Positions 1 through 54,868 of a stretch of DNA of 54,868 nucleotides are shown one piece after another. The notes under the pieces were generated by a model. That model was not told where the DNA came from. It searched no databases and was given only the letters and a program-made list of their open reading frames with translations. Within the stretch, counting starts at the first letter, position 1, and every line of letters begins with the position of its first letter. Both the position numbers and the translations under genes were made by a program. This DNA is from Muribaculaceae bacterium (lineage in GTDB: Bacteria; Bacteroidota; Bacteroidia; Bacteroidales; Muribaculaceae): contig JAFQSX010000006.1 in assembly GCA_017409345.1 (NCBI GenBank), forward strand, positions 1-54,868. The letters run 5' to 3'.

Positions 1-354
1 CCCCCTCCGAATTGCATTCGCAATTCTCGTCCCCCTATTTTTCTACGAAAAACAAAGGGACAGCCAAATTACTAATAGCATAAGAAGCTCTCCCTCTGAA
101 ATTTACAAAGAAAATTTTAGGGGGAGTACCCCGAAGGGGGGGAGGGGGTAAAATCTAAAAAACATTCTTCTTGTGCCTACATGTATATAATTACCTAATT
201 AAATCACCTCTCGGCGACTAACCCACCTCCCCTATTCCTTAAAAGGAAGAAAGTAGTCCCTTATATCTCAAAGATTAGACAGAAAGACATAATGACATAA
301 ATTTTTTAGAATGGCAGAAAAGATAACAACACCGATATGTTGCTTGCCAAGAGC
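1..354. repeat. Gene-free left end with C/G-rich dispersed repeats
   Basis: I see no gene in this stretch. It holds a C-rich start and, at about 119-150, a G-rich motif with the core TACCCCGAAGGGG. The same core occurs at 5509-5530 (opposite strand) and inside hydF at about 16144-16165. The phrase CCTATTTTTCTNCGAAAAACAA at about 35-55 is also shared with 5530-5555. These are dispersed repeat copies rather than coding sequence. No promoter or RNA could be assigned. Confidence 0.55.
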
Positions 355-504
355 CTAATCCCAATCGTTTAGATTATCGATGTATTCATCGCAATTAGAT
401 TCTTCACATAAATACTCCTGTGGTGGTTCTTCGCAACATTGACACTTCACATCATCGCAACGAACACAAGTCGCCTCCAAATATTCGTTTAATTCATCTT
501 CCAT
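355..504 (-). CDS. Tiny acidic cysteine-rich protein (hypothetical)
   Basis: This open frame of 49 codons runs from ATG at 504 to TAG at 355. I do not recognise a family. The product is very acidic and has seven cysteines at residues 13, 16, 21, 23, 24, 33 and 38, with CxxC and CxCC spacings that could bind zinc or a cluster. It lies 77 bp downstream of the HpaII-type endonuclease gene on the same strand, so it may be the last gene of the R-M operon. It could also be a chance ORF. The regular Cys spacing is the only argument for a real product. Confidence 0.4.
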   Translation of the reverse strand: MEDELNEYLEATCVRCDDVKCQCCEEPPQEYLCEESNCDEYIDNLNDWD

Positions 505-581
505 TAGTCAATTCTTTCAAGATTGTAGTGCTTTTCTAAGTTATTTATCAATTCAAAATTATGAGTCATAGCAAATTGCTT

Positions 582-1742
582 TTACTTAAATCTAACTTGA
601 AGGTTTAGCTTAATCCGGTATTCTCCGTCTTCTTCATATAGCCAACCATAGAAGAATTTCTTTTTTGCATTTACACGAGGATAGCCGGGATTTTCTTTAT
701 CTTCACTTGTAGATGGGGACTCAAATTTGGTAGATTTATAGAGATACTCCATAAAACGATTTAGCTCGTATACATGATAGCAAACAATTTCGCCATCTTC
801 TTTCACTATGATTTGCCCTCCGGTTGCATCATATAGACCTAACCATGGTGTTTCCGGAGTCATTCCCATCGCACAATCTTGAAGGAAACGCTTCACTTTA
901 TATTCGTAAACGGGACCATGAGTTTCTGTGTCAAAACCGAGAGGATTTTGTTCTGCAAGAAATTCAGTACATTTTCTCAGATCAGGAGTATTCTTCAAAA
1001 ATCGAATTAGAAGAAGTTGAGCTAAAAGTTGAGGAAGGCAAAAATCAATAGTCTTTAAATTTTGGTCAAGACATTTGGATTGAACTCCATAAAAAACAAT
1101 TTGACAACCAAGTTCATTAACAAGTTTCGCGAAACGACCGGCAATCTTTCCTTTATCACTATAAGTTTCTCTGTTAAAAGCATCGCAGTCAATAGAGACT
1201 CCTTTAGGTGGTATTACCCGGTAAATGAAATTTGTTCCAGTTCCAGCATTAAACAAAGTTGAGTTTGCTCCAACAAAGGATTTGATACTAAACCCCAATT
1301 CTTGTGCCATACCATTATGGAAGTCTTCTATTTTAATAGTAATATCGCGTTTGTGTCCAACATCTTTAATGGATAACACTTGAATTTCTTTAAGGAAATT
1401 GGCGATAGTTTGATGCTTTGTGTCTGTTGTTGTTAGCATCTGATTGAGCAATTCATCAGCCTTTTGAGCAAAAACTGAAATAGGAAACGAAAATGTTTCC
1501 ACTTCCTTTGACACATCATTCGTTACACGGATAGAAACTGTATCATCTTCTCGAACATAGTAATTAGTAGTTGACGTTTCCTTTCGGATTATTTCAAGTA
1601 TTTTATAGAACTCGTTGGGAACAGCTCTTAAATCATCGTCAGCAACATTGAGTTTACCTATATCAAGCAAACGCAAGAAAACATAAATTTCACTCCATTC
1701 ACCCTTATTTCCAGAATATGTATTATCTTTTGATGAAGCCAT
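582..1742 (-). CDS. HpaII-family type II restriction endonuclease
   Basis: The product (386 aa from ATG at 1742) resembles the R.HpaII family, which cuts CCGG. The N-terminus carries the family-like stretch NKGEWSEIYVFLRLLDIG, and the length is close to that of HpaII-type enzymes (about 360 aa). A longer frame exists upstream, but its first codon is GTG inside the methylase gene. The ATG sits one base after the methylase stop (TGATATG), which suggests translational coupling. The gene is third in the operon vsr-methylase-endonuclease, an arrangement that makes protective methylation before cleavage. Family assignment is fairly firm. The CCGG specificity is inferred from the family. Confidence 0.85.
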   Translation of the reverse strand: MASSKDNTYSGNKGEWSEIYVFLRLLDIGKLNVADDDLRAVPNEFYKILEIIRKETSTTNYYVREDDTVSIRVTNDVSKEVETFSFPISVFAQKADELLNQMLTTTDTKHQTIANFLKEIQVLSIKDVGHKRDITIKIEDFHNGMAQELGFSIKSFVGANSTLFNAGTGTNFIYRVIPPKGVSIDCDAFNRETYSDKGKIAGRFAKLVNELGCQIVFYGVQSKCLDQNLKTIDFCLPQLLAQLLLIRFLKNTPDLRKCTEFLAEQNPLGFDTETHGPVYEYKVKRFLQDCAMGMTPETPWLGLYDATGGQIIVKEDGEIVCYHVYELNRFMEYLYKSTKFESPSTSEDKENPGYPRVNAKKKFFYGWLYEEDGEYRIKLNLQVRFK

Positions 1743-1743
1743 A

Positions 1744-3066
1744 TCAAATAAGTTTTGCACAAGTTAATATTTCTTTTGCAGTAGCTTGAATTGCAGGGAC
1801 AGCAACAGAATTGCCAAATTGTTTATAGGCTGAAGCATCAGCTACAACAATATCAAAACTATCAGGGAAGCCCTGCAAGCGAGCCCATTCACGAGGTGTC
1901 ATTTTACGCCATCCCTGTCGGTTCACTTCTCCTTTAATGTTTGTAACCGGGGTAAAATCAGTAAGGCGGTTATCTATAACCAGATTTCGTTCACGCCCCA
2001 TTCCACCTACAACTATTGCGCTTGCAACTCCGTCATCCGGAATAATTGCATAACCGAAGCCATTTCCTTTTGATTCATGACGAGCTTTATGGCGTATAAG
2101 AGTTTCGATATAAGTAGTAGATAAATAATATTTTACTGACACGGGGTCTTTCTCTCTGACATCAATCCACTTTTTAGTAGTATCTGTTGGCTTAGGATAA
2201 TTAAAACCATTATTATGTATATCTTTACGAAAACCTACAATATAAATACGCTCTCGATGCTGAGGTACACCAAAATTCATTGCATTTACTATCTCAGGAT
2301 CGGGAACATAATAATCCAAATCTTCGCGAAGTACTTTCAAGATAGTTTGTAATGTGCGTCCTTTATCATGAATCTGCAAACCTTTTACATTTTCAAGGAA
2401 GAATGCCTTTGGACGTTTTCTACGAATAATTTCCGCCACATCAAAGAAAAGTGTTCCGCGAGTTTCTTCAAATCCGAGTTTTTTACCTGCCATTGAAAAT
2501 GCCTGACAAGGAAAACCAGCACAAAGTATATCAAAATTGTCGGGAATATAAGACTTTGTTTGCTCGGTTGTTATATCACCAAAAGGGATATCGCCATAAT
2601 TGGCGAAATAAGTTCGCTTAGCTTGGTCGTCCCATTCCGAAGAGAATACACATTGTCCTCCAAGATTCTGCATTGCTATACGAAACCCCCCTATACCGGC
2701 AAATAAATCAATGAATGTAAACTTAGGCTCAACTGGCGTTGGAAATGGCACATTAAATACATCATTGAAAAGTGTTTGCTGAAAAGGATCAAGGTCGCAA
2801 ACAACATTTTCCGGCAAGTTTCGCTTGATAATTTTGTCATCTGACCATAATTTTATAAAGTCTTTTGCTTTATCGTAAACTTTCGCATACGGAGTCCCCT
2901 CTGTTATCAAATAGTGTGTTACTATTGCCAACTGAGTGTCAAATGGTATAACTTTATCTTCATTATCAAGGCAACTCTCATCGAAAAGTTGCACTCGGCC
3001 TTTATTTCTAATACCGATATCCATAAGCGTCATAAACGCATTTTTAGGAGTGGTAATTTTTCGCAT
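1744..3066 (-). CDS. DNA (cytosine-5-)-methyltransferase, HpaII-type
   Basis: This is an AdoMet-dependent C5-cytosine methylase protecting host DNA from the neighbouring endonuclease. Visible motifs in order are I (FIDLFAGIGGF, residues 118-128), IV (AGFPCQAFS, catalytic Cys187), VI (ENVKGL), VIII (QHRERIYIVGF), a target-recognition region, IX (RLQGFP) and X (QFGNSVAVPA). About 110 residues precede motif I, longer than in compact members of the family. This extra domain could bind DNA or an autoregulatory site. ATG at 3066 was chosen over the upstream in-frame TTG. The 5' end overlaps vsr by 23 bp and the stop abuts the endonuclease start, so the three genes form one transcript. Confidence 0.95.
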   Translation of the reverse strand: MRKITTPKNAFMTLMDIGIRNKGRVQLFDESCLDNEDKVIPFDTQLAIVTHYLITEGTPYAKVYDKAKDFIKLWSDDKIIKRNLPENVVCDLDPFQQTLFNDVFNVPFPTPVEPKFTFIDLFAGIGGFRIAMQNLGGQCVFSSEWDDQAKRTYFANYGDIPFGDITTEQTKSYIPDNFDILCAGFPCQAFSMAGKKLGFEETRGTLFFDVAEIIRRKRPKAFFLENVKGLQIHDKGRTLQTILKVLREDLDYYVPDPEIVNAMNFGVPQHRERIYIVGFRKDIHNNGFNYPKPTDTTKKWIDVREKDPVSVKYYLSTTYIETLIRHKARHESKGNGFGYAIIPDDGVASAIVVGGMGRERNLVIDNRLTDFTPVTNIKGEVNRQGWRKMTPREWARLQGFPDSFDIVVADASAYKQFGNSVAVPAIQATAKEILTCAKLI

Positions 3067-3475
3067 TGTCAATATCTCGTAATAGGTTCTCTAATGTTGT
3101 TTCAATTAGTTTGGGTTTTAACTCACATTGCCAAATAATATAAATTCGCCATCCCATGCGCTGAAGTTCGGATATATTTTTAGTATCGCGAACGACATTA
3201 CCTTTAATTTTTTCTTGCCAAAACTCAGTATTTGTGGCCGGAAGTTTAGCATAACGACAATTATGCCCATGCCAAAAACAACCGTTGACAAAAATGGCTA
3301 TTTTATATTTAGGCAATACAATATCCGGTTTTCCCGGCAAGTCTTTTCTATGAAGTCGAAAACGAAAGCCATGTGCAAACAAAAAACATCTTACCTGAAT
3401 TTCTGGTTTGGTATTTTTGCTCTTCACCATTGACATGCACTTAGCTCGTTGCTCTTTCGACAACACATCTGCCAT
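3044..3475 (-). CDS. vsr: Very short patch repair endonuclease (Vsr)
   Basis: Vsr nicks DNA at T:G mismatches that arise when 5-methylcytosine deaminates, limiting mutation at the methylase target. The 143-aa product has the normal family length and motifs: the N-terminal MVKSKNTKPEIQVRC stretch, PDIVLPKYKIAIFVNGCFWHGH with the metal-binding Asp and His residues, and the EKIKGNVVRD segment. It is the first gene of the R-M operon and overlaps the methylase start by 23 bp. Pairing of Vsr with a C5 methylase is a common arrangement. Confidence 0.96.
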   Translation of the reverse strand: MADVLSKEQRAKCMSMVKSKNTKPEIQVRCFLFAHGFRFRLHRKDLPGKPDIVLPKYKIAIFVNGCFWHGHNCRYAKLPATNTEFWQEKIKGNVVRDTKNISELQRMGWRIYIIWQCELKPKLIETTLENLLRDIDNAKNYHS

Positions 3476-3638
3476 AAAGAATTAATTATTATTCAAAATA
3501 AAAAATCCATATTATCACCCTTTTACCGACCAAAAATATTTAAGAGTACAAAGGAGTTCCCTTTATTTCTATGCACAATTTCTAATATATCATTGGTCGT
3601 TTTGAATGTAAGAATATATAATATTCTTCCTTTGATGG

Positions 3639-3665
3639 CAAAGTTAGCTAAAATATTTTATACAA
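3639..3665 (-). promoter_or_regulatory. Putative promoter of the vsr-methylase-endonuclease operon
   Basis: Read on the minus strand, TAACTTTG at 3646-3639 fits the Bacteroidetes -7 consensus TAnnTTTG. A TTG at 3665-3663 lies 16 bp upstream as a possible -33 element. It is 164 bp from the vsr start. Other TAnnTTTG matches occur nearby at 3531-3538 and 3683-3690, so the exact promoter is uncertain. Confidence 0.3.
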
Positions 3666-3964
3666 CTGCCATATTTCAATCACAAAGATAAAAATATGGA
3701 TGTGCAAGAATTTGACACCCATAAATTAAAAGAATATAATTAGTTTTTATTTTAGCGACATTGCAATGCGAGATAACCGAGATACTTTCAGTTTGAATCA
3801 CAATTCAAAGAAAAGTAAGCAATTAAACAAAATCCCCACTCCCCATTAATTATGTCATTTTGTCATTTTGTCATTCTGTCAAAGCCACTCCGCACTCCGC
3901 ATTAATTATCTCTTTCTGTCAAAAAATAAATAGGGGAATATTCCTTTATTAGTATAAAAAATGC

Positions 3965-3972
3965 TAATTTTG
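3965..3972 (+). promoter_or_regulatory. Putative -7 box for the [FeFe] hydrogenase gene
   Basis: TAATTTTG matches the Bacteroidetes TAnnTTTG consensus and lies 20 bp before the ATG, leaving a very short leader. No clear TTTG at -33 is visible, so the call rests on the -7 match and position. Confidence 0.4.
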
Positions 3973-3991
3973 CAGAATAATTTACCAATCT

Positions 3992-5449
3992 ATGGCTATA
4001 CGTAACAATGTGATGATTGTGCGTCAACGATTACTGACCCGCCTCATCAAATTATGGAATGAAAATGAGTTGGTTGAGAAAATCGACCGTTTACCCCTTG
4101 AATTAAGTCCTCGCAAGTCGCACACCCTTGGCCGTTGCTGTATTCACAAGGAACGTGCCGTGTGGAAATATAAGTCACTCCCGTTGATGGGATTTGACAT
4201 GAGCGACGAAGACGACGAGTTGACCCCATTGTCGGAATATGCTCGCCGAGCACTCAATCGCGAAAAGACTCGCGAAAACATAATGTGTGTGGTCGATGAG
4301 GCTTGTTCATCGTGTGTGCGCACCAACTATCAAATCACCAACCTTTGTCGTGGTTGTGTGGCGCGTGCCTGCTCGCTCAACTGTCCCAAAGATGCCATAG
4401 AATTTGACTCGGAAACGAGCCAAGGCCGCATCAACAAGTCGAAATGTATCAGTTGCGGCAAATGTTTCAACAGCTGTCCCTACCACGCTATCGTGCACAT
4501 TCCCATTCCCTGCGAGGAAGCTTGCCCTGTGGGCGCTATCAGCAAAGATGAATTCGGGGTGGAACATATCGACGAGTCGAAGTGTATCTATTGCGGCAAG
4601 TGCTTGAACAGTTGCCCATTTGGTGCCATCTTCGAGATTTCGCAAGTGTTCGACATTCTCCAAAGCATCAAGCGTGGCGAGAAAGTGATTGCGATGGTGG
4701 CTCCCGCTATCCTCTCGCAATATAAAGCCCCTGCCGAATTTATCTACAACTCGATAAAAGAGATAGGCTTTGCCGATGTGATAGAGGTGGCTCGCGGTGC
4801 GGTGGTGACTACCGAGAAAGAGAGCGAAGAACTCAAAGAAAAGCTCGACGAAGGTCAACCATTCATGACCACTTCGTGCTGTCCGTCATATATCGAAATG
4901 GCCGAAAAGCATGCGCCCGAACTCAAGCAATACATCTCGAGCACACGTTCGCCAATGTATTACACCGCCCAAATTGTGCGTGAGCAATACCCCGACGCCA
5001 AGGTGGTGTTTATAGGTCCATGTATCGCTAAACGCAAAGAGGCGCGCAAGGACGATGCGGTCGACTATGTGATGACGTTTGAAGAATTGCAATCGGTGTT
5101 TGAGGGCATGGATATATTGCTCGATGAGGACAAGGTGTTCCGTCTGCCCATCAAGGTGGCACGCGAGGCGCACGGATTTGCACAAAATGGTGGTGTAACG
5201 GCAGCCGTTGCCGCTCATGTGAACGGCGCGTTCTCGTTCACTCACCAACAAATCTCTAACCTCGACAAAAAGACTGTGGCATTGCTCAAGGCTTATGGCA
5301 AGACCGGCAAATCGCCTGCACAATTCCTCGAGGTGATGGCGTGCGAAGGTGGCTGCATCTCAGGTCCGAGCCTTCACACTGCCTACGACTCCGGCCGCAA
5401 GATTTTCAGCGACGCGCTCAAAAGCCGCGAACCACTGAACAAAGATTAA
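3992..5449 (+). CDS. [FeFe] hydrogenase, group B-like, monomeric
   Basis: This enzyme interconverts protons and H2, probably with ferredoxin as electron partner in the cytoplasm. The 485-aa chain has an N-terminal stretch of unknown role, then a Cys-rich ferredoxin-like region (about residues 110-215) with CISCGKCFNSCP and CIYCGKCLNSCP 4Fe-4S motifs. The H-cluster domain follows. Its three signatures are TSCCPSY (residues 294-300), GPCIAKRKE (Cys344) and ACEGGCISG (Cys451, Cys455). They differ from the classical group A forms (TSCCPxW, MPCxxKxxE, ACPGGC) and fit group B. The maturase genes hydE, hydG and hydF lie just downstream, supporting a functional H-cluster. There is no signal peptide. 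The stop codon lies inside the terminal repeat of a MITE-like element. Confidence 0.93.
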   Translation: MAIRNNVMIVRQRLLTRLIKLWNENELVEKIDRLPLELSPRKSHTLGRCCIHKERAVWKYKSLPLMGFDMSDEDDELTPLSEYARRALNREKTRENIMCVVDEACSSCVRTNYQITNLCRGCVARACSLNCPKDAIEFDSETSQGRINKSKCISCGKCFNSCPYHAIVHIPIPCEEACPVGAISKDEFGVEHIDESKCIYCGKCLNSCPFGAIFEISQVFDILQSIKRGEKVIAMVAPAILSQYKAPAEFIYNSIKEIGFADVIEVARGAVVTTEKESEELKEKLDEGQPFMTTSCCPSYIEMAEKHAPELKQYISSTRSPMYYTAQIVREQYPDAKVVFIGPCIAKRKEARKDDAVDYVMTFEELQSVFEGMDILLDEDKVFRLPIKVAREAHGFAQNGGVTAAVAAHVNGAFSFTHQQISNLDKKTVALLKAYGKTGKSPAQFLEVMACEGGCISGPSLHTAYDSGRKIFSDALKSREPLNKD

Positions 5450-5699
5450 TTCATAATGCATAATGCATAATTCATAATGCCTATTTAAGGCGGAATGCGG
5501 AATTATGACCACCTCCCCCCTTCGGGGTACTCCTCCTATTTTTCTTCGAAAAACAAGAGGAGAGTTGCAACTCTCAATTGCTTCGGTCAAGCCTCAGCGA
5601 GCCCTTCGGAATGCACAATTCATAATAATGCTTATGTTCATAAATTTATATAGTATAATAATTTGCATTATGAATTATGGACTATGCATTATGAATTAA
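5446..5699. repeat. MITE-like element with 35-bp inverted ends
   Basis: The ends 5446-5480 and 5665-5699 are inverted copies of each other with two mismatches over 35 bp, built from TTAATTCATAATGCAT-type units. Between them are a GCGGAATGCGGAATTA copy (about 5490-5505), the C-rich CCCCCCTTCGGGGTAC repeat and other short repeats. There is no coding capacity. The left end overlaps the hydrogenase stop codon. The structure suggests a non-autonomous mobile repeat or a strong RNA hairpin between hydA-type and hydE genes. Confidence 0.6.
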
Positions 5700-5804
5700 T
5701 GGGGGCGGCAGCCTTTATGTTCATTCTGTCATTCTGCCTAATTCATTTCTGGCACGGTGTGCCGTGTCATAATAGAATGAGTCACAACTCTTAATTCTCA
5801 AGAT

Positions 5805-6860
5805 ATGATTAAATTGATTAAACAATTGGCGGGTGAGCATGCGATTGAGGCCGAGGGGCTTCGACGATTGCTTGCGGCTTGTGGCGATGACAACACGTTT
5901 GATCAATTAAGAGATAAAGCCGCCCAAATTGCACGCGAGCAGTTTGGGTTTGGCATTTTCACTCGCGGGCTCATCGAGATAAGTAGCTATTGCCGTAATA
6001 ACTGCTACTATTGTGGATTGCGACGCGACAACAAAAACGCTTCGCGCTATCGTCTATCCGACGAGGAGATTCTCGCTTGTTGCAAAGATGGATATAGCGC
6101 AGGATTGCGCACCTTCGTGCTGCAAGGTGGCGAAGATGCAGCATTTACCGACGAGAGATTGGTCAATCTCATTTCACAACTACGCCACCAATGTCCCGAA
6201 GCGGCGATAACGCTCTCGCTTGGCGAACGAAAGGCCGAATCGTATCAACGACTTTACGAGGCCGGGGCTTCGCGCTATCTGCTTCGCCACGAGGCGGCAA
6301 ACCGTGACCTCTACGAGCAGATACACCCCGGGGAGATGTCGCACGCCAATCGCATCGACTGCATCAAAACACTCACCCGGATAGGCTATCAGGCCGGCAT
6401 GGGTATGATGGTGGGTGTGCCCGGTCAAACGATTGACCACCTCGTGGAAGATTTGCTGTTGATGCAAAAAATCCGTCCGGCAATGATAGGGATAGGCACG
6501 TTTATACCCCACCCTGACACGCCATTAGGCTCTGCTCCCACTGGCGACCTCCGCCTCACTCTCGCTGTGATTGCGATAACCCGACTGATGCACCCCGATG
6601 CCAATATCCCTGCCACCACTGCGTTGGCATCGCTATCGCCAACAGGCTATCTCGACGGCATTCTGTCGGGGGCAAATGTGGTGATGCCCAACATTTCACC
6701 CCTCGCCGCCCGCCCTAAATATGAGATTTACCCCGGAAAAGAACACTCACAAAACGACATCACAACAACCCTCAACAACCTCTCACAACAACTCTCCACA
6801 ATCGGAAGTTATTTAGTGAGGAATGCGAATAACAATGGCTACCGAGAGGAGTCTCAATAG
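5805..6860 (+). CDS. hydE: [FeFe] hydrogenase maturation radical SAM protein HydE
   Basis: HydE is a radical AdoMet enzyme that helps build the diiron subcluster of the H-cluster, acting with HydG and HydF. The 351-aa product has the radical SAM cluster motif CRNNCYYC (Cys63, Cys67, Cys70) inside RGLIEISSYCRNNCYYCGLRR, then a TIM-barrel with the GGE-like QGGED and a C-terminal BATS-like region. Length and motif match HydE. It lies 355 bp downstream of the hydrogenase gene, separated by the MITE-like repeat, and its GC-rich codon use matches hydrogenase, hydG and hydF. HydG lies 6.8 kb away beyond an unrelated insert. Confidence 0.94.
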   Translation: MIKLIKQLAGEHAIEAEGLRRLLAACGDDNTFDQLRDKAAQIAREQFGFGIFTRGLIEISSYCRNNCYYCGLRRDNKNASRYRLSDEEILACCKDGYSAGLRTFVLQGGEDAAFTDERLVNLISQLRHQCPEAAITLSLGERKAESYQRLYEAGASRYLLRHEAANRDLYEQIHPGEMSHANRIDCIKTLTRIGYQAGMGMMVGVPGQTIDHLVEDLLLMQKIRPAMIGIGTFIPHPDTPLGSAPTGDLRLTLAVIAITRLMHPDANIPATTALASLSPTGYLDGILSGANVVMPNISPLAARPKYEIYPGKEHSQNDITTTLNNLSQQLSTIGSYLVRNANNNGYREESQ

Positions 6861-6886
6861 CCATTATCAATTTAGTTTTAATCAAA

Positions 6887-9800
6887 TTATTTTATTAGGA
6901 TTTTCTTTCCATTGCGAATATATATGCCAGGAGATGGGTTCTCAACTCGCCGACCTAACAAGTCATATAATATGCCGTCATTTATGTTTACCTTGTCAAT
7001 TTCTATGGTTTCAACACCAGTTGTCACCTCTCCATTAATGTAAGTAAACTCAGGAGAGAACTCTTTGACTTCTTTATTACCGGCCTTGTCTGTTGCCACA
7101 ACGCAGAAACCGTAAGTTATATCCTCATAAACACGTAATTGATAAGATGGCTCCGTCAACCCTTCAGCAAGCACAAACCAATCAGAATTAATACCTGGTT
7201 TATAATATATGTCGTATTTCCACACTCCGGAACGTTCATCTATCCCATGGAATTTTATATTGACCACCGAGTCTGATACACACTCAAGTGCATCTATCAC
7301 ACTCACAGGGTCAACATAGTCGGTTTCATTTATCCAATAAGGGGTAGAAATAGGCTCATTCGTATCAAAAATAATATTTGCCTTATTTGACACTTCTGTA
7401 CCATCGTCTAACCCTGTCTTCAAATTGACACTAAATGTTATAAATCCCATTCCCTTGCCATTGCTGTTGTTTATAGGAAGAATGCCGTTTTCAGGTACAG
7501 TGGTAGGCTCTACTGTCATTGGGTCAAGCGATTCCAATATCCATGTTAGCACTCCATTATTATCAACGTTCATTGTCACCTGAGCAATCGCATTAATATC
7601 GGGGCGCATGTCAATGGTTGCGATACCATTAAATTTGGTATTGAAATCATAAGATTTATCCCCAATTTGTAATTTAAGAGGAGTAACCGTATTCACATCA
7701 AACACATTGGTGTCCAACGTATCTGACAACAAGATTGTATGAGCCGGAGCTGTTGCAAATGTTGAATCATTTTCAAATTCAATCATATACGTCACTTTAT
7801 CGACCTGTTTACCAATATATAGGCTACCCGACTCCGCAACATAACCTGAAATATCATTCGGGTCATGAGAAGTAATAGGTGTTGTTTGACCTCCTTTTGG
7901 TTCTGTTGGTGGACAGTTGGGTTTCTTTTCAGCAAATGCTTCATAACAGTCATATATTGTTGCTCCGGCTTGTACGGTGAGATTATTAATCTCATTAAGA
8001 GTATCCCACCATTTACCCATACCGCCTATTTGGTCTTTAAACTTCTCCATAAGCTTTTCTAACAAACAATCTTTAATGCTCATGACCAATGAATAAGCCG
8101 CCGATGTGTTTAATGCCATTTCTGTGGCATTTATATCGGCAGGTTCCTCTTCGCAATAGGGACCTCCCACAAAATCGCTTAAGGCTCCAACTGCGGTCAA
8201 TACACATGACGTAATCGCCGAAATTGTTTCAACTTGAAGATTTCCGGTTCTTGAGGCAATTTTATTTACAAGATCACTTATCATTCCGGCGGCATTTACA
8301 ATACATTCAATGCGTTCTTTGTAACAACAATACCAATCCTTAACGCCATACGGCTGAATACTTTTTACCGACTTATTTGCAGGATCTGTAACCAATCGAA
8401 GGGAATGGTAATCATCGGGAACAGTAACACAAACAGAGACCGATGTTCTCAAATCCCGAACATCTACACCAAATTCAAGCGTCTCGTAGGGTAATACATC
8501 AACAAACAGATATGTACTTTGAATCAATATGCTGTCACCATTTTCATTCACATCTCTAAGTTTCCAGAAACAAAGTCCATCGCCAATTCTTTCAGCAAGT
8601 TTCTTCAGTTCCTGAACCTCCGATTCTGTAAACTCGCTCAAATCAACATTATCTAATGGCGACGGCAAATCCACATTGGTAATATCGATTACCGGAATAG
8701 TATTATTTAATGGTGTTTCAACATACACATAAATAGGTATTTTATATGCCGTCATATTACTTCGGTTTTTCACTGAAACCTTATAATTGGCATCACTTCC
8801 TATTAACACTTGGTTACTGTATTCCACTGTCGAAGTAAACAACATTTCATTTGATGGTTCAATTTCAAATGCGTTTTTAACCGTCAACGTATCATCAGGG
8901 AAGACCATCACCAAATCATACTTGCCAATTGGAGCATTTTCACAATCAAACAAAGCATCAATCTTTGTATTGCTAAAGAATTTTGTTCCACAGCTTGGAA
9001 TAATCGTGTTGTTTCGTTTTAATAAAACAGAATCCAACATTAAATATCCATTACCATCAAATCTGACTTTGTTAACACCTCCGTTTCCCATCTTATGCGA
9101 CGTATATGACAACACGGCATACTTGTCAATTTTAATAAAATCAACATTAATATTTTTAGAGTTTTTCGCCGTCGCCGTCACGTCATGGATAGCAATATAA
9201 AAGACTCCTGTTTCATATAAATGCGTACCGTCTAAAGATATTGCATCTGAACCATTGGCACTATAAATATTTTCTCCTGTTGGAGAAAACACATCTATCG
9301 TACAAGCATAATTGGTATTTATAGCAATACTATCACCTTTCTCTGCCTCAAACTTATACCATTGAATTTCATTTTCGGCAGGGCGAGGCATCGTTTCGGT
9401 TACTCCCGATGTAATGGTCTTAATTTCTTCGACATTTAAAACCTCTTTTACCGATTCATCTACAAATTTTGAGGAACAAATACTCATATTATTGTCGGAG
9501 TCATAAAAGTAAAACGTAACATCATTTTTTGCATACAGCGTTGGGATACTATCTTCGACTCTGAATTCAAAACAAGAGGAACGAATTGGGCATGTCTCAA
9601 CTGGTAGCATTGAGATTATTGAAAGAGAATCTACGGAATTGGTTAGCTCATACAATGTCGAGAACTCATTAGAGTGGTTAACCGAATATTTCCATTTTGT
9701 AATTAATGGAGTACCATTTGAGGATTTGTAAAAGAACTTATGTTGAGAACTTAAAACTTCATTCTTACTCCCTCTTAAAACAAATGTCACATGATGAACT

Positions 9801-10378
9801 CCGTCAGATAACGATGATACATCGATATCATGTAATCCTGACACTCCATCTAATCTTTTCTTGTTTTTTTGCTTGTCATCAAACCAATATTCAATATATC
9901 CGGCTTCTGCAATTTCATTCTCTTTAATCTTATAAAATAATGCAGTTTTTGAATCCAAAATCGCACCTTTGCTTCCTTTAATTACAAAAGTTACAAAATG
10001 CACTCCATTTGATAGAGAACTAACATCAACTACATGAGTTCCATTAACGCCATTTAGAGACTTCACGTTTAACGAATTTTCGTCAAACCAACATTCAACA
10101 TTGGCAACTGCAATCGTATCATCAATTCCAATTTTATAGAAATTGCGCATTGCCGATGCATGCCAAATACCCGATGAATCTTGAAGTTGAAAAGTCACGG
10201 AATGTAGTCCTATATCAAGCGACCTTACATCAAGTTCCATTTTTGTGGTTGATGACAATACGCCTTGCGTGAAATTATTGTCATTGTCATCATACCAATA
10301 TCGATATGTAATATCTGTTTGCCCCATCACATTTAAGCATGAGATGGTTAACAGCCAGATTAATAACTTGATTTTCAT
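6887..10378 (-). CDS. Large secreted repeat protein with type IX-like C-terminal sorting sequence
   Basis: The protein is 1163 aa from ATG at 10378. This start gives a clean signal peptide (MKIKLLIWLLTISCLNVMG) and lies 11 bp after the upstream stop, whereas the longer frame overlaps that gene. The first about 230 residues hold three repeats of a module with the pattern WFDD...LDG..G.H.IDVSSLS.GVH.VTF...(F)YK. The C-terminal third contains a SHDPNDISGYV stretch like the DPND-type cell-surface modules of Bacteroidetes. The end, ILYDLLGRRV...GIYIRNGKK, resembles type IX secretion sorting signals. I infer an exported or surface-anchored protein. No enzyme motif is visible. It forms an operon with the beta-helix-like gene upstream. 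Confidence 0.75.
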   Translation of the reverse strand: MKIKLLIWLLTISCLNVMGQTDITYRYWYDDNDNNFTQGVLSSTTKMELDVRSLDIGLHSVTFQLQDSSGIWHASAMRNFYKIGIDDTIAVANVECWFDENSLNVKSLNGVNGTHVVDVSSLSNGVHFVTFVIKGSKGAILDSKTALFYKIKENEIAEAGYIEYWFDDKQKNKKRLDGVSGLHDIDVSSLSDGVHHVTFVLRGSKNEVLSSQHKFFYKSSNGTPLITKWKYSVNHSNEFSTLYELTNSVDSLSIISMLPVETCPIRSSCFEFRVEDSIPTLYAKNDVTFYFYDSDNNMSICSSKFVDESVKEVLNVEEIKTITSGVTETMPRPAENEIQWYKFEAEKGDSIAINTNYACTIDVFSPTGENIYSANGSDAISLDGTHLYETGVFYIAIHDVTATAKNSKNINVDFIKIDKYAVLSYTSHKMGNGGVNKVRFDGNGYLMLDSVLLKRNNTIIPSCGTKFFSNTKIDALFDCENAPIGKYDLVMVFPDDTLTVKNAFEIEPSNEMLFTSTVEYSNQVLIGSDANYKVSVKNRSNMTAYKIPIYVYVETPLNNTIPVIDITNVDLPSPLDNVDLSEFTESEVQELKKLAERIGDGLCFWKLRDVNENGDSILIQSTYLFVDVLPYETLEFGVDVRDLRTSVSVCVTVPDDYHSLRLVTDPANKSVKSIQPYGVKDWYCCYKERIECIVNAAGMISDLVNKIASRTGNLQVETISAITSCVLTAVGALSDFVGGPYCEEEPADINATEMALNTSAAYSLVMSIKDCLLEKLMEKFKDQIGGMGKWWDTLNEINNLTVQAGATIYDCYEAFAEKKPNCPPTEPKGGQTTPITSHDPNDISGYVAESGSLYIGKQVDKVTYMIEFENDSTFATAPAHTILLSDTLDTNVFDVNTVTPLKLQIGDKSYDFNTKFNGIATIDMRPDINAIAQVTMNVDNNGVLTWILESLDPMTVEPTTVPENGILPINNSNGKGMGFITFSVNLKTGLDDGTEVSNKANIIFDTNEPISTPYWINETDYVDPVSVIDALECVSDSVVNIKFHGIDERSGVWKYDIYYKPGINSDWFVLAEGLTEPSYQLRVYEDITYGFCVVATDKAGNKEVKEFSPEFTYINGEVTTGVETIEIDKVNINDGILYDLLGRRVENPSPGIYIRNGKKILIK

Positions 10379-10388
10379 ATTATATAAC

Positions 10389-11411
10389 TTATTCTTGAGT
10401 GACGACTTCGATTTCAACACTTAACTTGCCATCAATGGTTGATTTTTGTGCAACGTTACATTTTGTGATTTTCGGACCTGAAGGACGAGTTGTGTATGGG
10501 AGAAATCCTCCATACATACCCACTTCGGTTCCATCGGTTCCTAAATATGTGTTTTTTATTGCATCGACAAGTTCATAGGAGTAATAACCTGCATTATAAC
10601 TTGAATTAATTCTGTCGTCTAAGAATATTGACGCTTCCGATTTTTTTAATTGCCAATTGGTTATATCAGTAAGATTAGGGAACATTTTATAAGTTGAAGA
10701 AGAACTAGTTGTATAACCTAAGCAGTTGTATGCAGTAGATGATTGATGTAAGCTAGAAGAACCCGTATCAACAATGACTGAATTCCATATTTCGCAATTT
10801 TGCATATATCCAGGGTAATCACCAATTGTGCAATTTACGATTAAAGTTCTATCTATTGAAGTATATAAATTACCTATAATGCTATTTATTAGTTGAAAAT
10901 CAGTAAATAATTGAGAATAGGAATTACCTTTGTATGCTTGTAGATTTTCGATTCTACAATTTTCAATCGTCAATCCATAAATTTGGCATTTGGCTGATTG
11001 ACTGAAAGTACCGATATAGCATTTTTTTATTTTCATATTTTTAGTACATCCTCCAGAAATATCCAAATAATTGGAAAATCTGATATTCTCGATTGTAATA
11101 TAATGAGAGGTGTCGGTTGCAGTAATATTAGTATTATCATTAATAATTGTACGAGTATTATCTCCGTACATATTATCCATTGCGGATCCTCTTAATGTAA
11201 TGCTCTTAGAGATGTCAGTTCCGACAAAAGCACCTGAGGATAAGGTGATAATATCACCATCTTGTGCAACTTTCATAGCATTGACAAGTGCGTTGGTGCT
11301 AAAAAAATGGGTGATTTCACCATTGTGATCCAATGTTGCCATCAAAGGGCTTTGTGCGAATACGATATTCAATGAAAAGACAAATAACAGGGAAAATAAA
11401 AACTTTTTCAT
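10389..11411 (-). CDS. Secreted parallel beta-helix-like protein (hypothetical)
   Basis: The 340-aa product begins with a signal peptide (MKKFLFSLLFVFSLNIVFAQ). The body has short repeated strands with I-x-I and N-rich turns (ITLRGSAMDN, ITIENIRFSN, MKIKKCYIGTF, LTIENCRIENL), which resemble pectate-lyase-like right-handed beta-helices. No lyase catalytic residues could be identified. It lies directly upstream of the 1163-aa secreted protein on the same strand with a 10-bp gap, so the two are probably made together and act at the cell surface. Base composition is AT-rich compared with the hyd genes on either side. Confidence 0.6.
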   Translation of the reverse strand: MKKFLFSLLFVFSLNIVFAQSPLMATLDHNGEITHFFSTNALVNAMKVAQDGDIITLSSGAFVGTDISKSITLRGSAMDNMYGDNTRTIINDNTNITATDTSHYITIENIRFSNYLDISGGCTKNMKIKKCYIGTFSQSAKCQIYGLTIENCRIENLQAYKGNSYSQLFTDFQLINSIIGNLYTSIDRTLIVNCTIGDYPGYMQNCEIWNSVIVDTGSSSLHQSSTAYNCLGYTTSSSSTYKMFPNLTDITNWQLKKSEASIFLDDRINSSYNAGYYSYELVDAIKNTYLGTDGTEVGMYGGFLPYTTRPSGPKITKCNVAQKSTIDGKLSVEIEVVTQE

Positions 11412-11517
11412 ATTGCGAAAGATTAATTTTGATTTAATTAATTTTATTGATTAAGATGTCCTTGATTAGTTACGATTAAGTATAGACACAAAAAAGCGCG
11501 GACAAAACTCTATATAT

Positions 11518-11637
11518 GTTCTTGAGGTCTTCGACTACCTGACAACCAATATAATGAGTAAAGCCCACGCCATATATTGACGTGAGCGTTCTCGCTTTAC
11601 TCTTGGTTGTCGTTGAAAGTGTCGAAGTTTCAAGAAC
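11518..11637. repeat. Long imperfect stem-loop of about 120 nt
   Basis: The two halves are complementary in ordered blocks: GTTCTTGA with TCAAGAAC at the outer ends, then TTCGAC with GTCGAA, GACAACCAA with TTGGTTGTC, GAGTAAAG with CTTTACTC, and CACG with CGTG nearest the loop. Short unpaired bulges separate the blocks. This layout fits a folded RNA or the remains of a mobile repeat. I cannot match it to a named RNA family from memory, and I see no reading frame in it. Confidence 0.5.
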
Positions 11638-11833
11638 CTGAATAAAAGCAAAAAACGCTTTTCCTTATATTTTTAAAGCATCTATACCCTATAAGGGTTT
11701 ATTCCATAGGCAAAAAAATTTTGATTCACCGGCAAAGTTAACAAAATCATCCCAACAGGCAAAATCAAGACCTATAATTTCTGTCATTATGAATTCTTAT
11801 GCTTATTCTGTCTGCGATTTCAACAAAATGCAC

Positions 11834-11841
11834 TAATTTTG
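11834..11841 (+). promoter_or_regulatory. Putative -7 box for the PDDEXK nuclease gene
   Basis: TAATTTTG fits the Bacteroidetes TAnnTTTG consensus and is 33 bp before the ATG at 11875. The -33 element is not clear. Confidence 0.35.
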
Positions 11842-11874
11842 TAAATGGGAATCTAAATACGTCACCTTTGTATA

Positions 11875-12945
11875 ATGAAACAAAATATTGAGATACTAAA
11901 AGCTTGCAATACCGGTGATATTTTCATTGATGCGCAAAATATCATTGAGCAAACGCGCAATTACGCTTATCAAGCTGTAAATGTAGCTATGGTTCAACGA
12001 AATTGGCTACTTGGCAAGCGTATTGCTGATGAAGAATTGCAAGGAGAAAATAGAGCCGAATATGGTAAGGAAATCATAAAAAAACTTGCCGATCACCTCT
12101 CTAATTTATATGGCAAAGGCTTCACAAAGAGCAACTTGTATCAGTTTGTTCAATTTTTTAAATGCTACCCCGACATTTTCCACTCAATGCGTGGAAAATC
12201 CAAAATTCTCTCTTGGACTCATTATCGCAACTTACTAAGAGTTACAGACAAAGATGCTCGAGATTGGTATATGAAGGAAGCAATTAATGAGATGTGGAGT
12301 GCAAGGACTCTTGATAGAAATATTGCGTCACAATATTACTATCGTCTATTACAGTCTCAGAACAAACAACTTGTAAAAGACGAGATGCACCAAATAACGT
12401 CCCACTATCAGCAAGATAAATTTGAGTTTATCAAAAATCCTATTGTTGCTGAGTTTTTGGGATTATCTCCTAATTCTGATTTCTCGGAAACTAAACTTGA
12501 GTCGTATATAATCTCACATATTCAAAAATTTGTAATGGAGATGGGCAAAGGATATGCCTTTGTTGCTCGTCAGCAACATATACGCACCGATATTGGCGAT
12601 TATTTCATTGATTTAGTATTCTACAATTACATTCTCAAATGCTTCTTATTAATAGACCTTAAAACATCAAGAATCACTCACCAAGATGTTGGACAGATGG
12701 ATATGTATGTAAGAATGTATGATAACATAAAACGTACAGAGGGAGATAACCCCACTATTGGTCTTATTCTTTGTTCTGAGACAAGTGAGGATATGGCTCG
12801 TTATTCTATCTTACACGACAACGAACGCTTATTCCAAGCAAAATATCTCACATTCTTGCCTACAAAAGAAGAACTAACCAAAGAAATTGAACATCAAAAA
12901 ATGATTTTTCGTTTGCAACAAGAAAACGAATCTTTCAATCAATAG
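11875..12945 (+). CDS. DUF1016 / YhcG-type PDDEXK nuclease family protein
   Basis: The 356-aa product matches the DUF1016 (YhcG) architecture. An N-terminal helical DNA-binding-like region (residues about 15-170: NYAYQAVNVAMVQRNWLLGKRI, YGKGFTKSNLYQFVQFF) is followed by a C-terminal PD-(D/E)XK nuclease domain. In the latter, IGDYFIDLVFYNYILKCFLLIDLKT supplies the Asp and D-x-K catalytic pattern. Members are often found in genomic islands and next to restriction genes; the natural target is not established. Here it stands in an AT-rich insert between hydE and hydG with its own promoter. No partner specificity or methylase gene is adjacent. Confidence 0.87.
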   Translation: MKQNIEILKACNTGDIFIDAQNIIEQTRNYAYQAVNVAMVQRNWLLGKRIADEELQGENRAEYGKEIIKKLADHLSNLYGKGFTKSNLYQFVQFFKCYPDIFHSMRGKSKILSWTHYRNLLRVTDKDARDWYMKEAINEMWSARTLDRNIASQYYYRLLQSQNKQLVKDEMHQITSHYQQDKFEFIKNPIVAEFLGLSPNSDFSETKLESYIISHIQKFVMEMGKGYAFVARQQHIRTDIGDYFIDLVFYNYILKCFLLIDLKTSRITHQDVGQMDMYVRMYDNIKRTEGDNPTIGLILCSETSEDMARYSILHDNERLFQAKYLTFLPTKEELTKEIEHQKMIFRLQQENESFNQ

Positions 12946-13011
12946 AACCTCACAAGATTTCCTATATCATAAGACTATGTTAATATTATAATTTAGATAT
13001 AATTTATATTT

Positions 13012-13650
13012 ATGATGTCTAAAATAATTAAAGCATCTGCCATTATCCATTTTATTGGGCTTGCGATTTGTGCTATTATATTATTATGTCTTCCTTTTTA
13101 CGACCATATTAGATGGAATTTGGGTTACTTCTTTTTATGGCTAACTATTCTATCGGCATTGCCTTTAATCTTTTGGAAAGTAAAAAAATATTGGAAATCC
13201 GTTTTAATAAAATTATATTCGTTTATATGGTGGCTTCTTCTTTCTTTTTGTATCATACCTTGCTTATATATACTACCAGGATCTAATGTGATGTTTTTCC
13301 CATTGAAAAAACACTGTGAAACCACCGATTATATTATTAGAACTGGATATTATGGCTTATTAGATTACCCTAATTGTGCATTATATCTAAAAGATGGATT
13401 TATTGAAAAATACATACGAAGATACGATATATTAAGTGTTGATTCTGCTTTAATTTATAAAAATTTAGGTGCAATTGTTTTATATGGTGACGATTTTTCC
13501 GAGAATATACAAACGACAGACAAAGTTATTTACATTAAACCTCTAAATGACTCTATCTTCAATAAATCTCTCCCTCTACTAAAACAAATAGAATCCGATT
13601 TAAGAAAAAATCACATTAATACACAGGTATATCTATATGAGCAATTATAG
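13012..13650 (+). CDS. Small multi-span membrane protein (hypothetical)
   Basis: I do not recognise a family. The 212-aa product has three hydrophobic segments in its first about 90 residues (IIHFIGLAICAIILLCL, WNLGYFFLWLTILSALPLIFW, LYSFIWWLLLSFCIIPCLYIL). A soluble C-terminal part follows, ending KNHINTQVYLYEQL. The stop overlaps the start of hydG by 14 bp, so hydG may be partly translated by coupling from this gene. Its AT-rich composition contrasts sharply with hydG, which suggests it belongs to the inserted segment. Confidence 0.6.
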   Translation: MMSKIIKASAIIHFIGLAICAIILLCLPFYDHIRWNLGYFFLWLTILSALPLIFWKVKKYWKSVLIKLYSFIWWLLLSFCIIPCLYILPGSNVMFFPLKKHCETTDYIIRTGYYGLLDYPNCALYLKDGFIEKYIRRYDILSVDSALIYKNLGAIVLYGDDFSENIQTTDKVIYIKPLNDSIFNKSLPLLKQIESDLRKNHINTQVYLYEQL

Positions 13651-15061
13651 TGCAACATCACATTTGGCGGGTGAGTTTATTCACGATGGCGAGATTAGGG
13701 CTACTCTTGAGTATGCCTCGGAGCATCGTGAGGATATGGTTCTTATTGAGGATATTCTCAATAAGGCGGCACAAGGGAAAGGGCTGTCGCATCGTGAGGC
13801 GATGGTGCTGCTCGAATGTACCGACACCGAAATCAACAATCGCATCTATTCGCTTGCACGCAACATTAAGCAACGCATATATGGCAACCGCATTGTGATG
13901 TTTGCCCCATTGTATTTGTCAAACTACTGCGTGAATGGGTGTGTTTATTGCCCCTACCATGCTAAAAATAAAAAGATACCTCGTCGCAAGTTGACGCAAG
14001 AGGAGATTCGTCGTGAAGTGATTGCTTTGCAAAATATGGGACACAAACGACTTGCCCTCGAAGCCGGCGAACACCCCTCTATCAACCCCATTGAATATAT
14101 TCTTGAATCAATCGACACTATCTACTCTATTCATCATCGCAACGGAGCAATTCGCCGTGTGAACGTGAATATCGCAGCCACCACGGTTGAGAATTACCGA
14201 TTACTCCGCAATGCCGGGATAGGCACATATATCCTGTTTCAAGAGACCTATAATCGCGAGGAATATCAACGCCTCCACCCCACCGGTCCCAAAAGCGACT
14301 GGTGTTATCACACCGAGGCGATGGACCGAGCCATGCAAGGGGGAATTGACGATGTGGGCATAGGTGTATTGTTTGGGTTATACAACTATCGCTATGACTT
14401 TGTGGGACTATTGATGCACGCCGAACACCTTGAAGCCACCTACGGAGTGGGGCCACACACCATCAGCGTGCCTCGCATTCGTCCTGCCGACGATATAAAT
14501 CCCGAAGACTTCCCCGATGCCGTTACCGACGAGGTATTCCGTCGCATCGTGGCAATTCTTCGCATTGCCGTGCCATATACCGGCATGATTGTCTCTACTC
14601 GCGAGTCGCAACAATGCCGAGAATTAGTGCTCGATGTGGGAGTGTCGCAACTCAGCGGTGGCTCTCGCACAAGCGTGGGAGGATATGCCTCCGACGACAT
14701 CGACACCGACAAATCGGCACAATTCGACATCGACGACAATCGCACACTCGATGAAATTGTAACCTGGTTATTGCAATTGGGATATATCCCCAGTTTCTGC
14801 ACTGCCTGCTATCGCGAAGGACGAACCGGCGACCGTTTTATGTCGCTTGCCCGTCGTGGCATGATAGGCAACTGTTGCGCTCCAAACGCACTGATGACAC
14901 TTCGCGAATATCTCGAAGACTACGCCTCACCCCTCTGCCGGCAGTTGGGCAACGAAGCGATAGCCCGCGAAGTGCTACGCATCGACTCCGAAAAAATACG
15001 CCGCATCACACTCTCTCACCTCAACGACATCACCCACGGCAAGCGCGACTTCAGGTTCTAA
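13637..15061 (+). CDS. hydG: [FeFe] hydrogenase maturation tyrosine lyase HydG
   Basis: HydG cleaves tyrosine by radical AdoMet chemistry to supply CO and cyanide, on a cysteine-bound iron synthon, for the H-cluster. The 474-aa protein has the radical SAM motif CVNGCVYC (Cys98, Cys102, Cys105) and the diagnostic C-terminal auxiliary-cluster motif CxxCx22C (Cys388, Cys391, Cys414) within CTACYREGRTGDRF...GNCC. Length and both cluster motifs match the family, so I regard it as functional. It is followed 18 bp later by hydF. Its start overlaps the small membrane-protein gene. Confidence 0.96.
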   Translation: MSNYSATSHLAGEFIHDGEIRATLEYASEHREDMVLIEDILNKAAQGKGLSHREAMVLLECTDTEINNRIYSLARNIKQRIYGNRIVMFAPLYLSNYCVNGCVYCPYHAKNKKIPRRKLTQEEIRREVIALQNMGHKRLALEAGEHPSINPIEYILESIDTIYSIHHRNGAIRRVNVNIAATTVENYRLLRNAGIGTYILFQETYNREEYQRLHPTGPKSDWCYHTEAMDRAMQGGIDDVGIGVLFGLYNYRYDFVGLLMHAEHLEATYGVGPHTISVPRIRPADDINPEDFPDAVTDEVFRRIVAILRIAVPYTGMIVSTRESQQCRELVLDVGVSQLSGGSRTSVGGYASDDIDTDKSAQFDIDDNRTLDEIVTWLLQLGYIPSFCTACYREGRTGDRFMSLARRGMIGNCCAPNALMTLREYLEDYASPLCRQLGNEAIAREVLRIDSEKIRRITLSHLNDITHGKRDFRF

Positions 15062-15079
15062 TCACTAAACCGTTTTGAA

Positions 15080-16579
15080 ATGACCAACTCAACACAAACT
15101 CCCTCTTCACATCGTGTTCATATCGCGTTTTTTGGGCGATGCAATAGCGGTAAATCGTCGTTGATTAATGCCTTGACAGGGCAAGAGGTGGCGATTGTGT
15201 CGGAAAAGGCGGGAACCACTACCGACTCGGTATTGAAACCTATCGAACTGCCCGGAGTGGGTGCTACTATATTGATTGATACCCCGGGGCTCGATGACAA
15301 CACACCGCTCGGCAATCAACGCAAGGCTCAATCACTTAAAGCACTCGACAAAACCGATATCGCCGTGGTATTATTCCATGACGATGACACCTCTGTTGAA
15401 GAAGCATTAATCGCACAACTCTCAGCACGAAAAACACCTATTATCGGAGTCATTTCAAAGTGCGACACTATGCAAAATCGTGCATCTCTCGCTGCAAAAG
15501 TTAATGATATTATCGGGTCAGAGCCTATCGCTTTAAGTGCCACAACTAGAGAGGGCATCGAACAATTATTGGCCCGACTTGCCTCATTATCGCAACAAGA
15601 AACACGCCTTATCACCGAAGGACTATGCTCGGCCGGCGACATGGTGGTGCTCGTGATGCCTCAAGACGCCCAAGCCCCCAAAGGACGATTGATAAAACCT
15701 CAAGTGGAGGTGTTGCGCGAACTGCTCGACCGTGGCTGCAACACTCTTTGTTGCACTCCCGAGGGGCTGAAAGCATCGCTCAACGCCCTCAATACTCCAC
15801 CCCAACTCATCATCACCGACTCGCAAGTATTCGCCTCAGTCAACGAGATTGTCGAAGAATATCGCAATACAATAGCCCTACCTCGCCCCACTTTCACCCC
15901 TCAGCCGCAAGCGACAGCTCCCCTAAAACAGGGGAGCACTGCAATAGTTAATGAAGTTATTCATGAGGAACCATCTACTCAATCCTCCCCTGTTTTAGGG
16001 GAGGTGACACAACGTGTCGGAGGGGTCAATTCTCCCTCTGTTTTAAACGAAGCAGAAAATAGTGGGAACAATGGTGCCAATGAGAACAATATACCAAGCT
16101 CGCTTGATTATTGCCGAGTGCAGCCCATTGAAGACATAGTCAATACCCCGAAGGGGGGAGGGGGGCAAACCACTCCACTTCTCACCTCGTTTTCTATCCT
16201 TTTTGCTCGCTATAAGGGTGATATAAACACATTTGTAGAAGGTGGAAAAAAACTACTCTCGCTCACACCCTCTTCTCGCATATTAATAGCCGAGGCCTGC
16301 AGCCATATCCCACAAAACGAAGATATAGGTCGGGTAAAACTGCCCCGAATGCTTCGCCGACGCATTGGCGATAGCTTGACAATCGACATCGTTGGAGGCA
16401 ATGATTTCCCCACCGACCTATCGCAATATGACCTTGTGATACATTGTGGTGCATGCATGTTTAATCGTCGGCTCGTGATGAGTCGCGTGGCGCAAGCCCA
16501 AACTCAAAACATAGCCATCACCAACTACGGCATCGCCATCGCCACCCTCACCGGCATCATCGACAAAGTGGTGTATTAG
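15080..16579 (+). CDS. hydF: [FeFe] hydrogenase maturation GTPase HydF with a repeat-derived insert
   Basis: HydF is the scaffold GTPase that receives the diiron precursor from HydE/HydG and delivers it to the hydrogenase. Visible are the P-loop GRCNSGKSS (residues 19-27), DTPGLDD (G3), SKCD (G4), and the C-terminal 4Fe-4S ligands CSH (Cys407, His409) and HCGAC (His455, Cys456, Cys459). At 499 aa it is longer than the usual roughly 400. The excess is about residues 275-365, Pro/Asn/Gly-rich, encoded by dispersed intergenic-type repeats (CTCCCCTAAAACAGGGGAG, its inverted copy, and CCCCGAAGGGGGGAGGGGGG). The insert lies before the cluster domain and keeps the frame, so the protein is probably still active. 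Confidence 0.95.
   Translation: MTNSTQTPSSHRVHIAFFGRCNSGKSSLINALTGQEVAIVSEKAGTTTDSVLKPIELPGVGATILIDTPGLDDNTPLGNQRKAQSLKALDKTDIAVVLFHDDDTSVEEALIAQLSARKTPIIGVISKCDTMQNRASLAAKVNDIIGSEPIALSATTREGIEQLLARLASLSQQETRLITEGLCSAGDMVVLVMPQDAQAPKGRLIKPQVEVLRELLDRGCNTLCCTPEGLKASLNALNTPPQLIITDSQVFASVNEIVEEYRNTIALPRPTFTPQPQATAPLKQGSTAIVNEVIHEEPSTQSSPVLGEVTQRVGGVNSPSVLNEAENSGNNGANENNIPSSLDYCRVQPIEDIVNTPKGGGGQTTPLLTSFSILFARYKGDINTFVEGGKKLLSLTPSSRILIAEACSHIPQNEDIGRVKLPRMLRRRIGDSLTIDIVGGNDFPTDLSQYDLVIHCGACMFNRRLVMSRVAQAQTQNIAITNYGIAIATLTGIIDKVVY
15913..16170. repeat. Dispersed repeats inside the hydF reading frame
   Basis: CTCCCCTAAAACAGGGGAG at 15918-15936 is repeated as CTCCCCTGTTTTAGGGGAG at about 15985-16003. 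A related CTCCCTCTGTTTTA follows at about 16032-16045. ACCCCGAAGGGGGGAGGGGG at about 16145-16164 is the same family as copies at 119-150 and 5509-5530, which lie outside genes. The whole block is in frame and free of stops. Confidence 0.6.
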
Positions 16580-16598
16580 AATGTGACGTTTATTGAGC

Positions 16599-18215
16599 TC
16601 ATCTAAGCACTATTGTGTCGGGGGCGGTGTTCATTATCACAAAGTAGAAATAGCCATTATGCTCAACTTTCTCATAGGGCAACATGTTCTTGCTTTTCTC
16701 CGCCTTAAATGGAGCATAATTTTTTGCTTTCTTTATTGATTTGGAAATCCTCACCGATTTATATTTTGCATCAAGTGCAACAGTCTTTGCTCTATATTTC
16801 GAAGTTTTCTCGATAAGCTGAGGCTCGGGATAGTCGGCGAATTTTTGTTCGATTGTTTTCAGTGGATATGGAATGACGTTTTTTATATTGGTTGATTTAT
16901 GATTTTTCCAACCTATGCGCGACAATCCTCGTTTTATATATCCGTCAAACAACAGATGTAATGTTTCGTTTGCCAATGGATCGGGAGCATATTCTTGTGC
17001 TAAAAATCTTACACAGGCATTTTCGTTGTTGTAGTTTGCATTTGTAGCATCGGCAATGATTACCGATGATTTTCCACCTAATTGTCCTAATACTTTGCTA
17101 TGGATTTCATAAGTATTTTTACGCAACATATATCCTCCTACGAGTATCACCCCTATTGCCACACTCATCACTACAACCGAAACAGGTCTAAATAATTTAT
17201 GGCTCTCACAACGCATTATAATTCGCCCTATCACAATGATTGAGAATAGCGACGGGCAGAATAGCTGGCGCGACGATGTGAAGGTCAACATGGCGAGCAT
17301 AAGCGACACCAATATCGCAATAAGGAAAAATGCGTTTTCACGAATTATTCGCATCGCATATTTGCGTTGAACGATAATTACTGCCACCAATATGAGCAAC
17401 AATAATGAGATTACCGACACCAACAATTCGGCCGACAATACCCCACTCTTTCGCAAAATACTATCAATAGTAAATCCTCCTCCTTGCGCTGCACGGCTCC
17501 AGTTGCCGGGAGCAAACACGCACACGCAACTGCCCACAAAGAAACATATCATCATTGTCATCGACAACGAATTGATGCGTTTAAAATTGAATATACCTAA
17601 GAGGAACAATGATGCACTAATGGGCAAGCAATAGCTCTCTTGTAATGAGCCCACAACGATTGAAGCCAATCCACAGATTATATAATAAAGATAATTGCGC
17701 CGGAACTCTTTTTTTGAATCTCGCGATTTTTTCAGCAATAGAATAAACACCAAATATGCCACCGCAGTCCACATATAATTGACGGCAAAAGCCACCAAAC
17801 TCAGCATTATTGTCCCCGCATCAGGGATACAAGTCCAAAGCATAAAAAGCGCTAACAATGATGCAAAAACTCCCCTATCAACAGGACGTGCCACAAACTT
17901 CACAAGCAATAGCCATAACAACCCAAACATAAGCGCATTGACCACCGCAAAGATTTTCATTCCGGCTATGGCAGTAAAAAAATGAGTGGTAACATGCACC
18001 AAAAAACGCCCATTGGTGCTTAAATAATGCTTCGCTTGAGTTGTGAAGCAATCCCACACTCCGGTAATCATCGCCCCATCGCCCTTGTGCAATGCCGAAT
18101 CGGTAAACATATATCCAAGATCATCGCCTACCGATATCGCAAATTGCCCCAATAGCCAAAAGGTTGTGACTACAAACGCAAACCAAGCAAATATTTTAGC
18201 ATTAACGCATTTCAT
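16599..18215 (-). CDS. Multi-spanning membrane protein, DUF6056-like
   Basis: The 538-aa product has many hydrophobic helices (about 10-12) over residues 5-390, then a soluble C-terminal domain rich in Lys. Near the N-terminus it has GDDLGYMF and later NGRFLVHVTTHF. These motifs remind me of DUF6056 / GT-C-like membrane proteins thought to act in surface polysaccharide assembly. The Asp-Asp pair after the first helix is where GT-C enzymes keep catalytic acids. This is inference from layout rather than a firm family match. It is convergent with hydF (19-bp gap) and divergent from the dehydrogenase gene. Confidence 0.6.
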   Translation of the reverse strand: MKCVNAKIFAWFAFVVTTFWLLGQFAISVGDDLGYMFTDSALHKGDGAMITGVWDCFTTQAKHYLSTNGRFLVHVTTHFFTAIAGMKIFAVVNALMFGLLWLLLVKFVARPVDRGVFASLLALFMLWTCIPDAGTIMLSLVAFAVNYMWTAVAYLVFILLLKKSRDSKKEFRRNYLYYIICGLASIVVGSLQESYCLPISASLFLLGIFNFKRINSLSMTMMICFFVGSCVCVFAPGNWSRAAQGGGFTIDSILRKSGVLSAELLVSVISLLLLILVAVIIVQRKYAMRIIRENAFFLIAILVSLMLAMLTFTSSRQLFCPSLFSIIVIGRIIMRCESHKLFRPVSVVVMSVAIGVILVGGYMLRKNTYEIHSKVLGQLGGKSSVIIADATNANYNNENACVRFLAQEYAPDPLANETLHLLFDGYIKRGLSRIGWKNHKSTNIKNVIPYPLKTIEQKFADYPEPQLIEKTSKYRAKTVALDAKYKSVRISKSIKKAKNYAPFKAEKSKNMLPYEKVEHNGYFYFVIMNTAPDTIVLR

Positions 18216-18314
18216 TCTTTGTCAAAAAATTTCGACAAAATTACGCAAAAAATACAACATTTATATTTACTTTTACATTAAAATATTCACATAATCATTT
18301 AAGGAAACTTCTAT

Positions 18315-19484
18315 ATGAACAACTTCATTTATGACATACCGGTAAAGGTATATTTTGGAGAAAATCAGTTACAACATCTTGGCGAGGAGTTAAGCAAATT
18401 TGGCACTCGCGTGTTGCTCACTTATGGTGGTGGTTCTATTAAGAAAATTGGTCTTTACGACAAGGTTATTGCCGAGATAGAACGTGCCGGGCTTGAAGTG
18501 TTTGAGCTTTCGGGCATCGAACCCAACCCTCGCATTGACTCGGTGCGTCGTGGTGCTCAAATGTGCAAAGACCACAATATCGATGTGCTACTCGCCGTGG
18601 GAGGAGGCTCCACTCTTGATGCCACTAAATTCATGGCTGCCGGCGCATGCGTTGACCTCGATCCATGGGATTTCTTAAGCGAAAAATGGGCTCCTATCAC
18701 AAAAGCATTGCCCATTGTCACTATACTCACGCTCTCGGCTACCGGTTCTGAAATGGACCCGGGTGGTGTTATCAGCAATCCCGAGACTCAAGACAAAATC
18801 GGCCGCCTGGCTGCGCCAATGCTCCCCAAAGTGTCATTCCTCGACCCCACCCTCACCTACTCAGTGAGTCCTTATCAAACGGCTTGTGGTTCGGCCGACA
18901 TGATTTCACACATTCTTGAGGTGTATTTCAACATGGAGCAAGACCTCTATATGCTCGATTGCTTTATGGAAGGACTTCTCAAAACAATCATCAAATTCAC
19001 CCCTGTGGCGATTGAGAAACCCGATGACTACGAAGCTCGCGCCAACCTCATGTGGGCATCATCATGGGCCATCAACGGCTTCGTGAATGGAGGCAAACGA
19101 TTGGCTTGGAGTTGCCACCCCATCGAACATGAATTGTCGGCCATCTACGACATTACCCACGGATTGGGCTTGGCGATCGTGACTCCTCGTTGGCTCGAAT
19201 ATTGCCTCGACGAAACAACAGTATCGAAATATGTGCAATTTGGCGTAAACGTGTTTGGCATCGACCCCAACCAAGAACCTATGGCCATAGCACATCAGGC
19301 CATCGACCGCCTATCGGAATTCCTTTTCGACACATTGGGTTTGAGCCGTACCCTCACCGAGATAGGTATCACTGCCGAACATTTCCCCATCATGGCAAAG
19401 AAAGCCTGCGGCGGCAAAATCCTCCCCGGTTTCAAACACCTCACCCCTGCCGACGTCGAAAAAATCTTCGAAATGTGCCTTTAA
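18315..19484 (+). CDS. Iron-containing alcohol dehydrogenase (butanol dehydrogenase-like)
   Basis: This 389-aa protein belongs to the group III Fe-dependent alcohol dehydrogenases, closest in pattern to NAD(P)H-dependent butanol dehydrogenases of the BdhA/YugJ type. It opens with FIYDIPVKVYFGENQL. The nucleotide-binding GGGS (LLAVGGGSTLDATKFMA, about residues 93-109) and the metal-binding region SADMISHILEVYF and CHPIEHELSAIYDITHGLGLAI, with the conserved Asp and three His ligands, are present. It probably reduces aldehydes to alcohols in fermentation or detoxification. No cofactor partner is adjacent and it appears to be monocistronic. Confidence 0.92.
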   Translation: MNNFIYDIPVKVYFGENQLQHLGEELSKFGTRVLLTYGGGSIKKIGLYDKVIAEIERAGLEVFELSGIEPNPRIDSVRRGAQMCKDHNIDVLLAVGGGSTLDATKFMAAGACVDLDPWDFLSEKWAPITKALPIVTILTLSATGSEMDPGGVISNPETQDKIGRLAAPMLPKVSFLDPTLTYSVSPYQTACGSADMISHILEVYFNMEQDLYMLDCFMEGLLKTIIKFTPVAIEKPDDYEARANLMWASSWAINGFVNGGKRLAWSCHPIEHELSAIYDITHGLGLAIVTPRWLEYCLDETTVSKYVQFGVNVFGIDPNQEPMAIAHQAIDRLSEFLFDTLGLSRTLTEIGITAEHFPIMAKKACGGKILPGFKHLTPADVEKIFEMCL

Positions 19485-19490
19485 TTTAAT

Positions 19491-19936
19491 GCGGAATGTG
19501 GAGTGCGGAATGCGGAATTATATATGTTTAATTATCTATTTTAATATTGGATTATGTTATGAAAGAAAATATTATTGAAACTAAAAGTTTTGCTTTCGCT
19601 ATAAGAATTATAAATTTATATAAATTTCTTTGTGAAACTAAACATGAGCATATTCTTTCCAAACAAATTTTACGCTGTGGCACAAGCATCGGAGCAAACG
19701 TAAAGGAAGCAGAAAGAGGTCAAAGTAGAGCCGATTTTGGGGCAAAAATGTCTATCGCCTTAAAAGAAGCAAATGAAACCGAATATTGGCTTCAACTTCT
19801 CTTTGCTACAAATTATATTTCTCAAGAACAAGCCCAAAGTATAATTTCCGACTGCGAAGAATTAATTAAATTATTAGTCTCAATCACCAAAACGACATAT
19901 AACAAATAACTCCGCATTCCGCACTCCGCATTCCGC
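19491..19936. repeat. Cassette bounded by 26-bp inverted repeats around a four-helix-bundle gene
   Basis: The 26 bp at 19491-19516 (GCGGAATGTGGAGTGCGG...) are repeated in inverted orientation at 19911-19936 with one mismatch. The single gene inside is an S23-type four-helix-bundle protein. Further solo copies of the repeat occur at 3888-3908, 5489-5506 and 21998-22028. The arrangement looks like a small mobile or domesticated cassette. Confidence 0.6.
19559..19909 (+). CDS. Four-helix-bundle protein of the 23S rRNA intervening-sequence (S23) family
   Basis: The 116-aa product matches the S23 / TIGR02436 four-helix-bundle family. Typical phrases are AIRIINLYKFL, LSKQILRCGTSIGANVKEAERGQS, KMSIALKEANETEYWLQLL and a final helix with LIKLLVSITKT. 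Family members are encoded by 23S rRNA intervening sequences in some bacteria and as stand-alone genes in many Bacteroidetes; the molecular role is not established. ATG at 19559 is preferred to the in-frame TTG at 19547. The gene is framed by inverted repeats that also occur alone elsewhere in the window, and it has no other gene in its unit. Confidence 0.9.
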   Translation: MKENIIETKSFAFAIRIINLYKFLCETKHEHILSKQILRCGTSIGANVKEAERGQSRADFGAKMSIALKEANETEYWLQLLFATNYISQEQAQSIISDCEELIKLLVSITKTTYNK

Positions 19937-20042
19937 ACTAAATAGGCTCTCCGCATTAGAATTTAGTGAACTTTTTTAATGGGGGTTTTGTTTTCTTTGC
20001 ATAGATTGAGTTAAAACATTGTTACTTATAAAAATTTCAGTT

Positions 20043-20399
20043 ATGGCAAAGGAAGCAAGAATGGGGAGTATTTTCCTTGAATTTCTCACTCAAAGTAACG
20101 ACATGAGCAATCGTTTCATTGCTCCCGAGATTGATGAGATTGTGAAAAATGATGAGTGTGCCGAAATGTTTGACATTCTCGTGGTAAATGCGTTGGGCCA
20201 CAAATGCCCTATATGCGAATCGACCATCGACACTGCGATTAGTTTCATCATTGGGCGTTGTCACAACGAAATCAACGATAGCGACTATGACGACAACGAA
20301 AAACACATCGAACGTCAACAATGCACCGACTTCTACAATCAAGCAGCCCTAAACCTCAAAAATCATTTCAACTCTGCCGGGCTACTATATAAATGCTAA
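20043..20399 (+). CDS. Hypothetical protein, 118 aa
   Basis: I do not recognise a family. The product is soluble, with ALGHKCPICESTIDTAISFIIGRCHNEI holding a CxxC pair and a further Cys. This could be a zinc site or a redox pair. The rest is charged and helical. ATG at 20043 is used since the longer frame starts with TTG. It lies 31 bp upstream of the catalase gene on the same strand, so the two may share a transcript and a link to oxidative stress is possible but unproven. Confidence 0.55.
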   Translation: MAKEARMGSIFLEFLTQSNDMSNRFIAPEIDEIVKNDECAEMFDILVVNALGHKCPICESTIDTAISFIIGRCHNEINDSDYDDNEKHIERQQCTDFYNQAALNLKNHFNSAGLLYKC

Positions 20400-20430
20400 T
20401 ACTGGTTTGTGATTCTAAATATAGTTGTTT

Positions 20431-21885
20431 ATGGATAAAAAACGTCTTACGTCGGTCAATGGGCGACCTATTGCCGACAATCAAAACATTCAGACTGCCG
20501 GGGTGCGCGGACCGGTGTTGATGCAAGACCCTTGGTTTCTCGAAAAACTCGGCCATTTCGATCGCGAGGTGATTCCCGAACGACGCATGCACGCTAAAGG
20601 CGCAGGGGCATACGGCACGTTTACCGTGACTCACGACATTACACAATACACTCGTGCCTCAATATTCAGTCAAGTGGGCAAACAGACTGAGTGTTTCGTG
20701 CGATTCTCTACCGTGGCAGGCGAACGAGGAGCCGCCGATGCCGAGCGCGACATTCGTGGATTTGCCATGAAGTTTTATACCGACGAGGGGAATTGGGATC
20801 TCGTGGGGAACAATACCCCGGTGTTTTTCTTGCGCGACCCACTGAAATTCCCCGACCTCAACCATGCCATAAAACGCGACCCCAAAACCGGGATGCGTAG
20901 TGCCAACAATAATTGGGATTTCTGGACATTGTTGCCCGAAGCGTTGCACCAAATCACCATTACCATGAGTCCGCGGGGTATTCCGTTATCCTATCGCCAC
21001 ATGCACGGTTTTGGCAGCCACACCTATAGTTTCTACAATGCCGACAACAAACGCACATGGGTAAAGTTTCATCTTCGCACATTGCAAGGCATTAAATGCC
21101 TCACCGACCAAGAGGCCGAAGCCATTATTGCCAAGGATCGCGATTCGCATCTCCGCGACCTTTATAACAGCATCGAAAATGGCGACTATCCACGTTGGCT
21201 TTTCCAATTGCAACTCATGAGTGAGGAGCAAGCCGCAAACTACCATATCAACCCCTTTGACCTCACTAAAGTGTGGCCTCACGGCGACTTCCCGTTGCAT
21301 GATGTAGGAATACTCGAACTCAATCGCAACCCTGAGAACTATTTTGCCGAAGTAGAGCAATCGGCCTTCAACCCCATGAACATTGTAGAGGGTATAGGAT
21401 TCTCGCCCGACAAGATGTTGCAAGGACGTTTATTCTCCTACGGCGACGCACAACGCTACCGTCTTGGGGTTAATGCTCATCAAATCCCGGTCAACCGACC
21501 TCGATGCCCATTCCACGCCTATCATCGCGACGGCGCAATGAGAGTAGATGGCAACTATGGCGACGCTATCAGTTATGAGCCCAATAGTTATGGTGAATGG
21601 CACGACTCGCCACACCTCAAAGAACCGCCATTGGCGATTCATGGCGATGCGTTCAACTACAACGAGCGAGAGTATGACGACGATTATTACACCCAACCGG
21701 GCAATCTGTTCCGTCTCATGCCCAAAGAAGAGCAACAACTGCTTTTTGAAAACACAGCACGAGCCATGGGCGATGCCGAACGTTTCATCAAAGAACGCCA
21801 CATCACAAACTGCTACCGCGCCGACCCCGCCTACGGCATAGGCGTAGCCAAAGCCCTCAATCTCCCCTTGCCCGAAGGATTGTAA
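20431..21885 (+). CDS. Heme catalase (clade 3, small subunit)
   Basis: The enzyme disproportionates hydrogen peroxide to water and oxygen in the cytoplasm. The 484-aa chain has the distal His54 in [14 protein letters not shown], the family stretch [42 protein letters not shown] with the catalytic Asn, and the proximal heme ligand Tyr in [14 protein letters not shown]. Length fits the small-subunit clade. ATG at 20431 is preferred to the TTG two codons upstream. It is followed by a strong terminator and is typical of protection against oxygen in an anaerobe that also has an oxygen-sensitive [FeFe] hydrogenase. Confidence 0.96.
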
Positions 21886-21931
21886 GCATCAAATATAGAT
21901 TCAGATATATTTATTAACTAAATTATAACAC

Positions 21932-21964
21932 AACAACGGCTACCGGAAATTGGTAGCCGTTGTT
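21932..21964. terminator. Bidirectional terminator after catalase
   Basis: A perfect 13-bp stem AACAACGGCTACC / GGTAGCCGTTGTT has a 7-nt loop (GGAAATT) and is followed by TATATTT on the plus strand. It lies between convergent catalase and yjdM genes. Confidence 0.75.
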
Positions 21965-22034
21965 ATATTTGTGAGATGCGAATTGAAATGTCAACGGTAA
22001 ATTCCGCATTCCACACTCCACATTAAATCGGTTT

Positions 22035-22364
22035 CTATTTTTTGAGGAAGCAGGTTTTGAGGACAATGCTGCTACCGTCGATTTTGCAGTCAACCTCTTC
22101 GGGATTTTCGGTGAGGCGAATGCTTTTCACCTTTGTGCCACGTTTGATTACCATTGACGAACCTTTTACCTTGAGGTCTTTGATAATAGTTACCGCATCG
22201 CCATCAAAAAGTTCAGCACCGTTGCTATCTTTTGCCACATCGGCAGCCTCTTCGGCATCATCGGGGTTAAACTCGTGAGCACAATCGGGGCAAACGTAAA
22301 GCGACCCATCAAAGTAAACATACTCACCGCCACACTTAGGGCATTTTGTGATTTCTTCAGCCAT
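22035..22364 (-). CDS. yjdM: Zinc-ribbon protein YjdM (PhnA-type)
   Basis: The 109-aa protein has an N-terminal zinc ribbon (CPKCGGEYVYFDGSLYVCPDCAHEF) and a C-terminal SH3-like domain (LFDGDAVTIIKDLKVKGSSMVIKRGTKVKSIRLT), the YjdM/PhnA-like layout. The family was once called alkylphosphonate utilisation protein, but its role is not phosphonate hydrolysis and remains unclear. It is the last gene of the operon rluB-asnS-yjdM, 19 bp after asnS. Confidence 0.9.
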   Translation of the reverse strand: MAEEITKCPKCGGEYVYFDGSLYVCPDCAHEFNPDDAEEAADVAKDSNGAELFDGDAVTIIKDLKVKGSSMVIKRGTKVKSIRLTENPEEVDCKIDGSSIVLKTCFLKK

Positions 22365-22383
22365 TTGATAGCCGTTTTATAGA

Positions 22384-23781
22384 TTAGAATTCAGCATTGT
22401 TTGGAGTACGTGGGAATGGAATCACGTCGCGAATGTTGGTCATACCTGTAACGAACAACAAGAGGCGTTCGAAACCAAGTCCGAAACCAGCGTGAGGCAC
22501 TGTACCGAAACGACGAGTGTCGAGATACCACCACATATCTTTCATTGGGATATTCATTTCCTCGATGCGAGTCATGAGTTTGTCGTAGTTTTCTTCACGC
22601 ACACTACCGCCAATGATTTCACCAATTTGTGGGAACAATACGTCGGTACCTTGAACAGTCTTGCCATCTTCGTTCATCTTCATATAGAATGCCTTGATAT
22701 CCTTTGGATAGTCGGTCATGATAACAGGTTTCTTGAAGTGTTCTTCCACGAGATAACGTTCGTGTTCGCTGGCAAGGTCGCAACCCCAATAAACAGGGAA
22801 TTCAAATTTCTTGCCACCGGCAACTGCTTCTTCAAGAATCTTGATACCTTCAGTGTAAGGCAAACGAACAAATTCGGTTGAGATTACTTCTTTAAGACGC
22901 TCAATCAAGCCTTGATCAATCATATTGTTAAGGAACTCAAGGTCATCTTTACAATTTTCGAGAGCCCAGTTGATACAATATTTGATAAATTCTTCTTCAA
23001 GGTCCATGAGGTCAGAGAGGTCGGCAAACGCAACTTCAGGCTCAATCATCCAGAATTCAGCCAAGTGGCGAGGAGTGTTTGAATTTTCGGCACGGAATGT
23101 TGGACCAAAAGTATAGATTGAACCGAGAGCAGTAGCAGCCAATTCACCTTCGAGCTGACCCGACACGGTGAGGCTTGCTTGTTTACCAAAGAAGTCATCA
23201 TCATATATGATTGAACCATTTTCGTCTTTCTTCAAGTCGTAAAGGTTCTTTGTTGTCACTTGGAACATTTGACCTGCACCCTCGCAGTCCGACGCAGTGA
23301 TGATAGGTGTGTGGAAATAGAAGAATCCATGGTCGTGGAAGAACTTGTGAATAGCGATAGCCATGTGGTGGCGAATGCGGAACACTGCACCGAAAGTGTT
23401 GGTGCGTGGACGCAAGTGTGCTTTTTCACGAAGAAATTCCATTGTATGACCCTTCTTTTGCATTGGATAAGTTTCGGGGTCGGCTGTACCATAGATTTCA
23501 AGTGTTTCGGCTTGAATTTCGGCACTTTGACCTTTACCCATTGACTCAACTAGTTGACCAATCACGTGAAGACTTGCACCGGTAGTGATAGGTTTCAACT
23601 GTTCGTCAGTAAATTTTTCCATATCAAAAACTATTTGAATGTTTTTGATAGTTGAGCCATCGTTAAGTGCCACGAATTGCACATGTTTGTTACCACGACG
23701 GCTTCTCACCCACCCTTTTACACTCACTTGTTGACCAATGAGTTGTGGATCAAATATATCTACGATTTTAGTTCTTTTCAT
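22384..23781 (-). CDS. asnS: Asparagine--tRNA ligase
   Basis: This class IIb aminoacyl-tRNA synthetase charges tRNA-Asn. The 465-aa product has the N-terminal OB-fold anticodon-binding domain ([25 protein letters not shown], about residues 18-42). The catalytic core follows, with motif 2 ([21 protein letters not shown]) and motif 3 ([12 protein letters not shown]). Length is as expected. The gene follows rluB with a 27-bp gap and precedes yjdM, making a housekeeping operon. Confidence 0.97.
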
Positions 23782-23808
23782 TGCAATAATGTGTTATTAA
23801 GGTTTGAA

Positions 23809-25164
23809 TTATTCAAATGAACCCATTTTCAAGTAGTTAACTTCTTCTTGAGTAAGGTAACGCCAACGACCACGAGAAAGATTTTTCTTTGTCAATCCGG
23901 CAAAATACACACGGTCAAGTTTTGTCACATGATAACCGAGTGATTCGAAGATGCGACGCACGATGCGATTGCGACCAGAGTGGATTTCAATACCTGCTTG
24001 GTTACGATCTTTTTCAGTAGCATAACTGATAGCATCGGCATGGATAGGTCCATCTTCAAGTTCGATACCATCGGCAATACGTTGCATATCTTCTTCGGCG
24101 ATATCTTTGTCACACCACACGTGATAGATTTTTTTCTTCACATATTTGGGGTGTGTCAATTTAGAAGCGAGGTCTCCATCATTGGTTAACAACAACACAC
24201 CGGTCGTGTTGCGGTCAAGACGACCAACTGGATAGATACGCTCGTTGCAAGCACCTTTCACAAGGTCCATTACAGTCTTGCGACCATTAGGGTCATCGCT
24301 TGTTGTCACCACATCTTTCGGTTTGTTGAGAAGGATATAGCATTTGCTTTCGAGTGCCACTACCTTTTCATCATATTCCACTACATCGTTGTGTGAAATT
24401 TTTGTACCCAATTCGGTTACAACAGTTCCATTTACTTTTACAAGACCTTGTTGAATCAATTCGTCGGCTTCGCGGCGAGAGCAGATACCGGCATTGGCCA
24501 TGAATTTGTTTAGACGAATTTGTTCGTTTGGATCGGGAATAGGCATTTCATACTCAATGCGTTTGGGGCGTGGAGTAAAACTTTTGCCCTTGCTTGGCAT
24601 AATGCCTTGGTTATAATTTTGCTTTTTATTGCGACGTTGTTGATTAGGGTTAGGACGTCCTTGGCCTTGTTGACGATAACCACTTTGATTATATCCACCT
24701 TGGTTGTTATAACCGCCTTGACGGTTGTTATTATATCCACCTTGGCGATAATTGTTTTGGCGATAACCACCTTGACGATTGTTATTATATCCACCTTGAC
24801 GATAGTTGTTATAACCGCCTTGTTGGTTATATCCGTCGTTCATTTCGCCATCGCCTTGATTATTGTATGAGCGTTGTTGATAATTGTTATTATAGCGATT
24901 GTTATTGTAACCACCTTGGCGATAGTTATTATATCCACCTTGGTTGTTATAACGATTGTTATTATAATTTCCTTGACGATTATAAGAACGATGTTGATTG
25001 TATTGACGTTCTCCTTGATAATCTGAATCAGATGCTTGAGTAAAGTCTGATGACGATGAATAACTTACACGTTCATAACGAGTCCCTTCATCTTGTCCTT
25101 CAAGTGATACACTTCGAGGTTCTCCGATTCTCGGTCTTTTTGGTTTTTTCTCAATATTATCCAT
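23809..25164 (-). CDS. rluB: rRNA pseudouridine synthase RluB with Asn/Gly/Tyr repeat N-terminus
   Basis: The C-terminal about 240 residues form an RsuA/RluB-type enzyme that makes a pseudouridine in 23S rRNA. They comprise an S4 RNA-binding domain (IRLNKFMANAGICSRREADELIQQGLVKVNG), the catalytic GRLDRNTTGVLLLTNDG with its Asp, and the end motif RNRIVRRIFESLGYHVTKLDRV. Before this lies an about 200-residue tail made of GGYNNNRQ/NNYRQ-type repeats (about residues 50-185). Such disordered tails are frequent in Bacteroidetes RluB-like proteins and may bind RNA or form condensates. The gene leads the operon with asnS and yjdM. Confidence 0.92.
   Translation of the reverse strand: MDNIEKKPKRPRIGEPRSVSLEGQDEGTRYERVSYSSSSDFTQASDSDYQGERQYNQHRSYNRQGNYNNNRYNNQGGYNNYRQGGYNNNRYNNNYQQRSYNNQGDGEMNDGYNQQGGYNNYRQGGYNNNRQGGYRQNNYRQGGYNNNRQGGYNNQGGYNQSGYRQQGQGRPNPNQQRRNKKQNYNQGIMPSKGKSFTPRPKRIEYEMPIPDPNEQIRLNKFMANAGICSRREADELIQQGLVKVNGTVVTELGTKISHNDVVEYDEKVVALESKCYILLNKPKDVVTTSDDPNGRKTVMDLVKGACNERIYPVGRLDRNTTGVLLLTNDGDLASKLTHPKYVKKKIYHVWCDKDIAEEDMQRIADGIELEDGPIHADAISYATEKDRNQAGIEIHSGRNRIVRRIFESLGYHVTKLDRVYFAGLTKKNLSRGRWRYLTQEEVNYLKMGSFE
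24515..25010. repeat. Short tandem-like repeats coding the RluB N-terminal tail
   Basis: CCACCTTG(A/G)CGATTGTTATTATA-like units recur many times on the plus strand and encode GGYNNN / RQGGYNN peptides in RluB. They are in-frame coding repeats, with unit length and spelling varying, and are not a CRISPR array. Confidence 0.7.
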
Positions 25165-25509
25165 ATTTCTTTAATTAAAATAATACAGCCTCGCGGCGTC
25201 AAAATTTCTATTTACTTAATAATAAAAAAGGTTAAGTTTTTGTTTACTTTTGTTTCAAAAAATCTACCCTACAAGGGCAAAATAAATCACAATTTCAATA
25301 TAATACGCAAATTTACATGAATATTTTTAGTAGTACAACAATATTACCGTTTTTTTGGCATAAAATAAGCAAAAAGTGCGCATCACAACTCACTTTTACC
25401 CATTTTTGACACTATTTTTCAGTCCCTTCGAACTCACCTCTGTCTATTTTGTCATTATATTCACCTTATCACCAGTTTTTTTTAGAAAAAATGGCATAAT
25501 GAATCTCTT
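25165..25509. other. Intergenic region upstream of rluB
   Basis: No gene is visible. The region carries the rluB promoter candidate and a long AT-rich leader of roughly 135 nt. I found no stable hairpin that I would call a riboswitch. Confidence 0.5.
25308..25338 (-). promoter_or_regulatory. Promoter of the rluB-asnS-yjdM operon
   Basis: On the minus strand TAAATTTG (25315-25308) matches TAnnTTTG, and TTG (25338-25336) lies 20 bp upstream as the -33 element, the usual Bacteroidetes spacing. It implies a leader of roughly 135 nt. Confidence 0.5.
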
Positions 25510-26220
25510 CTACAAGAGATCTCTTACCTCTTTGAGGTGTGAGACAACACAAGCGTCTTTGATTGTGTCGGGGAGATCTTTATTTTCGGGGTTAAAATAA
25601 ATTGCGTTCCATCCGGCAGCAATTGCTCCTGCAATATCCGTATCGGGATTGTCGCCAATTATAACCGAAGTTTCGGCTTTGGCTCCCGCCTTCTTTAGTG
25701 CGTGGTCAAAGATGCGACGATCGGGCTTGTTTACTCCTATATCATCACTCAACACCACTACATCAAAGAAGTGTTCAATATCGGATGAACGCATCTTACA
25801 ATGTTGCACCTCATAAAAGCCATTGCTTATCATCCCTATCTTATACCCCTTGTCTTTGAGATATTGCAACATTTCACGAGCACCATCAATCAATAATGTT
25901 TTAGTGCCAAGAATCGACAAATATAATGGATCAAGAGAACGAGCCTTTTCCAATAGATGATTTTGAGGATATCCGGCTTCGTCAAGCACTCGGCGAAATC
26001 GTTCCAACTGCAAATACTCTTTGGTTATTTTTCCCACATTATACAAAGACCACAAAGAGTGATTACATTCAAGATATTTCTCACGCCAATCATCTACCGA
26101 CGTAAAGTATGCATCAAGTCCTTCGCGATAATATAATTCGCCAAGCGTATCCCATGAATTAGCGCTAAAATTCCACACAGTGTCATCAAGATCGACCCAC
26201 ACCCATTCAATATCAGCCAT
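25510..26220 (-). CDS. HAD-superfamily phosphatase, YjjG/YfnB-like
   Basis: The protein (236 aa from ATG at 26220) is a HAD-IA hydrolase, probably a nucleotidase or phosphatase for small phosphates. Motif I DLDDT with both Asp residues is near the N-terminus. Motif II is MISNG, motif III KPDRRIFDHALKKAG, and motif IV IIGDNPDTDIAGAIAAGW. The cap domain between motifs I and II is helical, as in YjjG. A longer frame runs back through the tRNA remnant, but that part cannot be coding. ATG at 26232 is an alternative start. It is the last host gene before the integrated element. Confidence 0.85.
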   Translation of the reverse strand: MADIEWVWVDLDDTVWNFSANSWDTLGELYYREGLDAYFTSVDDWREKYLECNHSLWSLYNVGKITKEYLQLERFRRVLDEAGYPQNHLLEKARSLDPLYLSILGTKTLLIDGAREMLQYLKDKGYKIGMISNGFYEVQHCKMRSSDIEHFFDVVVLSDDIGVNKPDRRIFDHALKKAGAKAETSVIIGDNPDTDIAGAIAAGWNAIYFNPENKDLPDTIKDACVVSHLKEVRDLL

Positions 26221-26288
26221 TGCGTTTATCATTTCTCTAAAAAATAAAAAACGGCCGCCTTCATGTGGAAGACAGCCTTTTGTCGTTG

Positions 26289-26333
26289 TGGGCGTTGACG
26301 GATTCGAACCGCCGACCCTCTGCTTGTAAGGCA
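26289..26333 (-). other. Orphan 3' half of a tRNA-Val(UAC) gene; probable element attachment site (att)
   Basis: Read on the minus strand, the segment contains the tRNA 3' half. It has the anticodon loop CTTACAA with anticodon TAC, the anticodon-stem 3' side GCAGA, the T arm GGCGGTTCGAATCCGTC and the acceptor strand AACGCCC plus discriminator A. The 5' half (GGGCGTT acceptor strand, D arm and anticodon-stem 5' side) is missing. The sequence upstream, ATTATTAACCAATTGG and onward, cannot replace it. This is the pattern left when a phage or island integrates into a tRNA gene and carries a copy of the 3' end. The intact gene should be at the far right end of the element, outside this window. Confidence 0.75.
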
Positions 26334-26405
26334 TCTTCCAATCAACCACAACCAATTGGTTAATAATATTTTAGTTTCTCTCTATTTTACTTCTTCACAC
26401 AAACT

Positions 26406-26903
26406 TCACACATTCTCGTGATTTTGTGTATTTCCGTAATCAATTCCATTCTTTATCAGTATCTCTTTTAATGCAAAATTCTCGTGTAACAACCGAGTTA
26501 AATCCTTTCGCAATTCATCTACTTGTGAGCTTAGAAAATCATTTCTATCTTGTAAGCGTTCAATGCGAGATAAAGTCTCGGTCTCATTTGCATTCTTTGC
26601 TTCTGTCATCTTCTCCATTACTCCAACAAACTTTTCAAAAATAGCACTATCGTTAATTATGCTATTTGTGTTGTCGGACTGTGATTTCGACATATTACTA
26701 CTACCAATATCTTCGATATAATATATGTCTATATTCTCTATATCGAATATCTCAATTATTTTATCCAATTTTTCAGGAGGCAACGGACTTCTACCCCTTT
26801 CTATATTAGATAAAAAGCTCTGCTTTACCCCAAGTTTCTCCGCCAAATCTTTTTGGCTGACACTATGGTCAGAACGTATTTTTGCTAAATCTATTCGCTG
26901 CAT
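26406..26903 (-). CDS. XRE-family repressor-like regulator with C-terminal coiled coil
   Basis: The 165-aa protein has an N-terminal HTH_3 domain (DLAKIRSDHSVSQKDLAEKLGVKQSFLSNIERGRSPLPPEKLDKII) and a C-terminal coiled coil (about residues 105-150: ETETLSRIERLQDRNDFLSSQVDELRKDLTRLL) for oligomerisation. It lacks the LexA-like peptidase part of lambda CI. It is divergent from the early genes and next to the attachment site, as phage repressors often are. ATG at 26903 is preferred; the longer frame starts with TTG inside a putative operator. The direct repeats at 26911 and 26945 may be its binding sites. Confidence 0.75.
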   Translation of the reverse strand: MQRIDLAKIRSDHSVSQKDLAEKLGVKQSFLSNIERGRSPLPPEKLDKIIEIFDIENIDIYYIEDIGSSNMSKSQSDNTNSIINDSAIFEKFVGVMEKMTEAKNANETETLSRIERLQDRNDFLSSQVDELRKDLTRLLHENFALKEILIKNGIDYGNTQNHENV

Positions 26904-26910
26904 TTTAGTT

Positions 26911-26956
26911 ATATTCAATAAATATATTAGTTATATTTGTTGTAATATTCAATAAA
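26911..26956. promoter_or_regulatory. Operator-like direct repeats between divergent regulators
   Basis: ATATTCAATAAA occurs at 26911-26922 and again at 26945-26956. A related inverted copy (ATTTATTGATAT) lies at about 27051-27063. The first copy is just upstream of the XRE gene and the second overlaps the rightward promoter, as expected for repressor sites. Confidence 0.4.
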
Positions 26957-26970
26957 ATAATCTAACTTTG
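26940..26970 (+). promoter_or_regulatory. Rightward early promoter
   Basis: TTG at 26940-26942 and TAACTTTG at 26963-26970 with 20 bp between them fit the Bacteroidetes -33/-7 pattern. The operator-like repeat at 26945-26956 lies inside the spacer. It should drive the early genes from 27079. Confidence 0.45.
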
Positions 26971-27078
26971 CTCTTGATATTATCAATTTTAACCAAGTCA
27001 ATAAGTATTTTTATTTATGCAAATATAATAATTTTTGCTGATATAACAAAATATTTATTGATATAATTAATTTTTATT

Positions 27079-27303
27079 ATGTCATATAGTTTTAAGGAAC
27101 TTTATCAATTAGAAAAGAAGAAACCCACAGCTGGGCAAATCTTCATCGAAAGAATAGCAGAAATCACATGCAGACAACCCGCTACAATACGAATGTGGCT
27201 TAATGGAACGCAATTTCCAAATGATACTGCAATAAAAGCTATTGCAAAAGAACTTAATGTAGAAGAAGAATCACTTTTTCCAGATAAAAAAGCCACATTA
27301 TGA
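27079..27303 (+). CDS. Small HTH protein (Cro-like)
   Basis: This 74-aa protein carries a helix-turn-helix core (GQIFIERIAEITCRQPATIRMWLNGTQFPNDTAIKAIAKELNVEEESLFPD) and nothing else. It is transcribed divergently from the XRE repressor, the position of a Cro-like antagonist in a lysogeny switch. The stop overlaps the start of the next HTH gene by 4 bp (ATGA). Confidence 0.65.
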   Translation: MSYSFKELYQLEKKKPTAGQIFIERIAEITCRQPATIRMWLNGTQFPNDTAIKAIAKELNVEEESLFPDKKATL

Positions 27304-27500
27304 TAACAAGCACCGAACCACAAGTTGCAATAAACGGCAGATATTCAATTAAAGATACCTGTAAGGCTTTATCTATATCAAGAGAAACCTTAAGAAGATA
27401 TACTTACGCAGGACATATCAAGTGTGGCTTTCGTAGAAACACAGCTCGCAAATTCTATCTCGGCAGCGAAATTCTGCGTTTTTGGAAAGCACAAATATAG
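27300..27500 (+). CDS. Excisionase-like MerR/HTH_17 protein
   Basis: The 66-aa protein has a winged-helix HTH (YSIKDTCKALSISRETLRRYTYAGHIKCGFRRNTARKFYLGSEILRFWK) of the HTH_17 excisionase type common in mobile elements. It may control excision or early transcription. No integrase gene is present nearby; the partner would have to lie at the other end of the element. Start overlaps the upstream gene (ATGA). Confidence 0.65.
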   Translation: MITSTEPQVAINGRYSIKDTCKALSISRETLRRYTYAGHIKCGFRRNTARKFYLGSEILRFWKAQI

Positions 27501-27504
27501 ATTT

Positions 27505-28257
27505 ATGAAAGGCTGGATTAATCTTCATCGAGATATTACGAATCATTGGATTTGGCATAATCCACGCCATTTTCGTTGGTGGGTGCTTTTGTTGCTTATG
27601 GCTCAATGGGAGCCTCGAAAGGTTGTTTTTGGCAAAACATCAGTTCAATTGCAACGAGGGCAAATATGTACCACAATAAGATTCCTTGCACGACAAATGG
27701 ACGCTTGCAGTCATACCACCATAACATTTTTAAACTGCTTGGAAGAAGCCGACATGATTCATCGCATATCGAATTCTCAAATGACTATAATAACCATTAC
27801 AAATTATGATAAATACCAGTTAAATGAAACCAATAAAAAGAATCGAAAAGAACGCAAAGTGCAACAAAAAATGCAACAGATTAAAGAAGATAATAAAAAA
27901 GAAATTAAAAATAATTCTTCATCTATAAGCACGCATGAAGATAAAAATCAATTTATTCAAGAGATTGAATCATCTTCTGATTTTCTTGATAGCGTTGCAC
28001 AAATTTTAAATTGTGATATAATTCAAGTTCGAGAACTTTTCTCGGAATTTGTTTCCGAAATCAAATTGATAGGTAAATCCCATGTCGATATAGTAGATTT
28101 CAAAAAGCATTTCCTTAATTGGACTCGCAAAAGAATTCAAAATGAAGAAAACAACAAACAACACCATAATGGAACAATCGAAAATGATAAATATGCAACT
28201 CGTAAAGGAAATAGAATCATTGCTAAGAAATCGGAGGAGTACGGAGAATCGTTTTAG
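27505..28257 (+). CDS. Phage replication initiator-like protein (winged-helix N-terminus)
   Basis: The 250-aa protein starts at ATG 27505, four bases after the upstream stop. The upstream extension of the frame overlaps the HTH gene and is unlikely to be used. The N-terminus (WINLHRDITNHWIWHNPRHFRWWVLLLLMAQWEP, then VQLQRGQICTTIRFLARQMDACSHTTITFLNCLEEADMI) resembles the winged-helix DNA-binding domain of DnaD/lambda O-type initiators. A Lys/Gln-rich linker and an acidic helical C-terminal part follow. It overlaps the DnaC-like gene, and the pair probably starts element replication and recruits host helicase. Confidence 0.65.
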   Translation: MKGWINLHRDITNHWIWHNPRHFRWWVLLLLMAQWEPRKVVFGKTSVQLQRGQICTTIRFLARQMDACSHTTITFLNCLEEADMIHRISNSQMTIITITNYDKYQLNETNKKNRKERKVQQKMQQIKEDNKKEIKNNSSSISTHEDKNQFIQEIESSSDFLDSVAQILNCDIIQVRELFSEFVSEIKLIGKSHVDIVDFKKHFLNWTRKRIQNEENNKQHHNGTIENDKYATRKGNRIIAKKSEEYGESF

Positions 28258-28858
28258 ATTTAACTTACCTACAGAAAACGCAGTGGCGTTATTAACTGCC
28301 TCTTATAAAATTGAAGTGGAACGGCGTTTACGAAAATTTGAATTTGACGAGAATACCCAAAGCAATCTTACGCGATTAGCTGATTATATTACTGCTATTA
28401 CTCCCAAGTTTGGTGTTATGCTGTGTGGTACATGTGGAAATGGAAAATCGACTCTTATGTATGCGTTTCAACAGGCGTTAAACTACCTTGCAGATAAAAA
28501 TCATTTTGATTTTATGGGAAATCATTTTAAGCCTAAAATGACTATATATGATTCTTATGAACTTTCTCAATTGGCACGAGACATCAAGGAGTTTACTTTA
28601 ATCAAGAACAAACCATTGTTAGGGATTGACGATCTTGGGAACGAGCCTGTCGAAATTCTTGATTTTGGTAATCCCATTCACCCCATCATACGACTTATTG
28701 AATATAGGTATATAAATCAATCATTCACTTTTATCACAACAAATCTTACAGCTAAAGAAATACGCACAAAGTATGGTGACAGAATAGCTGACCGTTTTAA
28801 TGAAATGTTACATGTAATTATATTTGAAGATGGCTCGTACAGAAAAAACAAACAATAG
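28169..28858 (+). CDS. DnaC-like AAA+ helicase loader
   Basis: The protein (229 aa from ATG 28169; 28142 is an alternative start) has Walker A CGTCGNGKST, Walker B LLGIDDLG, sensor 1 FITTNL and the arginine-finger segment YGDRIADRFNEM, the DnaC/IstB pattern. An N-terminal helical part (EIESLLRNRRST...RLRKFEFDENTQSNL) would bind the helicase. It overlaps the end of the initiator-like gene and most likely loads DnaB at the element origin. Confidence 0.85.
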   Translation: MEQSKMINMQLVKEIESLLRNRRSTENRFRFNLPTENAVALLTASYKIEVERRLRKFEFDENTQSNLTRLADYITAITPKFGVMLCGTCGNGKSTLMYAFQQALNYLADKNHFDFMGNHFKPKMTIYDSYELSQLARDIKEFTLIKNKPLLGIDDLGNEPVEILDFGNPIHPIIRLIEYRYINQSFTFITTNLTAKEIRTKYGDRIADRFNEMLHVIIFEDGSYRKNKQ

Positions 28859-29348
28859 ATTTTATATATATCTTGACATCGATTCTTATTTGGCTCAGTG
28901 GTTCATCAATGAACAAGGTGGCAACAATCCAGTGCAACTTAAAAGAGGGTGTATGGAAAGTAATATATTAGAACAGTTCCTTAAAAAAACTCCGGAAAAC
29001 GGACTCCCAGATTTAAATAAAGAACAGAAACTATCAATAATAATTCCTGAATTTCGTCACAAACCTCCGGCGACATACAATTACTTGCCTCCAAAAGCAA
29101 CACAAATGCTTATAAATTGTATTCGAAATCGATTTGACTTGGAATTATGGAATTCTCTTTACAAATTCACAACATTATTCAAGCGTCAAGATGAACTTAT
29201 ATATGCATTTATGGAAAAACATAATATTGAAATCAATGATACCAACTGGAATGCAATTGCCAAACGATATCGTCGTAAACGAGACCTTTACTACACTTAT
29301 GAACGCATAAAAAAATATAAGAAAAAAAAGAAAGATTCCAATGAGTAG
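28830..29348 (+). CDS. Hypothetical element protein, 172 aa
   Basis: I do not recognise a named family. The protein is basic and soluble, with YIYLDIDSYLAQWFINEQGG near the start, AIAKRYRRKRDLYYTYERIKKYKKKKK at the C-terminus, and helices between. The overlap with the DnaC-like gene (29 bp) places it in the early replication operon. A role in replication or DNA binding is plausible from the Lys/Arg-rich tail, but unproven. Confidence 0.55.
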   Translation: MARTEKTNNRFYIYLDIDSYLAQWFINEQGGNNPVQLKRGCMESNILEQFLKKTPENGLPDLNKEQKLSIIIPEFRHKPPATYNYLPPKATQMLINCIRNRFDLELWNSLYKFTTLFKRQDELIYAFMEKHNIEINDTNWNAIAKRYRRKRDLYYTYERIKKYKKKKKDSNE

Positions 29349-29401
29349 TTTTCGTAAAATATACGATATATACGATTTTTCCAACAATAACTAATTCTAC
29401 T

Positions 29402-29827
29402 ATGAAAAACATTTGTCAATCATTACCGGGTATCGCACAAATCGGCTTTTGCCTATGCGAAAATATTCAGCCCAACATCGTTCTCAAACATTCATCGGGT
29501 ATTCCTGTCGGCATCTTCACTGAGATTACACCTGTTCGCTTCTTCGGTCAGCCGTCGTATGATGCCGTAGAGGAATACGACAACAATTGGCGTAAGGTGC
29601 TTTGCACTCTTAAATTTGTGTCAAACGACAACATTCCACTTCATAAACACCTCGCTTTCGTAATCACGGACGCGTCGGGAACTTCCTTTATCATCGGCTC
29701 TCGTGAAAGACCGTACCCGGTCATCAAATCTTCTGCCACGAGTGGCAATCCCTCAGGTGAATCAAATGCCACTACCTACGAAATTAAGTGGTCATCGATT
29801 GGTATGCCTATTCGTTGTGCTATATAA
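29402..29827 (+). CDS. Hypothetical element protein, 141 aa
   Basis: No family is recognised. The protein is beta-rich in appearance (IPVGIFTEITPVRFFGQ, AFVITDASGTSFIIGSRERPYPVIKS) without signal peptide or membrane segment. The codon use is more GC-rich than that of the early genes before it and resembles the late operon genes. It stands alone between the early operon and the ardA-like gene. The segment SRERPYPVIK is reminiscent of virion proteins, but I would not assign a role. Confidence 0.5.
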   Translation: MKNICQSLPGIAQIGFCLCENIQPNIVLKHSSGIPVGIFTEITPVRFFGQPSYDAVEEYDNNWRKVLCTLKFVSNDNIPLHKHLAFVITDASGTSFIIGSRERPYPVIKSSATSGNPSGESNATTYEIKWSSIGMPIRCAI

Positions 29828-30170
29828 AGCAATATCACTTTCTTCGTGTTTTTAGAGTTCATTTTAGTTGTGGTCGAGCAGTGATTTCATTGCTTGACCT
29901 TTTTTGTTATGCTTAGGCTGAAAAGAAATCTGCTCATACGAGAATTAAATGAACAATACTCCGTCGGGCACTTTTACGCCGCAAAGTTATTGCCGGTACT
30001 TTCAACTGCAAGGTCAAGCAACAGGTGTCGGGGCTGAAATCTCCACACCTCATTTCGGGTAGTATTTAATCTCCGAACCTTGCATAATGTTTGCTTATCG
30101 GCTCTTTGTGGGCAGTGTAAAAGTCGCTCCTTTACGGAGCATAGTGTTTAATCATTTAATTCATTATCGC
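29828..30170. other. Gene-free leader upstream of ardA-like gene
   Basis: No gene is visible in this 343-bp region. It contains the 12-mer TTTCGGGTAGTA at 30053-30064, also present at 53062-53073 before the DpnD-like gene. Similar neighbouring words (CTGCAAGGT/CTGCAAGTT, TCTCCA) also occur in both places. The two regions may share a leader or promoter type. Confidence 0.4.
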
Positions 30171-30785
30171 ATGAATACAATTTCTTCCCTTTCAGCCCAC
30201 AGCGACAACAAGGTCGCTTTTGTGAATGAAATCAGTGGTCGCTCTTTCCCCACAAGTGATGAACTTCAATATCACAAGCATTCGCTTGACAGTGATAATC
30301 CTGCTGTATATTGTGGCACATACGGCAAATACAACAATGGCTCAATCGAAGGTATGTGGATTGATTTGACCACCTTTATCGATTATGACGAGTTCATCGA
30401 GTTCTGCTACGATTTGCATGCCGATGAAGAAGATCCCGAACTGATGTTCCAAGATTACGAGAATTTTCCTCGCGAGTTGTATTCGGAAAGTTGCTTCGAT
30501 GAAGACACTTTCGACAAAATTATTGAGTACGCCAATCACTCTGACCGTGATGCTGTTGACGCTTTCCTCTCTTGTTACGGCATTGACCAGCTTGACAAGT
30601 TCGACGAAGTTTATCAAGGTAAATTTGACAGTGAAGAGGATTTCGCTCGACATATCGTTGACGAATGTTATGACCTTGACAAGATGTTGGGTAGTCTTTC
30701 ATATTACTTCGACTACGATGCTTTCGCTCGCGATTTGTTTATATGCGATTACTTCTTCGATAATGGGTATGTTTTCCAAAGATAA
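30171..30785 (+). CDS. ArdA-family antirestriction protein
   Basis: ArdA proteins mimic DNA and block type I restriction enzymes during entry of mobile DNA. The 204-aa product has the family opening PAVYCGTYGKYNNGSIEGMWIDLTTF, the middle FDEDTFDKIIEY...CYGIDQLDKFDEVYQGKF, and the end YFDYDAFARDLFICDYFF. The chain is strongly acidic, as expected for a DNA mimic. ATG at 30171 follows a long leader. It is convergent with the abiF-like gene, with a shared terminator between them. The host window also carries a type II system, against which ArdA is not expected to be very effective. Confidence 0.88.
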   Translation: MNTISSLSAHSDNKVAFVNEISGRSFPTSDELQYHKHSLDSDNPAVYCGTYGKYNNGSIEGMWIDLTTFIDYDEFIEFCYDLHADEEDPELMFQDYENFPRELYSESCFDEDTFDKIIEYANHSDRDAVDAFLSCYGIDQLDKFDEVYQGKFDSEEDFARHIVDECYDLDKMLGSLSYYFDYDAFARDLFICDYFFDNGYVFQR

Positions 30786-30804
30786 ATCTATCGCAAACAA
30801 TACA

Positions 30805-30834
30805 AAAATCGGCAGCCGATAGGTTGCCGATTTT
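30805..30834. terminator. Bidirectional terminator between ardA-like and abiF-like genes
   Basis: A 10-bp stem AAAATCGGCA / TGCCGATTTT encloses a 10-nt loop. A-tract and T-tract flanks serve both convergent genes. Confidence 0.75.
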
Positions 30835-30836
30835 GC

Positions 30837-31784
30837 TTATTTCCAAACTTCTAAATGTTTCCAATCCCTTGGAAATCCCATTTCTTGAAGATTTAGTAAA
30901 TTCCCGCCGTCTCCGATAATGGAGAGGATATTTTTCTTTAAGTCACTGCCCGGACTTATGATATTGCTGATATACTTTATACAACACAATACTGTAAATA
31001 CTTTATTGGGGTGCAACTTGCGAATTTCTGCTTGGCTCATAAACGGATTCATCGTATTTCTTGGCATACAGATATTTATTATACTTCGTCTGTTCCATAC
31101 TCGACTATGATGAGCACAGCAATTTCGCCATACAGCTATTGCATGAAGCCAATTTGCCAAAATTCTATCATCTGCCAATCCTAAATCTTTTGCAACCTTT
31201 TTCTTTAATGGTGATTTGAGCAATAGATTATATAACTTACTCAATGTACCAAGAGATAACACTTCTAATGTCATCCATGCTGGAGGTAATTGTGGATTGT
31301 CATATTTATCTTGATAATGCTTAATGAAATCCTCATTGCTTCTGTTTACTTCAGATTCAATTTCTTCCATTAGCAGATCATACGCTGTTGTTACATTACC
31401 TCTTTTATCGGTTATGTCTTTATGTTTATACAAGGTCTTATTGGCAAACCAATGGCTACCGTATATTTCAGAATAGACCTGAACTATTCTTGCTCGCACA
31501 GCAACCTCTATTTTTTCTATTGCATTAAACATCAGATTTCTCAATCTTCTGTCAAAGCAATATAAATCAATAATATCAGAGAATTTGATGTCATTGCGAG
31601 TAAAACAATGGTCTGCTTTTGGGTTAGTGTTGTCTTGAAATGGATAGGTATAAGCTCTTAATCGATAGTAACTTATATTCGTCAGATAATCTTTCGCAAG
31701 TTCTTCATCATCGAAGTTCAACCCACGAGATTGCAACTTTTGTAGTTGCTCTTGTATTGATAATGGTCGTTTTGTGTACTGCAT
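30837..31784 (-). CDS. AbiF/Abi_2-family abortive infection protein
   Basis: The 315-aa protein matches the Abi_2 (AbiD/AbiF) family. It has the N-terminal KRPLSIQEQLQKLQSRGLNFDDEELAKDYLTNISYYRLRAY, the middle LRNLMFNAIEKIEVAVRARI, and the HEPN-type RNase signature RNCCAHHSRVWNR (RxxxxH). Such proteins act as RNA-cleaving toxins in phage defence, and recent work links the group to RNA antitoxins and to the origin of Cas13. Here it is carried by a phage-like element, presumably for superinfection exclusion. A hairpin at 31796-31837, 12 bp upstream of the ATG, could be the RNA partner. Confidence 0.88.
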   Translation of the reverse strand: MQYTKRPLSIQEQLQKLQSRGLNFDDEELAKDYLTNISYYRLRAYTYPFQDNTNPKADHCFTRNDIKFSDIIDLYCFDRRLRNLMFNAIEKIEVAVRARIVQVYSEIYGSHWFANKTLYKHKDITDKRGNVTTAYDLLMEEIESEVNRSNEDFIKHYQDKYDNPQLPPAWMTLEVLSLGTLSKLYNLLLKSPLKKKVAKDLGLADDRILANWLHAIAVWRNCCAHHSRVWNRRSIINICMPRNTMNPFMSQAEIRKLHPNKVFTVLCCIKYISNIISPGSDLKKNILSIIGDGGNLLNLQEMGFPRDWKHLEVWK

Positions 31785-31795
31785 AAAAACTCGAA

Positions 31796-31837
31796 GACCT
31801 CCCCGGGTGCGCTGTTCTACGGGAAGCGTGGGAGGTC
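31796..31837 (-). ncRNA. Hairpin upstream of abiF-like gene, candidate RNA antitoxin or leader
   Basis: An 8-bp perfect stem GACCTCCC / GGGAGGTC at 31796-31803 and 31830-31837 encloses 26 nt. Within these, CGCT and AGCG can extend the fold. It lies directly before the abiF-like ATG. AbiF genes are reported to have an associated small RNA, but identity here is inferred only from position and fold. Confidence 0.4.
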
Positions 31838-32019
31838 ATATTGAGTGCAAAGATAACACTTTTCTCTGATATAACAAAAATATCCTCATAAAGATTTTAT
31901 TTTTCTCATTTTTTATGGTTCATATTGATTTTATATTTCTTCTAAAAATTTTGTTTCATTTTTCATCTTAGACGATTTTGTTTCATTTTTCTGTCTTTTA
32001 ATCCCCTATAATAAGGTGC

Positions 32020-32027
32020 TAACTTTG
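32020..32027 (+). promoter_or_regulatory. Putative late-operon promoter (-7 box)
   Basis: TAACTTTG fits TAnnTTTG and lies 25 bp before the start of the protease gene at 32052. No clear TTTG at -33 was found, so an element-encoded activator might be needed. Confidence 0.4.
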
Positions 32028-32051
32028 ACATAGAAAATAAATTTTAATACT

Positions 32052-33041
32052 ATGTCAAACGCAACTTATAATCTTCATCTCAAAGGCTTCGTTGGTGGCG
32101 CTGACTTCGACCGCAATTATGTGGACTTCGTGCTTGCCCAAAATAGCGAGCAATCGGTTTCTGTACTGATTGACTCGCTGGGTGGCTCGTTGGCTACGGC
32201 TCTGTCTATCGCCTCGGCGTTCCGTTATCACGGCGATGTGTCGGTGCATTTCGTGGGTATGAATGCGTCTGCGGCTACTATCGCTTCGCTCGGTGCGAAA
32301 CATATCTCTATCGACACTAACGCTATGTACCTCGTACATAAATGCTCCACTGAGTTCTTCCGTTGGTGCGACCTCAATGCCGACAATACACAAGACCTTA
32401 TCAACGAACTGCAAGCACAGAAGAATGACCTTGACAAACTTGACGCGAACATTGCTTCGATGTACTCTGCCAAGTGCAAGAAAGATGTCAAGGACTTGCT
32501 TGAACTTATGAAAGTGGGTGGTTGGCTATCGGCTCAAGAGGCTCTTGATTGGGGCTTCGTGGACGAAATCACCAACTCTAACGAGCAAGCACCTGTGCTT
32601 ACTGATGCTATCGCTTCGGCTATGGCTAATGCCGGCATGCCGATACCGAACATTCCTGTGCAAGACAGAAATTCTCCTTTCGCTAAGTTCATCGCGTCGC
32701 TTTCGTCGCTATTCAAATCGGGAAAATCTTCTAATCTTTCAAATACTATGAACATCACTCTCGCTAACATCAGTAAAATTCTTAATCAAGAGAATTTCAC
32801 TGCTACCGACAACATGGTTGCGCTGTCGGTGGAAAATCTTCAAGCAATCGAAAATGCCCTTGACAAACAAGCCAAAGAGATTGCTTCTCTGAACGAACGC
32901 ATTTCGGCTCTCGCTTCTGCTCCTGCCGATAGTTCTACTGCTGTCATCGAGGACAACAAGCCCTCTTTGACTGAAAAGTCTAATGTGGAAGAGTTTTACG
33001 ATACCGTAAACTCGGCTCGCAAACTCTACAATCTTGTCTAA
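32052..33041 (+). CDS. Phage head maturation protease, ClpP-like, with C-terminal scaffold-like region
   Basis: Residues about 5-185 form a ClpP-like serine protease: VSVLIDSLGGSLATALSIASAF, FVGMNASAATIASLGAKHI with the nucleophile Ser, and AMYLVHKC with the catalytic His. The remaining about 140 residues are Ser/Ala/Asn-rich and helical (NLQAIENALDKQAKEIASLNERISALAS), like a scaffolding tail that the protease would remove during capsid assembly. It is first in the late operon, directly before the capsid gene, the usual phage order. Length (329 aa) fits a protease-scaffold fusion. Confidence 0.85.
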   Translation: MSNATYNLHLKGFVGGADFDRNYVDFVLAQNSEQSVSVLIDSLGGSLATALSIASAFRYHGDVSVHFVGMNASAATIASLGAKHISIDTNAMYLVHKCSTEFFRWCDLNADNTQDLINELQAQKNDLDKLDANIASMYSAKCKKDVKDLLELMKVGGWLSAQEALDWGFVDEITNSNEQAPVLTDAIASAMANAGMPIPNIPVQDRNSPFAKFIASLSSLFKSGKSSNLSNTMNITLANISKILNQENFTATDNMVALSVENLQAIENALDKQAKEIASLNERISALASAPADSSTAVIEDNKPSLTEKSNVEEFYDTVNSARKLYNLV

Positions 33042-33082
33042 TCATTAAACGCTAAACTCTAATCATTAAACACTCTAATACT

Positions 33083-34039
33083 ATGGCTGGTAAACTTCAA
33101 TTTACACTCGACGACTATCAAAAGGCGGCCATTAAGTGGCGTAAAGACCTTTTGATGTTGCCTATCATCGGTATTCAAGACACGCTTCAGTATATGACCG
33201 GTCGCCCCGGAATACGATACAAGGAGAATGTCGGTACTATATACGCTGACGCTCAGTTCGCTCCCTACAAGGCTACTCGCACAGGCGATGTAAACTTGCA
33301 ACTTGATTTCCGTACGCTCGAAACTCACTTCGGTAATGTGGTCGCTAAGTTTGAACCGAACTCGGCTATATCTACTTTGCTCGGTACAGGTGCTACCAAA
33401 GGTGACGGTCAGATGACTACTCCGACTGCTCTCCATGTGCTTGCTCAAATCGCAAAGGGATTGTCGGAACACCTTAACGACGCTATTTGGAATGGTGTGC
33501 GTAATGCTAATGGCGATACTACCAAAGACCTCTTCGACGGCTTTGATACTATCACTGAAAAGGAAATTGCCACTGGTGCAATCTCATTAGAGAATGGCAA
33601 CTATGGCAAATTTGACGAGCCTGTTACTTCGGCAAATGCTGTTGACGCTGCTAAGGAGATCCTTTTCTCGCTTGACCCTCGTCTTCGCTCTCAGGAACTC
33701 CTTATGTTCTGCTCTCAAGACTTCGCTGACAAGTATAATGAAGCCTACCTTATGACGCATGGTGGTATTCCGTACAATACGCAATACAATCACACCACTG
33801 TCGAGGGTTCTAACGGTCGTCTTAAACTTGTGCCTTTGTATAACAAGGCTGACAGCAAGTTTATCCACATCTGCCCGAAATCAAATATGCTCGTGGGCTA
33901 CGACCAAATGGGCGACATAGAGAGCATTATGGTTAAGGAATACGAGCCGTTTATCCTTACCTACATCGCCACTATGTTCTTCGGCGTGCAGTTTGAATCG
34001 ATTGACAAGCGTCGCTTCAAAGTAATCGAGCTTGTTTAG
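33083..34039 (+). CDS. Major capsid protein, HK97-like (probable)
   Basis: The 318-aa product follows the protease gene and has the look of a Bacteroidales phage capsid protein. It has an N-terminal helix (LDDYQKAAIKWRKDLLMLP), a central ALHVLAQIAKGLSEHLNDAIWNG helix, the DPRLRSQELLMFCSQDFADKYNEAY stretch, and a C-terminal strand region with PYNTQYNHTTVEG and VLSKGEF-like segments. Assignment rests on position and on general resemblance. No HK97 crosslinking residues can be read with certainty. It is probably the most abundant virion protein. Confidence 0.72.
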   Translation: MAGKLQFTLDDYQKAAIKWRKDLLMLPIIGIQDTLQYMTGRPGIRYKENVGTIYADAQFAPYKATRTGDVNLQLDFRTLETHFGNVVAKFEPNSAISTLLGTGATKGDGQMTTPTALHVLAQIAKGLSEHLNDAIWNGVRNANGDTTKDLFDGFDTITEKEIATGAISLENGNYGKFDEPVTSANAVDAAKEILFSLDPRLRSQELLMFCSQDFADKYNEAYLMTHGGIPYNTQYNHTTVEGSNGRLKLVPLYNKADSKFIHICPKSNMLVGYDQMGDIESIMVKEYEPFILTYIATMFFGVQFESIDKRRFKVIELV

Positions 34040-34074
34040 TAAATCTTAAATTTTAACCATTAAACACTTGAATT

Positions 34075-34650
34075 ATGGCTGAATGCTTGAACATACAAAA
34101 ATCTTTGGGCTGGTGTCAAGGTACACCCGAACTGCCCGGTGTTAAACGCCGTATCTACTATATCTCTAAAGGGGATATAGTGGAGTGGCCGACACTGCCT
34201 CGCGATAATAATGGTCGCATTACTGCGGCTGTGTATGACGGCAGTTTCGTACTTAAGGCTGACACGAAATGGAAGTATATCGATATTCTTCCCGACAAGT
34301 CGCAACTTACTTCTGAGCCTCAGGGCGAACTCCCAAGCCAAACCCAACTCAATAAATTGGTTGCCGTTCACCCCGGTGTAGGTACGGAAGCGTCGGCAGC
34401 TGCTGCCTACATCAACAACTGCGACAATGTCTTTATCGTGGAAGATATGAAAGGGTTCTTCCGTGTGGTCGGTTGCGACAAGTGGCAAACAAAAGCGACC
34501 GTGAACCAAGACCTCGGTCAAGGCCCGACCGGCACGACTTCTACCACGATAAATGTAGAGGCTTCAGACGAATGTCCTGCTCCGTTCTATATGAGTATCA
34601 TCGAAACGGAAGAGGGAGACATCGACGCAAGTAAGGTTACGGACGCCTAA
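34075..34650 (+). CDS. Virion structural protein, possibly tail-tube or head-completion type
   Basis: The 191-aa protein is beta-rich. It has LPGVKRRIYYISKGDIVEWPTL, KADTKWKYIDILPDKSQLTSEPQGELPS, and DECPAPFYMSIIET near its C-terminus. The pattern (PG-x-R-x-IYYI, then a ...LTSE.QG.. segment and CPAPFY) resembles proteins found next to capsid genes in Bacteroides phages, which I recall as structural proteins. I cannot tell tail tube from decoration protein. It sits 35 bp after the capsid gene in the same operon. Confidence 0.6.
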   Translation: MAECLNIQKSLGWCQGTPELPGVKRRIYYISKGDIVEWPTLPRDNNGRITAAVYDGSFVLKADTKWKYIDILPDKSQLTSEPQGELPSQTQLNKLVAVHPGVGTEASAAAAYINNCDNVFIVEDMKGFFRVVGCDKWQTKATVNQDLGQGPTGTTSTTINVEASDECPAPFYMSIIETEEGDIDASKVTDA

Positions 34651-34662
34651 TAAATCACTGCT

Positions 34663-35304
34663 ATGGATAACGGAGCTGACTTGATTGATTTGAACGAAAT
34701 CCTGACCGATATTGTCGTTCCTGAAATTGAAGTCGGCTCTGTTTCAGAAAGCAAGCCGTCTCAAAAGGACATCTTTGCCGAAGAGAAACGCAAAGCATGG
34801 GACAAATCGGTGGAAGCAAGGTGCGACTTTACTTATCGTTTGCGTCTAACAAGACGCTCAAATGTGAACTTTGTCTCCATTTGGCAAAAGTCGCTTTATG
34901 GTCGCACGCTTACAGAAATCAAGGCTGATGATGATATGGTGCAGTTCTTCGCTGATAGCATTGTCTCTGTTATCAAGGAAATGCTCGGCTACAATCTGCC
35001 TAATGGCGATTGGGCTGTGGTTACCACGCCTAAACGCCGACATCTGACGAAGAACTTTGCAACTCGTATCTCGGAAGTGATCGCCCAACAGCTCGGCATT
35101 CCATTCTATGAAGATGTGGCTTCGTGTCGCTCCAAACAGCGAATGAATGCTGTGTTTACGCTGAATGTTTTGCCGAAAGAGGCTAACTTAATCGTGTTCG
35201 ACGATTTCGTTACCACAGGGCAAACACTTGCCTCGATGAGAAGACTGCTCGAACAGCATGAAAAAAATCTTGTGTTCTTTACCGGAATAAACAACAAACT
35301 TTAA
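34663..35304 (+). CDS. Phosphoribosyltransferase-like protein within the late operon
   Basis: The 213-aa product ends with a type I phosphoribosyltransferase fold. The PRPP-binding loop is LIVFDDFVTTGQTLASM (about residues 180-196), preceded by WAVVTTPKRRHLTKNFATRISEVIAQQLGIPFYED, as in ComF-like enzymes. The N-terminal third is acidic and unrelated. A nucleotide-salvage or DNA/RNA-linked role is possible; its substrate is unknown. The position between virion genes is unusual and suggests a role late in the life cycle. Confidence 0.72.
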   Translation: MDNGADLIDLNEILTDIVVPEIEVGSVSESKPSQKDIFAEEKRKAWDKSVEARCDFTYRLRLTRRSNVNFVSIWQKSLYGRTLTEIKADDDMVQFFADSIVSVIKEMLGYNLPNGDWAVVTTPKRRHLTKNFATRISEVIAQQLGIPFYEDVASCRSKQRMNAVFTLNVLPKEANLIVFDDFVTTGQTLASMRRLLEQHEKNLVFFTGINNKL

Positions 35305-35308
35305 TACT

Positions 35309-35911
35309 ATGGCAACAGACAATAAATTTACCGAACTTATTAAGCAATGGCTTGATACGCCTGCCGACGAACGCGACTACTCTGTCGGTGCGTTGTATCT
35401 GCTCAAACTTTCGGGCAATCAGATTATGTATCGTAATCTAATGGCGAACCCAAACCGAAAGGCTGAGTTTATAGAGTATAACATTCGGAAGTATTACAAC
35501 TTCCGTGTTCAAGCACTCACGCACGCACAAGTCGAGGAAATGCAAAAGCAAGTCGATGTTATCGCCCAAGAGCATTTCTCGCTTGAAGAGAACAATCCTG
35601 CAAAGGATTTTAAGAAAGGTAAGCGTGATGACCACGATGACCTTCCCGACGATATTCAGGCTCTCTATGTGGAGAACCTTTCTATCGTGCAGCGTATGCG
35701 TGAAGTGCATCTAAAACTACGCTCTCTTTCGACTGAAGATAGCACTTGCCCTGATAGCGAGCGTTACCCATTCCTTAAAGAGCTTATCGAACTCGACAAG
35801 CGTCTGCACTCTAATTGGGAACAATACGACCACTATGTAGGTACGCAATCGGAGTTTCCTAAAGAGGAAAAGAAAGCCACCAAAACAAAGAAGAAAACTG
35901 CTAAGAAATGA
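35309..35911 (+). CDS. Hypothetical late-operon protein, 200 aa
   Basis: No family is recognised. The protein is helical and highly charged. LLKLSGNQIMYRNLMANPNRKAEFIEYNIRKYYNFRVQALTH is followed by an acidic centre and a Lys-rich C-terminal tail (KKATKTKKKTAKK) that would bind nucleic acid or acidic protein surfaces. It lies 4 bp after the phosphoribosyltransferase gene and overlaps the next start by 4 bp, so it is tightly coupled. Confidence 0.55.
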   Translation: MATDNKFTELIKQWLDTPADERDYSVGALYLLKLSGNQIMYRNLMANPNRKAEFIEYNIRKYYNFRVQALTHAQVEEMQKQVDVIAQEHFSLEENNPAKDFKKGKRDDHDDLPDDIQALYVENLSIVQRMREVHLKLRSLSTEDSTCPDSERYPFLKELIELDKRLHSNWEQYDHYVGTQSEFPKEEKKATKTKKKTAKK

Positions 35912-36429
35912 AACGCAACACATCGATAGACTCTGTATTAAAGCCGTTGAGAGATAAGCCGTATCAGGCTTATCTCTCTAACGCTGTGCAAGTGGCTGAT
36001 GTGTTGGAATGGATTCTTGAACAGGTGGGAGAAGCCGAAGTGTGGCAAACTTCTTTCTCCATTTCGGAAGAGTTTTTGCGTCGCCTTTTCTTCATTGAAA
36101 AGTCTGGGCGAGTAAAGGCGTTCCACCTTGTTCTTGACCACAAGGCGACAAACAAGACGCTGAAGCTGTGGGCGTTCATTTCGCAAGTTATCGAGCGGAC
36201 ATACCTCGCTGACAATCACAGCAAGATTTTGTTGGTAAAATCTACAGCCGGCGATACGGTTTGCGTCGTCACTTCGCAAAACCTGACACGAGGAAATCGC
36301 TCTGAATCTGCTTTCATCACTACGGATAAGGAAATATTCGCTACGCTTCACAGCCAGGTCGATGACCTTATTTCCAATCACTCCGTGCCACTGAACGACC
36401 TTTTTTCGCAACGCATAAACTCTGATTGA
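35908..36429 (+). CDS. Phospholipase D-like (single HKD motif) protein
   Basis: The 173-aa protein carries one PLD-type motif, NHSKILLVKSTAGDTVCVVTSQNLTRGNRSESAFI, in which H-x-K and the following S-x-N pattern match phosphodiesterases of the PLD/Nuc group. Single-motif members form the active site as a dimer. DNA cleavage or a structural use of the fold are both possible. It is encoded between an uncharacterised late gene and the small-terminase-like gene, so a role in DNA processing for packaging is a reasonable guess. Confidence 0.6.
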   Translation: MKRNTSIDSVLKPLRDKPYQAYLSNAVQVADVLEWILEQVGEAEVWQTSFSISEEFLRRLFFIEKSGRVKAFHLVLDHKATNKTLKLWAFISQVIERTYLADNHSKILLVKSTAGDTVCVVTSQNLTRGNRSESAFITTDKEIFATLHSQVDDLISNHSVPLNDLFSQRINSD

Positions 36430-36430
36430 T

Positions 36431-36706
36431 ATGAACTACTCTCCCGAACAACTTGACCAAATAGAGAAATTCGCTTCCATATACCTCAAAATATCGGATA
36501 TGGCAGTCATTCTTGATATTGCCCCTGAACAGCTTCGCTGGGACATATCGCAGAAAGATACCGAAGTCTCAAGACGCTATTATCGTGGTAAAGCAGCTTC
36601 TAAAGTGAAGTTGCTACACCAAGAAATGCTACTTGCTCAAGTAGGTTCACCTCTTGCGATTGAGAACACTCACAAGAACCTTTTAGATATGGAGGACGAT
36701 GAGTAA
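36431..36706 (+). CDS. Small terminase-like HTH protein
   Basis: This 91-aa protein has a short HTH-like segment (ISDMAVILDIAPEQLRWDISQ) followed by a helical YRGKAASKVKLLHQEMLLAQVGSPLAIENTHKNL stretch. That layout is common in small terminase subunits that recognise packaging sites. The gene is one of the two preceding the large terminase gene. The assignment comes from order and layout. Confidence 0.5.
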   Translation: MNYSPEQLDQIEKFASIYLKISDMAVILDIAPEQLRWDISQKDTEVSRRYYRGKAASKVKLLHQEMLLAQVGSPLAIENTHKNLLDMEDDE

Positions 36707-37350
36707 TGGCTTTCCCTAACGCACTTGAATTATGTCGCTCCGACCTCTTTACTAAAGAGGACGAGTTGCGTCAAGCATATCCGCAATTACTTGTGGATAA
36801 GGTGCTTCGTGTGCGTGATATGTATAACTGGTGCATTGCCAATCCTGACGCTAAGGATAGGCAGTTCGTGGAACAGGAGCTAAGCCGTTACGACATTTCA
36901 AAGGTCGTGGCTTATTCCGACCTCGCCATTGTCAAGACTCTGCTCCCTACACTTGCCACTGCAAGCAGGGATTTTCATCGTTGGCGTTACAATGAAATGA
37001 TTCTTGAAACATACCAAATGGCGAAGAAGCGTAAGGACACCAAGACTATGGAGAAAGCAGCTTCTTCGTATGCGAAGTATAATCGCATTGACCTTGAAGA
37101 TGAACAAGCAGTGCCTTATGAAATGATTGTGGTTCAGCCGTTCACTGCTACCTCTGACCCTACGGTGCTCGGTATCAAGCCTATCCCGAACATCAACGAT
37201 AAAATTAAGGCTATGCTTAATAAATATCGCGCTGAAACTATCGACATCGAGGACATCACTTATGAAGAGGCTGACCTCGAAGAATCCACTCTTTTCCCAG
37301 TCGAGAGGCTCGACACCCAAATAGAAGATGACAACAATGAATGCAGATAA
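36706..37350 (+). CDS. Hypothetical protein upstream of terminase, 214 aa
   Basis: No firm family. The N-terminal two thirds are helical (LVDKVLRVRDMYNWCIANPDAKDRQFVEQELSRYDIS; DFHRWRYNEMILETYQMAKKRKDTKTMEKAASSYAKYNRID) and the C-terminus is acidic. Its first base overlaps the previous stop, and its 3' end overlaps the large terminase by 23 bp, so it is likely a packaging partner, perhaps part of a split small terminase. Confidence 0.5.
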   Translation: MAFPNALELCRSDLFTKEDELRQAYPQLLVDKVLRVRDMYNWCIANPDAKDRQFVEQELSRYDISKVVAYSDLAIVKTLLPTLATASRDFHRWRYNEMILETYQMAKKRKDTKTMEKAASSYAKYNRIDLEDEQAVPYEMIVVQPFTATSDPTVLGIKPIPNINDKIKAMLNKYRAETIDIEDITYEEADLEESTLFPVERLDTQIEDDNNECR

Positions 37351-39007
37351 AAAGATATATTTCAACACTCCTCAAAGACTGACGCAGTTAATCGGGGCGA
37401 ACACTTCCGTGATCGTCGCTGGTCGTCGTACTGGTAAGACCGACTCGATTGCGTCACCTTTCGTGTTACGAAATATGCAGCGTATGCCCGGCTCTACTGG
37501 TGGTATAGTCGTGCCTACTTTCAAGCATGGCTTGACTAACACGCTACCAGGCCTCTTTGCAGCTTGGAAGCGTTGGGGATTTATCAATGGCATTCATTAT
37601 GTCGTCGGTCGTCGCCCACCCAAATCGTTCGCTAAGCCTATCATCGAGCCGTCGGACTATGAGCATGTCATTTCCTTTTACAATGGCTCGTGTGCAATTA
37701 TCATTTCACAAGATAGACCGGGCTCGTCTAACTCGCTGACGCTCTCTTGGATTCTTGTCGATGAAGCGAAGTTCGTGGATTATGAACGGCTTAAAGATGA
37801 AACGCTTCCTGCTAATGGTGGTATCAAATCGCATTTCGGTCATCATTCGTGCAACCACTCGATGATGATTCTTTCGGATATGCCTCAGACTCAAAAAGGT
37901 TCGTGGTTCTTGCACTATGAGGACAAAATGGATAAGGAACTTATCGCCACCATTGAGGGTACTGTGTATGAGATATGGAGAACTAAGGAGCGTATTCGCG
38001 CCCTTAACGCAAAGGGTGTGACTGTCCCCCCTTATCTCAAATCGTACCTTCGTCGCCTCGATACAAACCTGAATAAAATGCGTTCGGTCGCTGTTTACTA
38101 CAAGGAGTATTCTTCGATTGAAAATCTTCAACTCCTTGGCGAAAGCTACATCAAGCAGATGAAACGCGACCTCACTCCGAAGACTTTCCAAACCTCTATC
38201 CTGTGTCAGAGGATCGGAATAGCCAAAGACGGATTTTATTCATCGATGAAAGAAAGTCATAAATACAACGCGAGTAATTTTGAATTTCTCGATGAGCAAT
38301 TCAAAAGTTTAATGTGTAATGATGAATGTTTAATGGACAGCTCGTTAAACTCTAAACTTTCAACATTAAACTCGCTTTGTGACGCTGATGTCAATCCTCT
38401 TGCTCCAATCTGCATTGGTATGGACTACAACGCCAATATCAACTGGATTGTTGCCGGTCAGCCTAATGGCCGACGATTGAACATCATAAAATCGTTTTAT
38501 GTCAAATTCGAGCGTAAAATCCCGGCGCTTATTGAGGAGTTTTGTCGTTACTACGCCAATCATCAAAATAAGACGGTGGTCTATTATTACGACACTACCG
38601 CACTCGGTGCAAACTATGCCGTAAACGAGCAAGATTTCCACTGGGTAGTGTGCCACGAATTTGAACGACACGGCTGGCAAGTGGAAGATGTGTATCTCGG
38701 CAACCCTATGCGACACGATGAAAAATACTTGCTTATCAATCAGGGATTTGCTGGCAGGCAACGGCTAATGCCTTTTTTCAATCGTCAGAACAACGATGAC
38801 CTTATCCTCGCTGTTCAGTCGGCTGGCGTTACTCGTGGTCGCAATGGTTTTCGTAAAGACAAAGGTGGCGAGAAGTTAGCCGAAACGGAGGAAGACTTGC
38901 TTCAACATCGCACCGACGGAACAGACGCATTTGATACGCTCTACATCGGTTGCGAAAAATTCCCTTTTCAATTTATTGAAAGATTTTCATCTTCAGGGAT
39001 TATGTAG
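37328..39007 (+). CDS. Phage terminase large subunit
   Basis: The 559-aa protein is the packaging motor. Its ATPase part has Walker A VAGRRTGKTDS (about residues 30-40) and Walker B LSWILVDEAKF. The nuclease part has MDYNANINW, YYYDTTALG and HRTDGTDAFD with the acidic metal ligands. Between the two, residues about 327-349 are a Ser/Leu/Asn-rich insert encoded by short inverted repeats of the AGTTTAATG type. The insert keeps the frame. The gene is the last of the late operon visible here. No portal gene follows; defence and RiPP genes do. Confidence 0.88.
   Translation: MTTMNADKKIYFNTPQRLTQLIGANTSVIVAGRRTGKTDSIASPFVLRNMQRMPGSTGGIVVPTFKHGLTNTLPGLFAAWKRWGFINGIHYVVGRRPPKSFAKPIIEPSDYEHVISFYNGSCAIIISQDRPGSSNSLTLSWILVDEAKFVDYERLKDETLPANGGIKSHFGHHSCNHSMMILSDMPQTQKGSWFLHYEDKMDKELIATIEGTVYEIWRTKERIRALNAKGVTVPPYLKSYLRRLDTNLNKMRSVAVYYKEYSSIENLQLLGESYIKQMKRDLTPKTFQTSILCQRIGIAKDGFYSSMKESHKYNASNFEFLDEQFKSLMCNDECLMDSSLNSKLSTLNSLCDADVNPLAPICIGMDYNANINWIVAGQPNGRRLNIIKSFYVKFERKIPALIEEFCRYYANHQNKTVVYYYDTTALGANYAVNEQDFHWVVCHEFERHGWQVEDVYLGNPMRHDEKYLLINQGFAGRQRLMPFFNRQNNDDLILAVQSAGVTRGRNGFRKDKGGEKLAETEEDLLQHRTDGTDAFDTLYIGCEKFPFQFIERFSSSGIM
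38306..38372. repeat. Inverted-repeat insert inside terminase gene
   Basis: AGTTTAATG at 38306-38314 and CATTAAACT at 38364-38372 are inverted copies. The inside is filled with more TTTAATG/TTAAACTC words (for example GAATGTTTAATGG and CGTTAAACTCTAAAC). Related words ATTAAAC occur in spacers between late genes (33041-33082, 34058). The insert is 67 bp long including its ends and reads as about 22 codons in frame. Confidence 0.5.
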
Positions 39008-39106
39008 TGTGCATTGTAAATTTTGTTGTTATTACCTTTTTTGCCACTCATATTGTTATTTCATTTCTTTATCTTAATAATCTTTATGCCCTTTTTACTT
39101 GAAATA

Positions 39107-39138
39107 TTTGGATTAATTTTGATATGTTTGTATCTTTG
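39107..39138 (+). promoter_or_regulatory. Promoter of the toxin-antitoxin-chaperone operon
   Basis: TTTG at 39107-39110 and TATCTTTG at 39131-39138 with a 20-bp spacer are a textbook Bacteroidetes -33/-7 pair. Transcription would begin about 16 nt before the toxin ATG at 39161. Confidence 0.6.
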
Positions 39139-39160
39139 CAGAGATTAAAAGATTATCTTA

Positions 39161-39640
39161 ATGGAAAAGACAATGTTTCATACTCAAGAAAATAGAAGGG
39201 CGAAACTTACATTTCCAATGTTATGTAATAGAACTAATGCATGGTTTGGTGAGGCTTACTATTTTTGGGCGGATTTAAAAGACGCTATTCATTGGGGTGA
39301 AACGAGTAAAGATAACAATTATGACATCTATCAAGCAGAAATAGTTACAGATAAAGTTTTAGATACTGTTTTTAATGAAGAACATTATAACTTTTTATTA
39401 CGCTGCTTAGAAAAGGTCGCTAATAAATGTATTCAAAAAACGGGGAGAAAGCCAACAAAAGCTCATATTTGTAATTATTTTAATAATCAAGCAAACTGGA
39501 AAGATGAAATAGATGTTTTATTAGCATGTGACTATCCTTGTAGTAGCTCTGAATTGTTCCCTGGATTTCAATTTAGAAAACGGATTCAGGCTGCAGTATA
39601 TAACGATAGTGTAATTCATGATTTTAGGTTAAACTCTTAA
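39161..39640 (+). CDS. Putative ADP-ribosyltransferase-like toxin of a TAC system (CmdT-like)
   Basis: The 159-aa product opens with FHTQENRRAKLTFPML and has NAWFGEAYYFWADLKDAIHWGE. That follows the pattern of ART-fold toxins (His near the start, then G-x-YFW and Ala-x-x-W). The gene is followed by a small acidic gene and a SecB-like chaperone gene in the order toxin-antitoxin-chaperone, as in CmdTAC (PD-T4-9), where CmdT ADP-ribosylates mRNA during phage infection. Function is inferred from order and motifs. No catalytic Glu can be fixed from sequence alone. RNase toxins are the main alternative. Confidence 0.55.
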   Translation: MEKTMFHTQENRRAKLTFPMLCNRTNAWFGEAYYFWADLKDAIHWGETSKDNNYDIYQAEIVTDKVLDTVFNEEHYNFLLRCLEKVANKCIQKTGRKPTKAHICNYFNNQANWKDEIDVLLACDYPCSSSELFPGFQFRKRIQAAVYNDSVIHDFRLNS

Positions 39641-39651
39641 TATGACTTATT

Positions 39652-39912
39652 ATGATTAATCTTGACAAATTAGAACAAATGCTTGATGAAGCACTTGCTC
39701 GAGAAACAACAGAAAGCCTAAATAAATGGCTTGAAGAAGAACAACAAAAAGACCGAGAGTCAGGAATTTATAATTTTGATTTTATTGAAACGCTTGAAAT
39801 CAAAGGTGTTTCACTTGACTGTAATTATATTTATAATGATATAAGATATAATAAACTCAATTTAGATATTAGCATTTCTGAGGACTCTGATTGTTTAATA
39901 AATGCCGCATAA
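39652..39912 (+). CDS. Putative antitoxin of the TAC system
   Basis: This 86-aa acidic protein (LDKLEQMLDEALARETTESLNKWLEEEQQKDRES, then a C-terminal beta-like half ending SISEDSDCLINAA) lies 11 bp after the toxin gene and just before the SecB-like gene. In TAC systems, the antitoxin needs the chaperone through its C-terminal tail; the C-terminal half here may serve as that chaperone-addiction segment. No DNA-binding HTH is seen, which differs from HigA-type antitoxins. Assigned by position and size. Confidence 0.5.
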   Translation: MINLDKLEQMLDEALARETTESLNKWLEEEQQKDRESGIYNFDFIETLEIKGVSLDCNYIYNDIRYNKLNLDISISEDSDCLINAA

Positions 39913-39917
39913 TTAAG

Positions 39918-40304
39918 ATGAAACTAAAGATAAAAGGATATCAGGTTGTAAAATTGGAATTAGGGACAGATAGCCATGTTTCTCCTAATTCAACAAATGA
40001 TGATTTGTCGTTTCAAATAGGTCAATTTTATAACGACAAGGTTTCAAATGAATTTATGTTAGGTTTTAAAGTTTCTATTAGTCGAGTTGAGTTACAACTC
40101 AACTTAGAAATGCGATTTATTTTTGAGGCGGATTCAAATATCGATGAAGAATTTAAACAGAGTTCATTCCCAAAGATAAACGCACCAGCCATAGCATTTC
40201 CTTATTTAAGAGCCTTTATTTCAACATTAACCATGCAGGCTGGATATGAAACTCTAATGTTGCCTTCATTTAATTTTGTTGAAATCGCAAAAAAGGATTG
40301 TTAA
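39918..40304 (+). CDS. SecB-like chaperone of the TAC system
   Basis: The 128-aa protein has the SecB signature near its C-terminus: INAPAIAFPYLRAFISTLTMQAGYETLMLPSFNFVEI corresponds to SecB NAPxxLFPYxRxxxxxLxxxxGF..LxLxPxNF. The N-terminal half is a beta-sheet with SISRVELQLNLEMRF. It is not the housekeeping SecB (smaller locus, attached to a toxin-antitoxin pair), so it likely protects the antitoxin and lets infection release the toxin. ATG at 39918 is preferred to the in-frame ATG at 39891, inside the antitoxin gene. Confidence 0.8.
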   Translation: MKLKIKGYQVVKLELGTDSHVSPNSTNDDLSFQIGQFYNDKVSNEFMLGFKVSISRVELQLNLEMRFIFEADSNIDEEFKQSSFPKINAPAIAFPYLRAFISTLTMQAGYETLMLPSFNFVEIAKKDC

Positions 40305-40327
40305 TATATCTATATACGATTTATAAT

Positions 40328-40365
40328 GAAACGGATATTTTGAGTAAAGACAAAATATCCGTTTC
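40328..40365. terminator. Bidirectional terminator between TAC and RiPP modules
   Basis: A perfect 15-bp stem GAAACGGATATTTTG / CAAAATATCCGTTTC with an 8-nt loop lies between two convergent operons. The T-run is weak on both sides. Confidence 0.6.
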
Positions 40366-40389
40366 GTCTATATCTTTGGGTTCTTGTAA

Positions 40390-41337
40390 TTATTGCTGTT
40401 TTATCATCTTTATTATTCTTCCGCCAAACATTAAACCTATTTTCTTAACATATTCATCAGTGGAAGACAATAACCGATTTAATAGGTCCTGATACATTTG
40501 CAAGTCTAATTTGAAATCCCATTTCCCTTTTTCTGCATATATTTTTACAGCAATTGACGCTATGTATAATATTTTACAGCACAACCATTCTTCTGCATTG
40601 TATCGTAATTTATGGATTTTCAAATAGTCATATAAATCATTTGCTACCGCAATATGGTTTTCAGCTCGAAATAATGTATTTGAATTTTTACCGGTTATTG
40701 ATTCAGAATGCTTACAATAAGCATAATGCAACACACCACTTACATATACTTTTGTTGCATTACACATTGCAATGCTAGTCCACAAATCATCTTCAGACAT
40801 TTTATGACAAAATCTCAAATTATATTTGTCAATAAAATCTTTCTTGAATAAATAGCAGAACACCAATGGAGTAAATGTATTTGTTCGCATTAGAGTTGCA
40901 AAACATTCTTGTCCATTTAATTCAGTATTTTGTAATTTGGCATATGGCTGCCATTTCCATGCATTTTCATTTAAAGCATTGTAAAATACCCCTCCAATCG
41001 CAATTTCTGAATTTGATAATTTGAATTGATGATATAAATCTTCAAATCCTTGTTTGATTATATAATCATCACTATCAACAAACGCGATTATATCACCTTG
41101 ACAAACTGATAAACCTAAGTTCCTTGCCTCCGAAACGCCTTTATTTTCTTGTTGGTATAATTTTATCAACCCATTATCTGCATATGATTTTACAACTTGA
41201 CATGAACTATCTGTCGAACCATCATCAATTACAATTATCTCTTTTGAAATATGCAATTCTAAAACAGAATCAATACATTTTTCTATGTATTTCTTCGAAT
41301 TATATAATGGTATTATTACTGACAACAGATGTTTCAT
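40390..41337 (-). CDS. GT2-family glycosyltransferase (RiPP cluster)
   Basis: The 315-aa protein is a GT-A fold family 2 glycosyltransferase. It has the N-terminal LSVIIPLYNSKKYIEKCIDSVL, IIVIDDGSTDSS, and the metal/nucleotide-sugar DxD motif in DIIAFVDSDDY. No membrane segments are evident. It is the last gene of the minus-strand cluster, directly after the exporter (1-bp gap). It is therefore likely to modify the peptide or a cell-surface group linked to immunity. A sugar-transfer role is certain at family level; the acceptor is unknown. Confidence 0.88.
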   Translation of the reverse strand: MKHLLSVIIPLYNSKKYIEKCIDSVLELHISKEIIVIDDGSTDSSCQVVKSYADNGLIKLYQQENKGVSEARNLGLSVCQGDIIAFVDSDDYIIKQGFEDLYHQFKLSNSEIAIGGVFYNALNENAWKWQPYAKLQNTELNGQECFATLMRTNTFTPLVFCYLFKKDFIDKYNLRFCHKMSEDDLWTSIAMCNATKVYVSGVLHYAYCKHSESITGKNSNTLFRAENHIAVANDLYDYLKIHKLRYNAEEWLCCKILYIASIAVKIYAEKGKWDFKLDLQMYQDLLNRLLSSTDEYVKKIGLMFGGRIIKMIKQQ

Positions 41338-41338
41338 A

Positions 41339-43531
41339 TTATTTTTCTAATTCTAATTGGTTTTTAATTAATTCATAATACTTGCCCCGTTTTGCAACTA
41401 GTTCTTTATGAGTCCCTTGTTCTGCAATTCTACCATCTTCTAGAAAAATAATATTATCCGCTTTAACCACAGTACTCAATCTATGAGCAACTACAATAAC
41501 CGTTCTATTTTTAAAGAAATCATCAAGATTATCCATTATTCGACGCTCATTTACCGTATCCAGTGATGATGTTGCCTCGTCTAAAATCAATAGTTCAGGA
41601 TTCTTATATAATGCCCTTGCTATTAAAATTCGTTGTTTTTGCCCTTGGCTCAATTCTATACCTGTTGAACCTATTTTCATATTATATTTTCCGGGCTGTT
41701 TTTGTATGAACTCGTCTATACTAGCCATTTTTGAAACTAATTCAACCCTCGATTCATCAATATTTTCTGAACCTAATGTGATATTTTCAGTTATTGTTCC
41801 ACTGAAAATTTTTCCATCTTGCAATACTACTCCACAACAATTTCTCCATGAATTAATATCGATTTTATTTATCGGAGTTTCATCTATCGTTATTTTCCCT
41901 TTCTGTGGATAATAGAATCCCATTATTAATTTCAAAAGAGTAGTCTTTCCACTTCCACTATTACCGACAATAGCAGTCATTTTATTTGCAGGGAATGAAA
42001 TGGATAAATCTTCAAATATATTGGGGCTAAAACTTCCCTCATATTTGAATGAGACATTAGATATTGTTATTCCTTGTTTAAAATGCTGAATTAGTGTTCC
42101 TTGACAATCTTGTTGTTCATCTTCTTTTCTTTGAACCTCTGATAATCGAGCCATTGACACTTTAAACATCTGATACTGGGTGATAAGAGACTGTATTTGC
42201 TCTATTGGTCCACCTAACTGTCCTAAAATGTAACTGATACTCATTAATATACCAATAGTTAAATCTCCTTCAATCGCAATTATACAACAATAACAAATTA
42301 TTACAATATCTCTTAGCCGATTCATCGTATTTCGACCGACATTTTGTTTATAATTGATTGTCATCTGTTTTAATATCAGTTCATTTATACGGTTTTGACT
42401 TCCTTCCCATTTTTTTGTTTCTGTTTTTTGAGCATTGTTGATTTTTATATCAGGCATGTTATGAATTATCTCATATAATAAATTCCGATTTTTCGCATTT
42501 TCTGTGAATAGCGAATAATCTATGAATTTTCTTTCGTGTAAGAAATAAAGATCCCATAACGAAACGAATACAGACATTATCGTAAATATAATTACGGCTT
42601 CCCAACTATAATAAGACAACAATATAAAATATACTATCGCATTTATTAAGTAATAAACAATATTGATTAAATTGTCTGTTAGAAAGGAACGAATCCTATT
42701 AAAATCATCTAGCCGTTGTATAAATTCGGTGTTTAATCTGGTGTCAAAATATTTCATTGGTAATCGCAAGATTTTCCGTAATAATTCTCCAACATAATCT
42801 ATTCCGACGCTTAAATTGACTTTGCTTAATATGATTGAACTAAGTGTACTAGATACCGTATAGCCAATAAAAAAAGAAAGTTGAATCAAAAATAACTTTA
42901 AAACTGTATGAATGTCTTTATTTGCGACACCTTTATCAATGATGGCCTCATATAAATAAGGAATCACCCAACTACACATCATTGAAAATATCAATAATGT
43001 TACAGAGTTGTATATTTTCTGTTTATTTGGTATATATTTTTTCAGAAATGATATTGCAATTGACCAATCGTTTTTAGATTTGGATAAATTTAAGTTATAA
43101 AAAGCATGTGTTGGCTTTAGAAATATAACCAAACCAAATTCTTTGCCTGAAAGCCAATTTCGTTCAAATTCTTCTTGTGAAAATTTCATTTTTCCATTTG
43201 AAGGGTCTGCAACATAAAAAGAGTTCGTGTTATTTTTGTGTTTCTTTATTTTGTATAATATGATAAAGTGATTGTTGTTCCAATGTACGATTACAGGTGA
43301 TTGAATTTTCGTTAATTGGTTTATGCTTGCTTTTGCAACCAATGTATCAAAGCCTAAATCAGTGGCACGGTCTTTGATGTCTCTAATTGTCACACCAATA
43401 CGAGATATGCTCATACCGGCTTTAATATATTGCTGTGACATAGCTTTTCCATAAAAAGCACAGACCATTTGCAGACATGCTGGACCACAGTCTGTGCTTT
43501 CCATTTGCCAATAGAATTTAAATTTATCCAA
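41339..43531 (-). CDS. Peptidase-containing ABC transporter (C39 bacteriocin exporter)
   Basis: The 730-aa protein combines a C39 leader peptidase, a six-helix exporter domain and an ATPase. The peptidase has ESTDCGPACLQM with catalytic Cys15, then VHWNNNHFIILYKI with His and VADPSNGKMKF with Asp. The ATPase has Walker A GNSGSGKTTLL, signature LSQGQKQRILIARAL and Walker B LLILDEATSSLD. It cleaves the leader and secretes the modified peptide. The start is a TTG at 43531; the first ATG (43504) would cut into the peptidase fold. It lies 11 bp after the beta-barrel gene. No HlyD-type adaptor is encoded in the cluster. Confidence 0.93.
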   Translation of the reverse strand: MDKFKFYWQMESTDCGPACLQMVCAFYGKAMSQQYIKAGMSISRIGVTIRDIKDRATDLGFDTLVAKASINQLTKIQSPVIVHWNNNHFIILYKIKKHKNNTNSFYVADPSNGKMKFSQEEFERNWLSGKEFGLVIFLKPTHAFYNLNLSKSKNDWSIAISFLKKYIPNKQKIYNSVTLLIFSMMCSWVIPYLYEAIIDKGVANKDIHTVLKLFLIQLSFFIGYTVSSTLSSIILSKVNLSVGIDYVGELLRKILRLPMKYFDTRLNTEFIQRLDDFNRIRSFLTDNLINIVYYLINAIVYFILLSYYSWEAVIIFTIMSVFVSLWDLYFLHERKFIDYSLFTENAKNRNLLYEIIHNMPDIKINNAQKTETKKWEGSQNRINELILKQMTINYKQNVGRNTMNRLRDIVIICYCCIIAIEGDLTIGILMSISYILGQLGGPIEQIQSLITQYQMFKVSMARLSEVQRKEDEQQDCQGTLIQHFKQGITISNVSFKYEGSFSPNIFEDLSISFPANKMTAIVGNSGSGKTTLLKLIMGFYYPQKGKITIDETPINKIDINSWRNCCGVVLQDGKIFSGTITENITLGSENIDESRVELVSKMASIDEFIQKQPGKYNMKIGSTGIELSQGQKQRILIARALYKNPELLILDEATSSLDTVNERRIMDNLDDFFKNRTVIVVAHRLSTVVKADNIIFLEDGRIAEQGTHKELVAKRGKYYELIKNQLELEK

Positions 43532-43542
43532 AATATCGAATC

Positions 43543-45891
43543 TTAGTAATTAATATCTACTCCTCGTTCTACTCCATCATTATTTAATGTTCGTTTTGCT
43601 TTCTTTTGCTGTTTGCCAAAGTCAAAACTATAGTTTATACCCAACATTACCATATTTGCATTATTTCTAATATTCTGGGTATAATTTTCAGGGTGAACAT
43701 CTGATACGGTTATACTTTCATAAGTGCTACCTCGTTTTGTGAACAGATTTACGCCTGTTGCTGAAAAATACCAATTCTTATAATTGTATTGAACTGATAT
43801 TGTATTCCAACGGTCTGTCGAACTAAATACGTTTCCTGATAAATTATATCGTGGAGCGACATCGTAATTCACAGATATCAACCAATCTCCAAATTTAAAC
43901 GAACCATTTAATGAGGCATACAATCTGTTTTTAGTGTAGTTCTCTTTGGAAACATATATATTATAACTGTCCCAACCAAGTTTGCCCCATAATGTAGCAA
44001 AACCAAACAGATTTTGTACCGATAGATTTAATTCAAGGTTTATCAAATCATCATGGTTCCCGTTTATCGGTTTGCTCATGAATTTATCGTAATAAGGACT
44101 TGAGACATCACTGATGTAACTATATGCATAATAAATAGGATTAAAAGTTCTGCTATGTGCAGCCCACAATGAACCTGTAAACTTTTTATAAGCATATCTT
44201 ACATATATCCTATTACGAAGATATTCTGATGGCTTCAAGTTAGGATTACCTTGACGCACCGATATATCATCTATTGTTTGAACCATATTTGATTGTTGGG
44301 AGATAGACGGCATTGATGGATCATACATTAAAAGATAATTTAATGTGACATACTGTGATAGTGGGTAATTCATATTAAAATTGGTTTTCAGCCTAACAGC
44401 ATTTACTGTATATGAATTATTATCACTATGATTATAAACCCCATTGGCGCTTAAAGAATATCTCAACTTGCTAATTCTTCCGGAAACCTGACCATATACT
44501 GATAATCGATTTTGATTAATCTCGTCATTTTCTATGACATTATTCTCGGTCTGTTCGTTTCGTGTGCTGTTATAATAGTCCTGAATACCGAAATTCGCTG
44601 TCAGATGACTAAATGTCTTTGAATACATAAACTCAAAACCTGCTCGCCATGACTTATTTGTTGTAAATGTTATTGTAGTGTCATTTCCCGATATAAAATC
44701 ATACTCATTTATATAATTTCTTTCATAATCGCCCGACGAATATCTGCCATATACATTTGCTTCAATATATTGAGTTTTATCTATCTGTTTCTTGAAAAAT
44801 AGGTCTAAGTTAGGTGATTTGAAATTATTGTTTCGATGGGTTAGATTTGTATATTCCAACATCTCGTTTTTATAGGATTGTATATTCCATGAGTTATCAT
44901 CAAGTTTCTGATCTTCAAATGCCACACCTATTTGAGCCATAAAAATCGTATTGGGATTATGCATATAAGTATATCCTAGTAACAATTCGTTACTTAAATA
45001 ATTGAAATCACTCGGTATGCCAATTCTATTTCTTGTAACTATCTCATCTCTACCGATAAATTCACTCTTTGAACTTATTTCACGTTCATCATAATCGCGC
45101 CAATTTACACGATAGTTCAAATCCCATTCTGATTTCCCACTATGATAGTTAACACCTATATTCCCGTTAAGGTAACCGGTTGTAACAGCCGAACTCAAAT
45201 TACCGGCTACTGTGCCACCATCTTCACGTGGTTTTAGAAGTACATTAATAACTTGACGGTTACCATATCTTACATCGGGGTTGTCTTGATATTCTATTCG
45301 TAAAACATCTTTGGGATTCAGCGACAAGAATTGGGTTAAACTGCTCGGCTTTCCATTAATCTTAAAAACCGGTGTTTTATCATCAACCTTGACACTTTGT
45401 AAAGTTTCATTTACAACAAGCCCGGGCATTTTGTATTGCAGATTATTTAGCAATGATAATCCGTTTGATGATTGTGTTATTTCACTGACAGATGGTATGA
45501 TTATATATCTGTCAGGTTTCTGAATTACCGACTGTGCAGTTACAATTACTTCACCCAATTCCCTAGAAAATGGTTTGAGTTTCACTATACCGAGATCTAC
45601 AAACTCATCTGTTGTTCCTGTTACAGATATATAAACTGTAGTATAATCTTCTTTGGTAATTTCTATTAGCAAAGTAGAGTCATTTACATTTGCAGACGCA
45701 AATTGTCCAAATTCATCGGTCTCAATGCCAACCCTTACTTTATTTACACTATTGCGACCTATTACTACAGCTTTTCGTATTGGTTTTTCTGTTTCATTCA
45801 CGATAGTTCCTTTTATTACATAAGCGTGTGAGCATATGGATTGCAACAGAAAAAACATTGCTAAAATTTTTCTTTGAATATTTTTTTTCAT
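43543..45891 (-). CDS. Outer-membrane beta-barrel protein with N-terminal carboxypeptidase-like domain
   Basis: The 782-aa product begins with a signal peptide (MKKNIQRKILAMFFLLQSICSHA). A carboxypeptidase regulatory-like domain (VIKGTIVNETEKPIRKAVVIG) is followed by a plug-like region (LPQGNEVIVTAQS-type: GEVIVTAQSVIQKPDRYIIIPS). The rest is a long beta-barrel of the OMP_b-brl_3 / TonB-receptor-like type. It may import or export the peptide across the outer membrane, or give self-protection. No TonB box is evident. It shares the operon with the exporter and lacks a SusD partner, so nutrient uptake is unlikely. Confidence 0.8.
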   Translation of the reverse strand: MKKNIQRKILAMFFLLQSICSHAYVIKGTIVNETEKPIRKAVVIGRNSVNKVRVGIETDEFGQFASANVNDSTLLIEITKEDYTTVYISVTGTTDEFVDLGIVKLKPFSRELGEVIVTAQSVIQKPDRYIIIPSVSEITQSSNGLSLLNNLQYKMPGLVVNETLQSVKVDDKTPVFKINGKPSSLTQFLSLNPKDVLRIEYQDNPDVRYGNRQVINVLLKPREDGGTVAGNLSSAVTTGYLNGNIGVNYHSGKSEWDLNYRVNWRDYDEREISSKSEFIGRDEIVTRNRIGIPSDFNYLSNELLLGYTYMHNPNTIFMAQIGVAFEDQKLDDNSWNIQSYKNEMLEYTNLTHRNNNFKSPNLDLFFKKQIDKTQYIEANVYGRYSSGDYERNYINEYDFISGNDTTITFTTNKSWRAGFEFMYSKTFSHLTANFGIQDYYNSTRNEQTENNVIENDEINQNRLSVYGQVSGRISKLRYSLSANGVYNHSDNNSYTVNAVRLKTNFNMNYPLSQYVTLNYLLMYDPSMPSISQQSNMVQTIDDISVRQGNPNLKPSEYLRNRIYVRYAYKKFTGSLWAAHSRTFNPIYYAYSYISDVSSPYYDKFMSKPINGNHDDLINLELNLSVQNLFGFATLWGKLGWDSYNIYVSKENYTKNRLYASLNGSFKFGDWLISVNYDVAPRYNLSGNVFSSTDRWNTISVQYNYKNWYFSATGVNLFTKRGSTYESITVSDVHPENYTQNIRNNANMVMLGINYSFDFGKQQKKAKRTLNNDGVERGVDINY

Positions 45892-45986
45892 ATCGTATTA
45901 TTTTTTACGTGAGAAATGTTATGTTATTTTCATAATAGTAGTTTTTTCTATTAAATGCTCAAAAAAACTACTAAATATTACCGTCA

Positions 45987-45994
45987 CAAATATA
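45987..45994 (-). promoter_or_regulatory. Putative promoter of the beta-barrel/exporter operon
   Basis: On the minus strand TATATTTG fits TAnnTTTG, and it lies in the 204-bp gap between the maturase and beta-barrel genes, about 96 bp before the ATG. No clear -33 element. Confidence 0.3.
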
Positions 45995-46095
45995 CATTAA
46001 ATAAACCTATTTTATTTGATTTTATATATTTTGTAAAGATAATACTATGAGTATCTGCTTTTTACATGAATAAAGCATACAAATCGCATTCCTCC

Positions 46096-47361
46096 TTAGG
46101 TTTTATGTAACATACTTTTCCATTTAAAAATTATGTTATATAAAAATTTATTCATTACTGCGTTCATTTTTTTTTCTTCATTAAAGCCAAATATGCAATA
46201 ATTACATCCATTCTCTAATGGTTTTGATGAACAACCTCCATGACATATTGGCAACAGATTACATTCCAAACATGGTTTATTTGAGAATTTTGCTGCCATA
46301 CGTTTTTCAAGGCTATTGTTTTCCCAAATAATATCTCCATTAGAATCTAAATAACCATCTCGCTTCTCTTCTTCAAAATTTACTGCAGTACATTTATAGA
46401 CATCACCATTGTAATTTATTACGGCACTATTTCTTAAATCACCATAACAATAAGAACCAAGTACAAATTTTGATGCGACAAATCCAGCCTCGATAAAAGC
46501 ACTTATTGATTTCTCGATTTCGTTGCTTTCAAGTTCGCCCTCTTGCCAAACTTTGTGGAATGACACATTTATAAATCTTCTCTCGTCATCAGGAATATCA
46601 CTAAAGTCTGTTGGAATATCTGCTATACTATGTATATTTTCTTTAGTATAGTTAATTCTTAATGTTACAGAAACATGATTTCTTGCTAGTTCTTTTATAT
46701 TCTCAATGATTTTATCATAAGAACCTTTCCCACTTGCATAACATCGGGTCTTATTGTGAACATCTCTATTTCCATCCAACGTAATCTGTGCAAAATTAAA
46801 ATTGAGTTCTTTTAATTCCGCTATGCGTGTTTTATTAAATAAAGAACCATTTGTAGTGCAGTTCGTCGTAAAATTCACGCCATTTTCCAATGCAATTTTC
46901 TTGGCATATTTTATTATTGGCAACATCACATCATCATAGTAGATTAATGGTTCTCCGCCAAAGAACGAAATCGTTAAATTTTCCGCTTTTCGACAGGATT
47001 TCACTATTAATCTTTTTATGTTATCTATTGTCGCTTCAGACATTTTTGAGGGGACATGTTTTTCATAACAATACCAACATCTAAAATTACAATTTATTGT
47101 AGGATTAATTATTAGATGGGCACTAGTTTCATCGCACTCAATTTGACGTGCTTTTTCCAGACATAACTGTGTTTCATCTGTATTGTCATCAACAATGAAT
47201 CCTCCCTTTTTAAGATTATTATAACATGAATTATTGTTATTTCGAAGGCTGGCTTCCAATAGTCCTTTCTTCAAAAAAACATATTTGTCTGATAAGCTGT
47301 TATAGATTATATCTGTATCTTTTGATACAGATATTGGAATATTATATTTACTATATTTCAT
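46096..47361 (-). CDS. Radical SAM/SPASM peptide maturase
   Basis: This 421-aa enzyme most likely installs crosslinks, such as thioethers, on the Cys-rich precursor encoded next door. It has an N-terminal region (KYNIPISVSKDTDIIYNSLSDKYVFL) common in Bacteroidetes maturases. The radical SAM motif is CNFRCWYC (Cys91, Cys95, Cys98), followed by SFFGGEPL. A SPASM domain near the C-terminus has CYGDL...GDVYKC, CLECNLLPICHGGC and CNYC, giving two auxiliary 4Fe-4S clusters. ATG at 47361 is preferred over the GTG at 47406, which lies in the hairpin before this gene. Chemistry is inferred from the family. Confidence 0.9.
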   Translation of the reverse strand: MKYSKYNIPISVSKDTDIIYNSLSDKYVFLKKGLLEASLRNNNNSCYNNLKKGGFIVDDNTDETQLCLEKARQIECDETSAHLIINPTINCNFRCWYCYEKHVPSKMSEATIDNIKRLIVKSCRKAENLTISFFGGEPLIYYDDVMLPIIKYAKKIALENGVNFTTNCTTNGSLFNKTRIAELKELNFNFAQITLDGNRDVHNKTRCYASGKGSYDKIIENIKELARNHVSVTLRINYTKENIHSIADIPTDFSDIPDDERRFINVSFHKVWQEGELESNEIEKSISAFIEAGFVASKFVLGSYCYGDLRNSAVINYNGDVYKCTAVNFEEEKRDGYLDSNGDIIWENNSLEKRMAAKFSNKPCLECNLLPICHGGCSSKPLENGCNYCIFGFNEEKKMNAVMNKFLYNIIFKWKSMLHKT

Positions 47362-47374
47362 ATTTTTTTTAAAA

Positions 47375-47406
47375 GTGTCACTAATAACCGAAATTATTAG
47401 TGACAC
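47375..47406 (-). terminator. Attenuator hairpin between precursor and maturase genes
   Basis: A perfect 13-bp stem GTGTCACTAATAA / TTATTAGTGACAC has a 6-nt loop and, on the minus strand, is followed by TTTT. It lies 21 bp after the precursor stop and before the maturase ATG. It should reduce read-through so that more precursor than enzyme is made. Confidence 0.6.
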
Positions 47407-47427
47407 AGATTAATGATTTAATACAAT

Positions 47428-47631
47428 TTAGCTGCCAGCACAACCTGCGATACAGTTAGCTCCGTGGCAGTTGTTAGTACATCCTGTTTTTGAACAGTTC
47501 GCATCTGTGTTGCAAGCACCATTATTCCCACTTGTACCAACCATTCCATCTAATAAGATAGAATCTTCTTCTGTTAAGACTGTCATTTCAAGACCCTCGA
47601 CAAATTCTTTTAGTTCATCTGTTTCTTTCAT
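47428..47631 (-). CDS. RiPP precursor peptide, cysteine-rich
   Basis: The 67-aa peptide has an acidic leader (MKETDELKEFVEGLEMTV, then LTEEDSILLDG) and a core with six cysteines at residues 40, 46, 51, 55, 60 and 64 plus Ser/Thr/Gly/Asn. Spacing is C5C4C3C4C3C. Adjacent genes encode a radical SAM/SPASM maturase and a C39 exporter, so this is the likely substrate. No exact Gly-Gly leader site is present; the C39 peptidase might cut after DGMVG or near GTSGNNGA. Thioether or sactionine-type links, with sugar on Ser/Thr or Cys, are plausible. I know no named peptide with this core. Confidence 0.82.
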   Translation of the reverse strand: MKETDELKEFVEGLEMTVLTEEDSILLDGMVGTSGNNGACNTDANCSKTGCTNNCHGANCIAGCAGS

Positions 47632-47691
47632 GTTGAAAACATTTAAATGATTAATAATTGATTTGATTAAAAACTCTGTTAACAGGTATTA

Positions 47692-48816
47692 TTATATTAA
47701 AATTTTTTTTATTTTTAATTCGCGTATTGCATTTAATTCGAGATTTTGTTTTATCGAAGTCTCTTTCTTTAATTGGAGAACATTGTTTATAACTTCAAAT
47801 TCTGTTGGCTCTAATTTCTTTATGATAAATCGGGTAAATCGATTTAACAGCCAATAGATTCCATTGCCTTGAATTATCGTATAGTCTGCATTAAATTTTA
47901 GGTCTGTCATATTTAATGCTTGTATATGTTTCGTTTCTTCTGTTATTTTAGCGATTATATTATTCTCAAGTTCTTTATTCGTAGATGAAAGAATTTCTGC
48001 AAGCGCACTACTATTATTTTGTCCTTTTGCGAAGATGTTTATTATATCCTCATAGACCAAATTCTCAGGCAATGCACCATCCAATCTTCCACCTATTGTT
48101 CCTTGGAAAAACTCGTAATAATATTGTAGGATATTTGTTTCGGTTGGGACTCCTCCATAACCTCGTTCTCCTATCACAATAAATGGTTTGTTGTGCTTAA
48201 TCGCATATAAAATCGCATATCCTGAGCCTATTACCATTTTACTTTGGATTACATGCTGTTCGATAGAACTACTACTATCTGATATGGTTATATTTGAATT
48301 TAAGATATTTCGCAAATTAGTATTTTTGCTACATATGTCAATCGTATATTGTGTTAAGCGATTTAATGTTCTTAATATCTTAAACAATGCACTATCTGCA
48401 TATAAGAACTCTCCAGTATTTACATAAATATCATATTTATTGTTCTTGTTTGAAGTTCCTTCTATTTGATGAAAATCAAAAGGAACAGCTATTTTGGTTG
48501 AAGTTTGCAGGTATGGATATAGAATATTGATATCCAAATCATTCACCCAAAAGGTAAAATCTATCAATGTTTCATTTGTATGGAAATGTTTTGATACATC
48601 TGAACGATATAGAAATCTTATTATAGAGATTTGGGCTGATTGCTTTCTTTTTATCACCTCGGAACTGATATCACCAACACAAATAATACAGTCTGCATAA
48701 TCATCAGTTTTGACTATTTCAATGCCATTTTTAGCAATGAGCATATTATGAACTGTATTATACAATGTATCGTACTTTGATGATTTTTGTGCAGTATTTA
48801 CTAAAGAGACTTTCAT
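47692..48816 (-). CDS. GT-B-like protein of the RiPP cluster (putative glycosyltransferase)
   Basis: The 374-aa protein has no clear family name. The C-terminal half contains SKMVIGSGYAILYAIKHNKPFIVIGERGYGGVPTETNI, similar in style to the donor-binding loop of GT-B glycosyltransferases. The N-terminal half has alternating strands and helices. It overlaps the stop of the two-domain glycosyltransferase upstream by 4 bp (ATGA), so both are translated together. A glycosyl or related transfer in the peptide pathway is inferred. Polysaccharide pyruvyl-transferase-like folds are an alternative. Confidence 0.5.
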   Translation of the reverse strand: MKVSLVNTAQKSSKYDTLYNTVHNMLIAKNGIEIVKTDDYADCIICVGDISSEVIKRKQSAQISIIRFLYRSDVSKHFHTNETLIDFTFWVNDLDINILYPYLQTSTKIAVPFDFHQIEGTSNKNNKYDIYVNTGEFLYADSALFKILRTLNRLTQYTIDICSKNTNLRNILNSNITISDSSSSIEQHVIQSKMVIGSGYAILYAIKHNKPFIVIGERGYGGVPTETNILQYYYEFFQGTIGGRLDGALPENLVYEDIINIFAKGQNNSSALAEILSSTNKELENNIIAKITEETKHIQALNMTDLKFNADYTIIQGNGIYWLLNRFTRFIIKKLEPTEFEVINNVLQLKKETSIKQNLELNAIRELKIKKILI

Positions 48817-50408
48817 ATTCTATGAGAAATTAAGTTTTTTGATATTTCATTTAATTTAGCAAATGTGATTTCATTAACTTTTCCCAAATTGGGTAATGCA
48901 TTTTCTCCGAAATGTTCATAACTACTCTGACTGCCTTCGTCATCTTCTTGTTGATAGAAAGCATATTTTTTCATACGATCTTCTGTTGTCAAAAGCCCAT
49001 AATGTTTAATGAGCAACTTACTTGCAATGCCTGAACTAGCGACCGTAGGAGCCTGATGAAAATGCAATTTTCCTCGGTTAGAAAATATTTGGGTATGCCC
49101 AATGTTTCGTATCATTTTATATCTAAAGCATATTCCATTTACCGAACTAGGATATTGTGAATTATAATATTTTTCACTATCCCATAAATGAATATATGGT
49201 ATCATATAGGCATTCGCAATATCAACATCAAGATACTCATGAATGTTACAAAACTGTTCATCTAACAATTCATCTACATCTAAAAAAAATGCTACCTTAT
49301 GATTGACAAAAGAAGCTAAATCTAATAGGATATTACGATTTTCTAAGTCATTAAATTGAGTTCTCTTCTTTTGTGCTTTTATTATAATTTTATCACTTTC
49401 AATTAAGTTATAAGTGTTATCAGTGCTCTCATCATCAAGTATGACAATCCCATCAAAGTGAACTGATACTAACTTCAGGAAATGGGTTATTCGTTTACTT
49501 TCGTTATAACTTTGAACTAATAATATTACAGGATATGACTTCTTGTTATATCCTGTAGTCATCTCATATTTGATAAATTTCTGGTTGGCATAATTTTGCA
49601 ACTGTTGTTCTGCATATTTGTTATTACTCCAATCATAAATTATTTCATCAAAATCCTGCCCCCAATTCTCACCATTTGCAATTGCATTTGTGGGGAAAAA
49701 GAAATGACGCAATGCGTTATTGGGAGTTTTCTCGAATGGCTCGCCTCTGCGTTTTTTACCTTCGTTATTATTTATATCTCTATGAGCCATCATTGCCTCA
49801 TTAAAATACAATTCTTTCACCCCAATCATATCGAAACGAGACCGGATATTATTATCATCACCTCCCCATTTTGAAAGTGTTTCGTCATATCCATGTATCT
49901 GTTCTGCATGTTCTCTCTCAAACATTATGCTTCCAAATGGAATCGACCTATAATTATTAAAGGTTTTTACCGTAATTTCTTCTTCGTCGGCAAAACAAAC
50001 TCTACCGATAGCATAATGTGGATAATTGGAATAGTCGTCAAAAGACTTTCGTAATATGTATATAACATCAGTTACCATTTCTGATTCGGGGGAACAAACC
50101 ATCACATATTTTTTTGTTGCATGACGTATTCCGACATTTAAAGGCTTCGCTGGATTTCGCCATTCATGTGGTTTATCATTCATTACAATACGCCAATTTA
50201 CAAATGGATATTGTTGAATATATGATAATAATTCTTCACTTTCCAACGGAGTATCAAGTACAATAACCACTTCTATTCCATTTCTTTCAAAATATTTCCG
50301 ATTCAATGGAAATACTCTGCGAAATTCTGCCATCTTTTTATAGAACGGAATAACAACACTAACATCAAAATTCTTCCAAAACTCCTCTTTCACCTTAAAT
50401 GAAACCAT
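48813..50408 (-). CDS. Two-domain GT-A glycosyltransferase (RiPP cluster)
   Basis: The 531-aa protein has two GT-A-like domains. Domain 1 (about residues 10-260) has FDVSVVIPFYKKMAEFRRVFPL, VIVLDTPLES and WGGDDNNIRSRF, the galactosyltransferase-type WGxED-like motif. Domain 2 (about residues 285-500) has YPVILLVQSYNESKRITHF, IVILDDESTDNTYNLI and AFFLDVDELL, a GT2-type DxD. It could add two sugars in turn. It is the second gene of the main cluster transcript, coupled to the GT-B-like gene by a 4-bp overlap. Confidence 0.75.
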   Translation of the reverse strand: MVSFKVKEEFWKNFDVSVVIPFYKKMAEFRRVFPLNRKYFERNGIEVVIVLDTPLESEELLSYIQQYPFVNWRIVMNDKPHEWRNPAKPLNVGIRHATKKYVMVCSPESEMVTDVIYILRKSFDDYSNYPHYAIGRVCFADEEEITVKTFNNYRSIPFGSIMFEREHAEQIHGYDETLSKWGGDDNNIRSRFDMIGVKELYFNEAMMAHRDINNNEGKKRRGEPFEKTPNNALRHFFFPTNAIANGENWGQDFDEIIYDWSNNKYAEQQLQNYANQKFIKYEMTTGYNKKSYPVILLVQSYNESKRITHFLKLVSVHFDGIVILDDESTDNTYNLIESDKIIIKAQKKRTQFNDLENRNILLDLASFVNHKVAFFLDVDELLDEQFCNIHEYLDVDIANAYMIPYIHLWDSEKYYNSQYPSSVNGICFRYKMIRNIGHTQIFSNRGKLHFHQAPTVASSGIASKLLIKHYGLLTTEDRMKKYAFYQQEDDEGSQSSYEHFGENALPNLGKVNEITFAKLNEISKNLISHRI

Positions 50409-50424
50409 CCTTTAATAAAAGATA

Positions 50425-50799
50425 TTATAATTCATAATAACCATAATATTCTGATGTCGCAGACATTACAACTATCATATATTCTCCTGGATACTGAGCA
50501 ACATTAATACTAGCACTACCTGCAGAAGTTTCAATGATTGATCTTTCACTATATCCATTAGTAATACTTGTTATTATAACTTCGACATCTCCCAAATTCT
50601 CAAAAAAAGAAAATTCTAATGTGCCATAATTATATATACACTCAATTGGTATATAGCTAGGTGTTCTTGGAACAATTGTTTCTTTTTTCTCAGTGCGATA
50701 TAATTCTATTGGCACTGATTGATTGTTAGTCTCACCATTTACGATAAATGAAATTGTTAACGCAAATGTTACAATAATTGATTTTACTGAAATTTTCAT
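50425..50799 (-). CDS. Small secreted DUF3244-like protein
   Basis: The 124-aa protein has a signal peptide (MKISVKSIIVTFALTISFIVNG). Its single Ig-like module resembles DUF3244 proteins of Bacteroidetes: PIELYRTEKK, FSFFENLGDVEVIITSITNGYSERSIIETSAGS, and a C-terminal YPGEYMIVVMSATSEYYGYYEL. It lies first in the minus-strand transcript, 16 bp before the two-domain glycosyltransferase gene. It could act as an immunity or surface-binding protein. No catalytic site is visible. Confidence 0.65.
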   Translation of the reverse strand: MKISVKSIIVTFALTISFIVNGETNNQSVPIELYRTEKKETIVPRTPSYIPIECIYNYGTLEFSFFENLGDVEVIITSITNGYSERSIIETSAGSASINVAQYPGEYMIVVMSATSEYYGYYEL

Positions 50800-50824
50800 T
50801 GTTTTTTATTTTACTTTGACATTG

Positions 50825-50832
50825 CAAAAATA
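50825..50832 (-). promoter_or_regulatory. Putative promoter of the RiPP precursor/glycosylation operon
   Basis: On the minus strand TATTTTTG fits TAnnTTTG, about 26 bp before the DUF3244-like ATG. A good -33 TTG is not visible, so activation by a regulator is possible. Confidence 0.35.
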
Positions 50833-50911
50833 CGGAGGAATTTGTTGTGCTGTATTGTTCTTAGTTGTAAAAATATCTTTCATAACTCTCCGTAATTCGT
50901 TGCACAACAGA

Positions 50912-50958
50912 AGTTTAACTGGGTGATAGAAAATAATTTTCTATCACCCAGTTAAACT
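50912..50958. promoter_or_regulatory. Perfect 23-bp-arm palindrome
   Basis: Arms 50912-50934 and 50936-50958 are perfectly complementary with a single-base centre. The arms start AGTTTAACTGGGTGATAG. It lies between the TPR sensor gene stop and the DUF3244-like gene. There is no following T-run on either strand, so an operator or recombination site is as likely as a terminator. Confidence 0.6.
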
Positions 50959-51028
50959 CCCTGACAATCAGCCACTTACTCTATGATATTGTGCAATGGG
51001 GGGGGGTACTCTGTTGATTATCAGCTGA

Positions 51029-52681
51029 TTATGCTAAATACCCCAAGATTATATCTGTGTTTTGGGGATTTATTTGTATAATCTTTTCTTTTAACCTTGA
51101 TTTTCGCAAATAAATGTTTGATTGTTTTTTTTCAAGTAAGAGACTAATCAATTTGCCTGAAAAACCTGCATAATGGTAACATAGTTGATGATAATCTTCC
51201 TCTTCTAAAGTAGGTACTTCTGTTCTCAACTTTTCCATAACATTATCACAATATTTATTAACCAACACTTCTAATTCTTGAAATGTTTTTTTCTCTTTAA
51301 ATCTCTCTACAATATATTTCACCTCATTGTATACAATCTTTTGCCCTTTGGGATCATTTGTCTGATTAAAAATAGTATCTCCAATACTATTCAAAACTTT
51401 ATATTGTTCTTTGAATGAGTTTTGTAATAATTCGGATACAATGTTCTTATTCTCTTGATGTTTTTGCTGTAATTCTTCTATAAAATCTGCATATTCTGAT
51501 ATTTTATATTCTCGTTTCTTTATTAAATTACGTAAATATATAAATATTGTGATACCGAACAGAAATATTATTAATCCAATGAATATACTAGTCTGCATTT
51601 GACTCTTTTGTTTGTATTTATTGAATTCTAATTCTTTCTCAAGATAATCTTTTTGAATCGCTATAATAGGATGCTCTAAACGCTTGCGTACGGCTTTATT
51701 CTCCAGTACTTTTGCATCACATAAATTCTCATATGCACTTTTATAATCTTTTTTTAAAGCAGCAATTTTCGCTTTGTTAATCTCAATAAATACAGAATCT
51801 CCATTATCTTCTGCTTTCTCTTTTGCAATCTGCATATATTCAGATGATAGTTTAATATTGCTATTGTAAACATATAATAAAGCTGTCGCAGAAAAAAAAT
51901 CGGACGTTTTATTTTTTATAGAGTAATTACTTATTAAAGAATCTAATAGAGAATTTGCCTTCTCAAATTGTTCGTTCTGAGTTAAATATACTATTAAATC
52001 ACTTAAACATACAGAAACTAAAGTAGTGTCGTTAGCATTTTCTGCCTCTTTTATAATTCTATAATAAGTATTTATTGTATTATTCAAGTCATGTGGTAAA
52101 ATTGCATAAATAGTTGCTTCATTATATTTTGCATAACGACAATGACTATATTTGTTTGCTTTATCATAATACTGATATGACAGTTGATATGAGTTTAATG
52201 CTTTAGAATAATCATAATATTTCTCATAAATAAAACCTAATTGAGTGTAAAGCAACCCTTTTATAAAATCATCTTCAAACTCATCAATTAATTGTTCCGC
52301 TTTTGTATATGCTAATATTGATTTCGCATAATTTTGTGCATTATAGTATATCCTCCCTTGATAATATAATGACAAGAATTTTTCTTTTGCCGTTCCATTT
52401 TCATTATAATACTCCACAGCAATATTTATAAGAGAATCATTTGTTTCATCAATATAATTTTTATCTAATGCTTGAGAATACAACAATGCGTAACGAGCAT
52501 TTTGAGAATCATTCAATCCTTTAGTCTTATCAAGACCATTTAAAATAATTAATGCAGAGTCTGGTTTTTCGTTCATCAACTCTTCTGCTTTATCCATATG
52601 CTCATTTATCTTTGCATTCTCACAACTTACAATAATTATTGTAGCAAATAGGACTATTATTAATCTATAAAATTTTTTCAT
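51029..52681 (-). CDS. TPR-repeat membrane lipoprotein sensor with intracellular C-terminus (putative regulator)
   Basis: The 550-aa protein has an N-terminal lipobox-like signal (MKKFYRLIIVLFATIIIVSC). TPR-like repeats follow (about residues 30-340: LYYQGRIYYNAQNYAKSILAYTKAEQL, LGFIYEKYYDYSKALNSYQLSYQYYD). One membrane helix follows (MQTSIFIGLIIFLFGITIFIYLRNL, about residues 365-390). The C-terminal cytoplasmic part ends DYHQLCYHYAGFSGKLISLLLEKKQSNIYLRKSRLKEKI, resembling an HTH region of Bacteroidetes TPR regulators. It precedes the RiPP genes on the same strand and may control them in response to an external cue. Start at 52681 is preferred to TTG at 52696. Confidence 0.7.
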   Translation of the reverse strand: MKKFYRLIIVLFATIIIVSCENAKINEHMDKAEELMNEKPDSALIILNGLDKTKGLNDSQNARYALLYSQALDKNYIDETNDSLINIAVEYYNENGTAKEKFLSLYYQGRIYYNAQNYAKSILAYTKAEQLIDEFEDDFIKGLLYTQLGFIYEKYYDYSKALNSYQLSYQYYDKANKYSHCRYAKYNEATIYAILPHDLNNTINTYYRIIKEAENANDTTLVSVCLSDLIVYLTQNEQFEKANSLLDSLISNYSIKNKTSDFFSATALLYVYNSNIKLSSEYMQIAKEKAEDNGDSVFIEINKAKIAALKKDYKSAYENLCDAKVLENKAVRKRLEHPIIAIQKDYLEKELEFNKYKQKSQMQTSIFIGLIIFLFGITIFIYLRNLIKKREYKISEYADFIEELQQKHQENKNIVSELLQNSFKEQYKVLNSIGDTIFNQTNDPKGQKIVYNEVKYIVERFKEKKTFQELEVLVNKYCDNVMEKLRTEVPTLEEEDYHQLCYHYAGFSGKLISLLLEKKQSNIYLRKSRLKEKIIQINPQNTDIILGYLA

Positions 52682-53198
52682 CACTTTTTTTTGCAAATTT
52701 ACAAAAAATAATAATTACAAGTATGTACTAATATGATTAATAGTTATCTGATACGGATTATTTGATTTGCAATGAAGTCTATATGTACTTCTCGATCGCA
52801 ACTGACTTCGGTAAACATCATTTAATCCTCATATAAGACCACTTGGTTCTTCGCATTTATAGGCGAGCCGAGTGGTTTTCTTTTCTTGTTATCGGGCAAT
52901 CCTTTACTGCTCGAAGTTCCATTACTGTGTCTTATTTTACAGCTTGATTTGATGATACAATGGCTGTCGCTTTTCGTCACACTTTGATATTTCACTACGC
53001 AAAGTTCGGGTATCATTCACTACACAAGGACACTGCAAGTTATCCGAAATTTCTCCAGCCCTTTCGGGTAGTAAATTATCTAAGATAATCCTTGATGTTT
53101 AACGGCAACCTGCCTGTTCACTTGCATACCCACTTGATTGCGCGTAAAAATCAAGTGCGAAAGCACATTATTGTTAAATCATTAAATCGTAAAATAAT
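52682..53198. other. Intergenic region right of the RiPP cluster
   Basis: No gene that I can support lies here. It includes a terminator-like hairpin at 52838-52880, an AT-rich stretch upstream of the TPR gene, and the leader of the small gene at 53199 with the 12-mer TTTCGGGTAGTA at 53062-53073. Confidence 0.45.
52838..52880 (+). terminator. Rho-independent terminator, plus strand
   Basis: ACCACTTGGTT...CGC pairs with GCG...AGCCGAGTGGT through G-T wobbles, followed by TTTTCTTTT. No plus-strand gene precedes it here, so it may end a small RNA or read-through transcript. Confidence 0.55.
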
Positions 53199-53426
53199 AT
53201 GACACATTCAGTTCAAACATCGGTAATGGATTTCGGTAACAATTCAGTAAATAATCGTTCTCGCTACATCAAAAATGCGATGAAGTTTTACCAAGTGTAT
53301 ATTGAGGATTTTGATAATGAAGTTTACTCTTACGAAGTCGAGGCTCGCAATGATGAAGAAGCAGCTAACAAAGCCGAACAAATGTTCAATGGCGACATCT
53401 ATACAATGTATGTCTATCTAATGTAA
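53199..53426 (+). CDS. Small DpnD/PcfM-like protein
   Basis: The 75-aa product has the C-terminal pattern KFYQVYIEDFDNEVYSYEVEARNDEEAANKAEQMF, matching the style of the short DpnD/PcfM-like domain (strand-helix-strand with V-E-A-x-x-(D/E)-E-A). Function is unknown; such genes are common in mobile elements. It has its own leader and a terminator 27 bp after the stop. A related start (MNEYKVYTKSNWWRIEADDDVEA) is at the window end. Confidence 0.5.
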   Translation: MTHSVQTSVMDFGNNSVNNRSRYIKNAMKFYQVYIEDFDNEVYSYEVEARNDEEAANKAEQMFNGDIYTMYVYLM

Positions 53427-53452
53427 AAGATAGATATTCACACCTTCTCAAA

Positions 53453-53484
53453 GGTGCTTGCTTCAAGCAAGTGCCTTTTCTTTT
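53453..53484 (+). terminator. Rho-independent terminator after small gene
   Basis: GGTGCTTGC / GCAAGTGCC forms a 9-bp stem with a 5-nt loop (TTCAA), followed by TTTTCTTTT. Confidence 0.65.
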
Positions 53485-54397
53485 GTTCAACTCGGCTACA
53501 TCATTCATCTTACCGCCCATTGAGTGTGTTTTTCTTCCACGCTTTTGATTGGTGTTCTTTCCCATTTCCAAACCCATTACTCGGTGGCTGATTTGTGTCA
53601 AGGAGATTACTATTGTCGCAACTCCATTTCTACTTTGTCGCTCCAAAATCAAGATCATCTTTTGTGGCTAATTTCCGTTATATAGTGTATGATTGTTCTT
53701 CGTCTATCGGGCAACGCTGTGCCGGAGCATTTTCGCTATCTCGAACATCGGTCATCACTCTGCAATAGTGCCACTTCTCGCTCTATATCGTCGCACATTC
53801 TGCCACTCGATTTTGACTTGTATTCTATTGTTCTACTATGATTTCACGCCACAATCGTGTTGCCACACTCTTCTTTGCTACGGCTGAATTTATCTTTGAT
53901 GATTGGAATCGTTTTCTTGGGGTACTTATCGGACACCCTTGCTGATCTGCCCACTGCTCATTGTCGGCTCAATACACTTTCGGTCGTAATACCACGCCTT
54001 TGAGTGTTATCCTTTACGCAACGCTCCTTGATACCACGAATTTTCTACTTTCGATTGAAACCACTCGTAGCCACATTCCACTTTTGCACTTGTGGACTTT
54101 TTAGCGTCGCTTTTTACCTTGACGCTACACATCTGAATACATCTGCAACACTAACTTTTTGTGCCGATTTTGATACACTGCTCCGTGCTGTTGCGATATA
54201 AGAAATTCACCGAGCGAAGTTAGCATGCCGTTCCGGGCAAAAGGACAAGACAAGTTTATACAAAAATCTTCCTCTTGCAGAGAGTATTGTTTGCAGTAAA
54301 TCCTTGTGCCTTATCTACACTTGACGCATGCCCTGATTTGCTCGTAAATTTTAATCGCTCTCAGCGAACAGTTTTTAATCTCAAAATCTCAAAAGTT
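53485..54397. other. Long gene-free stretch inside the element
   Basis: About 900 bp carry no frame that looks like a protein. Frames on both strands are short and have unlikely composition. The plus strand is rich in CACTTTTCG/CGCTACGG-like words. It could be a regulatory leader, a structured RNA, or decayed sequence. A small Lys-rich protein gene starts right after it. Confidence 0.5.
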
Positions 54398-54742
54398 ATG
54401 TCAAAGACAGTTGCTAATTCAGAAGTTAAAGTAGCTAACAAGAAAAGCTCACGCAAGGCTAAAGCCGAGCCACAAGTTGAAGTAAAAGTGGAAGAAGTGG
54501 CAGTGGTTAAATCGGAAAATTCCGAAGTGGTATCTTCAAAGAAGCTCATCTGCGTAAAGCCCTCATTCGGTCGCTGGTATGTTTACTTCCGTGGCGTTAA
54601 GCCCGAAGACAATGTGGGCTGTGGTTGCAAAACAGCTAAATCGGCTATCCGATATATGATGTACCTCAAGAAAAATCACGATGCCGAAATCTATAACAAA
54701 GATTATCAAATTCTTAAAGCCGAAGCAGCAAAGGAGGCGTAA
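54398..54742 (+). CDS. Hypothetical Lys/Val-rich element protein, 114 aa
   Basis: No family is recognised with certainty. The N-terminal half is low-complexity with Lys, Val, Ala and Glu (VKVANKKSSRKAKAEPQ, VKVEEVAVVKSENSE). The C-terminal half is globular (LICVKPSFGRWYVYFRGVKPEDNVGCGCKTAKSAIRYMMYLKKNHDAEI) with a CGC pair. ATG at 54398 begins after a long non-coding leader. The basic tail hints at nucleic acid binding. Confidence 0.55.
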   Translation: MSKTVANSEVKVANKKSSRKAKAEPQVEVKVEEVAVVKSENSEVVSSKKLICVKPSFGRWYVYFRGVKPEDNVGCGCKTAKSAIRYMMYLKKNHDAEIYNKDYQILKAEAAKEA

Positions 54743-54791
54743 GCCTCTTTTGCCCTTTGTGGCTATTGTTTCACAATAAAATCACAGAACA

Positions 54792-54868
54792 ATGAACGAA
54801 TACAAAGTTTACACAAAATCGAATTGGTGGCGAATTGAAGCCGATGACGATGTAGAAGCAATGAGAAA
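54792..54868 (+). CDS. Partial CDS, DpnD/PcfM-like start, cut by the window end
   Basis: The frame from ATG 54792 reads MNEYKVYTKSNWWRIEADDDVEAMR and runs off the window. The pattern (strand, then I-E-A-D-D-x-x-E-A) resembles the product of the gene at 53199. It starts 49 bp after the previous stop. Confidence 0.4.
   Translation, partial: MNEYKVYTKSNWWRIEADDDVEAMR

What the first reader, a model, noticed from the sequence alone, without database searches (positions are those of the whole stretch)
40390..52681. Phage-borne RiPP cluster combining radical SAM maturation and multiple glycosyltransferases
One strand holds, in order of transcription, a TPR sensor, a DUF3244-like secreted protein, a two-domain GT-A enzyme, a GT-B-like protein, a 67-aa Cys-rich precursor, a radical SAM/SPASM maturase, an outer-membrane barrel, a C39 exporter and a GT2 enzyme. 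Radical SAM chemistry together with two or three sugar transferases acting on one six-Cys core is a combination I do not know as a described class. The cluster lies between terminase and later genes of a phage-like element, so a lysogen could gain a competitive peptide from its prophage.
Basis: partly seen in the sequence, partly recalled or inferred. Interest (0 to 1): 0.88.

Follow-up and report, generated by a model that had tools for sequence, protein, structure and literature searches.

The report
Predicted glycopeptide cluster inside a prophage
A Bacteroidales bacterium carries, inside a resident virus, a complete gene set that probably makes, crosslinks, sugar-coats and secretes a small cysteine-rich peptide, which may help the infected bacterium compete with its neighbours.

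Summary
The gene list is right: nine minus-strand genes (52681-40390) encode a TPR regulator, a DUF3244-like secreted protein, a two-domain glycosyltransferase (GT2x2), an unassigned 374-aa protein, a 67-aa six-Cys precursor, a radical SAM/SPASM maturase, an outer-membrane protein, a C39 exporter and a GT2 enzyme. They form one unit: GT2x2 was found in six loci (five genomes), each with a radical SAM gene (two of them broken) and a Cys-rich precursor. By sequence, the nearest solved structures are SunS, a peptide S-glycosyltransferase, for its second domain and CteB, a ranthipeptide maturase, for the radical SAM. The cluster lies inside a prophage, between the terminase and two phage genes that flank other cargo (e.g. 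restriction-modification) in three relatives; in G172, another genus, the same cluster stands straight behind a remnant of the same terminase. The claim that radical SAM plus glycosyltransferases is undescribed is wrong: NCBIfam's GG-Bacteroidales system and a 2023 survey record it. The window cluster fails that system's tests but shares GT2x2 with it. New variant of a known kind; chemistry, sugar acceptor and activity are inferred.

The parts
51029..52681 (-). TPR membrane regulator: N-terminal hydrophobic segment ending ..IVSC, TPR region, one transmembrane segment, C-terminal cytoplasmic domain; distant from BT3442 family
   Evidence: (BT3442_fam 53.5 bits, cut-off 940); signal and TM read by eye; start ATG at 52681 rather than the TTG at 52696
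52694..52701 (-). Bacteroides-type -7 box TAAATTTG upstream of the TPR gene
   Evidence: read by eye; consensus TAnnTTTG is recalled, not tested
50912..50958 (-). perfect 23-bp inverted repeat between TPR and DUF3244-like genes, terminator-like
50825..50832 (-). -7-like box TATTTTTG upstream of the DUF3244-like gene, so a possible operon start
   Evidence: read by eye; consensus recalled
50425..50799 (-). DUF3244-like secreted protein (124 aa)
   Evidence: 14.9 bits, cut-off 25; among 9 similar-sized neighbours in other loci only 2 match DUF3244, both below cut-off
48813..50408 (-). GT2x2: two-domain GT-A glycosyltransferase, N-domain Glyco_transf_7C type, C-domain SunS-like (DVDE)
47692..48816 (-). 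374-aa protein of no known family, translationally coupled to GT2x2; GT-B-like only by inspection
   Evidence: partial relative (27%) beside GT2x2 in L245
47428..47631 (-). 67-aa precursor: conserved leader to ..LLDGMVGTSG, six-Cys core
46096..47406 (-). radical SAM/SPASM maturase (likely start at internal Met16, where relatives start)
43543..45891 (-). 782-aa outer-membrane protein of the cluster
41339..43531 (-). C39 peptidase-containing ABC exporter, DCGPAC and NNNHF motifs present
   Evidence: motif roles recalled
40390..41337 (-). GT2 glycosyltransferase (DSDD), last gene of the operon
   Evidence: 47% relative in phage contig L093
40326..40367 (+). 17-bp terminator-like hairpin in the convergent gap at the operon's 3' end
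37328..39007 (+). phage terminase large subunit, left anchor of the cargo site
   Evidence: remnant of the same gene behind the G172 cluster
32052..33041 (+). phage head maturation protease (ClpP type)
53199..53426 (+). 75-aa phage gene, right anchor
   Evidence: relatives downstream of terminase, same strand, in L139, L184, L185, L189, L196; elsewhere in L143 and L146
54275..54742 (+). 155-aa phage gene, second right anchor
   Evidence: relatives in L184, L187, L189, L196, upstream of a portal-type gene in L196

Best explanation
The cluster is a RiPP operon carried as cargo in the variable site of a temperate Bacteroidales phage. The radical SAM/SPASM enzyme binds the leader and probably forms thioether crosslinks in the Cys-rich core. 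GT2x2 (whose second domain is SunS-like), its coupled partner and perhaps the terminal GT2 add sugar to the crosslinked peptide. The C39 exporter removes the leader and exports the product, with the 782-aa outer-membrane protein as exit or receptor. The TPR/DUF3244-like pair controls expression. The lysogen then releases a glycosylated thioether peptide, most likely a bacteriocin. Shown: gene content, operon packing, co-conservation, intact motifs, phage flanks. Inferred: the chemistry, the sugar acceptor, export route, regulation and activity.
For: GT2x2-GTBl-PREC-rSAM-OMP-C39-GT2 order conserved in G172 and, with one extra OMP, in G233:C36, and decayed in G288. GT2x2 is the best conserved gene (71-72% against 47-49% for rSAM and 32-38% for the neighbouring OMP). 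All 6 GT2x2 loci found sit with rSAM and a Cys-rich precursor, including two in another family with a different rSAM type. PDB: the GT2x2 C-domain hits only SunS and 7MSK at E up to 0.01; the cluster's separate GT2 hits 34 sequences at E up to 0.001, not SunS. rSAM: CX3CX2C and seven-Cys SPASM pattern invariant in 7 of 7 aligned; 5WGG (CteB) is the best PDB match. Terminase-[cargo]-ph53199-ph54275 order in L184, L189, L196. In G172 a terminase remnant (residues about 401-559, 77% DNA identity over 422 bases) ends about 130 bases from the same GT2 gene, same orientation as in the window. L093, a separate contig with 92% identical terminase, has there minus-strand cargo with a GT2 (47%).
Against: The best-scoring precursor homologue (G233:C51, 66% identical) stands in a locus without GTs, so GTs are not needed for that kind of core; G233 does hold the GT set on another contig. 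On the rSAM tree the GT set needs 2 changes within its clade (quick tree). SunS model score is 35.7 bits against a cut-off of 350. The 374-aa protein has no family or fold evidence. No immunity gene was recognised. Patterns from rSAM, GT2x2, C39 and GT2 found no relative in viral contigs. Of 93 other terminase loci (65 with at least 3 kb downstream) none holds rSAM, C39, GT2x2 or the precursor. The G233:C36 and G288 clusters show no gene of this phage nearby. The window contig ends before tail genes.
Confidence: 0.62

Rival explanations
1. The glycosyltransferases act on a surface glycan or on the outer-membrane protein (self-immunity, or surface change that blocks superinfection), not on the peptide.
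For: Prophage GTs often alter surface glycans (recalled). The cluster's GT2 resembles glycan-type GT2s in the PDB and not SunS. A related core occurs without GTs.
Against: GT2x2 was found only beside rSAM and precursors (6 of 6 loci), also where no gene of this phage is near (G233:C36, G288, G735), and its C-domain is closest to SunS.
Confidence: 0.2
2. The product is a signal, or another non-killing surface peptide, rather than a bacteriocin.
For: No immunity gene recognised; TPR genes recur in this rSAM family and in the cargo region of three phage loci with no RiPP gene seen (L106, L113, L180).
Against: Some cargo at the same site in sister phages is of the defence kind (type I R-M, DNA methylase, GmrSD), which favours a competitive role; weak evidence.
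Confidence: 0.25
3. The cluster is chromosomal DNA beside a phage remnant, or a mis-assembly, not phage cargo.
For: G+C falls from 0.42 to 0.30 at the terminase edge; contig ends before tail genes; the next head gene was not found elsewhere in the 75%-complete genome (no positive control); two relatives lie away from this phage. The right-hand anchors are found in only 8 of 102 terminase loci, and in 2 of the 8 (L143, L146) the 75-aa gene's relative lies elsewhere.
Against: Both flanks carry genes of the same phage family in the right order and strand; in G172, another genus and assembly, the same cluster lies behind the same terminase gene; L093 and L092 have minus-strand cargo straight after a 92% identical terminase.
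Confidence: 0.08
4. The cluster is a decayed, silent copy.
For: The G288 relative is decayed.
Against: All nine window ORFs are open and of the length of their relatives, with motifs intact.
Confidence: 0.06

Closest known systems
Sublancin system of the SP-beta prophage (SunA/SunS/SunT)
   Same: Prophage-borne, leader-cleaving ABC exporter, S-glucosylated peptide, SunS-related transferase; lysogens inhibit non-lysogens (PMC4336743, passages seen)
   Different: No radical SAM enzyme in its operon as described there; GT2x2 has a second GT domain and scores 35.7 bits against the SunS-family cut-off of 350; no Bdb oxidoreductase or SunI was recognised among the window ORFs scanned; Gram-positive host
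GG-Bacteroidales radical SAM peptide system (NCBIfam TIGR04148/TIGR04149/TIGR04157)
   Same: Bacteroidales, rSAM plus glycosyltransferase plus GG-type Cys-rich peptide; a GT2x2 relative (38%, 42%) lies beside one in G735:C29
   Different: Window genome has no TIGR04149 precursor; window rSAM scores 61.6 bits against a cut-off of 300; no TIGR04157 hit over cut-off
Bacteroidales rSAM/PCAT/OMP/TPR RiPP clusters in PMC10352776
   Same: rSAM, C39 exporter, OMP, TPR gene, GG-leader precursors in various sets; rSAM+GlyS areas counted (abstract, passages and section 13 seen)
   Different: No phage, prophage or bacteriophage in its held text; 41 of its 53 GlyS-bearing areas also have LanC
Ranthipeptide and related maturases: CteB, PapB, CefB, geopeptide and Clo7bot families
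   Same: rSAM/SPASM sequence similarity and Cys-rich targets
   Different: All NCBIfam scores are below the curated cut-offs; crosslink chemistry unknown here

Membership tests
Radical SAM/SPASM RiPP maturase | CX3CX2C cluster motif | tested here: met
   C106, C110, C113 invariant in 7 of 7 aligned
Radical SAM/SPASM RiPP maturase | seven-Cys SPASM pattern C-gap-GX4C ... CX2CX5CX3C ... C (pattern recalled) | tested here: met
   C320, G334/C339, C379, C382, C388, C392, C404 invariant; Pfam SPASM itself just below cut-off
Radical SAM/SPASM RiPP maturase | adjacent Cys-rich precursor | tested here: met
Named NCBIfam maturase (geopeptide, TIGR04463, CefB, Clo7bot, PapB) | score over curated cut-off | tested here: not met
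   best 164.4 bits, cut-off 400
Ranthipeptide | beta/gamma thioether crosslinks | not testable with these tools
   needs mass spectrometry or NMR
GG-Bacteroidales peptide system | TIGR04149 precursor | tested here: not met
   0 matches in G000 (75% complete), 4 over cut-off in G735
GG-Bacteroidales peptide system | TIGR04148 maturase over 300 bits | tested here: not met
   window rSAM 61.6 bits
GG-Bacteroidales peptide system | TIGR04157 glycosyltransferase over 400 bits | tested here: not met
   no G000 match over cut-off, none on contig C1
Glycocin (SunS type) | SunS-family transferase over cut-off | tested here: not met
   35.7 bits, cut-off 350; homology itself E 1.3e-8
Glycocin (SunS type) | C39 exporter and double-Gly leader | tested here: inconclusive
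   C39 domain with its motifs is met; leader reads LLDG or GMVG rather than GG, GG in relative G281
Glycocin (SunS type) | sugar on a core Cys or Ser | not testable with these tools
   needs mass spectrometry
Temperate phage cargo | phage structural genes, and phage genes on both sides in family order | tested here: met
Temperate phage cargo | same cluster with the same phage gene in another genome | tested here: met
   terminase remnant behind the G172 cluster; not found beside G233:C36 or G288
Temperate phage cargo | complete, inducible prophage with integrase, tail genes and att sites | tested here: inconclusive
   contig ends at 54868 before tail genes; no integrase among the ORFs that I scanned; att sites not sought

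The most novel reading that the evidence does not exclude
A family of Bacteroidales temperate phages keeps a cargo site behind the terminase that swaps defence systems for whole peptide-antibiotic operons and has carried this one into at least two genera. Here it holds a crosslinked and S-glycosylated peptide made by joining a radical SAM maturase to a SunS-like two-domain transferase and an unassigned partner enzyme: a Gram-negative counterpart of sublancin with chemistry (thioether plus S-sugar on one core) that my searches did not find in any described product.
Probability: 0.33. Interest if true: 0.85.

Novelty: new variant of a known kind. Interest (0 to 1): 0.65.

Why it matters
If the product is both crosslinked and glycosylated, it would join two RiPP chemistries that are known apart, and the natural pairs with and without the transferases (G233 holds both) make the role of the sugar directly testable. 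The prophage setting would give lysogeny in Bacteroidales a concrete competitive benefit, as sublancin does in Bacillus, and points to a cargo site where more such operons can be sought.

Tried and rejected
Rejected: 'undescribed combination' (PMC10352776; NCBIfam TIGR04148/04149/04157 in G735). Rejected: membership in the GG-Bacteroidales system (three features not met). Rejected: GTs from a polysaccharide locus (6 of 6 GT2x2 loci beside rSAM). Rejected as unlikely: chance juxtaposition with phage genes.

Led nowhere: viral-contig scans for rSAM, GT2x2, GT2 and C39 gave no relative. Plasmids and phages gave no GT2x2 match. The phages collection gave 40 records with distant rSAM matches, 5 covering 80% or more of the query, best listed 27% identical; not followed. 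PDB searches with the 374-aa protein and its profile gave nothing. A search of G000 for the next head gene gave nothing, without a positive control. The sigma-70 scan is uninformative here (101 found, 91.7 expected). The 62-aa fragment at the end of L093 looks to my eye like a barrel C-terminus, but no tool matched it to the window OMP even at E 10. The small proteins beside the TPR genes in L113 and L180 match the window DUF3244-like protein only at E 0.01 or worse. The OMP-like protein of L184 matches at E 5e-9 by blastp but not by tblastn at 1e-5. The careful rSAM tree did not finish, so one search is the quick tree. The GT labels on it are by BLAST within 7 kb on the same strand, 27 of 93 rows being cut by contig ends, so 'no GT' is an upper bound; 2 of 90 loci gave no row, L012 and L079, L079 having a broken rSAM; weaker rSAM places were not fetched. 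Precursors for the Asn count were picked by rule, not curated; a few may be false ORFs, and kinship is not corrected for. Papers: PMC10352776 (abstract, passages, section 13), PMC11118758, PMC12360287 and PMC4336743 (passages only); all others from search listings only.
Full report
WHAT IS THERE. The window is the whole contig C1 (54,868 bases) of a 2.09-Mb, 75%-complete genome in 38 contigs. Its family (f1) is taken to be Bacteroidales because two f1 loci are identical to records titled Porphyromonadaceae and Bacteroidales (L212/L015 and L224/L020). Nine minus-strand genes run from 52681 to 40390. Pfam and NCBIfam support the radical SAM, the C39 exporter and both glycosyltransferases; DUF3244, TPR and barrel labels are below cut-offs, and the 374-aa protein has no credible family. 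Packing is operon-like. A perfect 23-bp inverted repeat lies between the TPR and DUF3244-like genes, and a terminator-like hairpin closes the operon. TAnnTTTG boxes (consensus recalled, read by eye) precede the TPR and DUF3244-like genes.

ONE PATHWAY. The precursor has homologues at 7 places in 5 of 397 family genomes, the window counted. All 7 lie beside a radical SAM gene; 4 of the 7 (window, G233:C36, G172, G288) also have GT2x2 and the 374-aa gene, 3 (two in G233:C51, one in G281) do not. GT2x2 occurs in 4 of 397 family genomes and in 2 of 395 genomes drawn from the class, one of them the window's own and the other G735, with two loci. All 6 loci have a radical SAM gene and a Cys-rich precursor nearby. 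In G288 the radical SAM frame is broken and no C39 gene was found downstream; in G735:C3 the radical SAM match is split by a stop. On G735:C29 the neighbours include a TIGR04148 maturase, TIGR04149 precursors and a TIGR04157 glycosyltransferase over cut-off. So GT2x2 keeps company with radical SAM peptides even when the maturase type changes. It is also the best conserved gene: 71-72% identity, against 54-55% for the 374-aa protein, 62-67% for the precursor, 47-49% for the radical SAM, 52-60% for C39, 58-60% for GT2 and 32-38% for the neighbouring OMP.

CHEMISTRY, INFERRED. The maturase keeps CX3CX2C and a full seven-Cys SPASM pattern in 7 of 7 proteins aligned. Its best solved relative by sequence is 5WGG (CteB, name from PMC10352776), then 5V1Q (SuiB, name recalled); the profile of 7 again ranks 5WGG first. 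The second domain of GT2x2 matches SunS (E 1.3e-8) and 7MSK and nothing else at E up to 0.01; its first domain weakly matches chondroitin synthase. As a control, the cluster's separate GT2 matches 34 PDB sequences at E up to 0.001, SunS not among them. Across 79 rule-picked precursors of the wider family, 222 of 493 Cys have Asn at -1 or +2, against 131.5 (sd 8.8, maximum 158 in 500 shuffles) when the other letters are shuffled; Asn at -3 is the strongest single position, 158 of 481. This suggests that Asn is part of the recognition or crosslink motif, as a lead only.

THE WIDER FAMILY. Of 93 radical SAM rows (88 different), 66 have no GT detected within 7 kb, 24 have another type and 3 have GT2x2; 27 of the 93 are cut by contig ends. 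In 17 of the 24 the GT protein is 746-867 aa; of 3 of these scanned all have two GT2 domains and 2 a LanC-like domain. The window's clade of 7 (support 99, quick tree) mixes 3 with GT2x2 and 4 without, needing 2 changes. Transferases thus look like add-on modules. The best-scoring precursor homologue (66% identical) stands without them in G233:C51, in a genome that has the GT set on another contig; this speaks against an obligate link between sugar and core.

THE PROPHAGE. Genes 32052-39007 include a head maturation protease and a terminase. The terminase has relatives in 68 viral contigs and matches at E up to 1e-20, some distant, in 45 of 149 family genomes, the window's own counted. In L184, L189 and L196 the order is terminase, variable genes, ph53199, ph54275 (named from window coordinates); L196 goes on to a portal-type gene. 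L187 has terminase and ph54275; L139 and L185 have terminase then ph53199. The stretch between terminase and ph53199 is 0.45 kb in L139, 1.5 kb in L185, 4.4 to 8.3 kb in L184, L189 and L196, and 14.2 kb in the window. Against this, either right anchor was found in only 8 of 102 terminase loci, and in L143 and L146 the ph53199 relative lies elsewhere. Cargo at the site: type I R-M genes in L196, a DNA methylase in L189, a cNMP-binding protein and a weakly OMP-like protein in L184. Behind the terminase in other loci, without anchors seen, are a GmrSD-like gene (L099) and TPR genes (L106, L113, L180). L093 (92% identical terminase) has a minus-strand transglycosylase-amidase, a GT2 47% identical to the window's, a GT7C protein and a protein with a weak LanKC match (20.1 bits).

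A SECOND PHAGE-LINKED COPY. In G172, a different genus, the 3' part of the same terminase (residues about 401-559, in two frames, 77% DNA identity over 422 bases to window 38528-38949) ends about 130 bases from the GT2 gene, which points towards it exactly as in the window. No other gene of this phage was found there, so G172 seems to hold the cluster and a scrap of the phage. G233:C36, G288 and G735 show none. Among 68 viral contigs and 25 host loci with this terminase (65 of 93 with at least 3 kb downstream) none other holds rSAM, C39, GT2x2 or the precursor, so among those sampled the operon is a rare cargo.

COMPARISON. Sublancin is the nearest in life-style: prophage-borne, S-glucosylated, exported by a leader-cleaving transporter, inhibiting non-lysogens (PMC4336743, passages). 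PMC10352776 (abstract, passages and section 13) counts 7 rSAM+GlyS and 41 rSAM+LanC+GlyS areas in 1,136 Bacteroidales genomes and describes clusters of rSAM with PCAT, OMP or TPR genes; phage, prophage and bacteriophage do not occur in its held text. My searches listed no paper that by title or abstract start concerns a prophage-borne radical SAM glycopeptide in Bacteroidales; the library is open-access only. Mycofactocin (PMC7491314, listing and abstract start only) is a glycosylated RiPP whose maturase is a radical SAM enzyme (the last point recalled).

VERDICT. Observation confirmed; single pathway and phage location well supported; chemistry and function inferred; novelty claim reduced to a new variant of a known kind.

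Noticed in passing
L093 1873-6245, L092: Phage contigs with 92% identical terminase carry at the same site a fused transglycosylase-amidase; L093 goes on with GT2, a GT7C-type GT and a weakly LanKC-like protein: perhaps another peptide operon.
   Followed up: partly
L025, L016, L015, L228, L216 and others: A GT2-GT2 protein of 746-867 aa, in two of three scanned with a LanC-like domain, sits beside radical SAM genes in 17 of 93 rows.
   Followed up: partly
precursors in L002-L242: Asn is strongly enriched near core Cys (222 of 493 at -1 or +2; shuffled mean 131.5), e.g. NNCxC and GGxCxN motifs: a possible crosslink rule.
   Followed up: partly
L196, L189, L184, L099, L147, L106, L113, L180: The region behind this phage terminase holds varied genes: type I R-M, DNA methylase, cNMP-binding protein, GmrSD-like gene, LRR protein, TPR genes.
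   Followed up: partly
L074 2457-2935: Broken 3' part of the same terminase gene behind the G172 cluster.
   Followed up: partly
L079 9383-10206: In G288 the precursor frame runs into the C-terminal half of the radical SAM gene and GT2x2 is interrupted: a decaying cluster.
   Followed up: no
window 30087-31784: Antirestriction ArdA and an Abi_2 abortive-infection-like gene in the phage part.
   Followed up: no
window 582-3072: HpaII-type restriction endonuclease and C5 cytosine methylase.
   Followed up: no
window 11875-12945: YhcG/DUF1016-type PDDEXK nuclease gene.
   Followed up: no
window 3992-21885: Iron hydrogenase large-subunit domain protein (3992-5449), BATS/radical SAM protein (13637-15061), HydF (15080-16579) and a catalase (20425-21885).
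   Followed up: no
window 52840-54270: About 1.4 kb with no ORF over 90 aa and only the 75-aa gene at 53199 supported by relatives; unexplained.
   Followed up: no
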